NCBI RefSeq assembly: GCF_000346505.1
Contig: NZ_ANOH01000215.1
Location: forward strand, 1-56,123
Direction of reading: 5' to 3'
Source of the DNA: Aporhodopirellula sallentina SM41
GTDB taxonomy: Bacteria; Planctomycetota; Planctomycetia; Pirellulales; Pirellulaceae
DNA: 56,123 nt
The notes below the pieces were generated by a model. That model had not been told where the DNA came from, did not search any database, and was given only the letters and a program-made list of their open reading frames with translations. Position 1 is the stretch's first letter; every line of letters starts with the position of its first letter. The position numbers and the translations under genes were made by a program. Below are positions 1-56,123 of the stretch, piece by piece.

Positions 1-3
1 GCT

Positions 4-255
4 TTGGGAGGAGCGTTTCTCATAGGTCAATCTCTCGTTCAGGTTGATGTTCACATTGTGATTTCGACAAAAGCTCGGCAACGGTTCCTACGGGATCCCG
101 GTTCGCGCGAACAGACACATGCGAATCTGGCCGGTGTCTGTAACAACCAAAAACGCCCGGCGACGGTTGTTAGTGGTGTGGGTTTCCAATCCGTGTTTTG
201 TCCTGTTCCCGAGCCGCATTCCGCGCCCCGAAATTTGTTGTTGATCCGCTTCGCA
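4..255 (+). pseudogene. Decayed REP-associated / IS200-like (Y1) transposase remnant
   Basis: The plus-strand frame reads QSLVQVDVHIVISTKARQRF followed by LRDP..REQTHANLAGVCNN and ATVVSGVG. This resembles the N-terminus of REP-associated tyrosine transposases (Y1_Tnp fold), which typically read 'SL..V.VH.VFSTK.R..FL' and then 'HAYLAGV..N....A..VGGV.DHVH'. The expected HVH metal/catalytic motif just after the GGV-like segment is not recognisable: the frame continues GFQSVFCPVPEP and the similarity ends. No catalytic-domain continuation is seen, so this is a dead fragment. An inverted repeat lies directly downstream (282-337), as is usual for REP sequences beside such transposases. Recognised by eye from family pattern only. 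Confidence 0.5.
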
Positions 256-281
256 GTCATTTCAGTCCGATGTGTGTTGAT

Positions 282-337
282 GTGAGCCGCAAGCGGGTTT
301 TGTGGTTGCCACCGGCGGCTAGCGTCTTGCCGCTCAC
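282..337. repeat. Inverted repeat (REP-like hairpin)
   Basis: GTGAGCCGCAAG at 282-293 pairs with CTTGCCGCTCAC at 326-337 (11 of 12 positions). The intervening segment contains CCACCGGCGGCTAGCG. I recall similar GAGCCGCAAGCG/GCTAGC units from planctomycete intergenic DNA. It sits between the transposase remnant and the 3' end of the gene at 355 and could also act as that gene's terminator. Confidence 0.55.
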
Positions 338-354
338 GACTCAGGGATCAGTGC

Positions 355-1140
355 CTAGCGAGACGGATTTTGTCTGCCGCCTCCGTCGCCACCCCCGCGG
401 CGACCTCCCCCTTGGCGTCCTCCTCCGTCTTGACGTCCGCCTCCACCACGGCGTGCTCCGCCTTGAGGAACGACATCAGTGAGGCCGCGGAAATCAGGTC
501 GTTCAACTCCATCCGGCGGTGACTTCACAACCGTGCGAAACAGGACGAGATTATCGAGCTTCACGTCGTCGGACCAAATGAATTTGGCTCCCTGGAAGTC
601 ATGTTCAAAGAACGGTTCCTTCGGTCCGACCTCTGCTTCGGTGAACTCTTTGGCATTCGGCCAATTGCTGTCATCGAAGTCGACGGCATACCAATCTTCC
701 GGAATCGGAATGTTTTCGACTCGCGGGTTCTTCGTGTCGCCACCAATCGGCCCCCACGAAAACTTCTTTGCTTTCCACGTCGCGTTGGTCACCGTGCCGT
801 CGCCGAGTTTCAGGATGAATCCACCGTCACCGATGCTGGTGTTGGCGTATTCCATCCCGGTTTTCGGATCAGCGTTGTCGATCCCCATCACGGCGATCGT
901 CATTGGATATGCGGGCAACACATCAACAGACACCACGTTGTGCGGAACAAACGAAATGGAATCGACCGCCACGAGTTCGCCGTTGATGTACAGCTTGAAC
1001 GAGTTGTCTGCGTAGACGTTGGCTTTGATCGTGTCGGCGATCCGTGGTTTGCGCGGTGGCTGGGCGTTTGCTCTATCACAAACTTCAGCAGCAACCAACA
1101 TCGCAACAAAGAGGCTCACACAAAGGCGTGAAGACGTCAC
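355..1140 (-). CDS. Secreted protein of unknown function with Gly/Arg-rich tail
   Basis: Not assigned to a named family. The mature part (from about TIKANVYADNSFKLYINGEL) looks like a secreted beta-sandwich or jelly-roll protein; segments such as WYAVDFDDSNWP resemble the carbohydrate-binding-like beta domains common in planctomycete exported proteins. The last ~35 residues are almost only G, R and Q (GGARRGGGGRQDGGG and so on), a disordered RGG-like tail. The frame is open to 1308, but its first ~56 codons do not look like protein. A GTG at 1140 gives a plausible signal peptide (SSRLCVSLFVAMLVAAEV..ANAQ), so I chose it; ATG at 1101 is another option. Stand-alone gene, 239 bases before the phosphoesterase stop. 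Export is inferred from the signal peptide; function unknown. Confidence 0.7.
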   Translation of the reverse strand: MTSSRLCVSLFVAMLVAAEVCDRANAQPPRKPRIADTIKANVYADNSFKLYINGELVAVDSISFVPHNVVSVDVLPAYPMTIAVMGIDNADPKTGMEYANTSIGDGGFILKLGDGTVTNATWKAKKFSWGPIGGDTKNPRVENIPIPEDWYAVDFDDSNWPNAKEFTEAEVGPKEPFFEHDFQGAKFIWSDDVKLDNLVLFRTVVKSPPDGVERPDFRGLTDVVPQGGARRGGGGRQDGGGRQGGGRRGGGDGGGRQNPSR

Positions 1141-1379
1141 GTCAAATGCAGGTGACGTTTGCAACTTTGCGTCGTGGTGTCCTGGCGAGAGAGCCTCACT
1201 ACAGTGCGCGGACTGTCGTGTCGCGACCGACCCAAACGCACGCGAGATTGAACAATGACTGAAAACGAAGTGACGAAGGTGATTGTTGATGTGCCGTATC
1301 ATGTACATGTTAGTTTCGGGATGATTGACGAGGGATTGACTATTGTCGAGCTAGCGCATTTTGAACGATGATGTGGAAA

Positions 1380-2882
1380 CTACTGACTCTCTTCTTTCCG
1401 TTGCGGCGTCGCGACTTGGTGTGAATCTCTTCCGTCAACCACGTACGAATAACCAACGTCGCCGTTTCGCCGACGCCCGCGTTCGGCTCCTGGCAGGTAC
1501 GCTCGGACATAGTCCACGCGAGCTGAATCTCCATTCACGCGAACTCGGACATGTCCGCTACTGCCTTGGATTTCGCCGCCCAGGTATCCGTATTCGGCAG
1601 CGCTCTTGGTTCCGGATCGCGGATGACCGGGCTGCGGGACAAGTTGATAGACGATGCCGTCGAAATCCTGCTTGATGAACATGTGATCGTGGCCGTGGAA
1701 GACAACGTTCACACCGTGATCGACCAGCATCTGATGAATGGGTTTTCCCCAGCCGGGACGATGTTTCGCGAATTCGTCCTGTCCTGAAACACCTTTGCCG
1801 CCCCACTCCCAGAACGGAGCCGCTTCCTTACCACCACGCTGATTTCGGTCATTGCCGCCGACCAGGTGATGAAGAAACACAAACCGTAACTTCGCATCGC
1901 TCTGTTCGAGAGACCGCTGCAACCACTTGTATTGATGCTCGCCGAGCGTCCAGTTCCAATTGCTGTTGCTCCCGCCGCGCGACCGCGTTGTGGTGTGCCG
2001 AAACGGATCGAGCACAATGAACTGAGCGTCACCCCACTCGAACTGGTAATAGTTCTCCGGCAAACCCACGTTCCGTTCAGTTTGGTTGTTGCCCGTAAAG
2101 AAATCGTTCGGAAAAGGATTCGGCAGGTAACGTTTGCGAGTCGTTGTCGCCCAAACGTTGGAACCTCGACTTCCGGATTCGCCGTCGTGGTTCCCCAACG
2201 CAAAATACAACGCCGCGGAGTGGCAAAGGTGACCGAGATAATATCGCTGTGCGAGATACTGCGGTTCCGACAGTTCGGGTTTGACGTACTTGCCCGTCAT
2301 GAAGGTGTCACCGAGTGCAAAATGAAAGTCGGGCTGATCTGACAGAGCGTTCTCCAACGTTCGGAGGTAGACATCGCCGCTGGTGTTTTCATCAAGATGT
2401 GAATCGGCCTGCACGGTAAAGACAAACGGGCTATCTTTGTCTCGCTGGGTGTGAAACGAGAACTCATCGCTCTGTTGGTTGCGGCCGTCGGCCTGATACA
2501 TCACGCGATAAAAGTAACGCGTGTTCTTCGCGAGCGAACCGATCACAAAGTCATGCGGTTTACCCGCACGCAAGCTTTGAACGGATGTTTTGCCGGACAG
2601 CCTGCCGCTCTGTTCGCCATAGCTCACATACGCTGTGACGTTATCGTGGAACAGAACACGAACGGTCCCGCTATTATCGGTCAGCCGCCCCACGATGATG
2701 TTGAAGGGATGGTCGGGAACGCTGTTCGCGGGTGGTGGCAGTGTGTAGCCGCCGAGTCTGCTACCGCCGTTACGCTGCCTCTGCGCGACCGCGGTTTCCG
2801 AAGCGATCATCATGCCGCAAAACGCAAAAATGAAAAACGTACGTATCAAACCTGGGTTTCCTTGCGTCTTTGCGTGATGCAT
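1380..2882 (-). CDS. Secreted metallophosphoesterase (purple acid phosphatase-like)
   Basis: Exported phosphoesterase of the calcineurin-like fold. After a signal peptide (FFIFAFCGMMIASETAVAQ) comes an Fn3-like N-terminal domain typical of purple acid phosphatases (PFNIIVGRLTDNSGTVRV... to ...TRYFYRVMYQ). The catalytic domain carries the metal-ligand blocks in order: QADSH, ALGDT, ALGNHDGE, LHHLVGG and FHGHDHM. The substrate is not predictable; phosphate esters outside the cytoplasm are likely. I chose ATG 2882 because it places the signal peptide at the N-terminus. ATG 2957 would overlap the stop of the upstream anti-sigma-like gene (2950-2952) and is possible. It is the third gene in a sigma/anti-sigma/effector order and is probably co-transcribed with them, which suggests it is either a target or simply the downstream gene of that unit. 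Confidence 0.88.
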   Translation of the reverse strand: MHHAKTQGNPGLIRTFFIFAFCGMMIASETAVAQRQRNGGSRLGGYTLPPPANSVPDHPFNIIVGRLTDNSGTVRVLFHDNVTAYVSYGEQSGRLSGKTSVQSLRAGKPHDFVIGSLAKNTRYFYRVMYQADGRNQQSDEFSFHTQRDKDSPFVFTVQADSHLDENTSGDVYLRTLENALSDQPDFHFALGDTFMTGKYVKPELSEPQYLAQRYYLGHLCHSAALYFALGNHDGESGSRGSNVWATTTRKRYLPNPFPNDFFTGNNQTERNVGLPENYYQFEWGDAQFIVLDPFRHTTTRSRGGSNSNWNWTLGEHQYKWLQRSLEQSDAKLRFVFLHHLVGGNDRNQRGGKEAAPFWEWGGKGVSGQDEFAKHRPGWGKPIHQMLVDHGVNVVFHGHDHMFIKQDFDGIVYQLVPQPGHPRSGTKSAAEYGYLGGEIQGSSGHVRVRVNGDSARVDYVRAYLPGAERGRRRNGDVGYSYVVDGRDSHQVATPQRKEESQ

Positions 2883-2949
2883 CGTGATTCTTTCAAACGT
2901 GGATTCATGCCAAGGCGAGATGCAGCGAAGGAAAGAATAAGTGCGGCGG

Positions 2950-3981
2950 TTATTCATGTTTGACTCTTCGTCCGGGTTCGTGATGCGCGTCATGGGAAAA
3001 GAAGTCGGAAGGCAAATCGGACAGATCCACCAACTCCAACATCACGGCTTTCGGACCACCCCGGCGTCGCGGAAGACCATCAAGCAACATTTTGTGAACG
3101 GTCCCATTGCCGGCGTCGAACCAGACTTCCACTTGCTTGGGACCACGAACGTCGCTGGATTTGCGAACACAGGTGAGTTGTGAAAGCAACGTGCCGTCGT
3201 CGGCGGTTTCCTGTTCATTGGCCAGCTCAACGTCGTACCCGAGCTTCAATTGCGACAGGTTGGCGTGAATGTTCAGGAAAGGCATGTCCTGTTGGCTGCC
3301 CGGCATTCTGCCTCGGAAACGATTCAGGTCCGTGGAAATATTGACGGGGCCGTTTTCACGGAACGCCCAACTGACCTGACCGTCGCACCCCGAGGTTCTT
3401 GTCTCGCCCGTCTTCAGCGACACGGTCATCACGTACTCGTCCGCACCGCGAACATGGATCGTTGCCCCGTCGATTTGCTCCGGCGATTTCCGATCCCCTG
3501 CCGACTTGGTCCGATTTCGCGATCGCTTGTCACGCGGATATTCTTCGACCACGTGAACTTTGTAGGTGCGGTCAAACGGCTTGGCCGCTACTTCCACTAC
3601 CCTTTCGAGCGAAGCCATCGCCGCCGAAACACTTTGGTGCGGTCCGAACGCAACGAACATCACCATCACCGCAGTCGCAATCGCCACTAACGCGGCGGAG
3701 GCGTAGTGGACGAGGCTACGAGTTCCTTTCGTTGCGGGTTGAACGGGCTCGTTGTATCGGCCACTACCATTGACTGCATCAATGCGTTGCATCACGGAAT
3801 GGATTCGCTCGGCTTCAGCCTCGTCATCGCGGCTCCCGAGATCCACCAGCAGTCCATGAATCAGGATTGAGTCGGCAACCCCCTCGCTTGCTTCGCGGGA
3901 AGACATGTCGCTTTCGCATGCCGAATTCTCATCCGCATCATCGAGCCATCGTGAAATTCGATCGCTGATCGGTTCGTTCAT
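2950..3981 (-). CDS. Membrane anti-sigma-factor-like protein
   Basis: 343-residue single-pass membrane protein. An acidic cytoplasmic N-terminal part (SDRISRWLDDADENSACESD...) is followed by a membrane segment (ASAALVAIATAVMVMFVAF) and a long exported domain ending in FFSHDAHHEPGRRV. The exported domain reads like the LolA/outer-membrane-lipoprotein-sorting-like sensor regions attached to planctomycete ECF anti-sigma factors. No HxxxCxxC zinc motif is present, so it is not a ZAS-type protein. ATG 3981 is supported by an ATGA overlap with the sigma gene stop (3978-3980), implying translational coupling. Role inferred: holds the ECF sigma factor inactive until an envelope signal is sensed. Confidence 0.75.
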   Translation of the reverse strand: MNEPISDRISRWLDDADENSACESDMSSREASEGVADSILIHGLLVDLGSRDDEAEAERIHSVMQRIDAVNGSGRYNEPVQPATKGTRSLVHYASAALVAIATAVMVMFVAFGPHQSVSAAMASLERVVEVAAKPFDRTYKVHVVEEYPRDKRSRNRTKSAGDRKSPEQIDGATIHVRGADEYVMTVSLKTGETRTSGCDGQVSWAFRENGPVNISTDLNRFRGRMPGSQQDMPFLNIHANLSQLKLGYDVELANEQETADDGTLLSQLTCVRKSSDVRGPKQVEVWFDAGNGTVHKMLLDGLPRRRGGPKAVMLELVDLSDLPSDFFSHDAHHEPGRRVKHE

Positions 3982-4562
3982 GACGTCGCCTCCGAGGCTG
4001 ACAAAACGCCCTTCGTTCTCAAGCAATGGGCGAGCATCGCGCGGCCACGCTGGAGTCGCTTCTTGCACGCTTCGAGTGACAGCTCGAGTCGCTCGGCGAC
4101 CTCCACGGCCGACAGACCATCAAAGTACCTGCCACCGATCACTGACTTCTGCCGCTCGGGCAGCCCATCGATGCATTCACGAAGCGCGGCCACTTTGTCG
4201 TCCCACGTGTCGCCCGCCAACAGGTTGATGTTTTCAAAGTGGCGATCAACGACCTGCAGCACCTCTTCATGCAGCATCACGGGAGCCGTTTTTTGCTTGC
4301 GGTAGTGAGCGAGTACCAACCGCGACGCGATTCCCCGAAGCCACGGCCCGAACGGCCGATCTAGATCGCATTCATCCAGACGCCGCCATGCAACCACCAG
4401 CGTTTCCTGGAACAGGTCGTCGACAGTCGCTTCGTCTCGGACCAGACCACGCAGATACACCGTCAACATCCGTGAGTTTTCACGGGCCAGAATCTCAAAT
4501 GCTTTGCGGGCCTTCGTGTCCAACACAACGTCCAAACATGGGTAAGCCAAATTTGCCGACAC
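3978..4562 (-). CDS. ECF RNA polymerase sigma factor, Rhodopirellula/Verrucomicrobium family
   Basis: 194-residue sigma-70 family factor with only regions 2 and 4. Region 2 covers RMLTVYLRGLVRDEATVDDLFQE and VVAWRRLDECDLDRPFGPWL. Region 4 holds the helix-turn-helix GLPERQKSVIGGRYFDGLSA followed by VAERLELSLEACKKRLQRGR. This matches the TIGR02989-type family found in planctomycetes and Verrucomicrobia. Translation starts at GTG (4562); no in-frame ATG lies nearby and no clear Shine-Dalgarno is seen. The stop overlaps the start of the anti-sigma-like gene. It probably directs RNA polymerase to its own operon and a small regulon in response to an envelope signal. Confidence 0.92.
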   Translation of the reverse strand: MSANLAYPCLDVVLDTKARKAFEILARENSRMLTVYLRGLVRDEATVDDLFQETLVVAWRRLDECDLDRPFGPWLRGIASRLVLAHYRKQKTAPVMLHEEVLQVVDRHFENINLLAGDTWDDKVAALRECIDGLPERQKSVIGGRYFDGLSAVEVAERLELSLEACKKRLQRGRAMLAHCLRTKGVLSASEATS

Positions 4563-4912
4563 TTACAACTGTCGCAAACGGCACATTCGGGGACAAAGAA
4601 TCCGAAAGATTCGTCAAAACATCCGCTCCCCGGTTCGGACCGCCCCGCCCCAAACAAGCCCCGCCCCAAACAAGGCCAGCCACCAACGACTGCCCCTCGG
4701 AGCAGACACAACTTTAAACCGAGGAAGGCGTTACAGAGGGCTATCCAAGCGTCGGATGCCAAACCAAATGATGCATCGGAAGCTGCGACTGGCCATCACA
4801 AGAAGCGACTTGGCTAGACGAGCAGCTCCCGCAGGGGGCATGGAGCATTCGAGCGACAAAGGCATGATCGTACCGGACACCTTTGCTGAAGCGTTGGACT
4901 GATTGCGTGTCG
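4563..4912. other. Upstream region of the sigma-factor operon, with tandem repeat
   Basis: 350 bases without a convincing gene. It holds a 16-base perfect tandem repeat, CCCCGCCCCAAACAAG, at 4643-4658 and 4659-4674. The promoter of the sigma operon must lie here, but no consensus -35/-10 stands out. A 44-codon frame at 4768-4902 (plus) is open but unrecognised. Confidence 0.6.
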
Positions 4913-5350
4913 CTAGGCGTCATTCTCTGGCAGGAATTCTGTGAATGCCGCCCAATCGTGATCCCAAACGGCTTGGCACTGGACATCGTGAGTTGCATCC
5001 GAGTCTTTCAATGAATCATGCATCGCCCCGATATCCGCTCCCTCTTTGATGTAGAACACCAACTCTTTCATCGCCGCGTTGGTCAACGTCAGCACGTGAA
5101 TCCCTTCAGCCCCCTCCGAGACCGTTTCAATGATCCGGTCTTCCAACTCCGCCAAGGATTCATTCTCGGCAGCATCGGGAACATTGGCGTCTTTCGAATT
5201 CACCATCTGAACTGCAAACCCAAGTTTGATGCCGTAGTCCGGATGACCAATCATCTCACGGGCGGATTCGTTGACACGCATGAAAAGTGGCATTCCGCCA
5301 TAATCGAGTTCGCAAACGGACCAACGCTGCTGTTTTGGATCAATGGTCAT
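4913..5350 (-). CDS. DUF695-like hypothetical protein
   Basis: 145-residue cytoplasmic protein, no signal peptide or membrane segment. It begins MTIDPKQQRWSVCELDYGGM and continues with PLFMRVN, GFAVQM and, in the second half, LVFYIKEGADI and HDVQCQAVWDHDWAAFTEFL. The order (query-protein opening, 'P..MRVN', conserved 'D..W..F..FLP' end) resembles DUF695, a family without assigned function. ATG 5350 is the only good start. It lies on the same strand as the TIGR04255 trio, but a broken gene on the opposite strand separates them. Family call is by eye and tentative. Confidence 0.65.
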   Translation of the reverse strand: MTIDPKQQRWSVCELDYGGMPLFMRVNESAREMIGHPDYGIKLGFAVQMVNSKDANVPDAAENESLAELEDRIIETVSEGAEGIHVLTLTNAAMKELVFYIKEGADIGAMHDSLKDSDATHDVQCQAVWDHDWAAFTEFLPENDA

Positions 5351-5460
5351 GGCTGCTCAAACTCGGGTGGATATGGTTTCGGACGACAGTCAAGAAGAAC
5401 GATATGCTACTGGACAAACGCGACCAACTCGATCACCCGCAATTCTAGAATCCATCTCAG

Positions 5461-5900
5461 ATGGTGACACCCACTATCCCTTGCCCCTTGGAATTTGAAG
5501 ACCGCAAACTGGCTAAGTAGATCGATCGCGCCGGGGCGGAACTCAAACAACTGGTTGGCGAACGCAAAGCCGCGATAACGCCGTTTCCCCCGCGTCGGCA
5601 CGAGATCAACGAGATCCGCAAGCGAGTGGCGAGGCTCAGCGGGAACGCTACGACAAAGCCCAGATCAAATGCGAGCACCTCGAGAAGGAAATCTGGCATC
5701 ACCGACGCTGGGCAGACATCGATCACGAGAAAGCCGAGATGTCTGGCGTGAAAGCACAGGTCACACGCTACAACCGCCAAGCGGACGACTACGAAGCCAA
5801 GATCGTTCGCTCGCAAGAACAACTCGAACCGTTCTCCGAACACGGTGCCGACCTGTACGCCATGCTGGCCGACATCGAATCACGGTTCTTGGTGGCATAG
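5461..5900 (+). pseudogene. Broken coiled-coil protein gene (stop codon plus frameshift)
   Basis: Reading from ATG 5461 gives MVTPTIPCPLEFEDRKLAK and then TAG at 5518. The same frame continues coding-like: IDRAGAELKQLVGERKAAI...HEINEIRKRV. Around 5630 the coding signal moves to another frame, EAQRERYDKAQIKCEHLEKE and onward ...KAQVTRYNRQADDYEAKIV to ...ADIESRFLVA and TAG at 5898-5900. The composition (E, K, R, Q, A rich, heptad-like) predicts a coiled coil of about 145 residues. One nonsense change (CAG to TAG would explain it) and one single-base deletion account for the break. A sequencing error could explain one lesion, less easily both. Family not recognised. Confidence 0.6.
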
Positions 5901-5906
5901 GAAGAC

Positions 5907-6341
5907 TCAACTATCATCATCGGGGCCGTCTTGGCCAGGAGCGGCGATCCACTTTCCTTCAATGGAAGCCGCGAGAACTTGAGCGATCGCCATTTGATCC
6001 TCTTTGGCGTGGGGATAGCCAGTGATGTTTGCATGATTCGGATTCTTGGGAAGAATCGGATCGGGAACAACACTCAATTTGTCAATCCGGCAACTGCTTG
6101 CTCGGATATTGGCGAGACCATAAAGCGTTCGTTGACGCTCTTCCGCGACGTCCAAACCAGCATGCCATGTTTCTTCATCGGTAGCTTCCCGATGTCGATT
6201 AACCGAGAGTTCCACATGCTTGTAAGGCAAGAAGAGTTTGTGCTTCACAGTGCCGTCTTTTCGCTTCTCATTGCTGTAAACAATGAAGCGAGCCAATAGC
6301 TCGTTGTCCGCTACTGGCAAAACATTACTGGGATCAATCAT
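5907..6341 (-). CDS. Hypothetical protein, third gene of the TIGR04255 trio
   Basis: 144-residue soluble protein without signal peptide or membrane segment. Recognisable blocks are LARFIVYSN near the N-terminus, FLPYKHVELSVNRH, ERQRTLYGLANIR, and HANITGYPHAKEDQMAIAQV near the C-terminus, then an acidic end. I recall proteins with the same order (R..F.Y / LSV / LYG.A / HA.I.G.P..K) next to TIGR04255 genes in other bacteria; no function is known to me. Its ATG (6341) overlaps the stop of the preceding gene (ATGA at 6338-6341), so the two are translationally coupled. Confidence 0.78.
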   Translation of the reverse strand: MIDPSNVLPVADNELLARFIVYSNEKRKDGTVKHKLFLPYKHVELSVNRHREATDEETWHAGLDVAEERQRTLYGLANIRASSCRIDKLSVVPDPILPKNPNHANITGYPHAKEDQMAIAQVLAASIEGKWIAAPGQDGPDDDS

Positions 6342-6787
6342 CCCTCAAAAACTCGAGCGATTTGATCAAGCAAAATCACCGGAATGCTATCGATGAAACG
6401 CACAGTGCCCCGAGGAGACTCAGTGCCAATCAATGCAGCCCAAAACAATCGATTGCTCGACGCAATACTTACCGACACAACTCGGCGAGGCTCCCGATAC
6501 CATTCCAAGTTGATGTGACCATCTGGTTCAGCGGTAACTTCGGGTAAAGGAAATCCGAGGGGCAAACTCTCGACGAATTGAATCGCCGTGTCTCTCACCT
6601 CTTCTGAGATGGCGTTTTCGTCATCGCCTAGTTTCCAACTCTCGTTCGTCGCCTGCCAGGCTTCAAAAATTGCCTCCGTCGCGGTACTACGAGACAATGT
6701 CACCGCGTTATTGCATCGCTGCAAAATCTCGCTCCGAGTTCGGTCGAGCAACTGAGCGGCATTACTGGCTCCAGAAATCGTCGTCAT
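6338..6787 (-). CDS. Hypothetical protein, second gene of the TIGR04255 trio
   Basis: 149-residue soluble protein. The N-terminal half is helical and variable. The C-terminal half has the signature FVESLPLGFPLPEVTAEPDG followed by HINLEWYREPRRVVSVSI, and ends SIPVILLDQIARVFEG. The LP..(F)P.PEV...PDG.I.LEW pattern recurs in a family of small proteins of unknown function that I associate with TIGR04255 neighbours. It starts 9 bases after the TIGR04255 gene stop and overlaps the next gene by ATGA, so all three form one operon. Confidence 0.78.
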   Translation of the reverse strand: MTTISGASNAAQLLDRTRSEILQRCNNAVTLSRSTATEAIFEAWQATNESWKLGDDENAISEEVRDTAIQFVESLPLGFPLPEVTAEPDGHINLEWYREPRRVVSVSIASSNRLFWAALIGTESPRGTVRFIDSIPVILLDQIARVFEG

Positions 6788-6796
6788 GTTTGCCTT

Positions 6797-7561
6797 CTAT
6801 TTGAATCGCTGGTCAGCGTCTTTCATGTAAGTGAAGAACACTTTGTTCTTAATGTACCTCATTTCCGACAAGGCGTGATCGAGTTGGCCGAAAGCGACGG
6901 CACGCGTGGTCGAAACATCAATGTCAACGATCAATACCCGCTTACTGCCAGTCCTTTCGGCAGCGGGCTGCATCGCTCTGATCAATCGGACTTCGTACGG
7001 GTACCCTTTGAGTGGGATTGTATCTTGATGGAAGAAAGAATCGGCAAGCAAGCCCATTCCCTTCAGTGGGGGCGGCAGTTGTTTTACGTATTTCGATGGT
7101 TTCTCGTTCTCTTTAAGTGGAATTTGTGAAATAAATCGTACTCCAATGCCCTCAATAATCTCCGGCTTTCCCTTCTCTCGATAGGCCCCCCAGAACGGCT
7201 CGGCCGCTTCAAACAGCTTCGGCCACGTTTCGTACGGTTGTAGGCGGCTGAAAACCAGAGAATTGCGTTTCCACTGACAGATGTACTTTCCGTCTGTCGA
7301 ATTAAGTCGGAATCCATCCCAGTCGGATTTGTGATGCATCTCGACATTCCCATCTGGCGACCCACGAAATCTCGACTCATGTTGCATCTGGGGTTGTAGC
7401 TTGAAATCGGCGAATTCCCCCTCGAGCATTTCTTTCAATTCCAACTGCTCAAATGGAACTGATGGTGGGGCGTTGAACTGAAGAACGGCTTCGACAATCG
7501 GAGCATTTTGAAGCGTTGGAAACTCCTCGTGAAGATCGATTTCGAAGCGGGAAGTAGGCAT
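6797..7561 (-). CDS. TIGR04255 family protein
   Basis: 254-residue soluble protein. The opening LQNAPIVEAVLQFNAPPSVP, followed mid-protein by FSRLQPYETWPKLFEAA, IEGIGVRFISQIPL and at the end FGQLDHALSEMRYIKNKVFF, matches the TIGR04255 pattern ('L.NAPI.EA......', 'Y..W..F', 'RY.N.I..', 'lD.lH......F...It'). The family is sporadically distributed and has no established function. First gene of a three-gene operon; its promoter must lie in 7562-7621. The trio sits between a tRNA gene and broken genes, which fits an acquired module. Confidence 0.85.
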   Translation of the reverse strand: MPTSRFEIDLHEEFPTLQNAPIVEAVLQFNAPPSVPFEQLELKEMLEGEFADFKLQPQMQHESRFRGSPDGNVEMHHKSDWDGFRLNSTDGKYICQWKRNSLVFSRLQPYETWPKLFEAAEPFWGAYREKGKPEIIEGIGVRFISQIPLKENEKPSKYVKQLPPPLKGMGLLADSFFHQDTIPLKGYPYEVRLIRAMQPAAERTGSKRVLIVDIDVSTTRAVAFGQLDHALSEMRYIKNKVFFTYMKDADQRFK

Positions 7562-7625
7562 TTCAGGTTTAGTATGTTGAAGTTATTGTTCCTGCGATTC
7601 GTCTAGGCGATGCACGACAGCCCGC

Positions 7626-7811
7626 TCACGCCGCCACTGCCGTTGACCGGATATCTTCCAGCAGTTTCATGATGCGGTCGACCTGCTCGCTGGTAAAGAT
7701 GGCATCGGGGCCCTGGTGGCTGACAAGCACTACAACCTCGTGACCGACGATGACTTTCTGTGGGCGGCAGATGGCGGTGAGGGCGCGGCACGAAATGCGG
7801 CACGATTCGCC
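7626..7811 (-). pseudogene. Gene fragment (3' end of an unidentified CDS)
   Basis: A minus-strand frame open from 7811 to TGA 7626 encodes TAICRPQKVIVGHEVVVLVS followed by HQGPDAIFTSEQVDRIMKLL and EDIRSTAVAA. The C-terminal half looks genuinely coding (amphipathic helix EQVDRIMKLLEDI), but there is no start codon upstream before a stop at 7812-7814, so only a tail remains. Upstream lie short GC-rich repeats (GCGGCACGAAATSCGGCAC type). Family unknown; it could be the truncated end of an excised or deleted gene. Confidence 0.35.
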
Positions 7812-7857
7812 TCAAAAGCGGCACGAAATCCGGCACCGCAACCAGCACGCAGAAAAC

Positions 7858-7914
7858 GAAAAAAGCCCGTTAAAACCGGAGTCAAACTGCGTTGAACACG
7901 GTGATAACGGGCTT
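7858..7914 (-). terminator. Rho-independent terminator of tRNA-Ala
   Basis: Read on the minus strand, AAGCCCGTTA (7914-7905) pairs perfectly with TAACGGGCTT (7872-7863), a 10-bp stem with a 32-base loop, followed by a run of T residues. It lies 8 bases beyond the tRNA 3' end. Confidence 0.75.
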
Positions 7915-7921
7915 GAATTGA

Positions 7922-7994
7922 TGGAGGATAACGGACTTGAACCGATGACCTCCTGCATGCCATGCAGGCGCTCTCCCAACTGAGCTAATCCCCC
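7922..7994 (-). tRNA. tRNA-Ala (anticodon GGC)
   Basis: Read on the minus strand: acceptor GGGGGAT paired with ATCCTCC, D arm GCTC/GAGC with AGTTGGGA loop, anticodon stem CCTGC/GCAGG around loop ATGGCAT (anticodon GGC, reads GCC), variable loop AGGTC, T loop TTCAAGT with one T-T mismatch in the stem, discriminator A. CCA is not encoded. Confidence 0.95.
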
Positions 7995-8233
7995 TGAGGT
8001 TTTCGGAATTGGGGTTCCGTCACATTGATTTGTGAGGGCGGGAGTTTATCGAGGCTGGGGCGGGGGCGTCAAGGCCGTGGGGGAGGATTCTGGGGTGAGT
8101 TGGGTCGTTTTTTGGATCGAGTTCCGGTCTCTCCTGGGAACTGGGGTGGAAATCGGGGATGAAAAATGCGTAACACAGCAAATCGACGCTTTTTTCACGT
8201 GCCGTCCTCCGCTTTTTTGATGCCGTTGGTGCC

Positions 8234-8974
8234 ATGAATTCGACACCTCTTCCCTCGCGATCCGTTTCACCGGAACCCGCTCCGATGTCCCCCCCTTCGC
8301 GTGTCGCCGAGAATCGAAAACGGAATCGACTCGTGACGGCGGTGCTGTTGGGAATCGTGTTCGGGTTTGGGTTGGTGACGCAGACGGGTTGCTTGGGGAT
8401 CGTCAGCAATCTGATGCACGCGGTCGGTGCGGATCGCATCCCTGCCGAATGTGATGCGTTGAAGGATTCCAAGGTGGCCGTCGTCACCATGACGGACCAA
8501 AGCCATTACAGCGACGACATCGCCTCCCGGCTGCTCAACCGCCGCGTTCGCGACATCCTGTCGATGGAAGTCAAAGGGTTGACTCTGGTGCACGAGGACG
8601 CGGTCCAGCAATGGCGCGACACGCACGGGTGGGACAATATTGACTACCTCGAGATTGGTAAGAGCATCAAGGCGGAGAAGTTACTCGCGATCGAGCTGAC
8701 CGACATGCGGCTTCGCGACGGCGCGACGCTGTATCGCGGCCGAGCGGGTGTGCAGTTAATCGTGTACGACATCGAGCAAGAAAAAGTCGTTTTCCGCAAG
8801 GAGATCGACGAATTCACGTACCCGGTCAACGCAGGCCAGTACACCAGCGAAACGACCGAGCCGAAGTTCCGCAAGCTGTTTCTCGGCATGTTGGCCCAGC
8901 GAATCGCTCGGGTCTTCCACCCGTATGACTTCGCCGACACGGTCGCCCTCGACGGGGCACTCGCCAGCGAGTAG
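8234..8974 (+). CDS. Putative lipoprotein, planctomycete conserved type
   Basis: 246 residues. A basic n-region (RKRNR), hydrophobic stretch VTAVLLGIVFGFGLVTQ and lipobox-like TQTGC place a lipidated Cys at residue 53 (36 if ATG 8285 is the true start, which would give a more usual signal length). The exported part has an alpha/beta pattern: KVAVVTMTDQSH..SDDIASRLL, VRDILSMEVKGLTLVHED, YLEIGKSIKAEKLLAIEL and VQLIVYDIEQEKVVFRKE. This resembles outer-membrane-associated lipoproteins that assemble from GNA1162/TolB-N-like domains, but I cannot name the family. Stand-alone gene after the tRNA. Confidence 0.8.
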   Translation: MNSTPLPSRSVSPEPAPMSPPSRVAENRKRNRLVTAVLLGIVFGFGLVTQTGCLGIVSNLMHAVGADRIPAECDALKDSKVAVVTMTDQSHYSDDIASRLLNRRVRDILSMEVKGLTLVHEDAVQQWRDTHGWDNIDYLEIGKSIKAEKLLAIELTDMRLRDGATLYRGRAGVQLIVYDIEQEKVVFRKEIDEFTYPVNAGQYTSETTEPKFRKLFLGMLAQRIARVFHPYDFADTVALDGALASE

Positions 8975-9508
8975 CCACCGAACTCGCGAGAGCGAAGTGG
9001 TCGGAAGTGGTCGGATCGGTGTGAATTGCCGCGGGCAGTTCCATTCGCCGCCAGCATCTCACTGGCCGCCAGCTAGCTCGTTCGCCGTGAGCAATCATAC
9101 GAGCCGCGAGCAATCATAAGAGCCGCGAGCGGGGTGAATCGCCGCGGGAAAGTCGTCCGGCCGTCGACGGCTGACTCTCCCGCAAATCTTCTTGATGCGG
9201 GACACGTTGCACGGCGCCGCACATTTTCCCTGGCTTGCGTCCTGAACTATGCGCGGGGGAGCGTTTCAGATCGTGCTGTCGGCACGTTTCTGTTGGCGAA
9301 ATATTTTGCCGCAGCGGACGCCTGCCGGGGAGCGAAAATCGGCGGCCGCGGTTGACGCAGTGGAGTCGACAAGGGGTTGGTGATCCTGGACAATGTTCCC
9401 GAAAAGACACCGTCCGGTTCCCGAAAAGACAACGTCTGCGGAAACCAGGGACATTGTTTTTCGCCGCTGAATTTACCCTCGTGCTCTCCAAATCCAGAAA
9501 ACACTCGC
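8975..9508. other. Intergenic region rich in short tandem repeats
   Basis: 534 bases between the lipoprotein and lpdA. A 19-base unit (CCGTGAGCAATCATACGAG / CCGCGAGCAATCATAAGAG) is repeated at 9085-9103 and 9104-9122 with a partial third copy. A 22-base unit beginning GTTCCCGAAAAGACA is duplicated at 9395-9416 and 9417-9438 (20 of 22 identical). An imperfect CAATGTTCCC / GGGACATTG inverted pair flanks the second duplication. The lpdA promoter presumably lies here; no consensus is evident. Confidence 0.65.
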
Positions 9509-10930
9509 ATGTCAAAAACGGCTCGCCACGAACTCGTCGTCTTGGGAGGCGGTCCCGCAGGTTATGTTGCCGCGATTCGGGCTGCCCAGCTCGGCATTGA
9601 TGTCGCTTGCATCGACGAAAACCCGCGTTTTGGAGGCACCTGCGTTCGTGTCGGGTGCATCCCCAGCAAAGCGTTGTTGGAATCCAGCCACCTGTACGAG
9701 GAAGCCAAACATCGCTTCAGCGAACACGGGGTGATGGTCGGCGACGTCGAAGTCAAACTCGATGTGATGATGGCACGCAAGAAGAAAATCGTTGACACGC
9801 TGACCGGCGGCATCGACATGCTTTTCAAGAAGCGAGGCGTGACGGCGTATCACGGCCGAGGCAAATTACGTGACTCCGAGTCGGTCGAAATCTCGCCGAC
9901 CGAAGGTGCCGCCGACGACCAACCGACCGTTGTCGAGGCCGACCAAATCCTGCTCTGTCCCGGCAGCGTCCCGGCACGTCTGCCGTCGGTCGAAGAGGAC
10001 GGAGACCGGATCGGCAACAGCACGACGGCGTTGGCGTTCCCCGAAGTGCCAGAAGTACTCGTTGTGATCGGTGGTGGTTACATCGGGTTGGAACTCGGCA
10101 GTGTTTGGAACCGTCTTGGCGGCAAGGTGATTGTCCTTGAGGCGTTCGATCGTGTTCTGCCCGGTCTCGACAAAGAACTCGGCAACCTCGCCGCTCGTGC
10201 ACTGAAGAAACAGGGCATCGAGATGCGTACGGGGACGATGGTTGAATCGGCGCGGGTCGACACATCGCAGTCCAAACCGTGCACCGTTGAAGTCAAAGGC
10301 GGTGATCCGATCTATTGCGACCGCGTGTTGCTCGCGACCGGGCGGGCGCCCGCGACGGATGACTTGGGACTCGCCGCGGCGGGTGTCCAAACGGACAAAC
10401 GTGGGTTCATCGAAGTCAACGAGAATTTCGAAACGAGCGTTCCGGGAATCTATTCGGTGGGTGACTGCATCGGCGGCGCGATGCTCGCTCACAAGGCGAT
10501 GGAAGAGGGTGTGGTCTGCGTCGAGCGGATGGCGGGAATCGCCAGCGAGATGAATTACGACGTCATCCCGGCGATCGTTTACACGCACCCCGAGATCGCG
10601 ATGGTTGGCAAAACCGAAGAACAACTCAAGGAAGCCGGCGTCGAGTACAAAAAAGGCGTGTGTCCCTTTGGAGCCAACGGCCGTGCACGCACGTTGGGCG
10701 ATACCGATGGACGGGTCAAAATCCTCGCCGATGCGGAGACCGACCGGGTTCTCGGTGTTCACATCATTGCACCGCGGGCAGGCGATTTGATCGCCGAAGC
10801 GGCATCAGCGATGGAATACGGTGCCAGCAGCGAGGACATCGCTCGTACCTGTCACGCTCACCCGACACTCGCCGAGGCGGTGCACGAAGCGGCGATGGAC
10901 GTCGACGACCGTGCGATCCACACCGCGTAA
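9509..10930 (+). CDS. lpdA: Dihydrolipoyl dehydrogenase (E3)
   Basis: 473-residue FAD flavoprotein that reoxidises dihydrolipoamide with NAD+ for 2-oxoacid dehydrogenase complexes or glycine cleavage. FAD-binding GGGPAGYVAAIRAAQLG is near the N-terminus. The redox disulfide GGTCVRVGCIPSKALLESS has Cys45 and Cys50 (usual CLNVGC is CVRVGC here). The NAD-binding motif is VVIGGGYIGLELGSVW. FAD contact is YSVGDCIGGAMLAHKAMEEG, and the C-terminal interface carries the catalytic pair HAHPTLAEAVHE. The frame extends upstream, but MSKTARHELVVLGGG at 9509 is the natural start. No E1 or E2 genes lie nearby, so it is an unlinked E3. Confidence 0.97.
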   Translation: MSKTARHELVVLGGGPAGYVAAIRAAQLGIDVACIDENPRFGGTCVRVGCIPSKALLESSHLYEEAKHRFSEHGVMVGDVEVKLDVMMARKKKIVDTLTGGIDMLFKKRGVTAYHGRGKLRDSESVEISPTEGAADDQPTVVEADQILLCPGSVPARLPSVEEDGDRIGNSTTALAFPEVPEVLVVIGGGYIGLELGSVWNRLGGKVIVLEAFDRVLPGLDKELGNLAARALKKQGIEMRTGTMVESARVDTSQSKPCTVEVKGGDPIYCDRVLLATGRAPATDDLGLAAAGVQTDKRGFIEVNENFETSVPGIYSVGDCIGGAMLAHKAMEEGVVCVERMAGIASEMNYDVIPAIVYTHPEIAMVGKTEEQLKEAGVEYKKGVCPFGANGRARTLGDTDGRVKILADAETDRVLGVHIIAPRAGDLIAEAASAMEYGASSEDIARTCHAHPTLAEAVHEAAMDVDDRAIHTA

Positions 10931-11008
10931 GTGACGCTCCAATAGAGTCCGCACGGATGGGATGACCGCCATCGGTCGAACCGTACTTTGTCATGTGAGT
11001 TAAACGTT

Positions 11009-11503
11009 ATGGACGATCCCGCCAAGGATGATCCTCTCAGCCTCAACGCCGAACCGATGTTTATCATCGGTTGGCGTGAATGGGTTGGGATGCCCGACCT
11101 GACCGTGCGGCAGGTCAAAGCCAAGATCGACACGGGGGCACGTTCCAGTTCCATTCATGCGTTCGATGTCGAAACGTACATGCAGGACGATGTCGAGCGG
11201 GTGCGGTTTTCGATCCATCCGGTTCAAAACCGGGACGACGTTGCTGTCAACGCGGATGTCCCCATCCTCGAACGGCGACACGTGCGTAGCAGTAACGGCG
11301 ATGTTTCCGAGCGGATTGTGATTCGAACTCGTCTGGAAATCCTGCAGCGGAGCGCTCTTGTCGATTTGACGCTGGCAAACCGCGATACGATGGGTTTTCG
11401 GATGTTGGTCGGGCGCGAGGCGATTCGCAATCATTTCTTGGTTGACCCCGGCGCCTCGTTCCTGGCCGGACGTCACCGACGAAAAAAACGCCGACCGAAT
11501 TAG
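11009..11503 (+). CDS. rimB: RimB-type retropepsin-like protease (formerly 'ATP-dependent zinc protease')
   Basis: 164-residue cytoplasmic protein of the family annotated as Zn_protease (PF05618) and more recently recognised as retropepsin-like RimB. The aspartyl-protease motif is KIDTGARSSSIHAFDVE with Asp41, and the partner region MGFRMLVGREAIRNHFLVDP has the family's LVGR.AI....VDP signature. In Pseudomonas, RimB works with RimK, which adds glutamates to ribosomal protein S6; RimB removes or processes them. The next gene here is rimK, so the pair is conserved in function. ATG 11009 fits; a TTG at 10988 is in frame but less likely. The highly basic end (GRHRRKKRRPN) may contact the ribosome (inference). 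Confidence 0.9.
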   Translation: MDDPAKDDPLSLNAEPMFIIGWREWVGMPDLTVRQVKAKIDTGARSSSIHAFDVETYMQDDVERVRFSIHPVQNRDDVAVNADVPILERRHVRSSNGDVSERIVIRTRLEILQRSALVDLTLANRDTMGFRMLVGREAIRNHFLVDPGASFLAGRHRRKKRRPN

Positions 11504-11779
11504 GGCGGTAGACACCTATCATCGAATCCCCCCGCCTACGATAAAGCTTTCCGAACACGTTGGTGAATCGATTCGACGTCGGGAGTTGAACAGCGGTGTC
11601 GCGTGTTAATCGCGACGAACGCCGACCGAACGTTGAGTTTCCAGCTGGGTATCCAACCAGAATGATCGCGGTCATTTCGGTCGCCCGCGTTTTGCTCTGT
11701 CCTGCTGCCATCGCCCCGCGGCCACTGTCCCGCTGCTACCGTCCCCTACAAAGACATCGCTCAATACAAAGAAAGACCA

Positions 11780-12994
11780 ATGAAGCTAGCAATTCTCTCC
11801 TGCAGTCCGAAGTGCTACTCGACGCGTCGTTTGCTCGAAGCGGCACAGCAACGTGGCGCGGACGCGAAGGTACTCAACACGCTGAAGTTCGCGATCGACC
11901 TCGAGCAAGGCGAACCGGACCTTTATTACCGCAGCAAACATCTCGGCGATTACGACGCGATCCTGCCGCGGATCGGTGCGTCGATTACTTACTTCGGCAC
12001 CGCCGTTGTTCGGCAATTCGAACAGATGGATACGTTCAGCGCCTGTTCCTCGGCCGGCATCACCAACTCGCGTGACAAACTCCGCAGCCTGCAAATTCTC
12101 AGCCGGCATCAAATTGGTATTCCGCAGACCACGTTCGTGCGCGACCGCAAGGACATCTTGCCGGCAATCGAACGAGTCGGCGGTGCGCCGGTCGTCATCA
12201 AACTACTCGAAGGCACGCAGGGCGTCGGCGTGATCTTGGCAGAGTCGGTGAAGGTCGCCGAAGCGATCATCGAAACACTGCACAGCACGCGGCAGAACGT
12301 CCTCGTCCAACGGTTTGTTTCCGAAAGCAAGGGACGCGACATCCGCGCGTTCGTGGTCGGGGATCGTGTTGTCGCGGCGATGCGGCGGGTCGCCGTTGGA
12401 ACCGAATTTCGCAGCAACGTGCACCGGGGCGGCGTGACCGAATCGATCGACCTGCCTCCTGTTTACGCCGAAACGGCGGTGCGTGCGGCGCAGATCATGG
12501 GACTGCGTGTTGCCGGCGTCGATATGCTCGAAGCGAAGGACGGCCCGCAGGTGATGGAGATCAACTCATCGCCGGGGCTCGAAGGGATCGAGACCTGCAC
12601 GAAACTGGACATCGCCGGTGCCATCATCGACTACATGATCGCTCAGGTCGATTTCCCCGAGGTTGACGTACGCCAACGCTTGACGGTCAGCAGTGGATAC
12701 GGCGTTACCGAGATCCATATTCGCGACGGGTCAGAAGTGGTTGGCAAAACGATCGATGAATCAGGGTTGCCTGAACAGGACATCAATGTTCTGACATTGT
12801 ACCGCGGCACCACGGTGATCCCGAACCCACGGTTGAAACGAACGCTCGAACCGAACGACCGCTTGCTGTGTTTCGGCAAACTCGAATCGATGCGGAGCAT
12901 GGTGCCGGAAAAAGTTCGCAAACGGCGTCGCCCCAAAATCAAGCAACTGCCCGAATCCGCCAAGCAGATTCAAGACGAGATCTCGCATCAATAG
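11780..12994 (+). CDS. rimK: RimK-type glutamate ligase with C-terminal TrkA_C/RCK_C-like domain
   Basis: 404 residues; usual RimK proteins are about 300. Residues 1-290 are a complete RimK ATP-grasp ligase: MKLAILSCSPKCYSTRRL start, PRIGASITYFGTAVVRQFE, KLLEGTQGVGVILAES (ATP-binding loop), GRDIRAFVVGDRVVAAMRR and metal-binding MEINSSPGLEGIE (259-271). Residues about 305-372 (GYGVTEIHIRDGSEVVGKTI, NVLTLYRGTTVIPNPRLKRT, LEPNDRLLCFGKLESMRSMV) match the TrkA_C/RCK_C domain known from ion-channel regulators, a small ligand-binding module. The tail is Lys/Arg rich (VRKRRRPKIKQLP). It is a ribosomal S6 glutamate ligase by homology; the fused domain suggests control by a small ligand. 276 bases separate it from rimB. 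Confidence 0.93.
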   Translation: MKLAILSCSPKCYSTRRLLEAAQQRGADAKVLNTLKFAIDLEQGEPDLYYRSKHLGDYDAILPRIGASITYFGTAVVRQFEQMDTFSACSSAGITNSRDKLRSLQILSRHQIGIPQTTFVRDRKDILPAIERVGGAPVVIKLLEGTQGVGVILAESVKVAEAIIETLHSTRQNVLVQRFVSESKGRDIRAFVVGDRVVAAMRRVAVGTEFRSNVHRGGVTESIDLPPVYAETAVRAAQIMGLRVAGVDMLEAKDGPQVMEINSSPGLEGIETCTKLDIAGAIIDYMIAQVDFPEVDVRQRLTVSSGYGVTEIHIRDGSEVVGKTIDESGLPEQDINVLTLYRGTTVIPNPRLKRTLEPNDRLLCFGKLESMRSMVPEKVRKRRRPKIKQLPESAKQIQDEISHQ

Positions 12995-13216
12995 CAGGCC
13001 TGCTCGCATATTGACGGTTGCTGCAAAAGACAGTTTCTCTTGATGGAGTGATTGCCCCCGACATTGCGAATGATATTGCACGCCAGTTCCGAAGGTGTCG
13101 CCCCGATCCGACAATCGTCACCTGTTAGAATCATCGGTGATGGCCGTGCCGAAACGACTCCGCAGGCCGTCGCTTTGCCCGTCTTTCGTTCTGACTTTTG
13201 CAGTGTGACTAAAACG

Positions 13217-14734
13217 ATGCGAGATCGCATTCCCGGCTATCGCAGAATCTCGCGGCTTCCCAAACAGCTCTTTCACATCAATCCATTTGATGGCGATATC
13301 GTACCGAGCCGTGTGCCTTTGATCGCTCCTCGATCGGGTCGGCCGACCCAACCGTTTCCTCATCGTTGGAATTTTCACGACCCGATTCAGATTCTGGAAA
13401 CTTATTTCTGGAACGCCGACGCTGAGGACGGCACCGGACGCCACAACCGCTATCTCGACGTGCCCGGGTTTGCCCCGGTTTTTGTGACACGCGATCCGGG
13501 GTTGATCCGGTCCATCGCAACGGCGACGGGCGACCGGGAAGGACAATTCGATCGCGACACGCTGCCTTCGGTTGGTATCGCACGCGCGACCGGGACCGAC
13601 ACGTTGCTATATTCCAATGGTGCCGAGTGGAAGAAGCAACGTCGAATCGCCGCCTGTCCGTTTGGGAAAACGACACTCTTTCAACCCGAACGGTTTGGTG
13701 AGTTTTCGCAGACGTTTCGTGTGACCGTGGGAGATCGTGTGGATGTCCTGCGGCAACATCTTCGTCAGAGCGGAAAACAAGCCGTGGAAATGCGGCTCGA
13801 GCCTGAGGTGAAGGTGGTCATGCTCGAGATGCTCGCGAATAATTTCTTCGGCGCAGAGATTGGTTATCGCGAGCTTCGTGAGCGATTCGTCCCGGCGCTC
13901 GAGCGGGTCATTGACCATATCGTTTCCGATACGGTGAAAAACCGATTAGGGATTCCTTGGAGGCGTTTCCCCAGTTGGAATCAGCGCATCACCAACGCCA
14001 AACAGGACGACGCCGCGTTCGAGGAGTTGACACAGTTGGTGTTGGCCCCGCGATGCGAAGGCAGGGCGTTGTGGAACCAATTCAAATCAGCCGCCCCGGA
14101 TGAAAAGCTCGTCAGCAATCTCAAGGTTTTCTTGGCGGGGGCGTTGGAGGCGACGACTTCCTATGCGACGTGGGCGATCTCGCACTTGGCGAGAAACCCA
14201 GACGCTCAGGAGCGGGTTTACGAGGAAGTGAAAGACATCGACGTCTACACCCCCGAGGTTCTCGCCGAAGCGTCCTACTTGCGTGCGGTCCTCGACGAGA
14301 CACTGCGTCTGACACCGTCGCTGTATTTCTTGCCGCGACGGGCAACCACGGACACCTGGGTGAAAGCCAATGACGGAAGGCGACTGATGATTCCCGACGG
14401 CACGCATCTGTTGCTCGATGTCTGGCACGCGAACCGGCACGAGGACCATTGGGGTGTGCAGCAAAGTGGTTACCCGGCAATCGCTTTCGAACCAGACCGT
14501 TGGCGTGTTTTGGCTGAATCGGGACGTTCGTCCAAAGAGATCTTGCACTTCGGTTTCGGCCACGGCCCGCGCGTTTGTCCCGGGAAACACCTTGGCGAGT
14601 TAGAGGTGGGACTCACCGTAGGAGCTTTGGTGAAAACGTTTCGCTTCGAATCCGCTCAAACGGAGAATCCCGCGCGAGCCGGCGTGTCGACCAAACCAGC
14701 CGACGGCACGCAGGTTCGCATGTCGCTCCGATAG
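13217..14734 (+). CDS. Cytochrome P450
   Basis: 505-residue soluble P450 monooxygenase. The K-helix motif ETLR (Glu361, Arg364) is followed by PRRATTD, the meander AFEPDRW, and the heme-binding loop FGFGHGPRVCPGKHLGELE with Cys454. The I-helix region is FLAGALEATTSYATW: the usual AG.[DE]T reads AGALEATT, keeping Glu and Thr. No membrane anchor is visible. The frame is open back to 13052, but ATG 13217 (MRDRIPGYRRISRLP) matches the usual P450 opening. No ferredoxin or reductase gene is adjacent, so its redox partner is elsewhere. Substrate not predictable; sterol, fatty acid or secondary-metabolite oxidation are all possible. Confidence 0.93.
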   Translation: MRDRIPGYRRISRLPKQLFHINPFDGDIVPSRVPLIAPRSGRPTQPFPHRWNFHDPIQILETYFWNADAEDGTGRHNRYLDVPGFAPVFVTRDPGLIRSIATATGDREGQFDRDTLPSVGIARATGTDTLLYSNGAEWKKQRRIAACPFGKTTLFQPERFGEFSQTFRVTVGDRVDVLRQHLRQSGKQAVEMRLEPEVKVVMLEMLANNFFGAEIGYRELRERFVPALERVIDHIVSDTVKNRLGIPWRRFPSWNQRITNAKQDDAAFEELTQLVLAPRCEGRALWNQFKSAAPDEKLVSNLKVFLAGALEATTSYATWAISHLARNPDAQERVYEEVKDIDVYTPEVLAEASYLRAVLDETLRLTPSLYFLPRRATTDTWVKANDGRRLMIPDGTHLLLDVWHANRHEDHWGVQQSGYPAIAFEPDRWRVLAESGRSSKEILHFGFGHGPRVCPGKHLGELEVGLTVGALVKTFRFESAQTENPARAGVSTKPADGTQVRMSLR

Positions 14735-14829
14735 ATCTGCGTGTCGCTCGGGTTGAGATGCCTCTTCCGATCCGGTAGGCCGCGTGTTTGGATCGGCCCG
14801 CGGATCGTCGCGATTCAGTTGGCTCGCGT

Positions 14830-15339
14830 TTACTTGTTCACGGCACCGCGATGGGGCAGCACCCAATCGGGCCGCGCGAAGTGGCAGGTGTAGCCGTTGG
14901 GAAAACGCTCGAGATAGTCCTGGTGCTCCGGTTCGGCTTCCCAAAAATCACTCACCGGTTCGACTTCGGTGACCACTTTGCCCGGCCACAATCCAGACGC
15001 CTCGACATCCGCGATGGTGTCCATCGCGACTTGCCTTTGGTTTTCATCGACGTAATAGATAGCCGATCGGTACGACGCTCCCCGGTCATTCCCCTGGCGA
15101 TTCGGAGTGGTCGGGTCGTGGATCTGGAAGAAGAACTCGAGCAGTTTCCGGTAGGAGACTTTGTCCGGATCGAACATGATTTCGATCGCTTCGGCGTGCG
15201 TGCCGTGATTGCGATAGGTCGCATTGGGCACATCTCCACCGGTGTATCCGACTCGTGTCGATTCGACTCCGTCCATTTTGCGGATCAGGTCCTGCATTCC
15301 CCAGAAACACCCGCCCGCCAGTACCGCACGCTCTGTCAT
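14830..15339 (-). CDS. msrA: Peptide methionine sulfoxide reductase A
   Basis: 169-residue cytoplasmic MsrA. It reduces methionine-S-sulfoxide in proteins and free methionine. The catalytic motif AGGCFWGMQ places the nucleophile at Cys11. Other family blocks are [27 protein letters not shown] (split for length), [27 protein letters not shown] and [20 protein letters not shown]. The usual distal resolving cysteines are absent apart from the Cys in GYTCHFARP, so regeneration may use that residue or an external thiol. Length is typical. It faces the P450 gene and is divergent from the exopolysaccharide operon. Confidence 0.97.
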
Positions 15340-15862
15340 TATTTGCTCTCCATCAGGTTTGATTGCGACGCGTTTTCGCTCTCGATTACACCTTGTTTAT
15401 AGGGTGCGGGCAATCGACGATCCGATTTTGGGTTCGGAGGCTGCTGGTTGTACGGATTGTAGGGACGAGCCGTCTCGCGAGATCAGGATTTCAGATCACG
15501 GGACACTTGGTCCAACCGCCTCGGTAGGCAAATGTCGTCCTCAGAAATGAAAAAACGGCATTTTTCCGCGTTTTTTGACGCATCCGCCCAATTCTTGCGC
15601 AGGCGATTGCGTTTCCATAAACGCAGCGCATTGTCTGTGCAGGCACCATAGCGTGGAAGCGGCATCATCAAAACCGCGACAACACACTGATCCCAAAAGT
15701 ACTGATGCAAAAACGTCCACTAAATTTTGAATAGATTTTGCGGAATCACTGAGTAATGTGGGCTGACGCTGCGGGAGAGGAGGGCTTTTCTACCTGATTC
15801 CTGCGGCGTCTCATTTCTCCCAGGACGTTCCCAGCATTATCTCAGAGCCGGAAAAGTCTTCC
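15340..15862. promoter_or_regulatory. Divergent upstream region of msrA and the exopolysaccharide operon
   Basis: 523 bases with no convincing gene. An A/T hairpin (AAAAAACG 15550-15557 with CGTTTTTT 15569-15576, 11-base loop) lies about 290 bases before the first exopolysaccharide gene and could be an attenuator or terminator in a long leader. An A/T-rich stretch, AAATTTTGAATAGATTTTG near 15722-15740, is the best promoter-like patch, without a clear consensus. Confidence 0.4.
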
Positions 15863-17377
15863 ATGCGTCTTCCACAACCTTTGTCCGTAACTCGTTTACT
15901 CGATCGTCGAGACATTGTTCTACCGAACTCGAATTCACCCGATGGCGTTTTGCAGGTGCGAGCACCGAGCGAACGCGATGCGGTCGAATCGGCTCGGCAT
16001 AGCCTGCGACAACTCGCAACATACGCCGTCATGATCCTCGCCGACGGAGCCACATTGGCATTGGCGATGGGTTTGGCATTCACCGTTTGTGGTTTGGGGA
16101 CCGGTTTCGATCCGGTCATGATGTACTGGCTGTCTGCCGGCGTGATGTTCGCATCGTTTGTGATGTTGGGTTTGTATCCCGGAATCGGAATCACACCCGC
16201 GGTTGAGATTCGCCAAACAACCATGGTCGTGAGCGTCGTGATGTCGGCGTTTGCGGCGGCGACGTTGTTGCACGCCCGTGACCCGTGGGCACTACTGCAT
16301 GTGGCCGTGGTGTGGATGACCCTGTTGGTTAGCATGCCAGTGTCGCGAGGAATGGCGCGGTGGTTGCTCGCAAAGACGAGTTGGTGGGGAGCCCCGACGG
16401 TGATCTTCGGCGCCGGTGAAACGGGCGTATCCATTTACGAGTCGCTACGGGACAACCCGACGTGGGGATTGCGGCCGATCGGAATTGTTGACGATTCGAT
16501 TCGCAGTGAGGCTGCCTCGCAGGGATACCTCGGACGCACATCGGAAGTGCCGGATCTCGTTCGGGAGTTCGGCGTGACGTGGTGCGTTGTGGCGATGCCC
16601 GATCGTCCGCGAGAAGAAATATTGAAACTGGTCGACGACTACGCGGGGATGATCCCGCACACGTTGGTCGTGCCGGACTTGGCCGGACTGCCGAGTTTAT
16701 GGACCGGGGCGACCGATTGTGGCGGTTTCCCTGGACTGCGTTTGAAAGAACGTTTGTTGATGCCGCTTCCTCGAATCTCTAAACGAGTCGTGGACATCGC
16801 CTTGACACTAGCCGTCATTGTGATGTGTGCCCCTTTAATGGTTTTGCTGGCTGTGGTTGTCAAGCTGACTTCGCGTGGCCCGGTCTTCTACGCTCAACAG
16901 CGTTTGGGTCTTCACGGCAAACCATTCAAAGCGTGGAAATTTCGCACGATGGTTCCCAACGCGGACGCGATCCTGGAAGAGTACCTTCAAAAGCATGAAG
17001 AGCTTCGCGAAGAATGGGAACGCGATCACAAACTGAAGAAAGACCCTCGAGTGACGTTGGTGGGACGATTCCTACGTAAAACGAGTTTGGATGAACTACC
17101 GCAAGTTTGGAACGTTCTGACCGGCGAGATGAGTTTGGTCGGGCCGCGTCCGATCGTGCAGGCGGAAGTTGACCGATACGGCGATTGTTTCGGTTTGTAC
17201 CTGCGTGTGCGTCCGGGCATCACCGGGTTGTGGCAGGTATCGGGACGCAATAACACGACCTACGAAGAACGCGTGCAGTTGGACGGGTACTACGTGCGAA
17301 ACTGGTCGCCGTGGCTGGATTTCTGCATTCTATTATCGACCATCCGCGTGGTCCTGCTCAGAGAAGGGGCATTTTAG
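15863..17377 (+). CDS. Exopolysaccharide initiating polyprenyl-phosphate sugar phosphotransferase (WbaP/WcaJ type)
   Basis: 504-residue integral membrane enzyme that transfers a sugar 1-phosphate from a UDP-sugar to undecaprenyl phosphate, the first step of repeat-unit assembly. The N-terminal half has four membrane segments ([40 protein letters not shown] and so on). Next is a Rossmann-like CoA-binding domain ([20 protein letters not shown]), then the re-entrant helix ([20 protein letters not shown]) and the catalytic domain: [71 protein letters not shown]. This is the WbaP-like full-length form. First gene of the exopolysaccharide operon; the next gene starts 4 bases after its stop. Confidence 0.95.
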
Positions 17378-17381
17378 GCGG

Positions 17382-18893
17382 ATGAGTGTGAAGCAACTCA
17401 ACGCATCGACCGCAGATGTCGCTGTCTCGGTTCCCGTTTCCTCTCAGCCGTCGATGACATCGGCGGACAGCCCGGTCGAGGCTGAGGTTTCGGAATCGTC
17501 CGAGAAACAAGGGTCCCAAGGGACGCAGAAGCGACTGTTCCGCGAGAGTGTTTGGGTTGTCGGTGGACGAGTTCTAGGGATCGCCACCGCAATCGGTTTG
17601 AATATCGTTTTGGTGCGAGTGTTACCGCCGGCGGACGTGGGTGTTTTCTTCGTTCTCGGCAGCATCATCACGTTTGCTGCCATCGTGGCGATGTTCGGAA
17701 CGCACACGGGATTGGTCCGTTTCGTATCCGAGCGAATCGGTGTCGGTGACGCCGAGGGCGCGAAGACCGCGTTGCGACAGGGGGCCAAGTTCGCTGCGGT
17801 TGCCATCACGTTGGGCAGTATCCTGACGATGGGCTTTTTGTATTTTGCCGGCGAACCATTGTTCGGGCTCAAACATCTCGAAGTCATTGCACCGTTGGTC
17901 GCGGTGAGCGTGTTCGGCGCCGCGGCGATTCAACTGTGTGCGAGCCTGCTGCGTAGTTTTCACGATTCGCGTTTCTCGATCTTGCTGACCGGACAATTCG
18001 GCGGCCCGCTTTGCAACCTGCTGTTCATCGGGTTGGCGGTCGGGTTGAGTTTGTTCGCTCCCCTGAGCTTGAAGCAGGTGATGTTGTTTTGCGCAATTTC
18101 ACTCTGTTTGCTGACTCCGATCGCGATCATGATTTTATATCGGGTTGGAAAAGCGCGTTTGCGAGAGATCGCGATCGATGATCAACCGTCGGAAGCACTC
18201 CCGATGTCGGTGCTGCTGCTGGCGTGTTTGCCGCTGATGCTGGCACAGAGTTTGTCGTACATCACCGGCCAGGCAGACATTTGGATCGGCGGTGCGATTG
18301 TCGACCACGATGAACTCGCCCTTTACGGCGCGGCGCGGCGATTGATGCTGTTGATCGGAATGCCGATGCAGTTGGTAAACCTAACAGTGATTGCATCGAT
18401 CGCGGAGCTACGTGCTCAAGGTCGGGTCGACGAGCTCCAGCGGATCCTGCGTTTCGCGGCGACGTTGGCTGCGATCGCGGCGTTCGCGGTTTGCATCCCA
18501 CTGATTGTCTTCCCCGCACAAATCACGGCGTTCATTTTTGGTTCGTACTATGCCGAGGGTGCCACGGTGTTGCGGATTCTGTGTTTGGGTCAGATCGTTT
18601 TCGTTTCCGCCGGCGCTGCGGAGTTGACGCTGATGATGTCGGGCGAACACATGAAAGCGTTGTGGATCAACGTCGTCACCTCGATCGTGTTGTTGGTTGC
18701 CGGCGTGATGCTGACATCCACCTTCGGGATTGTGGGGCTGGCGATCGCCTGTGCATCGATCATCTCGTTGCAATGCATTGGCTTTTGTTTGTATGCCCGA
18801 TGGTCGGTCGGTGTGTGGACCATTCTCGATCTGCGGGTTTTGCGATCTTTGCCGGACATAGCCCGCATGACTGCACAGAAGTGGACTAAATAG
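17382..18893 (+). CDS. Lipid-linked oligosaccharide flippase (Wzx/MATE-like)
   Basis: 503-residue polytopic membrane protein with about 12-14 hydrophobic helices, beginning after a charged ~60-residue cytoplasmic N-terminus. Opening of the core is FRESVWVVGGRVLGIATAIG and LNIVLVRVLPPADVGVFFVL, typical of the polysaccharide transporter (PST)/MVF superfamily. It likely flips the undecaprenyl-linked repeat unit across the inner membrane. The frame is open further upstream but overlaps the previous gene; ATG 17382 lies 4 bases after that stop. Confidence 0.9.
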   Translation: MSVKQLNASTADVAVSVPVSSQPSMTSADSPVEAEVSESSEKQGSQGTQKRLFRESVWVVGGRVLGIATAIGLNIVLVRVLPPADVGVFFVLGSIITFAAIVAMFGTHTGLVRFVSERIGVGDAEGAKTALRQGAKFAAVAITLGSILTMGFLYFAGEPLFGLKHLEVIAPLVAVSVFGAAAIQLCASLLRSFHDSRFSILLTGQFGGPLCNLLFIGLAVGLSLFAPLSLKQVMLFCAISLCLLTPIAIMILYRVGKARLREIAIDDQPSEALPMSVLLLACLPLMLAQSLSYITGQADIWIGGAIVDHDELALYGAARRLMLLIGMPMQLVNLTVIASIAELRAQGRVDELQRILRFAATLAAIAAFAVCIPLIVFPAQITAFIFGSYYAEGATVLRILCLGQIVFVSAGAAELTLMMSGEHMKALWINVVTSIVLLVAGVMLTSTFGIVGLAIACASIISLQCIGFCLYARWSVGVWTILDLRVLRSLPDIARMTAQKWTK

Positions 18894-18926
18894 GAAGGAA
18901 TGGACGTCACGGATTTTTTCCTTCCT
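18892..18926 (+). terminator. Inverted repeat after the flippase gene
   Basis: AGGAAGGAA (18892-18900) and TTCCTTCCT (18918-18926) form a 9-bp perfect stem overlapping the flippase stop codon region. No T run follows, so this may be an attenuator, a processing site or a partial terminator; the 228-base gap to the next gene is the longest inside the operon. Confidence 0.4.
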
Positions 18927-19121
18927 AATTAACATGAATGGAAACAAGACCGCGGCTCGGATGACGCGGGTTCGTCGCTGATGATGCAGTGACACGCTAC
19001 CCATCGCCGGTAGACAGGAACTGCCTGATCGTCAGGACGACGGTGACATTTTTCGTCAGAATCCTCCGATCACAGAAGTACCATTTCCACGTCAGTTCCC
19101 ACATCCGCGGCATTCGCAAAA

Positions 19122-20402
19122 ATGCCCGACGAACCTGAACGACCCAACTGGGTGGCTCGAATCGCGACTGTGATTTGGCAACCGAGTTTGGTGTTCATGC
19201 CGTTCCTGATCATGGGGATCGTGCTGTGGTTGTGCCCTTCCATGGAAGGCGCGTCGGGATACATCGTTCGCGAAGAGATCACGTTTTCCAACCTGGGAAT
19301 CCTGACGAGTTGGTACGCGTGCATCTGCATCTGTGCCTGGATCGGGCAACGGTTGGCTCTCGAGATTCCTCGGATGACGATCATGTCCCAAGACGCGATC
19401 GAGCCACGTACGTTTTATCTCGCCCTGTCTACGCTCGCTTTTGTCGGCGTGGTGAGTGCGTGGTTGGCGGCGTTGCGGGCGGGTCCGTCGCTGATCGAAC
19501 TGGTCCGGACGCAGCAGTTCAATTTGCTCAAAGACGCGTTGTATGAGAACTACAACCTGCTGTACTCGCTCCGCTATACGTCGTCGCTCGTCGGCGGTTA
19601 CGCGATGTACCGGATCGTGTTCCAAAGGAAGCTGACTCGATTGGATGCGATGAATTTGGTGCTGTTGCTCGCCGCGGCCGCGATTTCCGCCCGAATCTTG
19701 ATTTTGCAAGCGGTGATCTTTTCCGGTGGTCTGGCCATTCGATTCAAAGACATCGGTCGGATCAGCACTCGGACGCTCGGCATCACCGGGCTCGTGTTGG
19801 CAATGTTGATCGTTACGTTGACATGGGTCCGTAGTGCGGGCAGTTACCGCGACTACTTCGGCGTTCGCAATCCGGTCGCGATGACGTTTTTGGAGATCCA
19901 GCGATACGTCGGTGCTCCCGTGCAAGCCAGCATGGGCGTTGCCAGGATCGCGGCACACCAACCTCCGCGAGGCTCGCTATCCAACGTGGTTGCATACGTG
20001 ACGCCCACGTTCCTGCACCCGGCACACCTGAAGGCGGAAGACAATTCCGGCGGCGTCGCGGCACAGTGGTATTTGCATGACGTCGACATCAGCGAAACGT
20101 TGACAACGAACTCCGCGTTCGTCGACATGTACGGTCACCTGGGGTTCTGGGCGTTTCCCGTGATTGCCTGGTCGACGTTCGTCATGGCAACGGTCGGCAG
20201 TTACTTCTGGCGTTCGGACAATCTGCTGTGCTTGATCGGGTGCATCGTGCTGTATGGCTTCTTTGAACTTTGGCGGACGTATTACTTCTCGGCAGGTTCA
20301 TTCACGTTCATGATATTGGCGGTTCTCGCTGCCGCCGGGGCTGCGTCGTGGGCAACACCCAAAACCCGTTTGGCGACACCGAATGCGGAGGCCGCGGCAT
20401 GA
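19122..20402 (+). CDS. Putative O-antigen/exopolysaccharide polymerase (Wzy-like)
   Basis: 426-residue polytopic inner-membrane protein with about 10 hydrophobic segments, for example LVFMPFLIMGIVLWLCPSM, LVLLLAAAAISARILILQAV and LGITGLVLAMLIVTLTWVRS. A large exported loop lies between the later helices (GSYRDYFGVRN to LTTNSAFVDMYGHLGFWA). The A.ISARIL block and the 'DMYGHLGF' block resemble O-antigen polymerases of planctomycetes. Wzy proteins are poorly conserved, so the call rests mostly on topology and on its place between flippase and glycosyltransferases. The start of the next gene overlaps its stop (ATGA). Confidence 0.75.
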   Translation: MPDEPERPNWVARIATVIWQPSLVFMPFLIMGIVLWLCPSMEGASGYIVREEITFSNLGILTSWYACICICAWIGQRLALEIPRMTIMSQDAIEPRTFYLALSTLAFVGVVSAWLAALRAGPSLIELVRTQQFNLLKDALYENYNLLYSLRYTSSLVGGYAMYRIVFQRKLTRLDAMNLVLLLAAAAISARILILQAVIFSGGLAIRFKDIGRISTRTLGITGLVLAMLIVTLTWVRSAGSYRDYFGVRNPVAMTFLEIQRYVGAPVQASMGVARIAAHQPPRGSLSNVVAYVTPTFLHPAHLKAEDNSGGVAAQWYLHDVDISETLTTNSAFVDMYGHLGFWAFPVIAWSTFVMATVGSYFWRSDNLLCLIGCIVLYGFFELWRTYYFSAGSFTFMILAVLAAAGAASWATPKTRLATPNAEAAA

Positions 20403-21460
20403 CAAAACAACCTAACATTCTTTTTGATTCGCGTTGGATGGGGGCCCATGGGATTGGCCGCTTCGCCACCGAACTGAACAACCGCTTGCCTTGCCTGAAC
20501 CGGTCCGAGATCGGTGGCAAGCCGACGAGCCCGTTGGATTGCCTGCGATTGGCTCGGGCCATTTGGAAACACGACACCGCGTTTTTCTCGCCGAGTTACA
20601 ACGCGCCGCTCTCGTGGCTGGTTTCCTCCAAACGCCCATTTGTCTTTACCATTCACGATCTGATTCACATCAATTACCCGGCCGAATCCTCCGTCGCAAA
20701 ACGGTTGTACTATCAACACGTGATCCGTCCCGCGGTCCGCAAAGCCTACAAGGTTTTGACGGTTTCGGAGTACTCGAAACAGGAAATCGTGCAGTGGGCG
20801 GGAGTCAGTCCCTCGCACGTCGGCGTCGTCTACAACGGCGTCGGCTCCGCTTTCCAAGTTGACGGCGAGCGACGAGAGACGGGGTACGACTATTTGCTAT
20901 ACGTCGGCAATCAAAAGGCACACAAGAACGTCACCGGTTTGCTATACGCACTCGCACAAGTGCGAAGACGCATCGACGTGCATTTAGAAATCATCGGCAA
21001 GGCGGAAGAGCACACACTCGCAACGATCAATGAACTCGGGCTCACCGAGCACGTGCACTTTCTCGGTTCGGTCTCCGACGAAGAACTCGCCTGCGTGTAT
21101 CGCGGAGCGATGGCCACCGTGTTGGCATCGGAGTACGAAGGTTTCGGTCTGCCGGTAATCGAATCGATGGCCTGTGGTACGCCGGTGGTTTGCAGCAACG
21201 TGACGTCGCTGCCGGAAATTGCTGGCGGTGCGGCTGTCTTAGTGGAAACCAACCCGGACAGCATCGCCGAGGGAATCGAACGGTTGCTCGGCGATCAAAC
21301 ACTCCAGGAAAGCCTGATCGCGGCGGGTCAGAAACGCGCCGCAGATTTCAGTTGGGAGGCGACCTCCGCCAAAGTGCTCGAAGTAATTGGGCAAATGGCG
21401 GGAAACGAATCACAATGTCTCAATCGAATTGTTACACCTTTAGAAGCGACTCCGCAGTAG
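20399..21460 (+). CDS. Glycosyltransferase family 4 (GT-B)
   Basis: 353-residue cytoplasmic retaining glycosyltransferase. N-terminal acceptor side: ILFDSRWMGAHGIGRFATEL and FVFTIHDLIHINYP. C-terminal nucleotide-sugar side: DYLLYVGNQKAHKNVTGLLY, VHFLGSVSDEELACVYRGAM and the E-x7-E motif in SEYEGFGLPVIESMACGTPV. The 'FDSRW....GIGR' opening is like mannosyl/rhamnosyl transferases of the WbcX/WbdA type. ATG 20399 overlaps the polymerase stop by ATGA. It adds one sugar to the lipid-linked repeat unit; donor unknown. Confidence 0.93.
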   Translation: MTKQPNILFDSRWMGAHGIGRFATELNNRLPCLNRSEIGGKPTSPLDCLRLARAIWKHDTAFFSPSYNAPLSWLVSSKRPFVFTIHDLIHINYPAESSVAKRLYYQHVIRPAVRKAYKVLTVSEYSKQEIVQWAGVSPSHVGVVYNGVGSAFQVDGERRETGYDYLLYVGNQKAHKNVTGLLYALAQVRRRIDVHLEIIGKAEEHTLATINELGLTEHVHFLGSVSDEELACVYRGAMATVLASEYEGFGLPVIESMACGTPVVCSNVTSLPEIAGGAAVLVETNPDSIAEGIERLLGDQTLQESLIAAGQKRAADFSWEATSAKVLEVIGQMAGNESQCLNRIVTPLEATPQ

Positions 21461-21463
21461 GTC

Positions 21464-22690
21464 ATGAAAAACGTTGCAATCATTCATGAATGGCTGACCA
21501 CCTACGCGGGTTCTGAACGCGTGGTGGAACAAATGCTGCATGAGTATCCGAAGGCGGACCTGTTCGCCGTCGCGGATATCCTGCCTGATGACGAGCGGGA
21601 ATTCCTGCAGGGAAGAACACCACACACCACCTTCATTCAAAAACTACCGTTCCTCAAAAAGCTGCTACGGCACTACCTCCCATTGATGCCGATGGCGGTC
21701 GAGCAATGGGACCTGAGCGGTTACGACGTGGTGTTGTCGTCCAATCATGCCGTCGCCAAAGGAGTGATCTGCGGTCCTGATCAATTGCACGTCAGTTACG
21801 TGCACACGCCGATCCGTTACGCGTGGGACTTCCAGGCACAGTACCTTCGCGAATCGAACCTGACCTGGGGCATTCGCAGCATGGTGACTCGAGCGATGCT
21901 GCACTACATCCGATTGTGGGACAAGGTTTCATCGAGCCGCGTGGATGCCTACGTCGCTAACAGCCACTTCATCGCCCGACGCATTCAAAAGTGTTACGGT
22001 CGCGAAGCAACGGTGATCCATCCTCCCGTTGATGTCGATGCGTTTGAGCCGACCTATGAGAAGGAAGACTACTACATCGCGGCATCGCGATTGGTCCCCT
22101 ACAAACGAGTTGACCTCGTCGTCGAAGCGTTTCGATTGATGCCACATCGAAAACTCGTCGTCGTGGGCGACGGACCGATGTTCAAATCATTGAAAGCGAA
22201 CTGCCCTCCCAATGTTGAGTTGCTCGGATACCTGCAGCACGACCGGATGAGCAAACTGATGCAGAACGCGAAAGCGTTCGTCTTTGCCGCCGAAGAAGAC
22301 TTCGGGATCACACCGGTCGAAGCCCAAGCGTGTGCAACACCGGTGATCGCGTACGGCCGCGGAGGCAGTTTAGAGACCGTGATCGATGGAGTTACCGGAT
22401 GCTTCTTCGCCGAGCAAACTCCCCAGAGCATTGCTGCGGCAGTAGACACGTTCGAAAGCCAAGCAGGGCAATTCGACTTACCTCAAATCAGGCGGCACGC
22501 CGAAGGGTTCCGGCCCGAGCGTTTTCGCAAGGAATTGTCGGACTTTATTGAGGCCGAGTGGGCCAAGTTCGACGGGCACCGACGCCATCAACCTCATTGT
22601 GATAACTCGGCCAACGGTTCGCAGTCCGCGGACTCCCCAAGTCAAAGCCCCGTTATCATCGGTGACCCTTTAGGAATGACAGTATCATGA
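21464..22690 (+). CDS. Glycosyltransferase family 4 (WbaZ-like)
   Basis: 408-residue GT-B enzyme. The opening VAIIHEWLTTYAGSERVVEQ, then YDVVLSSNHAVAKGV, VSYVHTPIRYAWDF and VIHPPVDVDAF, match WbaZ-like mannosyltransferases that use GDP-mannose. The donor-binding end has DYYIAASRLVPYKRVDLVVE, VVVGDGPMFKSLK and the E-x7-E region AEEDFGITPVEAQACATPVI. The last ~45 residues are a poorly conserved tail. It begins 3 bases after the preceding gene and overlaps the next one by ATGA (22687-22690). Confidence 0.93.
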   Translation: MKNVAIIHEWLTTYAGSERVVEQMLHEYPKADLFAVADILPDDEREFLQGRTPHTTFIQKLPFLKKLLRHYLPLMPMAVEQWDLSGYDVVLSSNHAVAKGVICGPDQLHVSYVHTPIRYAWDFQAQYLRESNLTWGIRSMVTRAMLHYIRLWDKVSSSRVDAYVANSHFIARRIQKCYGREATVIHPPVDVDAFEPTYEKEDYYIAASRLVPYKRVDLVVEAFRLMPHRKLVVVGDGPMFKSLKANCPPNVELLGYLQHDRMSKLMQNAKAFVFAAEEDFGITPVEAQACATPVIAYGRGGSLETVIDGVTGCFFAEQTPQSIAAAVDTFESQAGQFDLPQIRRHAEGFRPERFRKELSDFIEAEWAKFDGHRRHQPHCDNSANGSQSADSPSQSPVIIGDPLGMTVS

Positions 22691-24240
22691 CTACCAACAA
22701 TCCGATCACTGAAAAACCGACCCCCGAGAAAACTCTCGACCTCACGCAAGCCGTTTGGCAGAACCGTGGAAAGATGTTGATCGTCTTTTCGTTGGTGATG
22801 CTCGGCACGGTGGGACTGCTGAAAGTTGCGAAGCTGAAGTTCACTTCCGAGGCGAAGATGTTCGTTCGCCTCGGGAAGGAAACCGTGGGTCTCGATCCGA
22901 CCGCCACGGTGGGTCAAACCATTGCGGTGCAAGAAGGACGCGAAAAGGAGATCTACTCCGTTCAATCGCTGATGCAAAGCCGCGGCGTTCTCGAAGAGGT
23001 CGTCGACGCGGTCGGTGTTGAAAAGATCCTCGAAGAAACAGACAACGATGAACCGGGATGGATGCCGATCCAACTCGGCGAACTGAAGAAACTCAGCCCG
23101 GTCTACGTCGACAGCCCACGCGATGAAGCGATCGAGAAACTCGAAAAGGGTCTCGAGATCTACAACCCGCGTTCGACCGCGATCATCGGACTGCGATACG
23201 AAACGATCAGCCCGGAACTCGCCGCCGAGGTGCTCGACCAAGTGATCGATTCGTCGGTGGACGCTCACGTGCGGATTCACCAGTCCGAAGGGTCCAACAA
23301 ATTCTTCACCGCGCAAACCGAGAAGATCGCGGGCGAGGTTGCACGCCTCGAACAAGAACTCGTCGACTTCAAAAACGAAAGCGGTGTCTCGGAACTGAGC
23401 CAACATCGCCAGGTCAAGATCGCCCAAATCGCGTCGCTCGAGGACGCTTGGCTCGATACGATCGCCCAAATCGAAGCCGTCGAAGGCGAAATCGAATCTC
23501 GCGAACGCATGGTCGCGCAGCAACCTCGACAAGTCCGATTGGCCGAGACGACAGGCCTGCCCAGTAGCGCCGCCGAAGGGATGCGAGAACAACTCTACTC
23601 GTTGCAGTTGAACGAGAGCGAGTACCTGTCACGCTACCAACCGACGCACCCGAAGGTTCGCCAAATGCGAGCCCAAATCGCGGCCGCTCAAGAAACACTC
23701 GATTCGGAAAACCGTTTGACGCAGGTCACGATGGGCGTCAACGAGTCACGTCGGGAAATGGAAGCGGAATTGCTCAACCAGCGTGCGATCGCCGCGTCGC
23801 TCAACGCCAAACAAGAAATCCTTGCCCAGCAAATCGCCGACGCCAAGAGCGAACTGAAGGCGATCAACCAAAACGAAATCGAGTTGGCTCAGATCTCGCG
23901 ACGATTGGATTTGGCGCGAGCGAGTTACCAGGACTATGCACGACGATCCGAGTTGGCACGCATGGATCAAGCGTTGAGCCAAGAAAGCCTGTCGAACCTC
24001 ACCGTGCTGCAGATGCCGAGCCAGTCGAAGATCCCGTCGAGTCCGAAGGTCGCAATGACGCTGGTCATGGGCTTTACCGCCGCGGTCTTCCTGAGCGTGC
24101 TCACGGCGATCCTTGCGCAGTTGCGAACGATCTATCGGGCAGAGCCGGCCAAACTGGTACGCACCAAGAAGGAACCGCTATGGAAGGGATTTCGATTCGT
24201 TAACGCAGCGACGCGTTTACTCTCCTTCCGGTGGCTATAA
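22687..24240 (+). CDS. Polysaccharide co-polymerase / chain-length determinant (Wzz/GumC-like, no kinase domain)
   Basis: 517 residues. An N-terminal membrane helix (MLIVFSLVMLGTVGLLKVA), a long exported region with predicted coiled coils (EKIAGEVARLEQELVDFKNE, MEAELLNQRAIAASLNAKQE, IELAQISRRLDLARASYQD) and a C-terminal membrane helix (VAMTLVMGFTAAVFLSVLTA) form the polysaccharide co-polymerase architecture. The proline-rich PSQSKIPSSPKVAM segment before the second helix is typical. There is no Walker A tyrosine kinase domain after it, so it is the kinase-less GumC form. It controls chain length and links polymerase to export. The stop (TAA 24238-24240) overlaps the ATG of the peptide synthetase by one base. 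Confidence 0.93.
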   Translation: MTTNNPITEKPTPEKTLDLTQAVWQNRGKMLIVFSLVMLGTVGLLKVAKLKFTSEAKMFVRLGKETVGLDPTATVGQTIAVQEGREKEIYSVQSLMQSRGVLEEVVDAVGVEKILEETDNDEPGWMPIQLGELKKLSPVYVDSPRDEAIEKLEKGLEIYNPRSTAIIGLRYETISPELAAEVLDQVIDSSVDAHVRIHQSEGSNKFFTAQTEKIAGEVARLEQELVDFKNESGVSELSQHRQVKIAQIASLEDAWLDTIAQIEAVEGEIESRERMVAQQPRQVRLAETTGLPSSAAEGMREQLYSLQLNESEYLSRYQPTHPKVRQMRAQIAAAQETLDSENRLTQVTMGVNESRREMEAELLNQRAIAASLNAKQEILAQQIADAKSELKAINQNEIELAQISRRLDLARASYQDYARRSELARMDQALSQESLSNLTVLQMPSQSKIPSSPKVAMTLVMGFTAAVFLSVLTAILAQLRTIYRAEPAKLVRTKKEPLWKGFRFVNAATRLLSFRWL

Positions 24241-27200
24241 TGGATCTCGGTGGCGAGGAAATCCGCAGCAGCCAGAGAGGGAATCATCTGTTCTCAGTAC
24301 AGCATCGACATCCGAGTGTCGATGTGCCGCGGCGCAAGCGCGAAAAGGCGATGATGCCGCATTCGAAAGATGTCCTCGCGCGATGTCAGCGTTTGACACC
24401 GGATGAACAAGACAAACTGGTGGAACGCTGGAATCAAACGAGCGAACCGTGGGCGGATGATCCATGCCTGCATGAGTTGTTCGTGCGGCAGGCCGAGAAA
24501 ACGCCTGACGCGCCGGCGGTGATCTTTGACGACAAGTCGCTTTCCTATGGAGAACTCCACACTCAGTCGACACGAGTTGCCGAGCGGCTGATCGAATCAG
24601 GAGTGGCCCCCGAAGAAGTCGTCGGTGTGGTTCTCGACGGGACGCCGAACGCCTACATCGGAATTCTCGGTATTTTGAAGGCGGGAGCGGCTTACCTGCC
24701 GATCAACCCGGATTTCCCACGCGATCGAATTCTGTTTTTTCTGCGGCAGGCCGAAGCACGCTTTCTCGTTGGCGAACTCGACGCGGCGATCATTGAAGAG
24801 ATCCCCCGGTTATGCACGATTGCGATCGACGGAGAGTCCTCCGCAACCGGGACGGTGAAGTTGCCAAACGTGGCCGCCGAATCGTTGGCGTATGTGCTGT
24901 TCACGTCCGGATCGACGGGCAAGCCCAAAGGGGTGATGTTGAATCACCGAGGGCCGGTCAACACCGTTCGTGATATCAATGTCCGTCTTCAAGTCGGTCA
25001 ATCGGATCGAGCCCTCGCGCTCTCGTCGCTCGGGTTCGACTTGTCGGTTTTTGATCTGTTCGGGATGTGGGGAGCCGGCGGTGCGATCGTCCTGCCAACG
25101 CCATCGGAGTCTCGTGATCCTGCGAAATGGGCGAATTTGATCGACCGCCATGACATCACGATTTGGAATTCCGTTCCGGCGTTGATGGAAATGCTGGTCA
25201 CTTTTTTCGAGGGAAATCGCGTTCTTTCGTCGCTGCGTTTGGTCATGCTCAGTGGTGATTGGATTCCGGTGACACTGCCCGATCGAATCCGCCTCGTCGC
25301 GCCGCAAGCGGAGCTAGTGTCGCTCGGAGGCAGCACAGAAGTGTCCATTTGGTCGGTCATCTTTCCGATCGACGGGGTCGATCCGAAATGGACGAGCATC
25401 CCGTACGGCAAACCGCTTCGCAACCAACAATGTTACGTCGTTGATGAACAATCGAATCTTTGCAAGATCGGCGAAACCGGCGAGCTGTGCCTAGGTGGCG
25501 TTGGCGTGGCACTCGGTTATCTCAACCGCCCCGATTTGACTGAACAACAATTTGTCAGTGACCCTTTCGGAAAGGGAACAACGCTCTATCGAACCGGAGA
25601 CCTCTGTCGATACGGCGAGGATGGCAACATCGAGTTCCTCGGCCGAGCAGATCAGCAAGTCAAAATCCACGGCTACCGGATCGGGCTAGGCGAAATCGAA
25701 TCCGAAATCACGAAATTGACTGGAGTCCGTGAAGCCGCCGTCATCGCGAATGAAGGCAATACCGGGGCTCGACTGATCGCCTACGCGGTCTTCGAAGACG
25801 GCCATGAGATTTGCCTCGCGGAGTTAAACCAGCGGTTAGCAGAAAGTCTCCCGCACTACATGTTGCCCTCCGCCCTCGTCGCGATTGAGCGTCTCCCTTT
25901 GACCGCCAACGGCAAGGTCGACCGCAAGTCGCTGCCGATCCCGCAAGTGAATTGCGATGCCGGGGCCGATCTATCAGAGGTAAACGAAACCGGAGCGTTT
26001 CTAGTCGCGACGTTGCGTGACCTGCTGCATTTGCCGAACGTCGACCCGAAAGTAGGGTTCATGGAACTCGGCGGCAATTCGCTGGCCGCGGTCGCACTGG
26101 CCGCTCGCGTGAAGGCAAAGTACGGAGTACGGCTCGAGTTCTGGGGGATTCTTGCACAGTCGCCTAGCACGATTGAACTATCCCAGCAAATCGATGATCT
26201 CGTCCAAAACAAGACCGCCGAATCTTACACGGTGTCGGCAATCGGACACGAAAGCCTTTCCGTTGCACCGGTGTCATCGCACCAGCAGCAGATGTGGATC
26301 GAGCATTTCCTGGTTGCTAACCGTGGCAGGTACAACATCCCGCTCGTTTACGACGTCAAAGGTGAATTCAATCTTGACGCGTTCGAACATGCGTATCAAC
26401 AGGTCGTTGACCGGCATCACGTACTACGCACTGTTTATGAGGCAACCGCCGAGGGTTTGGTCCAACGCGTTTTGTCGTCCTCGTCGTTTTCGATCGATCG
26501 CATCGACCTGAGGGACCGGCAGTGTGACGAACGCGCTCAATTGTTCGAAACGCAGGCTCGTGAATATGTGACCAAGCCGTTCGATCTGTCGATGGAGTCG
26601 CCGATCCGCCTGCGCCTTTATCACATTGGTGAAGAACAGTATCGAATCGTCCTGGCGGTTCATCACATCGCGTTTGACGGACATTCGATCGGCGTGCTGC
26701 AGCGTGATCTCGCGGAGTGTTACAACGCGGCACGCGACAATCGCGCACCGCAATTGCCCAAGTTGTCACATCAATACGCGAACTATTCGGTTTGGCAACG
26801 ACAACGGTTGGAAGATGGATCGTTAGAGCAAGACAGAGATTATTGGCGAGAGAAACTCGGCGGCGAACTGCCCGTGCTCGATCTGCCACGAGATCGATCA
26901 AACGTTGATGACACGGCGAGTGACACGTGTTCGTTGACGGTTGATGGTGACCTGCTGGAGTCGGTTCGGACGTTTTCCGCGGAGCGACAATCAACGTTGT
27001 TTGTCACTTTATTGTCGGCAATCAAAGCGGTCTTTCATCGTTACACCCAACAAGAAGATATCGTCATTGGGTCAGCGGTCACGTCGCGAGATGATCTCGC
27101 AATGGAGGACCTCGTCGGCTATTTCATCAACGTGTTGCCATTGCGGACACGGTTTGATGGCAGCGACAGCTTCGAATGTTTGCAGGCGAAGGTGCGGGAT

Positions 27201-30200
27201 ACGGCGTTCGATGCATTTGCCCATCAACGCTATCCGCTCGATCTTCTGAAGAAGGAAATCTTCAGCGAGGGAGAGATGGGGGACGCGCCCTTCCGCGTGC
27301 TGTTCATTTTAGAAAACCAACCCGACGCGTTGAGCTTGGATGGTGCCTCAACCACGACCATTCCCTTTGACACACGGTTGGCCAAATTTGATCTCTTGAT
27401 AGCCGTCAACGAGTCGCCAGATCGTTTGCGCATCGAACTGCAGTACCGGTGCAAACAGTTCCACCGTCGCCGCGTGGAGCGTTTCGGCGAGCATTTGCGA
27501 GGTCTTTTGGCGAGTGCGGTTGTCGAACCGAGTTGCCCGGTAGACCAACTCAAGATTTTGTCGTCCAACGAACTCGCAACCGTACTGCCTTCGTCATCCA
27601 TACTCGATTTGGCAGACGATGTCGCCATCGAGACTTCGGTCGCGAATCAAGCATTCATCTCTGTGTTGTCGCTATTTGACGACCAGGTACGACGCACACC
27701 TGATTCCCCTGCACTGAGTTTCGAGGGGGAGTATTTGACATACGCCCATCTCGATCGCCGCGCATCCGAACTCGCCGAACGGTTGAGTCGCTTGGGAGTC
27801 CAACAAAATGTTCCTGTAGCGATAATGCTCGAACGTTCGTTCGACATGATCGTGGGCGTGCTCGCGGTCATGAAAGCGGGAGGATGCTACGTTCCCGTTG
27901 ACCCATCGCTCCCCATGCAGCGACGGCGACGGATCCTAGAAAACTGTCACGCTGGTGTTTTGATTTCCGAAACCACTCTCGTCGACCGGATGTCGGCCGA
28001 TGAGGCGGGAACGGTCCTTCACGACCTGCACGTTGTTTCCATCGATCGAAACAATGAGCCTGAGGACGAGTCATACGCGACGGCGGAGAAAACGCCAGGC
28101 GTGCAACTAGATGATCTCGCGTATATCCTTTACACGTCCGGATCGACGGGCGAGCCCAAGGGTGTTGCGATGCGTCACGGTGCCGTGGCAAATTTGATTG
28201 ATTGGCAACTCCGCAACAGCGAAGCCTCTGTCGGAACCAAAACACTGCAATTCGCGTCACTCGGGTTTGACGTGTCATTTCAAGAGATCTTTGCAACGCT
28301 TTGTGGCGGCGGAGAACTGCAGCTCGTTTCGAGCCGTTTACAGCAGGACCTGCTTCAGCTGTGGCGGTTCATTGTTGACGCGGGAACAGAACGCGTGTTT
28401 GTCCCCTTTGTCGTTCTGCGAACTCTCGCGGAGGTGGCGAACGATCGATCACAGCAGTCGTCACTGCGAGAGGTGATGACCGCGGGCGAGCGTTTGGAAA
28501 TCACCCCCGTCGTTCGAAACTTCTTTGCAAAGCGGCCAGAGTGTCGGTTATGGAATCATTACGGACCGACGGAAACGCACGTCGCGACCGCGCATCCACT
28601 CGACCGCGACGCACTTAAGTGGGATACGGTTCCTCCGATCGGAACGCCCATCAACAAATGCGTGGCCGTGGTGCTCGATGAAAACCTGCAACCGGTTCCG
28701 CAAGGCGTCGACGGCGAGTTGTACCTCGGCGGTGAGTGTTTGGCGCAGGGCTACTTCGGCAACGAAACGCTTACAAGTGAGCGATTCATTGAGAACCCGC
28801 ATCCGAACCTGCCTACCGAGCGTCTTTACCGAACCGGCGACATCGCTCGGCTCAACTGGGATCATCAACTCGAGTTCATCCGACGAAACGATCTTCAGGT
28901 TAAGGTGCGGGGACACCGTGTCGAACTGAGTGAAATCGAGTCTGTATTGGCGCAGTGCCCTGGCGTCCGGCAAGCGGTCGTTACGTTCCAACGGAGCGGA
29001 CTAGGTGGGCAACTCAATGCACACGTCATTCGCGACAACGAATCATTGTCGCCACGCGTGCTAGAGGATTTCCTGCGAACGCATGTGCCCGCATACATGA
29101 TGGTCAGCCATTTCGATTTGGTTGATGAGTTCCCGATGACGCCGAGCGGCAAAGTCGATCGCAAACGCTTAGCATCGATCAAAACCACAACCATCGCCCG
29201 ACAAGCGTCCGAGCAAGTGATGCCGACCACGGGGGATCCGTTGATCGATCGGATCACTGAAATTTGGCAGTCCGTTCTGGGCGTGGATGGATTGGATTCA
29301 GAGAGCCATTTCTTTGATTGCGGCGGTGATTCCCTCAGCGCGGCGATCTTGTTCACGCGATTGGAGAAGGAGTTTGGCAAAGCGGTCTCGATGACGAAGC
29401 TCGTCAGCAGTCCAACGATTGGTGAACTCGCTGAGGTCTACCGGCAAAACGAATCCCATGTCGAAGAGTATTGGAACGATCTCGTTCGACTCGATCCGCG
29501 TGGGAAAATCGACCGTGATCAACGTCGAGATACGCAGCGACTACAGGCCCCGTTGTTTTGTTTTCCAGGCATTGATGGGCATCTGTTGAACTTTCGAGAG
29601 ATCGCCGCGATGCTCGGAGAGGATCGAGACGTTTATGGCGTGCAGCCCATCGGGCTCGACGGGGAACGTTCCCAGCCAGAAGCGATTGAAGACCTTGCCC
29701 GACAGCACGTCGAGATGATTCGGCGTGTCACTCCCCATGGGCCGTATCACTTGGCTGGATTCTCGTTTGGCGGCGTGGTCGCCTACGAGGTCGCACAGCA
29801 ACTGCGGCGATGTGGCGAAACAGTGACCCTGGCGATTATCGACGCATTCACCGGCCTACCGATCCCCGCTCCTTTGCATCAGAACCTCCTGTTCCATTTG
29901 CGATACGCCAAAGAATGCCAGGGCCGCCAGCGATGGACGTACCTGTACGAGCGGCTCGTTGGGATGGTGCTCGCGATTCGTTACCGGTTCGGATGGATCA
30001 CAATGGAGCAACGTTTGGAACGCATCATCGGAACCAAGGGGATCTACGCGAAGGTAGCCGCGAAGAACATGGATGTAATTACTAGATACCGCCCCGGTGC
30101 TGCCGAAGGGCCGGCGACGTTGTACAAGGCCAAACTACGAGCAAATTGGCCTGGACGAGATCGCACTGATCCGCAATTGGGATGGGGAGCCGTCTTTCAA

Positions 30201-30311
30201 GAACAAACGCTCGAGGTCGTCGAGGTCGACGGGGCACACGCGAACATGCTTTCCAAAGCCAGGGTACGCGGCCTCGTCGAACACATGCGTCAACGGATTC
30301 AAAACGGCTAG
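24240..30311 (+). CDS. Dimodular nonribosomal peptide synthetase (A-T-C-A-T-TE)
   Basis: 2023 residues. Domains: linker and A1 (about 40-580; LFTSGSTGKPKG at 221, TGDLCRYGEDGN, NGKVDRK), T1 (LGGNSL, phosphopantetheine Ser614), C (about 650-1090; HHIAFDG with His808/His809/Asp813), A2 (about 1130-1650; YTSGSTGEPKG at 1298, TGDIARL, SGKVDRK), T2 (CGGDSL, Ser1698), TE (about 1760-2023; GFSFGG, Ser1842). The protein starts with the linker that normally joins C to A, so module 1 loads without its own C domain and the product is a dipeptide unless used iteratively. Binding-pocket residues of A1 read D-L-F-N-M-S-L-I-W-K, close to the Cys pattern D-L-Y-N-L-S-L-I-W-K. A2 reads D-V-Q-F-M-A-H-V-A-K, nearest to Pro-type patterns I recall (weak). 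ATG 24240 shares one base with the preceding stop; ATG 24351 (AAAAGG upstream) is an alternative. Confidence 0.95.
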   Translation: MDLGGEEIRSSQRGNHLFSVQHRHPSVDVPRRKREKAMMPHSKDVLARCQRLTPDEQDKLVERWNQTSEPWADDPCLHELFVRQAEKTPDAPAVIFDDKSLSYGELHTQSTRVAERLIESGVAPEEVVGVVLDGTPNAYIGILGILKAGAAYLPINPDFPRDRILFFLRQAEARFLVGELDAAIIEEIPRLCTIAIDGESSATGTVKLPNVAAESLAYVLFTSGSTGKPKGVMLNHRGPVNTVRDINVRLQVGQSDRALALSSLGFDLSVFDLFGMWGAGGAIVLPTPSESRDPAKWANLIDRHDITIWNSVPALMEMLVTFFEGNRVLSSLRLVMLSGDWIPVTLPDRIRLVAPQAELVSLGGSTEVSIWSVIFPIDGVDPKWTSIPYGKPLRNQQCYVVDEQSNLCKIGETGELCLGGVGVALGYLNRPDLTEQQFVSDPFGKGTTLYRTGDLCRYGEDGNIEFLGRADQQVKIHGYRIGLGEIESEITKLTGVREAAVIANEGNTGARLIAYAVFEDGHEICLAELNQRLAESLPHYMLPSALVAIERLPLTANGKVDRKSLPIPQVNCDAGADLSEVNETGAFLVATLRDLLHLPNVDPKVGFMELGGNSLAAVALAARVKAKYGVRLEFWGILAQSPSTIELSQQIDDLVQNKTAESYTVSAIGHESLSVAPVSSHQQQMWIEHFLVANRGRYNIPLVYDVKGEFNLDAFEHAYQQVVDRHHVLRTVYEATAEGLVQRVLSSSSFSIDRIDLRDRQCDERAQLFETQAREYVTKPFDLSMESPIRLRLYHIGEEQYRIVLAVHHIAFDGHSIGVLQRDLAECYNAARDNRAPQLPKLSHQYANYSVWQRQRLEDGSLEQDRDYWREKLGGELPVLDLPRDRSNVDDTASDTCSLTVDGDLLESVRTFSAERQSTLFVTLLSAIKAVFHRYTQQEDIVIGSAVTSRDDLAMEDLVGYFINVLPLRTRFDGSDSFECLQAKVRDTAFDAFAHQRYPLDLLKKEIFSEGEMGDAPFRVLFILENQPDALSLDGASTTTIPFDTRLAKFDLLIAVNESPDRLRIELQYRCKQFHRRRVERFGEHLRGLLASAVVEPSCPVDQLKILSSNELATVLPSSSILDLADDVAIETSVANQAFISVLSLFDDQVRRTPDSPALSFEGEYLTYAHLDRRASELAERLSRLGVQQNVPVAIMLERSFDMIVGVLAVMKAGGCYVPVDPSLPMQRRRRILENCHAGVLISETTLVDRMSADEAGTVLHDLHVVSIDRNNEPEDESYATAEKTPGVQLDDLAYILYTSGSTGEPKGVAMRHGAVANLIDWQLRNSEASVGTKTLQFASLGFDVSFQEIFATLCGGGELQLVSSRLQQDLLQLWRFIVDAGTERVFVPFVVLRTLAEVANDRSQQSSLREVMTAGERLEITPVVRNFFAKRPECRLWNHYGPTETHVATAHPLDRDALKWDTVPPIGTPINKCVAVVLDENLQPVPQGVDGELYLGGECLAQGYFGNETLTSERFIENPHPNLPTERLYRTGDIARLNWDHQLEFIRRNDLQVKVRGHRVELSEIESVLAQCPGVRQAVVTFQRSGLGGQLNAHVIRDNESLSPRVLEDFLRTHVPAYMMVSHFDLVDEFPMTPSGKVDRKRLASIKTTTIARQASEQVMPTTGDPLIDRITEIWQSVLGVDGLDSESHFFDCGGDSLSAAILFTRLEKEFGKAVSMTKLVSSPTIGELAEVYRQNESHVEEYWNDLVRLDPRGKIDRDQRRDTQRLQAPLFCFPGIDGHLLNFREIAAMLGEDRDVYGVQPIGLDGERSQPEAIEDLARQHVEMIRRVTPHGPYHLAGFSFGGVVAYEVAQQLRRCGETVTLAIIDAFTGLPIPAPLHQNLLFHLRYAKECQGRQRWTYLYERLVGMVLAIRYRFGWITMEQRLERIIGTKGIYAKVAAKNMDVITRYRPGAAEGPATLYKAKLRANWPGRDRTDPQLGWGAVFQEQTLEVVEVDGAHANMLSKARVRGLVEHMRQRIQNG

Positions 30312-30320
30312 AGCGTTTTG
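30300..30320 (+). terminator. Hairpin at the end of the peptide synthetase gene
   Basis: CAAAACG (30300-30306) pairs with CGTTTTG (30314-30320) around GCTAGAG, which contains the stop codon. It lies between two convergent genes and could stop transcription from the plus strand; the stem is short. Confidence 0.4.
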
Positions 30321-30421
30321 AGATTTACCGTGTCTAATCCGCGTTGCTGAATCTGCCAAAACTCAGGCCACCGAAGTCTCGCAACATCGGCTACGTCAAT
30401 CTTTCAAACGAGCTCAACGCC

Positions 30422-31912
30422 TCAGTCCAATTCTTCGGCGAGGCGTTCGGTGTCCGTTCGAAGTTTCCGCATGTACTGTCGCCACTCCAATTCAAGGGTG
30501 GTGCGATCTCCGAAACAGTCATCGAAGATCTTGAGCAGTTCGTCTGCACGGGCATTCCAATCCTCTTTGGTAAACTCGCCTTCAGGATCCTTCAGTTGAC
30601 CGACCCGCTTGTAGAATTTCATCAACGAATCAAAGCGTTGGTTGAACAGAAAATGCGTCAACGCCCAAGCTTGCCCGTAGGCGGGTAACTGGTTTCCAAG
30701 TGCGGACTCGAGCACAAAGCCGAAATCGGACACGATAAACTCGAGACTCCCCCGCAATTTGTCACGTTCGAGAATTCGGTAGTAGTTGATACGTGTTTGA
30801 TCGACCACACCGACACCGCTCCACTTGGCCAATTTTGCGGATTCAAAATACGACGCCATTCCTTCGTGGACCCATCGGACGAACGCGGCGTCGCGTGGGA
30901 AGACTCCCGTGTTCGCCGTCAATTGATGGATGGCTTCATGAGAAACCGTGGAAACATCTTCACTTTCGCGAGTGATATCGATCAGCAGTTCGATCGTTTT
31001 CGCGAACCGGATCAGGTCACCTGCACCGGGAAGGCGATTCCTCTTCGCGTTCGTTCTCGCCGTGGTGAGTTGTTGATCGAGCTCCATGAGAACTCTGAAA
31101 TGCTCGGAGGTTCCCGAATCGTAGAACATCGAAATGTTCTCCTTCGGCAGATAGAACCCGGCGGTCTGTTTGAGACTCCCGCCGAGGCGTCGTTCCATCT
31201 GAAGGAAATCTCCGTGGCGACTGAACAGCACTACTTCGAGTCGCTCGCGTGGCGGACGTAGAAAGACCCCACGAAACGCGAACGTTAAGAAATACGACTC
31301 GTAAACCGTCTCAAGCAATTCGAGACGCATTTCGGCGCGAGTCTTCCCCGTCACTTCGTCTTCGGCTTGCTCGGCATCATGCAACAGGAGAAAGTGCTTG
31401 CTGCGTGTCACCTGCATCTCGCGTCCGCCGACGAAGTCCCGCGCGTGCGCTTCAATTTTGGGATCGGTTGGCACCGACGCGTTGAGGTAGCGCATCAGTC
31501 CGGCGAGTTTGCGAAGCTTCAAATGCTTCGGGTCGATCTTCCATGCGACGCTAAGGAGCGACTTGGATTCCTCGAGCATCCCGTTTTCGAGGCACCACTG
31601 TGAAAGCTCGAGTGCCTTCTCGACATCGTTTTCCTTGCGAACCGTCCGCAGGCGTTTGGCATAAATCGCCTGAGGCGACGGACTCTTCACCACATGAATG
31701 TCACGGGAACTGAAGTGCAACGATCCGCGCGGATGCCGAAGCGTCGCATTCCCACCGGCGTGATGCGTCACCGATCCTTCGAGCAACAGTTGCAACTGCG
31801 TCCCCGGCAGTCGGTAAAGGGTGTAGTCCGCCCGTGCGGTGGTCATGAATGGCTGCCCACAGAAGGACAGTAACAATAGCAAGAAAATTGCGAAAGAATG
31901 AACTCGAATCAT
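30422..31912 (-). CDS. DUF1570 secreted putative metallopeptidase
   Basis: 496 residues with a signal peptide (SFAIFLLLLLSFCGQPFMTTARA). The DUF1570 domain occupies the C-terminal two thirds: LEVVLFSRHGDFLQMERRLG, AGFYLPKENISMFYD and the zincin motif in VSHEAIHQL (His325-Glu326-x-x-His329), followed by FVRWVHEGMASYFES with a downstream Glu suited as third zinc ligand. The first part (to ~170) has short helical repeats, SQWCLENGMLEESKSLLSVA, of TPR type. The family is expanded in planctomycetes; peptidase activity is inferred from HExxH. ATG 31912 is chosen over the upstream 31939 for the signal peptide. Confidence 0.88.
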   Translation of the reverse strand: MIRVHSFAIFLLLLLSFCGQPFMTTARADYTLYRLPGTQLQLLLEGSVTHHAGGNATLRHPRGSLHFSSRDIHVVKSPSPQAIYAKRLRTVRKENDVEKALELSQWCLENGMLEESKSLLSVAWKIDPKHLKLRKLAGLMRYLNASVPTDPKIEAHARDFVGGREMQVTRSKHFLLLHDAEQAEDEVTGKTRAEMRLELLETVYESYFLTFAFRGVFLRPPRERLEVVLFSRHGDFLQMERRLGGSLKQTAGFYLPKENISMFYDSGTSEHFRVLMELDQQLTTARTNAKRNRLPGAGDLIRFAKTIELLIDITRESEDVSTVSHEAIHQLTANTGVFPRDAAFVRWVHEGMASYFESAKLAKWSGVGVVDQTRINYYRILERDKLRGSLEFIVSDFGFVLESALGNQLPAYGQAWALTHFLFNQRFDSLMKFYKRVGQLKDPEGEFTKEDWNARADELLKIFDDCFGDRTTLELEWRQYMRKLRTDTERLAEELD

Positions 31913-32357
31913 GCGAGCGCGTGCCTCCAAAATGCCCAATAACCACGAAACCTAAACCGCCTCCAAACAGAAGCCGGAATTCTTGTTTCGCGTCCACAAA
32001 CGGGACACCTCAGAAAACCATCTCACCTCGCGTGCCCCATTCGACGAGATGCCCCCCAGTTTAAACCAAACACTCCCCCGACGTTTTCGCGATGCAAATT
32101 TTTCCACCAGCCACCTGCTCGACGCCTGTCCTGCTCCAACACCGCCCTTCTTTCTGACGAATCACTTGCCCGAGTGCTGCGGCACTTTTGTGCTAGAAGA
32201 AATGTCGATCGTGAAGGTTTTCGTCTCGCCGTTCGTTTAGCCTTTTCGCCTTGGCGGAGAACTGCCCCGCGCCGCAACGCAATGGTCACGTCCCCGCCGC
32301 TCTCCCTCCCGCCCCCCACGTCCTGCTGCGTGGTTCCCCACCAAGAGAAGACTGCAC
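31913..32357. other. Divergent intergenic region between DUF1570 gene and rhamnosidase
   Basis: 445 bases. I see no gene, repeat or clear promoter consensus. Overlapping open frames here run into the rhamnosidase in the wrong strand or frame and have Arg/Ser/Pro-rich shadow composition. Both flanking promoters must lie here. Confidence 0.6.
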
Positions 32358-35300
32358 GTGATTCGCTTTTGCTTCCGCTCTGTATTCCTGCTCGCCACGG
32401 TACTCTGCGTCTCATCCCCGGTTTCAGCGATGACGCCAACGGTCCTCCGCTGTGAGTATCTCGAGAACCCACTCGGGATCGACGCAACAACGCCACGTCT
32501 GAGTTGGCGGTTGGAATCCGAACAGCGAGGGCAACGGCAAGTCGCCTATCAAGTTTTGGTGGCGTCGACAGAGGAAAATCTCGCGACCGACGTCGGTGAC
32601 CTCTGGGACTCGGGACGCGTCGACTCTGATCAAACGTTGTTTGTCCCTTATCAAGGAAAAACGTTGCGTTCGCGTCAGCAGTGTTTTTGGAAGGTGCGGT
32701 CGTGGAGCAGTGACGCGGATCAACCACGGTGGAGCGAACCGGCATCATGGTCGATGGGCTTGCTCGAGAATGATGACTGGCAAGCGGATTATATTTCTTA
32801 CCGTGACACAGATCCCGTTCACAACGATCCGGCTGAATTGCATTTGCCTGCCGCTCGCCAATACCGCCGAGAGTTCGCGGCGTCCAAGACTGTTGAACGC
32901 GCAACCATTTACTGCACCGCATTGGGCGTATACGAACTCAGTCTCAACGGTGCGCGCGTCGGCGACGCTTTCTTTGCCCCCGGTTGGACCGATTATCGGC
33001 AACGTGCGTACTACAACACCTACGACGTGACCGAGATGATCCTGAGCGGCGGCAACGCGCTCGGGTTATGGGTCGCCGACGGTTGGTACAGTGGCTACGT
33101 CGGGTTCGGTTTGCTAACCGGCATCGGCACGGAGAAAACAGGGCGTTCAACCTATGGCAAGACTCCCTCGGTGATGGCGCAGTTGGAAATCCATTACACC
33201 GACGGAACGCACGAAACGATCGGCACGGATGAAACATGGAAAGTTTCCGGAAACGGTCCGATCGAAGAAGCGGATTTCCTGATGGGAGAATCGTACGACG
33301 CGACAAAAGAAACGCCCGGCTGGAACGAAACCGGGTTCGATGATCACGATTGGGAAAACGCCGTTCTGGCAAAAGACAACGGGAGCAAGACGGCAACGTT
33401 CTATCAGTTTCGCAACCCTAATCGTCCGAACCAACCGGTCAGAAAGGCAGGCGAAAAGGCGGAGTTCGGTTTCGTCCGACCAAAACTCGAAGCGTTTCCT
33501 GGCGTCCCCGTCCGCATTACCGAGGAGGTTCCCGCAAAGAAGGTCACACCACGACAACCGGGAACGTTCATCTTTGACCTCGGGCAGAACTTTGCCGGAA
33601 TCATTCGTCTCAAAGTAAAAGGCCCCGCCGGCCAACGCATTCGAATTCGATACGCAGAAATGCTGCATCCCGACGGTCGAATCATGACGGAAAATCTCCG
33701 CAAGGCACGAGCGACGGACTACTACACGTGTCGCGGGGACGAAAACGGTGAGGTCTATCAACCTCGATTCACGTTTCACGGTTTCCAGTATGTCGAGGTA
33801 TCCAATTACCCCGGCACACCGACCCTCGACAGCGTCACAGGTTTGGTACTGCATAGCGACACGCCCATGGTGAGTTCATTCACCTGCAACGATCCCATGG
33901 TCAACCGGTTGTTCCAAAACGTGTTGTGGACCCAACGGGCGAACTTCATCGACCTTCCCACCGACTGCCCCCAACGGGATGAACGAATGGGTTGGACCGG
34001 TGACGCACAGGCATACATCGCAACGGCGGCGTACAACGCAGATATCGGTGCGTTCTACACCAAGTGGATGCGTGAGTTGATGGAATCACAACGGCCTAGC
34101 GGAGCGTTTCCGGGCTACGCGCCGTTCCCCTTCCAGCACGGCCAAGACTTTGGAACCGCGTGGGCGGACGCGGGCGTGATCTGCCCGTGGACAATTTGGC
34201 AATGCTATGGGGACACACGCATTATCGAGACGTGTTGGCCCGAGATGACCAGGTTCATGCAGTGGCGGCAGCGCACGAGTGTCAACGATCTAGGAGTCGC
34301 ACATGGGAATGCCTGGGGCGACTGGTTGGCTCAGGGCGTCAAGACACCGCTGGAGTACATCGACAGTGTGTACCTTGCGATCTCGGCAAAAATGATGTCG
34401 GAGATGGCCGAAGCGATCGGCCGTGACGACGCGGCTCAACAATATCGTGAACAATTTCAACGAACCAAAGCCGCATTCGCAGACAAGTATCTCCGCGAGG
34501 ATGGCAGCGTCAACGTAAACACACAAACCGCGCAGGCGTTGGCCTTGTTCGCAGATTTGATTCCGGAGGAGAAACGAACCGCGACCGCTCGTCACCTCGC
34601 GAACATGCTCAAAGCAAACGGCAATCGCATGGCGACAGGCTTTCTCGGCACGCGGCCCCTGTTGCCGGTACTGTCGGCATCGGGGCAACACGACCTCGCG
34701 ACGTTCCTTTTGCAGTCACGTGAATTTCCTTCCTGGGGTTACGAGATCCGCAACGGCGCGACGACGATTTGGGAACGATGGGACAGCTACACGAGAGAAG
34801 ACGCGTTCGGTCGGCACAATGCGGCGATGAATTCGTTCTCGCACTACGCCTTCGGTGCGGTATGCGAATGGATGTTTCGCACGCTCGCGGGAATCCAGTC
34901 CGACGGACCGGGATACAAAAAAATCATCATCCGCCCCACTGTGCCCTCACCAGGCAGCAACGCATTGCACGAACCGATAAACCGAGTAGACGCCACCTAC
35001 GAAAGCATCCGCGGGATGATCGAAAGTCATTGGAAGCTAGAAGATGATCGGTTCGAGTTAGGCGTTCGCATTCCCACCAATACGACCGCAACCGTGTTCC
35101 TACCAACAGACGACGCGGCCAGCATCACTGAATCCGGAAAATCGATCATCAGTCACCCGCACGTTCGCCTGATCGCTCAAACCGATCAAACGTGCCAACT
35201 AGCTGTGCAGTCCGGCGAGTACCAATTCGAATGTGCCAGCGGAATCGCTCCGGCCGAAGAAGCGTTAACAACGAGCGAACCGATTGACAACTCGGTGAAT

Positions 35301-35753
35301 CCCGAGGGTATCGACCTAACGGGTTTGAAAGTCGTCGCCTCCTGGGATTTCTCCAATCTGGATGAAATCCAAAAATGGAGTGAACGCGAACATGTCAAAG
35401 TAGTGTTCAAAAACGGTAAAACGAAATTGATCGCCGCGGGGCCTGACTCGAAACTTTCCACGAAGTTGCCCCAGGGCCTAACGGGGAGTCTCGTGATCAA
35501 ACTTCGCGCGACCAATCAAGACGACGTAACCAGTCAGTTCTATTGGCGGGGCGAGCGTCAGAGTTTCAGCGAGCAACGGCAATCGAAGCGAACACTCAAA
35601 GGTTCCGAAAAAACGCGAGACTACCTTTTCACGCTCAACGCCAAGGAAGCCATCCGCCACCTCCGATTTGATCCTTTCGATAGTTTCGATCCCTATGCGG
35701 ACAAGGGAGAAATGATGGTGAGTTCGATCACCATCTATCAACTCTCCCCGTAA
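32358..35753 (+). CDS. Secreted alpha-L-rhamnosidase (GH78) with extra C-terminal domain
   Basis: 1131 residues with signal peptide (FCFRSVFLLATVLCVSSPVSA). Domain order: N-terminal Fn3-like domain (LRCEYLENPLGID, PRLSWRLESEQRGQRQVAYQ); beta-sandwich domains (LYELSLNGARVGD-like block, VADGWYSGYVG, FDLGQNFAGIIRLKV, YYTCRGDENGEVYQPRFTFH); the (alpha/alpha)6 catalytic domain with LPTDCPQRDERMGWTGDAQ (Glu542 the likely acid) and TTIWERWDSY (Glu806 the likely base); and the GH78 C-terminal beta domain. Residues about 990-1131 are an additional beta-rich domain (LKVVASWDFSNLDEIQKW to MVSSITIYQL) similar to the C-terminus of the next gene's sulfatase. It releases L-rhamnose from polysaccharides such as ulvan or rhamnogalacturonan-like material; the adjacent sulfatases favour a sulfated algal substrate. 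Confidence 0.96.
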   Translation: MIRFCFRSVFLLATVLCVSSPVSAMTPTVLRCEYLENPLGIDATTPRLSWRLESEQRGQRQVAYQVLVASTEENLATDVGDLWDSGRVDSDQTLFVPYQGKTLRSRQQCFWKVRSWSSDADQPRWSEPASWSMGLLENDDWQADYISYRDTDPVHNDPAELHLPAARQYRREFAASKTVERATIYCTALGVYELSLNGARVGDAFFAPGWTDYRQRAYYNTYDVTEMILSGGNALGLWVADGWYSGYVGFGLLTGIGTEKTGRSTYGKTPSVMAQLEIHYTDGTHETIGTDETWKVSGNGPIEEADFLMGESYDATKETPGWNETGFDDHDWENAVLAKDNGSKTATFYQFRNPNRPNQPVRKAGEKAEFGFVRPKLEAFPGVPVRITEEVPAKKVTPRQPGTFIFDLGQNFAGIIRLKVKGPAGQRIRIRYAEMLHPDGRIMTENLRKARATDYYTCRGDENGEVYQPRFTFHGFQYVEVSNYPGTPTLDSVTGLVLHSDTPMVSSFTCNDPMVNRLFQNVLWTQRANFIDLPTDCPQRDERMGWTGDAQAYIATAAYNADIGAFYTKWMRELMESQRPSGAFPGYAPFPFQHGQDFGTAWADAGVICPWTIWQCYGDTRIIETCWPEMTRFMQWRQRTSVNDLGVAHGNAWGDWLAQGVKTPLEYIDSVYLAISAKMMSEMAEAIGRDDAAQQYREQFQRTKAAFADKYLREDGSVNVNTQTAQALALFADLIPEEKRTATARHLANMLKANGNRMATGFLGTRPLLPVLSASGQHDLATFLLQSREFPSWGYEIRNGATTIWERWDSYTREDAFGRHNAAMNSFSHYAFGAVCEWMFRTLAGIQSDGPGYKKIIIRPTVPSPGSNALHEPINRVDATYESIRGMIESHWKLEDDRFELGVRIPTNTTATVFLPTDDAASITESGKSIISHPHVRLIAQTDQTCQLAVQSGEYQFECASGIAPAEEALTTSEPIDNSVNPEGIDLTGLKVVASWDFSNLDEIQKWSEREHVKVVFKNGKTKLIAAGPDSKLSTKLPQGLTGSLVIKLRATNQDDVTSQFYWRGERQSFSEQRQSKRTLKGSEKTRDYLFTLNAKEAIRHLRFDPFDSFDPYADKGEMMVSSITIYQLSP

Positions 35754-35879
35754 TCGCCAGAGCGAAATCGTCTCACGGGAGTGACCCCACGACGAACCTC
35801 TCCCGAATCAACACGAACAAACGTGTTCGCGAATCTTCGACCTCGCGAGTAAACCTTTTGCCGAACGGATAGAACTCAA

Positions 35880-37946
35880 GTGAATGCCCTTCCTATCAAA
35901 CCTCGATTTCGTCCGACATCGACGCCCGCTACCGCGCAATCACAGACAGACGCGCGTTACCTAGCACTGAGTTGTTTGCCGCTGCGTTATTTGGCGCTGC
36001 GTTGTCTGTCCCTGCATTGTTTCGCATGGCTCTGCGTTTTGACCGGAATGACCGCGGTTGCTAACGACCAGCCCAACGTGGTTTTCATCTTGGCAGACGA
36101 TCTCGGTTACAGCGACACGACGTTGTACGGCACGACTCAATTTTACCGCACCCCGAACCTGGAGCGTTTGGCGGCGCGGGGGATGACGTTCTCTCGGGCG
36201 TACTCGTCGAGCCCGCTGTGTTCACCGACCCGTTCGAGCATCCTGACCGGGCTCAGCCCCGCACGCACTCAGGTGACGGCTCCTAATTGCCATCTGCCCC
36301 ACGCAACGACGAAAGCTGCCCCCGGTGCGAAAGCGGCCGCGAACCAGAAAGCGATCATGCCATCGTCGGCAACCCGTTTGGATCCAGCCTTTGACACGAT
36401 CGCGGAACTCCTGCGGCATCAAGGGTATGCGACCGGTCACTTCGGCAAGTGGCATCTCGGCCCCGAACCCTACTCGCCGCTGCAACATGGTTTTGACGTT
36501 GACATTCCGCACTGGCCAGGCCCCGGACCAGCCCGGGCTTACGTGGCACCGTGGAAGTATCCTGACTTCGATCCACAAACGCCTCAGGAACACATCGAAG
36601 ATCGGATGGCTGCCGAAGCGGTGGCCTACATGGAGGAACACCGCGATGAACCGTTTTTCCTCAACTACTGGATGTTCAGCGTCCACGCCCCGTTCGATGC
36701 CAAACCTGAGTTGATCGCCAAATATCAAAAAAACGCCAATCCAAACGATCCTCAACACAGCCCCACGTACGCGGCAATGATCGAGAGCATGGACGACGCG
36801 GTCGGGACGTTGCTCGACACACTCGATCGATTGGAGATCGCCGATAATACGATCATCATTTTTGCCTCGGACAACGGGGGCAACATGTACAACGAAGTAG
36901 ACGGCACGTCCGCGACCAGCAACGCTCCGCTGCGAGGCGGCAAAGCAACGATGTATGAAGGTGGTGTGCGTGGCCCTGCCGTTATCGTTTACCCGGGCGT
37001 GGTGAAACCCGGAACCCGTAGCGATGATGTCATTCAGAGCATCGATTACTTCCCGACGATCTTGGAACTGCTACAGATTCGCGACCGTCCCCGGCAGGGT
37101 TTTGATGGGGTCAGCATCGTTCCGGCATTGATCGGTGGCAAAATTCGTCGCGAGGCCATCTACACTTACTTCCCACACAGCCCCAAGATTCCCGACTGGT
37201 TGCCGCCCGCTGTCAGCGTGCACCGTGGCGACTGGAAGTTGATTCGACTGTTTCATCATGGGGAACGAGGCGAACACCGCTACAAACTCTTCAACCTTCA
37301 ACAGGACATCGGCGAAACAACCAACCTCGCTTCGCAGTACCCCGACTTGGTAATCGAACTCGATGCGATGATCGAAGAATTCTTACAAGACGCCGAAGCC
37401 GTGTTGCCAAGCCCCAATCCGAACTTCGATCCGGAACGCTACGATCCTAGCCTCGAAGGGAAAGCGGTGCGAAAGAAGATTTCGCGGCCTGCTGCTCGGA
37501 AACCGAATTCGCCACCGGCACGCCCTGTTGCGGGATGGCACCCGCGTGGCGATTGTCAGATCACCATCGAAGACGGAGCATTGATTGTGCAGAGCATCGG
37601 TGGCGACCCTCATTTTTCCCACCCGCTGCCCCGACCGGTTTCGTTGCCGGAGCAATCCGCCGGACCGTTGGTGCTGCGTTTCACACTGACATCAAACGCA
37701 GACTCATCGGGGGAATTGTTTTGGCAAACGGCCGGACCTGGCCCACCCTACCGTCAGGAACGCAGCGTTGATTTTGAAATAAACCCCGACGGGAACGCTC
37801 ACCAATACGCGATTCCATTTCACGCTGACGCCCCCGTCAACGGCATCCGCATCGACCCGGCAACCTCCTCAGGACAAATCCGAATATCAAATCTGAGGTT
37901 AACGGATTCAAACGAAAGCGAACTCTACGTGTGGGAAATTAAGTGA
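35880..37946 (+). CDS. Secreted sulfatase, type I formylglycine family
   Basis: 688 residues. Long N-terminal export signal with the odd low-complexity run [20 protein letters not shown], cleaved near TAVANDQ. Sulfatase core: [19 protein letters not shown] (metal Asp73/Asp74), formylglycine motif [13 protein letters not shown] (Cys114, Arg118), [15 protein letters not shown] (metal Asp-Asn) and [16 protein letters not shown]. Arylsulfatase A-like, sulfo-sugar hydrolysis. Residues about 548-688 form a C-terminal beta domain shared with the rhamnosidase. The start is a GTG at 35880; no ATG precedes the signal segment. 126 bases follow the rhamnosidase, and the next sulfatase begins 21 bases after its stop, so the three are probably one transcript. 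Activity needs a formylglycine-generating or anaerobic maturase not in this window. Confidence 0.95.
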
Positions 37947-37967
37947 TCCATGGTCAGGAATAGCTGC

Positions 37968-39944
37968 ATGAAACGACAACCAAAAGTTGCCGGTTTTCGG
38001 TATCGAATGTGCCGGCCGGTGGACCGCGTTTGCCTGGTTCTCGCGTTCGTCATCTCGATTGTTTTCGCATCGCCAATCCGAGCCGACGTGACTGAACCGA
38101 CGAAACAAGAAGACCGCACGTCGCCGGTCGCACCCAACGTACTCGTGATGATGGCCGATGACCTCGGTTACTCTGACCTTGGTTGCTATGGCGGTGAGAT
38201 CGACACGCCCGCGATCGATCAGCTAGCAGGTGAGGGGGTGCGTTTTTCTCACTTCCGGGCAACGCCCATGTGTGTGACATCGCGCATCGCTTTGTTATCG
38301 GGGATGCCATTTGACGACGCCGGCAGGAATGCCTACTCGCACGCCATGCCTCTGCCCATCCTGCTGCAGAACGCTGGGTACCGGACCATGATGACCGGCA
38401 AATGGCATGCGGGGACACCAGACCCTCGCGAACAACGTTTGTTTCATCGAGCGTTTGGTTTTCTCGGTGGAATGACGGACTGCTTTGTTGGCGGCGATGA
38501 TTGGTTCTTGGATTCGCAGCCCTTCCGTGACTTTGATGCTGATTTCTATTCGACCGATGCGATTGCCGAAAAGAGCATCGAGTTCATGGACGAAGCGGCC
38601 CAATCCGATCAACCGTTTTTCATGTACGTTGCCTTCAACGCGCCGCATCACCCATGCCAGGCTCCCCGATCTTTGGTAGAGAAGTACCTGCAGCGATATG
38701 AGAAAGGGTATGAGGCGATCCGATCGACGCGGCACCAACGTCAGATTCAGTTGGGCTTGATCGGTGGGGACATGCCACTCGCTGAGGTCAGTGAAGAAAC
38801 TCGCCGCTGGGACGAATTGACCGAACATCGCAAACAAGTAGAGGCGGGGCGCATGGCAGCGTACGCGGCAGCGGTGGAGGGAGTTGACACCGCGGTCGGT
38901 CGAATCATGCGATTCTTAGACGATCATGAGAGGACTCGCGACACGCTCGTTATTTTTCTGTCCGACAACGGAGGCGACTACAACAACGGCGGGATCGACC
39001 ACGACGAGAAGCAGGTCGCGTGGGCCCCGGGTGGCAATCCATCGTCGAGCAACGGTTGGGCATCGGTGAAGGCGACACCGTTTCGGTACTACAAACACGC
39101 CTGTCACGAAGGCGGAATCGCGGCGCCGTTGATCATCCGTTGGCCGCGAGATCGTGGCAAAACGGGTCGCATCGTTCATGAATCAGCGAACATTACCGAT
39201 TTCTATCCAACGTTGGTCGAGCTCGCCGGTGCGGAATACCCGCGTAAATTCGAAGGTCGACGGTTGCGGCCCCTGAGCGGTTCCTCGCTGATGCCGCTAC
39301 TCGCTCCTGCGGGGAAACGAAAATCTCTCCCCGTTTACCAACGCTATGACGTGTCGAAAGCTTGGATCGAAAACGACTGGAAAGCCGTCAGCCTCTACAA
39401 CGGCCCTTGGCAATTATTCGATCTGAAAAACGACCGATCCGAACGCAATGACTTGGCGGCGGAGCACCCCGAGCGACTCGGCCGACTAGTAAAGCAGTGG
39501 AATGAACACGCCAAAGAAGTCGGAGTCCCGAAGACATCCTTGGGTTCATCAACGCAGCAAAAAGGATGGGGCTGGCACCGGCTAAAAATGGTGTGTCCCC
39601 ATTTAATACAACTCTCGCCCGCCAACGGCTCAACCACTTCGTCGCAGCAAATCACAGTATCGATGCAGTTTGACGAGCCGATTGATTTCACCGGCACCGA
39701 AGGGAGATCCATCCGGCTGTATTCAGTGTCCAACGAAAGCGAACCGGTTTGGGAAGCGAGTCCGGACGCGAGCCATGCATCGCAAGGGAAAAATGAAATC
39801 GTCTTTCAAAATATCCCAAAACTTCAACCCGACCAGGGCTACTATTTCCGGTGGGATCCGGGATGGATCCACGTTGGCAACCGCCCGGTCGGTGTGCTCA
39901 ACGACGGAGCCTTTTGGTGGCGATTCCGGACACCGGTCGAGTGA
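37968..39944 (+). CDS. Secreted sulfatase, second copy, with C-terminal Ig-like domain
   Basis: 658 residues with signal peptide (VCLVLAFVISIVFASPIRA). Core motifs: [20 protein letters not shown], formylglycine motif TPMCVTSRIALLSG (Cys102, Arg106; third position Thr instead of the usual Pro or Ala), MMTGKWHAG, FLSDNGGDYNNGG. The last ~110 residues (QLSPANGSTTSSQQITVSMQF to VLNDGAFWWRF) look like an SbsA/Big-type Ig domain, different from the domain of the previous sulfatase. ATG 37968 has AGGA about 9 bases upstream; ATG 37950 is also in frame. The different active-site spelling and insert suggest a different sulfated position or sugar from its neighbour. Confidence 0.94.
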   Translation: MKRQPKVAGFRYRMCRPVDRVCLVLAFVISIVFASPIRADVTEPTKQEDRTSPVAPNVLVMMADDLGYSDLGCYGGEIDTPAIDQLAGEGVRFSHFRATPMCVTSRIALLSGMPFDDAGRNAYSHAMPLPILLQNAGYRTMMTGKWHAGTPDPREQRLFHRAFGFLGGMTDCFVGGDDWFLDSQPFRDFDADFYSTDAIAEKSIEFMDEAAQSDQPFFMYVAFNAPHHPCQAPRSLVEKYLQRYEKGYEAIRSTRHQRQIQLGLIGGDMPLAEVSEETRRWDELTEHRKQVEAGRMAAYAAAVEGVDTAVGRIMRFLDDHERTRDTLVIFLSDNGGDYNNGGIDHDEKQVAWAPGGNPSSSNGWASVKATPFRYYKHACHEGGIAAPLIIRWPRDRGKTGRIVHESANITDFYPTLVELAGAEYPRKFEGRRLRPLSGSSLMPLLAPAGKRKSLPVYQRYDVSKAWIENDWKAVSLYNGPWQLFDLKNDRSERNDLAAEHPERLGRLVKQWNEHAKEVGVPKTSLGSSTQQKGWGWHRLKMVCPHLIQLSPANGSTTSSQQITVSMQFDEPIDFTGTEGRSIRLYSVSNESEPVWEASPDASHASQGKNEIVFQNIPKLQPDQGYYFRWDPGWIHVGNRPVGVLNDGAFWWRFRTPVE

Positions 39945-40302
39945 ACCACACGAACCGCGAGCACGAAATTCCATCAACCAAACATTTCCGTAAATGACTC
40001 ATGGATGTCGTCCAATCTGTTGATTGCGACCAAGCTTCTTTACGCAGAAAGCGTTTCAGCAATTAGCCGTCGGCAAGCGATTGTGCACCGACGGGCATGT
40101 CCTTCCTCGTCGCCTCTTTCCATCTGGCGTCGATTTATTAAGTGCAGCATCTGGTAGTGGATGAGGCAAGGAGTCCCTTGCGTGGGAAGGATTCGTTGCC
40201 TCATCCACTACGGTTCACGTCCTACGGTATACGTTCTCGGCGAAGGACGCGTCGAAAAACGTCGGTAATAAAATCGACTTCTCCCGGAATAAACTCTGAC
40301 AA
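39945..40302. other. Convergent intergenic region with long hairpin
   Basis: 358 bases between the 3' ends of the second sulfatase and the DUF1559 gene. Apart from the 16-bp inverted repeat at 40153-40210 I see no gene or RNA signal. Confidence 0.6.
40153..40210. repeat. Perfect 16-bp inverted repeat (bidirectional terminator or REP-like element)
   Basis: GTAGTGGATGAGGCAA (40153-40168) and TTGCCTCATCCACTAC (40195-40210) match exactly. The 26-base loop contains a smaller TCCC/GGGA hairpin. No T run follows on either side. The location between convergent genes suits a bidirectional terminator; the 'GTAGTGGATGAGGCAA' unit looks like a dispersed planctomycete repeat. Confidence 0.75.
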
Positions 40303-41646
40303 TCAGAGATGCAAATCAACTTCTCGCGACGCTCTCGTCCCAAGTGCCCCCCACAGACCGAAAGGGCTCTCGGCACCGGGTTGGTTACCACGAGCAGCGG
40401 TTCCATCGACATGGACCACGGGATGCCGACTGTCACCGGCTTCGATGGAATCGGTGACGAAACGGACTGCTCCGTCTGCCAACAAGACGTGCGTGCCGCC
40501 GGGATGCCGACTCGACGTCGGATAAACGCCTGAGTTGCCTGCCGAGAAGATACAGAGCTCGCTGTTGGGTGGGAGGATTGTGTTGAATTGCGAAAACATC
40601 GGCAGCATGTCTGCCCAACGAAACCCTCGTCCGTTGGAAGGAGTGTGTCCCAAGTCTGGGATCGGCTGCCTCCATCTTCGCGGCTGTTTCGGATCAATCA
40701 TGAAGCTATTCTCGCACCACTTGGGATTATCCCGATGGGGCACGTTGGGATCATAAGCATTGCCTCCGACCGCCCGCCGCGTCTCATATTCAGCGGTTCG
40801 AACGTCATAGTCACCCAAGTCCGTCGCGATTTCGCCGACCAAAATCGTCGTCGATGTTCCGTCAGAGATATCACTGAATCGCGTGCGTTGATGTACCACG
40901 AACGCGCCCCTCAGCGCGGCGGCGGCCTGTTTAGAATCACCTCCTAAATCAGGATTATTTGCTAGGACCTTGGTGACAAACAGATCGCGATTGCCGAATT
41001 CCAACTCAACACTGGAATCACCGACGCACGCCGCATAGTTGGTACGGCCCACTGCGGGTAGACCATTGCCCGGATCGCTCGGACAACGAAACAATGGAAC
41101 GTTCATCGTCCAAGGATCGAAGACCGGAGTATCGGGCGTGGGTCCCATCGCGGGATAATCGGGACCATTGCCATCGATCGACTTTCCTGGCGAGGTCTCG
41201 ACTGTCCCATTCGCGTCGCCATCGTAGGGGTTGGAAACCACTTGCCACAGTGCAGCTTGCTCCACAAAGGGCAGGCATCCCACCAGAAAACTCAAACGCC
41301 ATCGATTTGCATTGGAGCAACTCTTCCAATATTCGTCCGCGAACGGCTCCGCTGGATTGGTCCCGACTCCATGGATCGGAAAACTCTGAAACGCCGAATG
41401 GTAGTTGTGCAGCCCAATGCCCAATTGCTTGAGGTTCGACTGACACGCCGCACGACGGGATGCTTCACGTGCGTTCTGCACCGCCGACAGCAAGATCGCC
41501 ACCAGCACCCCGATGATTCCGATCACGACCAACAACTCAACCAACGTGAATGCCTGTTGGCGATTCAAGTTTCTCCCGCTTCGCACGGAATAGTCGTTCC
41601 GTTGAACAAAACTTCTAACGGAATCAAGATCGTTCATTATCATCAT
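40303..41646 (-). CDS. DUF1559 prepilin-like protein
   Basis: 447 residues. A type IV prepilin N-terminus, QQAFTLVELLVVIGIIGVL, carries the usual Phe-Thr-Leu-(V)-Glu start of the mature helix; the common 'LLPAVQ' reads LLSAVQ. The DUF1559 body contains SNLKQLGIGLHNYHSAF, FRCPSDPGN, FSDISDGTSTTILVGE and the C-terminal HxxxxxxxxxDG signature HPGGTHVLLADGAVRFV. These proteins are hugely expanded in planctomycetes; they are thought to be pseudopilin-like secretion or surface components. ATG 41646 overlaps the agarase-like gene stop (ATGA), so it is translationally coupled to it. Confidence 0.95.
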   Translation of the reverse strand: MMIMNDLDSVRSFVQRNDYSVRSGRNLNRQQAFTLVELLVVIGIIGVLVAILLSAVQNAREASRRAACQSNLKQLGIGLHNYHSAFQSFPIHGVGTNPAEPFADEYWKSCSNANRWRLSFLVGCLPFVEQAALWQVVSNPYDGDANGTVETSPGKSIDGNGPDYPAMGPTPDTPVFDPWTMNVPLFRCPSDPGNGLPAVGRTNYAACVGDSSVELEFGNRDLFVTKVLANNPDLGGDSKQAAAALRGAFVVHQRTRFSDISDGTSTTILVGEIATDLGDYDVRTAEYETRRAVGGNAYDPNVPHRDNPKWCENSFMIDPKQPRRWRQPIPDLGHTPSNGRGFRWADMLPMFSQFNTILPPNSELCIFSAGNSGVYPTSSRHPGGTHVLLADGAVRFVTDSIEAGDSRHPVVHVDGTAARGNQPGAESPFGLWGALGTRASREVDLHL

Positions 41647-43856
41647 TTGCTACTCGCCGAGTTGTGATTCGGATTTGTCTTGCCGCTGCGAAGCTCGTAC
41701 ATCGATTCTCCCATGTGCGCGATGGCATCGGTCAGTTCGCGGTAGGGCGTGTTGGTGATCGTCACCAAACCCACATTTGCGTTTTCACCGTCGCCGCGTC
41801 CGGTGACAGGCATATCGACGTATTGAAACCAGTGCGTGCCAACGATCGCCGGATGCTTCAGCGCACTGGTGACGTACGCCTCGTACTTGCTCGCTCGATC
41901 AGCTTGGTCATCGGCGGGCAAGTGAGTCGGATGCAACATGCCACGATCAGTCGCCCCGAAATGGAACTCACCGATGACAACCGGTTTGTCGATTCCATCA
42001 GGCAACGCCAAATTGTCGGTCAGATAGTGGTAGTGATTGATTGAGATGACATCGCAATGCTTAGCGGCGATCCGCAGCGCGGAATCATTCATCCAAAAGA
42101 AACGGCAACCAAGGTACAACCGACCCGGCGCGAGATGATGCAGTCTGTTTGCGATCGTCGAGAAATACCGATCCACCAAACGCTCTGAAAAAACTCGCCG
42201 ATCCGCGAGCGATGGCGAATCGTCTGCGTTGGCTTTACCCGCAGGCCACTGCATCGAATGAAGGAAGCTATCCCAGTCGGCGTATTGAGTTTTCCACGCC
42301 TGATTCAACGCATCGATATCAAGATATTTTTCTTTCAACCAATCGCAAAACTTGATCTTTGCTGGCTGCGTCGCAGGACTTCTTAGGACGCCATCGGCCA
42401 AACTGTAATCTTCTCCAAAACTCAGTTCGTTATCGACAAAGATGCCTATACACCATGGATCGTCAAAGCAGTGCGAAACGGTTTGCAGAGCACTATCGAC
42501 AACCTCCGGAAAATCCGACGAGTAAACATCAACAAACCGTTGCCAGTTACTCGTCGAGCCGGCAATCATCGTCGCACCTTCCAGGCGGCAAAATGCCGTG
42601 TAAGGTGTCCGTTTCAAGGACGTGATCGCCGGATCGCTCCACGCAGCCATCGTATTGAGCCCCCAGTCGCGAAGTCGATCATGGGCTTGGTCCGCAAACC
42701 GAGCAGGCCACTGGGCACCAAAACGCCGATGCAAGTTTGCGATGAAGAAGTTGTAGCTCAGAAAGGGCACCCTCGAGTTGTAAAACTCATGATGCGCCCA
42801 CTCAGCACGATGATAGTAATTCCCTAGCGGGTCGAGTAATTCCTTCGTCTCATCTGACGCATCGCTTGATATATCCGTCTTCCGATTGGTGTTATTATCC
42901 GGCAGCCAAGCAAAATAATGTTCTCGGTCTTGAACCCCGGTGAAACTGTACTGAGCCGACACACAGTCGACACCGTGCGACCAGAACAAATATCCATCGG
43001 GATCGATTAGCCACCACTTTCCATCGAGTTTGACAGTCCGAAAAGCGTCCGTCGCCTCCCGTCGATCAGCCTTTGTCCATCCCCCGTAGCGAGACCACCT
43101 CCGCGACACCGATGCGTTCTCGTTTGCCTGCCCGGTCGAGGAAGCTGTCGTTTTCAGTTGTCGGTCGTTTTCGATCTTACCGGGCCAATCGTGTCCGATC
43201 AGTTGTCCATATCGGTCGACAATTGGAAATGCGTTTCTGGCTTCTCGAACCTCCGCCGGATCGCTCAGACGCAGATCACCCAGCAGCAACGTATGTGCAT
43301 GACTTGGACGGCGAACGTAAAGTGTTACCGCCTTGATAAACCCAATCGACCCAATGCACATTTGCCCCGGACTCACATTCATCGCGTCTGTCTCAACCTC
43401 CGCATCGAACCTCCATGGTGTTGCGTAAAGCGGGAACGACAACTCACGCGTTTGACCGGGTCCCACAACATCCACGCGGTTGAGTAGGTTTTCGTTGACG
43501 AGTTCCAAGCCTTGTACTTTCATTCCGATCTCAGCGGAGTGATCGCTCAAGTTAGTGACGTCGATGGACAACGTTTGATAGGGCTTGGCATTCCAAGGTT
43601 CATCGCCGGGTGTCATCTTCACGCCAGGCCATCGAGATTTAACGCCGGTTTGCAAACGCAATCGCGACTGAAGATCCGAACGATCGATTTCGACTTTCGC
43701 ATCAGTGGTTTGAATCTTGGAGAGATCCGATTGCATGGCCCATCGAACTAGAACTTGCTGTCTCGGTGTTCGCTCGAGAAAGTAGATCACGCATAGGCAA
43801 CCCGCGATGACCACCAAAACAGCCGAGAAACGCCGTGTCCTGATGGTCGGTTTCAT
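41643..43856 (-). CDS. GH50 beta-agarase-like glycoside hydrolase, membrane-anchored
   Basis: 737 residues. An N-terminal hydrophobic segment (RFSAVLVVIAGCLCVIYFLE) acts as uncleaved anchor or signal; the Cys residues in it might permit lipidation, but no clear lipobox is present. A CBM-like beta domain (about 90-200) precedes the TIM barrel. The catalytic barrel has VKLDGKWWLIDPDGYLFWSH, CIGIFVDNELSFGED (acid/base Glu), VIGEFHFGATDRGM (nucleophile Glu) and GTHWFQYVDMPVTGRGDGEN, all typical of GH50 agarases. It probably acts on agar- or porphyran-like galactans. ATG 43856 is fixed by ATGA overlap with the upstream gene's stop (43853-43855). Confidence 0.9.
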   Translation of the reverse strand: MKPTIRTRRFSAVLVVIAGCLCVIYFLERTPRQQVLVRWAMQSDLSKIQTTDAKVEIDRSDLQSRLRLQTGVKSRWPGVKMTPGDEPWNAKPYQTLSIDVTNLSDHSAEIGMKVQGLELVNENLLNRVDVVGPGQTRELSFPLYATPWRFDAEVETDAMNVSPGQMCIGSIGFIKAVTLYVRRPSHAHTLLLGDLRLSDPAEVREARNAFPIVDRYGQLIGHDWPGKIENDRQLKTTASSTGQANENASVSRRWSRYGGWTKADRREATDAFRTVKLDGKWWLIDPDGYLFWSHGVDCVSAQYSFTGVQDREHYFAWLPDNNTNRKTDISSDASDETKELLDPLGNYYHRAEWAHHEFYNSRVPFLSYNFFIANLHRRFGAQWPARFADQAHDRLRDWGLNTMAAWSDPAITSLKRTPYTAFCRLEGATMIAGSTSNWQRFVDVYSSDFPEVVDSALQTVSHCFDDPWCIGIFVDNELSFGEDYSLADGVLRSPATQPAKIKFCDWLKEKYLDIDALNQAWKTQYADWDSFLHSMQWPAGKANADDSPSLADRRVFSERLVDRYFSTIANRLHHLAPGRLYLGCRFFWMNDSALRIAAKHCDVISINHYHYLTDNLALPDGIDKPVVIGEFHFGATDRGMLHPTHLPADDQADRASKYEAYVTSALKHPAIVGTHWFQYVDMPVTGRGDGENANVGLVTITNTPYRELTDAIAHMGESMYELRSGKTNPNHNSASSK

Positions 43857-44827
43857 GTACCTGACGCTTTGCGGAACCGAAAGTAAGCCGCAAGTATCGC
43901 CAGTCCAACCAACAAGACTGCGATTCGCCGAATCCATGGTGTCCCACTGGGCATCGGAAACCCGTCGGGATAAAAAAGTTCTAAAGGCGCAGGACCGAGT
44001 TGCACTTCTTCCAATGTGTATGTCGTTTCAGCTTGACTCGTACCCCGACCGTTGCCTGACGCAATCGCAGTCGATGTGGACCTCGAGGGCAGAAGCAATT
44101 CGCCTTCGTATTCAAGATGAGATATTCCAGTGTATCGTGTCTCACCGGAGCCTCGCCCCGTGGCCTTTCCCGGGACAACGGTTTCGCTTTCATACGATTT
44201 GATTAGGAAGAATTCGTCGTCTAATGATACCTTGCCCGTTGAGACCTGGTCTTCGGTCTTTGCCGAGAAGGTGACACCAATACTGCCGTCGGGAAGCTTT
44301 GCAAATTGATAGCCAACCTCATGGGGCGAGTCGCTCGTGCTATTCAAAACGGCGGAGGCTATCTCATACAGTTTTTCTCCCTCGATTCCGTTTCCATCAT
44401 TAAACCACGAGGCACTTTTGATCACCGCAAGACCTTCTTCGGTCGATTCCACTTCTGTGATCTCGCCGATTTCATCCGGCGATTTAGAACGCATCGTTAT
44501 CGACCCTTCCGGTCTGACGATGTTCCGATTGACACGCACGACATTTCCGTCGAGACCGTCATAGCTAGTTCCATCAACCCGGAAATACTTGCCTTCACGC
44601 GACCAAAATTCGATTCGTTCCCAGCTTTCCCGGCCATTGAATCCCTTATGCGTGCTTTTCCAAACCGCATGCATGTTGTCGTACTGCTCTTCGCAAGCAC
44701 GACTGTTCTCAATAATCGCTTCGAGATCCTGTCGAGAGACAGTGTTCTCTTCTGCGAAGGTGGTCGATGTGTGAAGAATGGCGACAAGCACGAGCAGTAC
44801 TTTTGAGACGGCGATCTGATGAAGCAA
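43853..44827 (-). CDS. Exported membrane protein of unknown function
   Basis: 324 residues. Signal-like N-terminus (HQIAVSKVLLVLVAILHTSTTFA), a beta-rich exported part (ENSRACEEQYDNMHAVWKST, ERIEFWSREGKYFRVDG, GEITEVESTEEGLAVIKS, ETRYTGISHLEYEGELLLPS) and a C-terminal membrane helix (IAVLLVGLAILAAYFRFRK). I do not recognise a named family; the pattern is LolA-like as in many planctomycete exported sensors. The start is a TTG at 44827 preceded by GAGGAAAAGAA, the best ribosome site in the region; the frame upstream runs through repeats and does not look coding. It heads an ATGA-coupled operon with the agarase-like and DUF1559 genes. Confidence 0.75.
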   Translation of the reverse strand: MLHQIAVSKVLLVLVAILHTSTTFAEENTVSRQDLEAIIENSRACEEQYDNMHAVWKSTHKGFNGRESWERIEFWSREGKYFRVDGTSYDGLDGNVVRVNRNIVRPEGSITMRSKSPDEIGEITEVESTEEGLAVIKSASWFNDGNGIEGEKLYEIASAVLNSTSDSPHEVGYQFAKLPDGSIGVTFSAKTEDQVSTGKVSLDDEFFLIKSYESETVVPGKATGRGSGETRYTGISHLEYEGELLLPSRSTSTAIASGNGRGTSQAETTYTLEEVQLGPAPLELFYPDGFPMPSGTPWIRRIAVLLVGLAILAAYFRFRKASGT

Positions 44828-44998
44828 TTTCTTTTCCTCAAGTGCAAACGGTAAGGACAGACCGGTTGATGAAACCCTCGGCAACCCGTCAAAGATGACG
44901 CCTGGATTTTGCAATCGTGTGGCTTGCCCGATCGAACGCCACAAAGGCAGGCGGCTCCCAACCTTTGACCTCGACGGCTTGTGTCACGTGTGCGGTGG

Positions 44999-45033
44999 AT
45001 CGCCGAAAGTCTTGGCGACTTTCGCTACGGACT
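44999..45033 (+). repeat. REP-like hairpin, solo copy (type 1 stem)
   Basis: CGAAAGTC (45004-45011), loop TTGGC, GACTTTCG (45017-45024), followed by CTACGG. The whole 35-base unit is identical to the copy at 45111-45145. Confidence 0.85.
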
Positions 45034-45068
45034 GAGGTCTCGTTTGGGATTAGGGCGGGGTGATTCCT

Positions 45069-45145
45069 CGGTAGCGAAGCTCGCCAAGAGCTTCGGCGGG
45101 AACTGCACAAATCGCCGAAAGTCTTGGCGACTTTCGCTACGGACT
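45069..45145. repeat. Paired REP-like hairpins (REPIN/BIME-like unit)
   Basis: Left hairpin CGAAGCTC-GCCAA-GAGCTTCG (45075-45095) preceded by GGTAG; right hairpin CGAAAGTC-TTGGC-GACTTTCG (45116-45136) followed by CTACGG. The two point in opposite directions, so outer GTAGCGAA and TTCGCTAC ends are inverted repeats of each other, 62 bases apart. Confidence 0.85.
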
Positions 45146-45362
45146 TCGACCTGAGTATTGGCTGTAGCGGCCCATCAAGTACTGAGTAGCAGTACCTGCC
45201 GAACGCCCCGTGTCTTGTAGCAGTTGCCCCCTGCGATACACTGACATTTGCTTGGGTCATGCCCCCCGTTGCTAGTGAAATATGTATGTTGTTAACAATA
45301 GGCAGGTCATTAGGGGGCGTCAATAGTCACTAAGCGATTTTAGGGGAGTTGTGGCGAGGAGT

Positions 45363-45379
45363 GTCATGCGGAGCATGAC
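45363..45379. repeat. Short palindrome GTCATGC-GGA-GCATGAC
   Basis: A 7-bp perfect stem with a 3-base loop, 20 bases downstream of the PQQ lipoprotein stop codon (that gene reads leftward and ends at 45399). Possible terminator or a second repeat family; no T run. Confidence 0.5.
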
Positions 45380-45398
45380 CTACTTGGCTTTGCTCCGT

Positions 45399-46730
45399 TC
45401 ACTCGGGAGCGGCAACACAGATCAAGGACTCCTGTCGGTTAGCGCCGCTACCGACTCCTACGCGGAAAATGATTTGGCTGTCGCCGATGGCGGGTGACGC
45501 GTAGCAATCATCTCCGAGTGAGTTCTTGGCGACCAATTCGTAAGAGTCGGCGGCTTTGAAGACAAAGCAATCTCCCGAGAGATTGGCAACATACACGTGA
45601 TCGTTACACACCACCGGTGAACCGCTGAAGTTTCCGCCGAGTCGTTTCCGCCACATCTGCTCGCCATCCTCGAGCGACCAGCAATAGGCGATTCCGCCGT
45701 CGGTGACCGCCAACACGAGTCCGTTATCCGCGACGAGAGACGGTTCGTAAAGTTTGACTTGGTTGGCCCAGAGACGCTCACCGCTTCCGGACAGGCACAC
45801 GGTTTCTTTGTCGGGGTAACCTCCCGATGCGAGCAAACGGTCACCGGCGATCACCACCGTGCCGCACGTTGCCTCGGCGATGCAAGGCGTTTCCCAAAGG
45901 AGTTCTCCTGTCGACGGATCGTAGCTCGACACGGTATCGCAGCCTGAAATCAGCAATTGTTCACGTCCATCGATAGTACCAATCGCTGGACTGGAGTAAC
46001 TGCTCACGTTCCCCCGAGCGATTCGCCATGCGGGTGTGCCGCTGGTCCGATCGAACGCGGCGAGGTAACCGCCACCTTGATTGTCCGCGGCGATGACGAC
46101 TAACGATTTGTAAATGAGCGGCGAAGGTGCGTAGCCAAATTTCGGATTGAACGCTCCCGCTTCCTGTTGCCACAATTGTTGCCCATCGAGATCCAACGCC
46201 GTGACAAAGATTTTGTCGGAATTCAACATCGCCGCAAACAATCGCTCGCCGTCGCTCGCCACCGTCGAATTGGCGTTGGTGCCCTTTTTGTGAATGCTGC
46301 GTGGCGACGGGAATCCGCCATCGTGAATGACGGTTTGCCATCGCTCGCTGCCATCGTGTTTGTCATAGCTGACGACGGATTGCTTTTGCTGATCATCCAA
46401 CGCTGTGGCAACGATGACTTGGTCGCCCACGATGATCGGACTGCTATGCCCGCGTCCAGGAACGTTGGCCTGCCACGCGACGCCGTCACTTTGCGACCAC
46501 GTGGTTCGCAACGGCTGATCGGGCGCGACTCCGTCTCCGGCCGGCCCACGCCAAGCCGGCCAATCCGATTGCTTCGTCGTGATCGCTTGGTCGATGATTT
46601 CGACGCCACTTTGGCCGGTCGACAATTCCTCGACAGGAATTTTCTTGGCACATCCGGCTACCGAATTCAGCAAGCATACCGACACGACGAGTGGCAGCGG
46701 CAATCCCGCTAGAAGAGTCAATCGAAACAT
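45399..46730 (-). CDS. PQQ-repeat beta-propeller lipoprotein (BamB-like)
   Basis: 443 residues. Lipobox-like LLNSVAGC puts a lipidated Cys at residue 27. The remainder is a beta-propeller of PQQ-like repeats: DWPAWRGPAGDGVAPDQPL opening, VSYDKHDGSERWQTVI, VTALDLDGQQLWQQEAGAF, AAFDRTSGTPAWRI, SSYDPSTGELLWETP, YCWSLEDGEQMWRKRL, VFKAADSYELVAKNSL. The 'WPxWRGP..DG' opening is a hallmark of planctomycete PQQ-like proteins. Likely a non-enzymatic scaffold or sensor in the envelope; no PQQ-ligand set for dehydrogenase activity is evident. Confidence 0.92.
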   Translation of the reverse strand: MFRLTLLAGLPLPLVVSVCLLNSVAGCAKKIPVEELSTGQSGVEIIDQAITTKQSDWPAWRGPAGDGVAPDQPLRTTWSQSDGVAWQANVPGRGHSSPIIVGDQVIVATALDDQQKQSVVSYDKHDGSERWQTVIHDGGFPSPRSIHKKGTNANSTVASDGERLFAAMLNSDKIFVTALDLDGQQLWQQEAGAFNPKFGYAPSPLIYKSLVVIAADNQGGGYLAAFDRTSGTPAWRIARGNVSSYSSPAIGTIDGREQLLISGCDTVSSYDPSTGELLWETPCIAEATCGTVVIAGDRLLASGGYPDKETVCLSGSGERLWANQVKLYEPSLVADNGLVLAVTDGGIAYCWSLEDGEQMWRKRLGGNFSGSPVVCNDHVYVANLSGDCFVFKAADSYELVAKNSLGDDCYASPAIGDSQIIFRVGVGSGANRQESLICVAAPE

Positions 46731-46841
46731 AAGCCAACTCGGCGGTATGAATGAGGAATGAGGAGCAACCGTCCAACGCGGAAAACAACATCCGCTACGC
46801 AGTTGGCCGGTTTCTATACCGCCCGTTATCGTACCGCCTGT

Positions 46842-47822
46842 TCACCGGACAGAAGTGAGTGTAGCAGGCGAAGGCGCCGTTTGCTGTGTGTTGAGTTGCG
46901 AACGGGTGCGAACGATTTCGTTCAGAAACACCCGCCGAATCGCGTCGTACCCACGGTCGTTCGGGTCTTCGATGTTGTCGTAGAACCAATAGTGCGGGTC
47001 GGCGTGATCGTAGTGTGCCCTCCAGAACTGGCGGCAGTGCGAACCATGACCGAGGAATGTTTCATAAAGATTCACGACATGCACGTTCTCGCGCGCGGAC
47101 GCGACGTCGCGGATCGTTTGATTGTATCGGGCATGAATGGCGAGCCCGTCGTCCCAGTCCGGCAGAAAGATACTCGGTGCGTCGCCGACACCATCGGTCG
47201 GGTCATAGATGTCACCGACATAGACAAGGCATCCGCCCGGAAATCGTTCATTGAGCCCGTCGAGAATCTGGTTGAGCCGCTCGTGAAAATTCACGATCCA
47301 TGGTTCGGCCTGCTCCAACGTCGCGCCGTACATCGCACCTTCCTCCGGTGGACGTCGTCCGTAGGAATGGATCAGGTCGTTTCCGCCGGTTGTCATCACG
47401 ACCAATCCAAACATATCGTCCGGGAAGGGGGTGACCCGAGTTTGCAGCGTTTGTAAATGCTCGATGGATGTAGAGCCGGATACGGCGACGTTCTCGGATG
47501 TGAGGTTGGGCAAAACAACCGAAAGACATTTGCCTTTCATGTCGTCGTATTCATCGCTTGGGTTTTGTCGCAAACGTTCAAAGTACGTGTGGCTGCGTGA
47601 TTTGGCGCCGAGCCCGCGTGTGACGCTGTCGCCGATCCCAAAGAGCAGAATCTTACGATCGGTCCAGACGGAATCAAACGGGGCTTTCGCGACCTTAGGC
47701 CCGGCCGATCCGCTGCCTACCGGACGGCGCAAAAACAGTTCGATGTACGCGGGGACAGCTACCAGGATGACGACGCCAAGCAACAAGAGCCATCGACGGC
47801 TGCGCGGTCTCGATTCGTTCAT
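46842..47822 (-). CDS. SGNH/GDSL hydrolase, membrane-anchored
   Basis: 326 residues. An N-terminal anchor (RRWLLLLGVVILVAVPAYIE) is followed by an SGNH fold: block I LLFGIGDSVTRGLGAKS (Ser nucleophile), block II-like VAVSGSTSIEHLQTL, block III VVMTTGGNDLIHSYG (Gly, Asn) and block V-like DHADPHYWFYDNIEDPNDRG (Asp/His). Probably an exported carbohydrate esterase or lipase-like enzyme; the substrate is unknown. ATG 47822 puts the anchor near the N-terminus; 47834 is also in frame. Confidence 0.9.
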   Translation of the reverse strand: MNESRPRSRRWLLLLGVVILVAVPAYIELFLRRPVGSGSAGPKVAKAPFDSVWTDRKILLFGIGDSVTRGLGAKSRSHTYFERLRQNPSDEYDDMKGKCLSVVLPNLTSENVAVSGSTSIEHLQTLQTRVTPFPDDMFGLVVMTTGGNDLIHSYGRRPPEEGAMYGATLEQAEPWIVNFHERLNQILDGLNERFPGGCLVYVGDIYDPTDGVGDAPSIFLPDWDDGLAIHARYNQTIRDVASARENVHVVNLYETFLGHGSHCRQFWRAHYDHADPHYWFYDNIEDPNDRGYDAIRRVFLNEIVRTRSQLNTQQTAPSPATLTSVR

Positions 47823-47966
47823 GTTTCGGCCCACCTGCGGAAGAGACGTTCGCGATCGATCCGCGGGCCTCTAGCGTTGCCCCCCGGAGCGACGGAAGCA
47901 TTCAAGATAGCATCTCTGTCGTCACCGTTGTCAGGAAAACGGCTCAGGGTAAACAGCGCGTTCCCG

Positions 47967-48035
47967 TAGCGAAGCTCGCCAAGAGCTTCGGTGGGGCCTT
48001 GAGAATCGTCGAAAGTCTACGCGACTTTCGCTACC
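47967..48035. repeat. Paired REP-like hairpins (second REPIN-like unit)
   Basis: Left hairpin CGAAGCTC-GCCAA-GAGCTTCG (47970-47990), right hairpin CGAAAGTC-TACGC-GACTTTCG (48010-48030), flanked by GTAG and CTACCGG. Same order, spacing (61 against 62 bases) and opposite orientation as the unit at 45069-45145; only the right loop differs (TACGC for TTGGC). Confidence 0.85.
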
Positions 48036-48080
48036 GGTTAAGGAGTCGCCGATCCGGTGATGAGCGTTTCGGATCGATGC

Positions 48081-49586
48081 TTAGCTCGAGGCGACGAGAG
48101 CTTGTTCGGGATGGGTTGCGTCCACCGAAACTTGCCCCGATGCGACGCGGCGTTGGTAGTCAGGCCAGACTTCTTCGGCGAGCTTTTCTTCGCCCAACGT
48201 GATCGTCTCATTCACGTTCAAGTTGCCTTTGACAATGTGTGCCGAGTTCAACGCGTAGAACCCAGGAACGCTCGTGACGACCGGTGGTAATCGCGTGCTG
48301 TAGTCGACCGTGGACAATGCCGCCACATACTTCGCACGAGCGATTTTGAACTCAATAACCTGATCGCGTGAAAAGTGGTCATACATCTTTTCCAGAGTCG
48401 AGAGGCATTTCTCGCGGTAGTCTTCGTCGGACTCGTTGAGACCCTCGTGATCGTCGGGCAAGTACTTCGGCAGATAAACGAGGTGTTTGCCACCGAGTTG
48501 CGTTTGCGGATCGACGATGGTCGACATCTCGATCACGGCGGTGAGTGGCACCCACGTGTCGGTGATGTTGGTCACGTAGTATTCGCTGATCGGTTTTTCC
48601 ATCAGCATCGACGCGCAGACGACGCCGAGGTAACGGATGTTGCGGTGTTGTTCCTTTTCCTTTTCAGTCAACGCGTCGCAAGAATCGGCAATGAACGGCG
48701 ACGCGATCGTGGAAACGACGTTGTCATAGATTTCGCTGTGACCGTCCGCGAATTCCACGCGGAGTTCGCCCGTATCCATCGGAACCACGCCCTTCACCGG
48801 AGACGCGGTCTTCATTGTCACGTCACGACCGGAGAGCCAACCGACCCAACTTTCGAGGACCTGCGCGTATCCGCCGGGAACATAACCGAACATCTCGGTC
48901 TTCATTCCGCTGCGGCGTGCCTTGTACATCCGCGCCGTGTGTGCCCAGATAAACGCGGCGGAGGTTTGTTTGTAGGCTTCGCCGAGTTTTGCTTTGAGCA
49001 GCGGTTGCCAGATTTTTTCAAACACGCCACGTCCAGACCAACGACGCAGCCATTTTTCGACCGTCAATTTTTCCAGTCGTCGCCAGTTGCGAATTTTGGA
49101 CGCGTAGAAAATTGTCCCGCCGAGCCGCAACTTTTCAATCAGCGTCAGCGGCGGGAACTTCAGAAATTCTGCCGTGTTGCTCATCGAGAGCAATCGTCCG
49201 CCGGCATAAAACCCGGTCTTGGTCTCGACCCACTTCATTTTAGATTCGAGCCCGAGTCGTTCGAGCACGGCGCGGATCTTCGTGTCGCTCATCAGCGTGA
49301 CGTGATAGAACCGATCCCAAATCACGTCACCGTCTTGCCCGTTGTTGAGATTCCAGGCACTCGTCAGACCGCCCATCGTGGGTGCGGCTTCGGCGAGCGT
49401 CACGTTCTGCCCGCGGTCGCGAAGATCCGTCGCGACCTGCAGTCCCATCACTCCACCACCGATCACGAGCCAACGACTCGACGGCGCCGAGTCGCCGCCA
49501 CGTCGATCCGCCGAGCTAGGTTGCCCCACCGAGCCGGATGGATAATCAGAACGGGACGCCGATTGATTCGTTGATCTCTCTGGCAT
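48081..49586 (-). CDS. FAD-dependent oxidoreductase / amine oxidase-like (UDP-galactopyranose mutase-like fold)
   Basis: 501 residues. After a ~38-residue variable N-terminus comes the dinucleotide-binding motif WLVIGGGVMGLQVATDLRDR, then the NAD_binding_8 style EAAPTMGGLTSAW. Further blocks are FYHVTLMSDTKIRAVLERLG, TGFYAGGRLLSMS, GRGVFEKIWQPLLKAKLGEA, YVPGGYAQVLES and, near the end, STVDYSTRLPPVVTSVPGFYALNSAHIV. This layout belongs to the protoporphyrinogen-oxidase/UGM-like group often paired with a GT2 glycosyltransferase. It lies 4 bases downstream of the GT2 gene in the same operon. Role in glycolipid or surface glycan synthesis is inferred. Confidence 0.88.
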   Translation of the reverse strand: MPERSTNQSASRSDYPSGSVGQPSSADRRGGDSAPSSRWLVIGGGVMGLQVATDLRDRGQNVTLAEAAPTMGGLTSAWNLNNGQDGDVIWDRFYHVTLMSDTKIRAVLERLGLESKMKWVETKTGFYAGGRLLSMSNTAEFLKFPPLTLIEKLRLGGTIFYASKIRNWRRLEKLTVEKWLRRWSGRGVFEKIWQPLLKAKLGEAYKQTSAAFIWAHTARMYKARRSGMKTEMFGYVPGGYAQVLESWVGWLSGRDVTMKTASPVKGVVPMDTGELRVEFADGHSEIYDNVVSTIASPFIADSCDALTEKEKEQHRNIRYLGVVCASMLMEKPISEYYVTNITDTWVPLTAVIEMSTIVDPQTQLGGKHLVYLPKYLPDDHEGLNESDEDYREKCLSTLEKMYDHFSRDQVIEFKIARAKYVAALSTVDYSTRLPPVVTSVPGFYALNSAHIVKGNLNVNETITLGEEKLAEEVWPDYQRRVASGQVSVDATHPEQALVASS

Positions 49587-49590
49587 CCAA

Positions 49591-50442
49591 CTACGATCCC
49601 TTCACGCGGTGTCGCCCGAGCATCTTCAGTGTCAACCAGATCGTGCGGAAGACCTGCATCTTACTCGCACCGCCCTTTTGGTCGTAACGCAAACGCAGCG
49701 GGACTTCGCCGAAGACGCATCCCATCTTTCGCAGTTTCAACAACACGTCGGCCATGCACGAGAATCCGGTCTCGCCGACAAAGTCATCGCCGTACTTCGC
49801 AAAACCGTCGCGGATCGCCGATGCCCGGTAGGCCCGGTAGCCGGAGGTGTAATCACGCACACCGCGGGTTGGGAACAACAGGGTGAACAGCGCCCGGGCG
49901 CCGATGCTGAGGAAGTGACGCTCGATCGGCACACCGACCACGCGGGCACCGTTTTGAAAACGCGAGGCGATCACGCAATCGCATCCTTCGTGAACCGACT
50001 GCACCATTCGGTTGATCAGCCCCGGCGGGTGAGTGTTGTCCGCGTCCATCGTGATGATGATGTCACGTTCACCGGCGCGGTCGACGGCTTCCTTGAGTCC
50101 ATCGCGGATCGTCACGCCGAGGCCCTGATTGACGTCGTGTTTGACCAAATGCACTGGCATTTGAAACGACATCTGCGACGCGATCTTGGCGGTGTCGTCT
50201 TTGCTGCCGTCATCAACGATCACCACCTCGTAGGGCAGACCGCTGTCGGCGAATGCTTCACCGACCCGTTCGAGCAGTTCGGGCAGGGCTTCCTGTTCGT
50301 TGTAGGCGGGCAGAGCGAGAATCACCTTCGCGGGCCGGAACCGCAGCGGATTGGGGGTGGTCGCGGCGGGTGTCGACGTCGCGGGAACGGCGTCGCTCAC
50401 AGCAGAATGTTGAGGTCTGGGTTCTGGATTGGGGGAATTCAT
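49591..50442 (-). CDS. Glycosyltransferase family 2 (polyprenyl-phosphate mannose/glucose synthase-like)
   Basis: 283 residues. A disordered Pro/Ala/Thr-rich N-terminus (~45) precedes a GT-A domain: VILALPAYNEQEALPELLER, YEVVIVDDGSKDDTAKIA, NQGLGVTIRDGLKEA, IIITMDADNTHPPGLI (DAD metal motif) and FTLLFPTRGVRDYTSGYRAY. This matches the DPM1-like branch that makes polyprenyl-phosphate sugars, without the C-terminal membrane helices of larger relatives. ATG 50442 chosen; a GTG at 50475 is in frame. Operon with the FAD oxidoreductase 4 bases on. Confidence 0.92.
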   Translation of the reverse strand: MNSPNPEPRPQHSAVSDAVPATSTPAATTPNPLRFRPAKVILALPAYNEQEALPELLERVGEAFADSGLPYEVVIVDDGSKDDTAKIASQMSFQMPVHLVKHDVNQGLGVTIRDGLKEAVDRAGERDIIITMDADNTHPPGLINRMVQSVHEGCDCVIASRFQNGARVVGVPIERHFLSIGARALFTLLFPTRGVRDYTSGYRAYRASAIRDGFAKYGDDFVGETGFSCMADVLLKLRKMGCVFGEVPLRLRYDQKGGASKMQVFRTIWLTLKMLGRHRVKGS

Positions 50443-50782
50443 AGGGCCCGGCCGGAATAGAGTTCGTTTGTTCACTGTCGAAGATGTGTGATGATAACTG
50501 AAAGAGCCATTCTATTCAGCCGTCCACCCATCACAACTGACACATATGGAATTACTTGCTCTGGGCTTAATTACCGAAAATAGCTAACCTGAGGAGGCGT
50601 GAGTGACGCGAATTTTGAGGATTCTGCCGTGCTCGCGCCGCCCCGTGGGGTCTGGTTTGGAGTTGTTCATCGATCGTCTCGGGGCGGAATCGATCCGCCT
50701 CTCGTTCACTCGCCCACACGTCCCCTCCAACAAAATCGCTGGTCCGTTGCCTACCACCGTTGCCGAGTACACCGCACCCACC

Positions 50783-51943
50783 ATGTCCACCGGCGGCCCT
50801 CTGATCGACCTGCGGAGATACGCCGATCGCGAACACCTGCTGCTGGCCTCTTACGCAATGCACAGCAGCGACTCGGCAGGCCGCGTCGAACACGAATCCC
50901 CCCACGCCTACCGGGGGCCCTACGGTCGTGACCGCGACCGGATTTTGCACAGCAGCGCATTCCGCCGACTTTCGGGAAAAATGCAGGTGTTCACGGGAGA
51001 AATGGGCACCTACCACCGCACTCGGCTGACCCACACGTTCGAAGTCGCCTCGGTCGCCCGGACGCTCGCCCGCGTCCTGCGGCTCAACGAAGACCTGACC
51101 GAGGCCCTCGCGTTGATGCACGACATCGGCCACCCACCCTATGGCCATTGCGGCGAAGACGTGTTGTCAGAATGCATGCAGTCGGTCGGCGGTTTTTCAC
51201 ACAACCAATTTGCACTGACGATTGTCGAAGAGCTGGAACAGCGTTATCACGCATTCGCCGGCTTGAATTTATCGGCGGAAACGTTGGCCGGCCAAGACAC
51301 GCGGGCTCACAAGAGCGAAGCGGCCGTGGGTCGGGCACCGTTGCTCGAAGTACAAATTGTCGATGCCGCCGATTCCATCGCCTACGACGCTCACGACATT
51401 GACGATGCCCTGCAGATGGGATTGCTCTCGATCGACAGCCTCTCGGAACTCCGGATCATTCGCCGTGCGATGCGACGGGTTCGCGAAAAAGCCGGCGAGC
51501 TGCCAACCGGGGCGATGCGTCAACTGCTCGTGCACGAACTGATCGATTTGCAGGTCAGCGATCTGTTGCAGGTCTCGATCGAACTGTTGCAGACCGCACA
51601 AGGCATGACGGCCGATGACGTCCGTGACGCGGGAATCCGTGTCCATCACAGCGAAACACTCGCGGCCGAACGAGCCGAGTTGGAACGTTTTCTGTTCAAC
51701 GCGGTGTACCGGCACCCCAGGTTAATTCCGGTCCGGGAGTCGGCGGCCAATCGGGTGCGGGTGTTGTTTGACGTACTGAGCCAAACGCCCAGCCGATTAC
51801 CGCTCCGATTCCGACGTCGGGCAGAATCCCTGCCGCTGGATCGCGTTATCGGCGAGTACATTGCCGGAATGACCGACCAGTTCTGTGACCAACAATTCGC
51901 GAGTCTGGAACACTCCACCGCCGGGCCATTGGCGGACTGGTAG
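50783..51943 (+). CDS. dgt: Deoxyguanosinetriphosphate triphosphohydrolase-like protein
   Basis: 386-residue cytoplasmic HD-domain enzyme that hydrolyses dNTPs to nucleoside and triphosphate. Family blocks: HESPHAYRGPYGRDRDRILH, SSAFRRLSGKMQVF, the first His in YHRTRLTHTFEVASVARTL, the HD pair in ALMHDIGHPPYGHCGED, then EVQIVDAADSIAYDAHDIDD with the second Asp. Length and order fit the short dGTPase-like group. ATG 50783 (MSTGGPLIDLRRYADRE) is the natural start; a longer frame to 50603 has shadow-like composition. Confidence 0.93.
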   Translation: MSTGGPLIDLRRYADREHLLLASYAMHSSDSAGRVEHESPHAYRGPYGRDRDRILHSSAFRRLSGKMQVFTGEMGTYHRTRLTHTFEVASVARTLARVLRLNEDLTEALALMHDIGHPPYGHCGEDVLSECMQSVGGFSHNQFALTIVEELEQRYHAFAGLNLSAETLAGQDTRAHKSEAAVGRAPLLEVQIVDAADSIAYDAHDIDDALQMGLLSIDSLSELRIIRRAMRRVREKAGELPTGAMRQLLVHELIDLQVSDLLQVSIELLQTAQGMTADDVRDAGIRVHHSETLAAERAELERFLFNAVYRHPRLIPVRESAANRVRVLFDVLSQTPSRLPLRFRRRAESLPLDRVIGEYIAGMTDQFCDQQFASLEHSTAGPLADW

Positions 51944-52441
51944 AGTGCCAACTGATTGCCGGGCTGTTGATTTATTCGTTTAACGGCAATACCGTTCAAT
52001 TTGCGTTTAACCCGTGCCCGAAGGGTAGGTTGTGTTCCGTCAAGCGTCGCCTACGGCTACCGGTTAAACGAAAACGCCACAACCCGGTGCTTCATTGAAC
52101 GGTATTGTGGTTAAACGAAAACAGGTTGACTCTTGATTAAACGACAAACCGTTGAGCCTCGGGCTGAATCCCCGCTGGTTGGAACGGTTGCCGGTTTGAA
52201 ATGCCGCCGAGATCGATTGCCACCAAGAAATTACAGCTTAATCGCAAAAGCACAAAACACTGGTGGTGTTTGCCTCGTCCCACTACAAACCGAACCGCCG
52301 GCCTCAGAATCGGCTCGTTCAAGCGGCCCAACCCCTGGGCGATTCGAGCAGACCATTTACACTGTTCGATTCCTCCGCTTTCCCCCACCTCCTTGAAGCA
52401 TTTAGGTCGGTCCGCGTTACGAGCGTGGGCTGCAGACACAT
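51944..52441. other. Intergenic region with inverted-repeat element
   Basis: 498 bases between dgt and the PIN-TRAM gene. The left third is the palindromic element at 51976-52118; the rest (52119-52441) has no convincing gene and must include the promoter of the PIN-TRAM/groES pair. Confidence 0.6.
51976..52118. repeat. 143-bp inverted-repeat element (MITE-like or large REP)
   Basis: Outer arms 51976-52000 and 52094-52118 are 25 bases long and match at 23 positions as inverted repeats (TCGTTTAACGG... / ...GGTTAAACGA). An inner GGTTGTG / CACAACC pair (near 52027 and 52079) is also inverted. GGTTAAACGAAAAC occurs twice inside (near 52063 and 52109). No coding capacity and no clear target-site duplication. 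Confidence 0.7.
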
Positions 52442-53443
52442 ATGGCACTGATTGTTCTGCGTCTTTTCTTTTTGCTCTGCGCCGGTGGCGTATCGGCAAT
52501 CATCAACACCTCGCTCGATAGTGGCAGCTCGGCATATCTCCCGTGGATGAATTTTATCATCATCATGGGGCTCGCGGTGGGGATGGTGATCTTTGACATT
52601 TACCTGCCGCGCAAACGCATCGACACGATCACGTCGGTCTATTTCGGCGTGTTGGTTGGGGTGTTATTGACATACATTTTGACCATCGCGGCGGCTCCGT
52701 TTTTGGATCAATTCAGCAACGCGAACCACATCCGTTTGGTGCTCGGGATCTGTTTGTGTTACCTGTGCACGTCGGTGTTGTTGCAGACCAAAGACGATTT
52801 CCGGTTCCTCATCCCTTATGTCGAATTTGTTCGTGAGGTGAAAGGTTTCAAACCTTTGATTCTCGACACGAGCGTTGTGATTGACGGACGGATCGCCGAC
52901 CTGGTCGCAACCGGCGTATTCGACAACCAATTGATCATGCCCCGTTTCGCTCTGAGCGAACTGCAGGCGATCGCCGACAGCAGCGACAAACTGCGTCGAA
53001 CCCGCGGCCGTCGTGGACTCGACGTGCTCAACCGATTGCGTGCCGACGAGAACGTCGACTTGCAAATCTTTGACCGCGAACTGCCCGAACTCGCCGGTCA
53101 AACAGTGGACCTGAAATTGGTCCTTCTCGCCAAACACCTCGAAGGCAAAGTCGTCACGGGTGACTTCAACCTGAACAAGGTCGCCAAGGTTCAAGGCGTT
53201 CCGGTGATCAACCTGAACGAGATCAGCAACGCGTTGCGACCGGTGTTCTTGCCTGACGAAACATTCCGTTTGCGAGTGATCAAACCGGGCGAAGGGCCCG
53301 AACAAGGAATCGGCTATCTCGACGATGGGACGATGGTCGTGGTAGAGGGTGGTCGAAATCGGATCGGCCAGGAGCTCGACGTTCGCGTCACGAGCACCCT
53401 CCAAACCAACGCCGGCAAAATGATCTTCACCAAAGTCGACTGA
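52442..53443 (+). CDS. Membrane-anchored PIN-TRAM domain protein (YacL-like)
   Basis: 333 residues. Four N-terminal membrane helices (LRLFFLLCAGGVSAI, WMNFIIIMGLAVGMVIFDIY, VYFGVLVGVLLTYILTIAAA, LVLGICLCYLCTSVLL), then a PIN nuclease domain with acidic residues in PLILDTSVVIDGRIADLV, RFALSELQAIADSSD, GRRGLDVLNRL and GKVVTGDFNLNKVAKVQGV, then a C-terminal TRAM domain (EQGIGYLDDGTMVVVEGG, GQELDVRVTSTLQTNAGKMI). This is the YacL architecture of Bacillus; a membrane-tethered RNase is likely but its target is unknown. groES follows 10 bases after its stop. Confidence 0.95.
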   Translation: MALIVLRLFFLLCAGGVSAIINTSLDSGSSAYLPWMNFIIIMGLAVGMVIFDIYLPRKRIDTITSVYFGVLVGVLLTYILTIAAAPFLDQFSNANHIRLVLGICLCYLCTSVLLQTKDDFRFLIPYVEFVREVKGFKPLILDTSVVIDGRIADLVATGVFDNQLIMPRFALSELQAIADSSDKLRRTRGRRGLDVLNRLRADENVDLQIFDRELPELAGQTVDLKLVLLAKHLEGKVVTGDFNLNKVAKVQGVPVINLNEISNALRPVFLPDETFRLRVIKPGEGPEQGIGYLDDGTMVVVEGGRNRIGQELDVRVTSTLQTNAGKMIFTKVD

Positions 53444-53453
53444 TACTGGTTCT

Positions 53454-53783
53454 ATGGCAAAGAAAAAAACAGCACCTTCCACGTTCGAATACGTGGAACC
53501 GATCGGAGACCGTGTACTCGTCCGCAAGGATGAACCCAAACGCGAAACACGCGGCGGGATCGCGTTGCCTGACGCCGCTGAAATCCCGACCATCACCGGT
53601 CGCATCGTCACGATCAGTGCTGCGGTGGAGAACGACGATGAACTACCGCTCCGCCAATACGACAAGATCCTCTTCCACCCTAAGAACGCAATCCCCGTCG
53701 ACCTTGAGCACGACAATCAATTGTTTGTTGTCCCCGTGGAAGACATCGTCGCCGTCTTTCGTCGCAACGCGCCGGAGGAATAG
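53454..53783 (+). CDS. groES: Co-chaperonin GroES (Cpn10)
   Basis: 109 residues. The Cpn10 fold is marked by EPIGDRVLVRKDEPKRETRG, the mobile-loop region GGIALPDAAEIPT, GRIVTISA, YDKILFHPKNAIPVDLEHDN and FVVPVEDIVAVFR. The mobile loop normally ends in a short hydrophobic triplet (IVL-like); here it reads GIALPD, and the usual tyrosine/gly dome is replaced by ENDDELPLRQYDK. No groEL is adjacent. It is 10 bases behind the PIN-TRAM gene and probably co-transcribed with it. Likely a secondary GroES paralogue, which planctomycetes often have. Confidence 0.92.
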   Translation: MAKKKTAPSTFEYVEPIGDRVLVRKDEPKRETRGGIALPDAAEIPTITGRIVTISAAVENDDELPLRQYDKILFHPKNAIPVDLEHDNQLFVVPVEDIVAVFRRNAPEE

Positions 53784-53827
53784 CCGTCACGGGCTCCCGC
53801 GGTATCGTTCTGGCCTCATGATGCGTT

Positions 53828-53892
53828 AACCTGCAACGTTGGAACGTGCCAACCTGCAACGTGCCATTGGCGGACGCGTGCCATTGACGGAC
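53828..53892. repeat. Short tandem repeats between groES and acpS
   Basis: AACCTGCAACGT occurs at 53828-53839 and 53851-53862; GTGCCATTGGCGGAC at 53861-53875 recurs with one change at 53878-53892. The genes converge here; no classical terminator with a T run is seen. Confidence 0.6.
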
Positions 53893-53916
53893 GAAAGCCA
53901 GCCTCCCCGACACGAC

Positions 53917-54330
53917 CTAATCGTCGTCGCCGACGCTCGTGTCGAAGTTATCGTCTTGCCACAAGATCACGTACGCGATCGCTTGCGTACGGCAACCACC
54001 GAGGCTGAGGTGGATCGTGTCGACTCCCGCGTCGATTGCTCTTTCCTGAGCACTCCCGGTCAGCGAAACGAACGGGCCACTTTGAGGTCGCGTCAGAATT
54101 TCGATCTCGGTCCAGCGGACTCCTTTTCGGTGGCAATGCAGGGCTTTGTAGACCGCCTGCTTTGCCGCCCAACGACGCGAGAAGTGACTCGTTGCGTCAG
54201 GCAATTGGGCACAGTGATCAATTTCGGCCGGCGTGAAAACTCGCTCGAGAAACTGCTCACCGTGCTGTTGAATCATTTGCGAGATCCGGGCGCACTGCAC
54301 GATTTCGGTTCCGACCGCAACTATCGCCAT
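53917..54330 (-). CDS. acpS: Holo-[acyl-carrier-protein] synthase
   Basis: 137 residues. It transfers 4'-phosphopantetheine from CoA to carrier proteins. The N-terminus MAIVAVGTEIVQCARISQMI and the block FSRRWAAKQAVYKALH match the AcpS family. Two positions deviate from the usual metal ligands: GTDI reads GTEI, and the KEA motif reads KQA (Gln for the metal-binding Glu). The familiar GTGxxxG after the second motif reads CHRKGVRW. ATG 54330 is the AcpS start; the longer frame upstream overlaps trpS and looks like a shadow. It starts 4 bases after the trpS stop, as in an operon. It could also serve the peptide synthetase, though Sfp-type enzymes usually do that (inference). Confidence 0.85.
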   Translation of the reverse strand: MAIVAVGTEIVQCARISQMIQQHGEQFLERVFTPAEIDHCAQLPDATSHFSRRWAAKQAVYKALHCHRKGVRWTEIEILTRPQSGPFVSLTGSAQERAIDAGVDTIHLSLGGCRTQAIAYVILWQDDNFDTSVGDDD

Positions 54331-54334
54331 CGCT

Positions 54335-55297
54335 TTACCTGATCCCGCACGCGGATCGTGCCCGTTCGAGAACCCCGCCGGCAACTTCGCGAGCCCGAAC
54401 GGCACCGGCGGCCAACACGTCACGAACCGAATCGAGATCCTTTTCGAGTTCCTGCCGACGCTCGCGTGCGGGCGCAAAGTGTGCCTCACTGACTTCCGCG
54501 ACGGCCTTCTTGATCTCGCCGTATCCGAACCCACCGGCGCGGTATTTCTCCGCCATCGCGGCGACCTCATCCTGCCCGGCAAACAATCGATAGAGTTCGA
54601 ACAAATGATCGCCTTCGGGATCCTTGGGGTCTTCCATCGGGCGACTGTCGGTGACGATCCGCATGATCTGTTTGCGAATCTTCTTTACCTCACCAAAGAG
54701 CGGCAGAGTGTTGTCGTAACTCTTGCTCATCTTTTGTCCGTCGGTACCGGGAACCTTCGCACCGACATCGAGCGTTTGAGCCTTGGGCATGACAAACGTT
54801 TCGCCGTACGTGTGATGGAACGAACCGGCGAGGTCGCGGCAAACTTCGATGTGTTGAACTTGGTCGACCCCGACGGGAACGATTTGCGAATCGTACGCGA
54901 GGATATCCGCAGCCATCAAAACCGGGTACGTGAACAAACCGGCGTCGGCGGGTAGGCCACGTTCCTTTTTGTCTTTGTAGGCGTGGCATCGTTCGAGCAA
55001 TCCCATCGGTGTCACCGAAAGGAGCAACCAAGTCAGCTCGGTAACCTCAGGAATGTGCGACTGCACGAACAAAGTCGCCTTGTCGGGATCCAGACCGAGG
55101 GCGAGCAGATCGAGCGCGGCGTTGATAACGTTGTCACGCAGTTGCTCGGGATCACGAACCGTGGTCAGAGCGTGTAGGTCGGCGATGAAATAGAACCCGT
55201 CGTTCTTTTCCTGCAGATCAATGTATTGGCGAATGGCACCGAAGTAGTTTCCCCAGTGAGGCCGACCGGTCGGTTGGATGCCAGAAAGTACACGCAT
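54335..55297 (-). CDS. trpS: Tryptophanyl-tRNA synthetase
   Basis: 320-residue class I aminoacyl-tRNA synthetase. HIGH-type motif in [20 protein letters not shown], catalytic-site blocks [24 protein letters not shown] and [13 protein letters not shown], and the KMSKS loop [18 protein letters not shown]-terminal anticodon-binding helices include [23 protein letters not shown] 55297 is the start; a frame to 55345 exists. Length is normal for bacterial TrpS. Confidence 0.97.
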
Positions 55298-55662
55298 GAA
55301 ACGATGAAAAAGTGGGGTGAGAGGGGAAAAAGAAGTGCGACGCAACCAGCCGCCAAGCGGTCAAATCCGATAACGAAAACCGTGACACATCCGCGTGCGG
55401 AAAAACGATTCTAGTTGACCGACGTGATTCTAGTGCATCTCGAGGCGTCCGTCGCGACGCCCCCGCGATCGATCAACGTATTTCCCACGGCTGAACAGAT
55501 TTCCGGTCGCTCAAAGCATTCCCCCGGCGGATCAAAGCCCGACGCGGCCACCGCAACGAATTCTTCTCGCCGAGGTGGGCCGCCGATTCGTACTCGGCGA
55601 GATCGCGTCCGCGACTCCGCGTCGGCGGACACACGTTTGTCAAACCGTTCGCTAGACAGATA
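55298..55662. other. Intergenic region between trpS and purF
   Basis: 365 bases. No gene, RNA or clear repeat was found. The trpS promoter must lie here; open frames in this stretch are Arg/Ser/Pro-rich and shadow-like. Confidence 0.55.
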
Positions 55663-56123
55663 TCAGCCCGCGCCGACCGCGGCGGCGAGCTGCTCGTAGG
55701 TGCGTTGACTATCGACCCGGGCACCGCGGTTGTCGCATGCGATCTGATAGAGGTGCTGCCCGACCGGCGTCGGATATTGCCCCGTCACGCATGCCTGGCA
55801 AAGTTTGCTCTGCGGCAGATCAATCGCCCTGGCGAGCGCTTCGACAGGCAGGTACCGCAACGAGTCCGCACCGAGGTCATCGGCGAGACGTTGCTGTGCG
55901 TCCTCGGTGAGCTCTCCGTCGAGCGAGAAATACTTCGGTGCGATCAACTGATCGATCGTGCTCATGTCGATACCGTAAAAACACGGTGCCACGATCGGCG
56001 GGCATGCAACACGGACGTGAATTTCTTTAGCACCGCCGACGTCACGAATCCGGTCGAGCAACGCGTTCATCGTGGTGCTGCGGACGATCGAGTCCTCCAC
56101 CAAGATGACCCGTTTGCCTCGCA
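55663..56123 (-). CDS. purF: Amidophosphoribosyltransferase, C-terminal part (cut by window end)
   Basis: The frame is open through the window edge, so only about 153 C-terminal codons are present. Translation from the edge reads RGKRVILVEDSIVRSTTMN, the PRPP-binding loop of PurF, followed by the Cys-containing blocks RVACPPIVAPCFYGIDM and LCQACVTGQYPTPVGQHLYQ. The CxxC in the latter matches the iron-sulfur ligands of the Bacillus-type enzyme. PurF makes 5-phosphoribosylamine, the first committed purine step. Confidence 0.95.
   Translation of the reverse strand, partial: RGKRVILVEDSIVRSTTMNALLDRIRDVGGAKEIHVRVACPPIVAPCFYGIDMSTIDQLIAPKYFSLDGELTEDAQQRLADDLGADSLRYLPVEALARAIDLPQSKLCQACVTGQYPTPVGQHLYQIACDNRGARVDSQRTYEQLAAAVGAG

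Follow-up and report, generated by a model that had tools for sequence, protein, structure and literature searches.

A predicted cysteine-proline synthetase closes a Wzx/Wzy-type exopolysaccharide operon in some Planctomycetes and may supply thiols to its product

An enzyme predicted to join Cys to Pro is encoded at the end of an exopolysaccharide (EPS) operon in Aporhodopirellula sallentina SM41, and may provide some Planctomycetes with a route to reactive thiols on their slime. The operon lies within the 56,123-nucleotide stretch of DNA analyzed here (contig NZ_ANOH01000215.1, hereafter the window). Its last gene was originally predicted, from the sequence alone, to encode a synthetase of 2023 residues with the order A-T-C-A-T-TE behind a Wzx/Wzy-type operon. 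Open reading frame and domain scans agreed with that assignment.

The synthetase and its operon

The synthetase gene spans 24240-30311 on the forward strand, which also carries the other operon features given below. A Pfam scan of the 2023-aa product revealed two AMP-binding domains, one Condensation domain, two PP-binding domains, and one Thioesterase domain. The A1 domain (24483-25916) is followed by the T1 carrier (25992-26189, bounds approximate), the C domain (26262-27575; PF00668, 315 bits), A2 (27666-29177), the T2 carrier (29247-29435; PF00550), and a TE domain with a type I thioesterase fold (29550-30299). Motif scans located GGNSL of T1 at residue 611, HHxxxDG of the C domain (as HHIAFDG) at 808, GGDSL of T2 at 1695, and GFSFGG at 1840. 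This domain order, with active-site residues present, identifies the window enzyme as a type I nonribosomal peptide synthetase (NRPS). The carrier serines, HH pair, and putative TE triad (Ser1842/Asp1868/His2000) were retained in all seven dimodular enzymes compared, including that of the window. All nine genomes searched contained a PF01648 phosphopantetheinyl transferase, a family that also takes in housekeeping AcpS.

Substrates were predicted by comparing the adenylation pockets with solved domains. The A1 pocket (DLFNMSLIWK) resembled those of Cys domains, with eight of nine pocket residues matching PchE and seven of nine matching BmdB, both of which load Cys. For A2 (DVQVMAHVAK), the best solved matches over the pocket region were TycB1 and GrsB1, which load Pro; identity to the TycB1 pocket was six of nine residues in the window and nine of nine in G055 (relatives' genomes carry G-numbers, the window genome being G000). 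The consensus DL[YF]N[ML]SLIWK described A1 in all seven dimodular enzymes and the single A domain of a one-module enzyme in G287, while DVQ[VIL][MIV]AHV[AV]K described A2 in all seven. The final pocket Lys was invariant among the seven in A1 and A2 alike. Cys followed by Pro is thus the substrate order predicted from sequence for every dimodular enzyme.

Upstream of the synthetase lies a compact run of polysaccharide genes. It begins with a WbaP-type initiating sugar-phosphate transferase (15863-17377; PF02397, 1.8e-67; TIGR03022, 484.7 bits against a cut-off of 403) and a Wzx flippase (17169-18893; PF01943, 5.8e-9; MatE, 2.1e-7). The 17169 start of the Wzx reading frame is a TTG within the preceding gene, and the true start is unsure. 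The next protein (19122-20402) matched no Pfam or NCBIfam model; we call it a putative Wzy polymerase solely for its position and polytopic character (seven hydrophobic segments). Two GT4 glycosyltransferases follow, at 20270-21460 (PF00534, 3e-35; TTG start, unsure) and 21464-22690 (PF00534, 5e-29). The Wzz-type co-polymerase (22687-24240) has a hydrophobic segment near either end; it scored 22.9 bits with PF02706, just below the cut-off of 25.5, and 92.3 bits with TIGR03007, also below cut-off. With initiating transferase, Wzx, and this Wzz in one locus, the genes fit a Wzx/Wzy-dependent pathway. From the gene order first proposed, the initiating transferase, flippase, and both GT4 enzymes were borne out, with the polymerase resting at its positional and topological assignment and Wzz at its sub-threshold Pfam match.

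An initiating transferase, flippase, putative polymerase, GT4 enzymes, and co-polymerase in one run are what Wzx/Wzy exopolysaccharide operons have in common. Unlike these, the window operon closes with a peptide synthetase. A literature search over titles and the beginnings of abstracts, with subscription journals mostly outside its coverage, found no published description of an NRPS gene in a locus of this kind.

The junction of the last two genes is a TAATG overlap (24238-24242). Base 24240 belongs both to the Wzz stop codon TAA (24238-24240) and to the synthetase ATG (24240-24242), exactly as originally described. The overlap shows tight gene packing, with translational coupling a possibility, and was kept in G003 (TAATG) and G009 (TGATG). 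In G018, G232, and G322, the stop codon of Wzz doubles as the in-frame stop preceding the synthetase frame, whose first possible start lies 21-24 bases later.

Conservation in relatives

The order Wzx-Wzy-GT4-GT4-Wzz-synthetase was found in six genomes of two genera (G000, G003, G009, G018, G232, and G322). In G055, from another family, Wzz and the synthetase are adjacent, each with approximately 35% identity to its window counterpart, and G287, from a third genus, carries a one-module form. The synteny of co-polymerase and synthetase, proposed earlier as a check, therefore recurs well beyond the window. Identity to the window Wzx was 64-79% in the five operon relatives and 47% in G287; for the putative Wzy, it was 70-85% in the same five. 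The initiating transferase was linked only in G003 and G009, which belong to the window's genus. In G018, G232, G322, G287, and G055, its best homologues sit elsewhere in the genome.

Among 60 relatives searched with the synthetase, four had full-length matches above 1000 bits (G003, G009, G018, and G055), and Wzz adjoined the gene in each. Across 396 genomes of the order, a Wzz profile separated a top seven (at least 477 bits) from the next genome (403 bits), and a TE profile did likewise (at least 383 versus 213 bits). The top seven genomes were the same for both. As the profiles hold rows from several of these genomes, the independent finds are G232 and G322, plus G287 for Wzz. The control set comprised at least 79 NRPS loci of other named genomes, selected by condensation-domain patterns, from which records near the window may be missing; the EPS queries applied to it were planctomycetal, such that divergent EPS genes could be missed.

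Two candidates were set aside during these comparisons. A weaker synthetase match in G016 was dropped as non-orthologous: its A1 lacks the Cys pocket, and its stretch contained no match to Wzz, Wzx, Wzy, WbaP, or GT4. The other candidate was the P450 at 13052, a possible tailoring enzyme. It is 82% conserved in G003 and was not found in the G018, G055, and G016 stretches; the G009 contig ends before it.

One-module enzymes and the thioesterase

The G287 locus contains Wzx, a Wzy_C protein, Wzz, and then a one-module A(Cys)-T-TE enzyme of 894 aa joined by a 4-base overlap. Its polymerase (PF04932) is unrelated to the putative polymerase of the window. The synthetase lacks a condensation domain, and its A domain resembles A1 (48% identity) more than A2 (32%). 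Its carrier was nearer T2 than T1 in four of five comparisons, the exception being G018. The TE domains of G287 and the window share 37% identity. Because there is no C domain, and hydrolysis would merely give cysteine back, the TE of G287 probably transfers Cys to an acceptor.

A second Cys A-T-TE enzyme, 44% identical to that of G287, was found in G087. No homologue of the window EPS genes occurred within the 20 kb around it, nor was there a Wzz match at 1e-20, so this type of enzyme is not bound to EPS loci. Further single-module synthetases of approximately 890-950 aa (in G002, G004, G005, G007, G010, G012, and others) were considered as G287-type enzymes and set aside for want of EPS neighbors: in 16 such neighborhoods, no open reading frame of at least 110 aa matched window EPS proteins at 1e-6. 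The G004 gene sits between an aminotransferase and an alpha/beta-hydrolase.

A structure search placed the window TE in the general type I fold and nothing more specific. The best profile match was 7crn, a TE that both epimerizes and cyclizes. Both profile and fold also placed the Pks13 TE close to it, with the EntF, NocB, and FAS thioesterases equally near in fold. The fold cannot separate transfer from hydrolysis or cyclization. A transferring member exists in Pks13, whose TE ligates its product to trehalose according to PMC9900942. Unlike the window enzyme, Pks13 is a mycobacterial polyketide synthase, with a mycolic substrate and free trehalose as acceptor.

Proposed role and alternatives

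We propose that the synthetase is the glycan-decorating arm of the Wzx/Wzy exopolysaccharide pathway. Based on its domains and pockets, A1 would load cysteine on T1 and A2 proline on T2, and the C domain would join them as Cys-Pro-S-T2. The dipeptide would then pass to the TE serine and from there to one of the repeat-unit sugars. This last step would most likely take place on the lipid carrier at the inner membrane face, prior to the Wzx flip. Polymerization by Wzy and Wzz would give a thiol-bearing product capable of disulfide cross-linking or metal binding. In G287, the same kind of TE would pass on a single cysteine. That the TE attaches Cys-Pro, or Cys alone in G287, to the repeat unit and so yields a thiol polysaccharide strikes us as evenly poised, the linkage being one that we infer and the specificity one predicted from sequence. 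Points against it are the G087 enzyme found apart from EPS genes, the putative polymerase, which matches no family and is unrelated to that of G287, and the G287 carrier, which mostly resembles T2. More tentative is the broader claim of a genetically encoded, disulfide-curable polysaccharide, in Cys and Cys-Pro forms, for which NRPS thioesterases act as aminoacyl or dipeptidyl transferases on lipid-linked repeat units.

Earlier hypotheses had left transfer to the glycan or its lipid carrier beside release of a small signal or siderophore. Transfer is now favored over a free product because the Cys-only module of G287, without a C domain, has no peptide to release; attachment itself is still conjectural. 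We consider it rather unlikely that cyclo(Cys-Pro) or free Cys-Pro is made together with the exopolysaccharide and stays unbound, as a signal, redox thiol, or metal ligand. X-Pro dipeptidyl thioesters cyclize readily, so the predicted intermediate is well placed to do so, and the match to 7crn and the fold similarity to EntF and NocB are compatible with cyclization. However, the G287 enzyme should yield neither compound, yet it lies behind Wzz in an equivalent position and has a like TE, and the EPS genes were the only window genes to accompany the synthetase in both genera among the loci compared. A siderophore-like product is very improbable. A thiol ligand could bind metal, and the closest matches to the A1 stretch come from azoline-forming synthetases, but a Pfam scan of 19 window genes (9.4-46.7 kb) found no cyclization domain, aryl starter, or tailoring or uptake genes.

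A different acceptor for the Cys(-Pro) transferred by the TE, for example a lipid, peptidoglycan precursor, or protein, with the EPS operon merely the place of expression, appears distinctly unlikely. It would explain the G087 enzyme, but does not account for the persistence of Wzz adjacency at identities as low as 35% and in the one-module enzyme. Still less probable is an old synthetase insertion downstream of the EPS operon that moves with it and has no functional link. In its favor is the patchy occurrence of the synthetase, with 3 of 13 genomes in the genus and 7 of 241 in the family. Against it stand the like place, orientation, and pockets in eight genomes of four genera and two families, the overlapping genes at the synthetase start in G000, G003, G009, and G287, and nine other Wzz regions inspected, none of which had a synthetase.

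Decoration of the glycan by the TE would have parallels among known systems. In the Dlt pathway, DltA and DltC place an amino acid, D-alanine, on teichoic acid, a cell-surface polymer, likewise by adenylation and a carrier. DltA models matched the window A domains below cut-off or as generic A domains, no DltB-like transferase was seen in the window operon, and a fused TE and Cys(-Pro) are found or predicted instead. As a material, the closest counterpart is the Leptothrix/Sphaerotilus sheath, described in PMC8264430 as a secreted glycan (thiopeptidoglycan) with thiol groups that cross-link fibrils. This is the same kind of material as predicted for the window operon, where the predicted residue pair is Cys-Pro.

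If glycan decoration is correct, nonribosomal peptide synthesis would be linked to Wzx/Wzy polysaccharide assembly, two lines that usually run apart, and the operon would offer candidate genes for a bacterial polysaccharide that bears thiols. In the one-module form, a single compact enzyme would place cysteine on glycans, and the origin of a cross-linkable matrix in attached bacteria would become directly testable.

Operon order and the synthetase start

The exopolysaccharide (EPS) genes occupy the + strand of the window from 15863 to 30311, in the order originally predicted. A WbaP-like transferase (15863-17377) is followed by the flippase Wzx (17169-18893), a polytopic protein assigned as putative polymerase by position and topology only (19122-20402), two GT4 genes (20270-21460 and 21464-22690), the co-polymerase Wzz (22687-24240) and a 2023-aa synthetase (24240-30311), for which a domain scan agreed with the proposed A-T-C-A-T-TE architecture. 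The sequence also bears out that the stop codon of Wzz and the ATG of the synthetase have one base in common. As the next gene (30422-31939) lies on the opposite strand, the synthetase is the last gene of the run. A sigma-70-type scan of 14600-31000 returned one site, on the - strand, versus 6.2 expected by chance, a result of little weight given that the organism may use other promoters.

An in-frame ATG pair at 24351/24354, preceded by a purine-rich stretch, offers an alternative start. The overlap ATG is retained in G003 and G009 (same genus), and the synthetase N-termini of the window's genome and G003 are similar (MDLGGEEIRSSQRGNHLFSVQ and MDFRNEGIGSRQRGSNLFSVQ). No later ATG is found in G003 at the position matching 24351/24354. 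From these comparisons, the overlap start appears the better candidate. In G018, G232, and G322 (a second genus in the family), the Wzz stop doubles as an in-frame stop ahead of the synthetase; the earliest start codon then comes 21-24 bases downstream. The last residues of Wzz (24180-24240; FRFVNAATRLLSFRWL) are strongly conserved in G003 and G009 and, with some substitutions, also in G018, and the SFRWL ending also occurs in G232 and G322. This C-terminal tail may serve to dock the synthetase.

Upstream of the operon lies a cytochrome P450 gene (13052-14734), 82% conserved and on the same side in G003. Behind the operon, 30422-39944 encodes a DUF1570 protein, a GH78 alpha-L-rhamnosidase and two sulfatases, a predicted sulfated-glycan degradation island. 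G003 and G009 likewise have the DUF1570 and rhamnosidase genes behind the operon; the first sulfatase is present in G003 too (L026, L028; these stretches end there).

Recurrence among relatives

Among 60 relatives searched, four genomes (G003, G009, G018, and G055, the last from a different family) gave synthetase matches above 1000 bits, and Wzz adjoined the synthetase in all four. Using the window's proteins as tblastn queries, we found the order Wzx-Wzy-GT4-GT4-Wzz-NRPS in G003, G009, G018, G232, and G322, with a synthetase identity of 57-66%. In G055, Wzz and a full synthetase adjoin at ~35% identity each, with a GT4 gene upstream of the pair; the contig ends beyond. The synteny of co-polymerase and A-T-C-A-T-TE synthetase thus recurs in these six genomes. 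The original observation of a peptide synthetase ending an EPS operon is confirmed. An M28 peptidase with PDZ domains lies 33 bases past the G055 synthetase on the same strand (L032:9919-11598).

Wzz matched at 1e-20 in 133 of 396 genomes of the order. A synthetase adjoined it in each of the seven top-scoring genomes (477-980 bits; next score, 403). A TE search of the order (396 genomes) returned the identical seven at 383 bits or more, followed by G087 at 213 and the rest at 160 or below. The Wzz profile drew on rows from the window's genome, G003, G009, G018, and G055, and the TE profile on these plus G287, which represents a third genus in the family. Only G232, G322 and, for Wzz, G287 therefore count as independent finds; the order-wide scans otherwise show that no other genome comes near the top seven. 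In 12 further Wzz regions, part of the many Wzz places listed, the synthetase was present in G232, G322, and the first of two places in G287, and absent from the other nine. TE matched at 1e-50 in 7 of 241 genomes in a family scan, the window's own genome alone exceeded 172 bits among 392 of the phylum, and 3 of 13 genomes of the genus carry a full-length synthetase. The pair is therefore rare and patchy, with both genes together wherever close relatives were found. Trees built from Wzz and from the shared portions of the synthetase agreed on two inner groups, with G055 and G287 falling outside them; support was mostly modest and both outer branches long.

As a control, we searched 79 NRPS loci of other named genomes among the matches listed (1.93 Mb; tblastn, 1e-5). 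Wzz, WbaP, Wzx, and Wzy queries matched 0 of 79 and GT4 one, partially, with the proviso that the queries were planctomycetal and some flanks short, such that divergent EPS genes may escape.

Two other contigs of the window's genome (C20:6623-12995, C274:30226-31578) carry three more condensation domains exceeding the Pfam cut-off, and thus other NRPS loci. Elsewhere in its genus, L155:7817-12908 carries overlapping genes for a class-III aminotransferase, a single-module synthetase that ends in an alpha/beta-hydrolase, and another alpha/beta-hydrolase. L156-L160 resemble this cassette in gene lengths and order, the Pfam check covering L155.

Predicted building blocks

The A1 pocket reads DLFNMSLIWK in the window, DLYNMSLIWK in G003, G009, G018, G232, G322, and G287, and DLYNLSLIWK in G055. 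Of the solved structures compared, 6lta, BmdB, and PchE were closest over the specificity-bearing stretch, with aligned residues D-L-Y-N-L-S-L-I-W in BmdB and D-L-F-N-L-S-L-I-W in PchE. We take BmdB and PchE to be Cys-loading domains, and 6lta to load a serine analogue. For A2, the pocket residues are DVQVMAHVAK in the window and DVQLIAHVVK in G055; over the pocket, the closest solved structures are TycB1 (D-V-Q-L-I-A-H-V-V) and GrsB1, presumably both Pro domains. Together the two pockets predict Cys-Pro as the product, and a Pfam scan of the synthetase found no extra domain, for instance no additional domain of the condensation (epimerisation) type. That the same prediction holds down to 35% identity argues that the product matters. 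The association of a Wzx/Wzy operon with this synthetase of predicted Cys-Pro specificity is conserved and rare.

A one-module form and possible roles

In G287, Wzx (47% identical to that of the window), a Wzy_C protein and Wzz (41%) precede an 894-aa A-T-TE enzyme; the stop of Wzz and the start of the enzyme gene overlap by 4 bases. The A domain of this enzyme is A1-like (48% versus 32% to A2) and carries the Cys pocket; the TE is a homologue of the window's (37%). Lacking a condensation domain, it is not expected to make a peptide. Hydrolysis by the TE would simply return the cysteine loaded at the cost of ATP, leaving transfer to an acceptor or oligomerisation by the TE. Among acceptors, the glycan would fit the neighbouring genes best. 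This inference is our strongest argument.

Counting against a glycan acceptor, the G087 genome encodes a Cys A-T-TE enzyme (pocket DLYNLSLIWK, 44% to G287; L191:9275-11947) with no polysaccharide genes among its Pfam-scanned neighbours; such enzymes therefore also work elsewhere. The diketopiperazine cyclo(Cys-Pro) should form easily and would suit the two-module synthetase, though not the G287 enzyme. In addition, none of the operon genes matched known amino-sugar enzyme families, and the putative polymerase is assigned by position and topology only. On balance, covalent decoration of the glycan by the synthetase product is the best reading, with a roughly equal chance of being right or wrong.

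Structural work on a thiol glycoconjugate was reportedly published by Kondo in 2011 and Takeda in 2005 and 2010. Leptothrix sheaths are described as nanofibrils of a glycoconjugate cross-linked via thiol groups (PMC8264430), and a second paper notes a high cysteine content and a role for disulfides (PMC5037351). Polysaccharides bearing thiols are thus already known as a type of material. Surface-attached life is common in Planctomycetes, and we speculate that a curing, metal-binding slime would suit its attached members.
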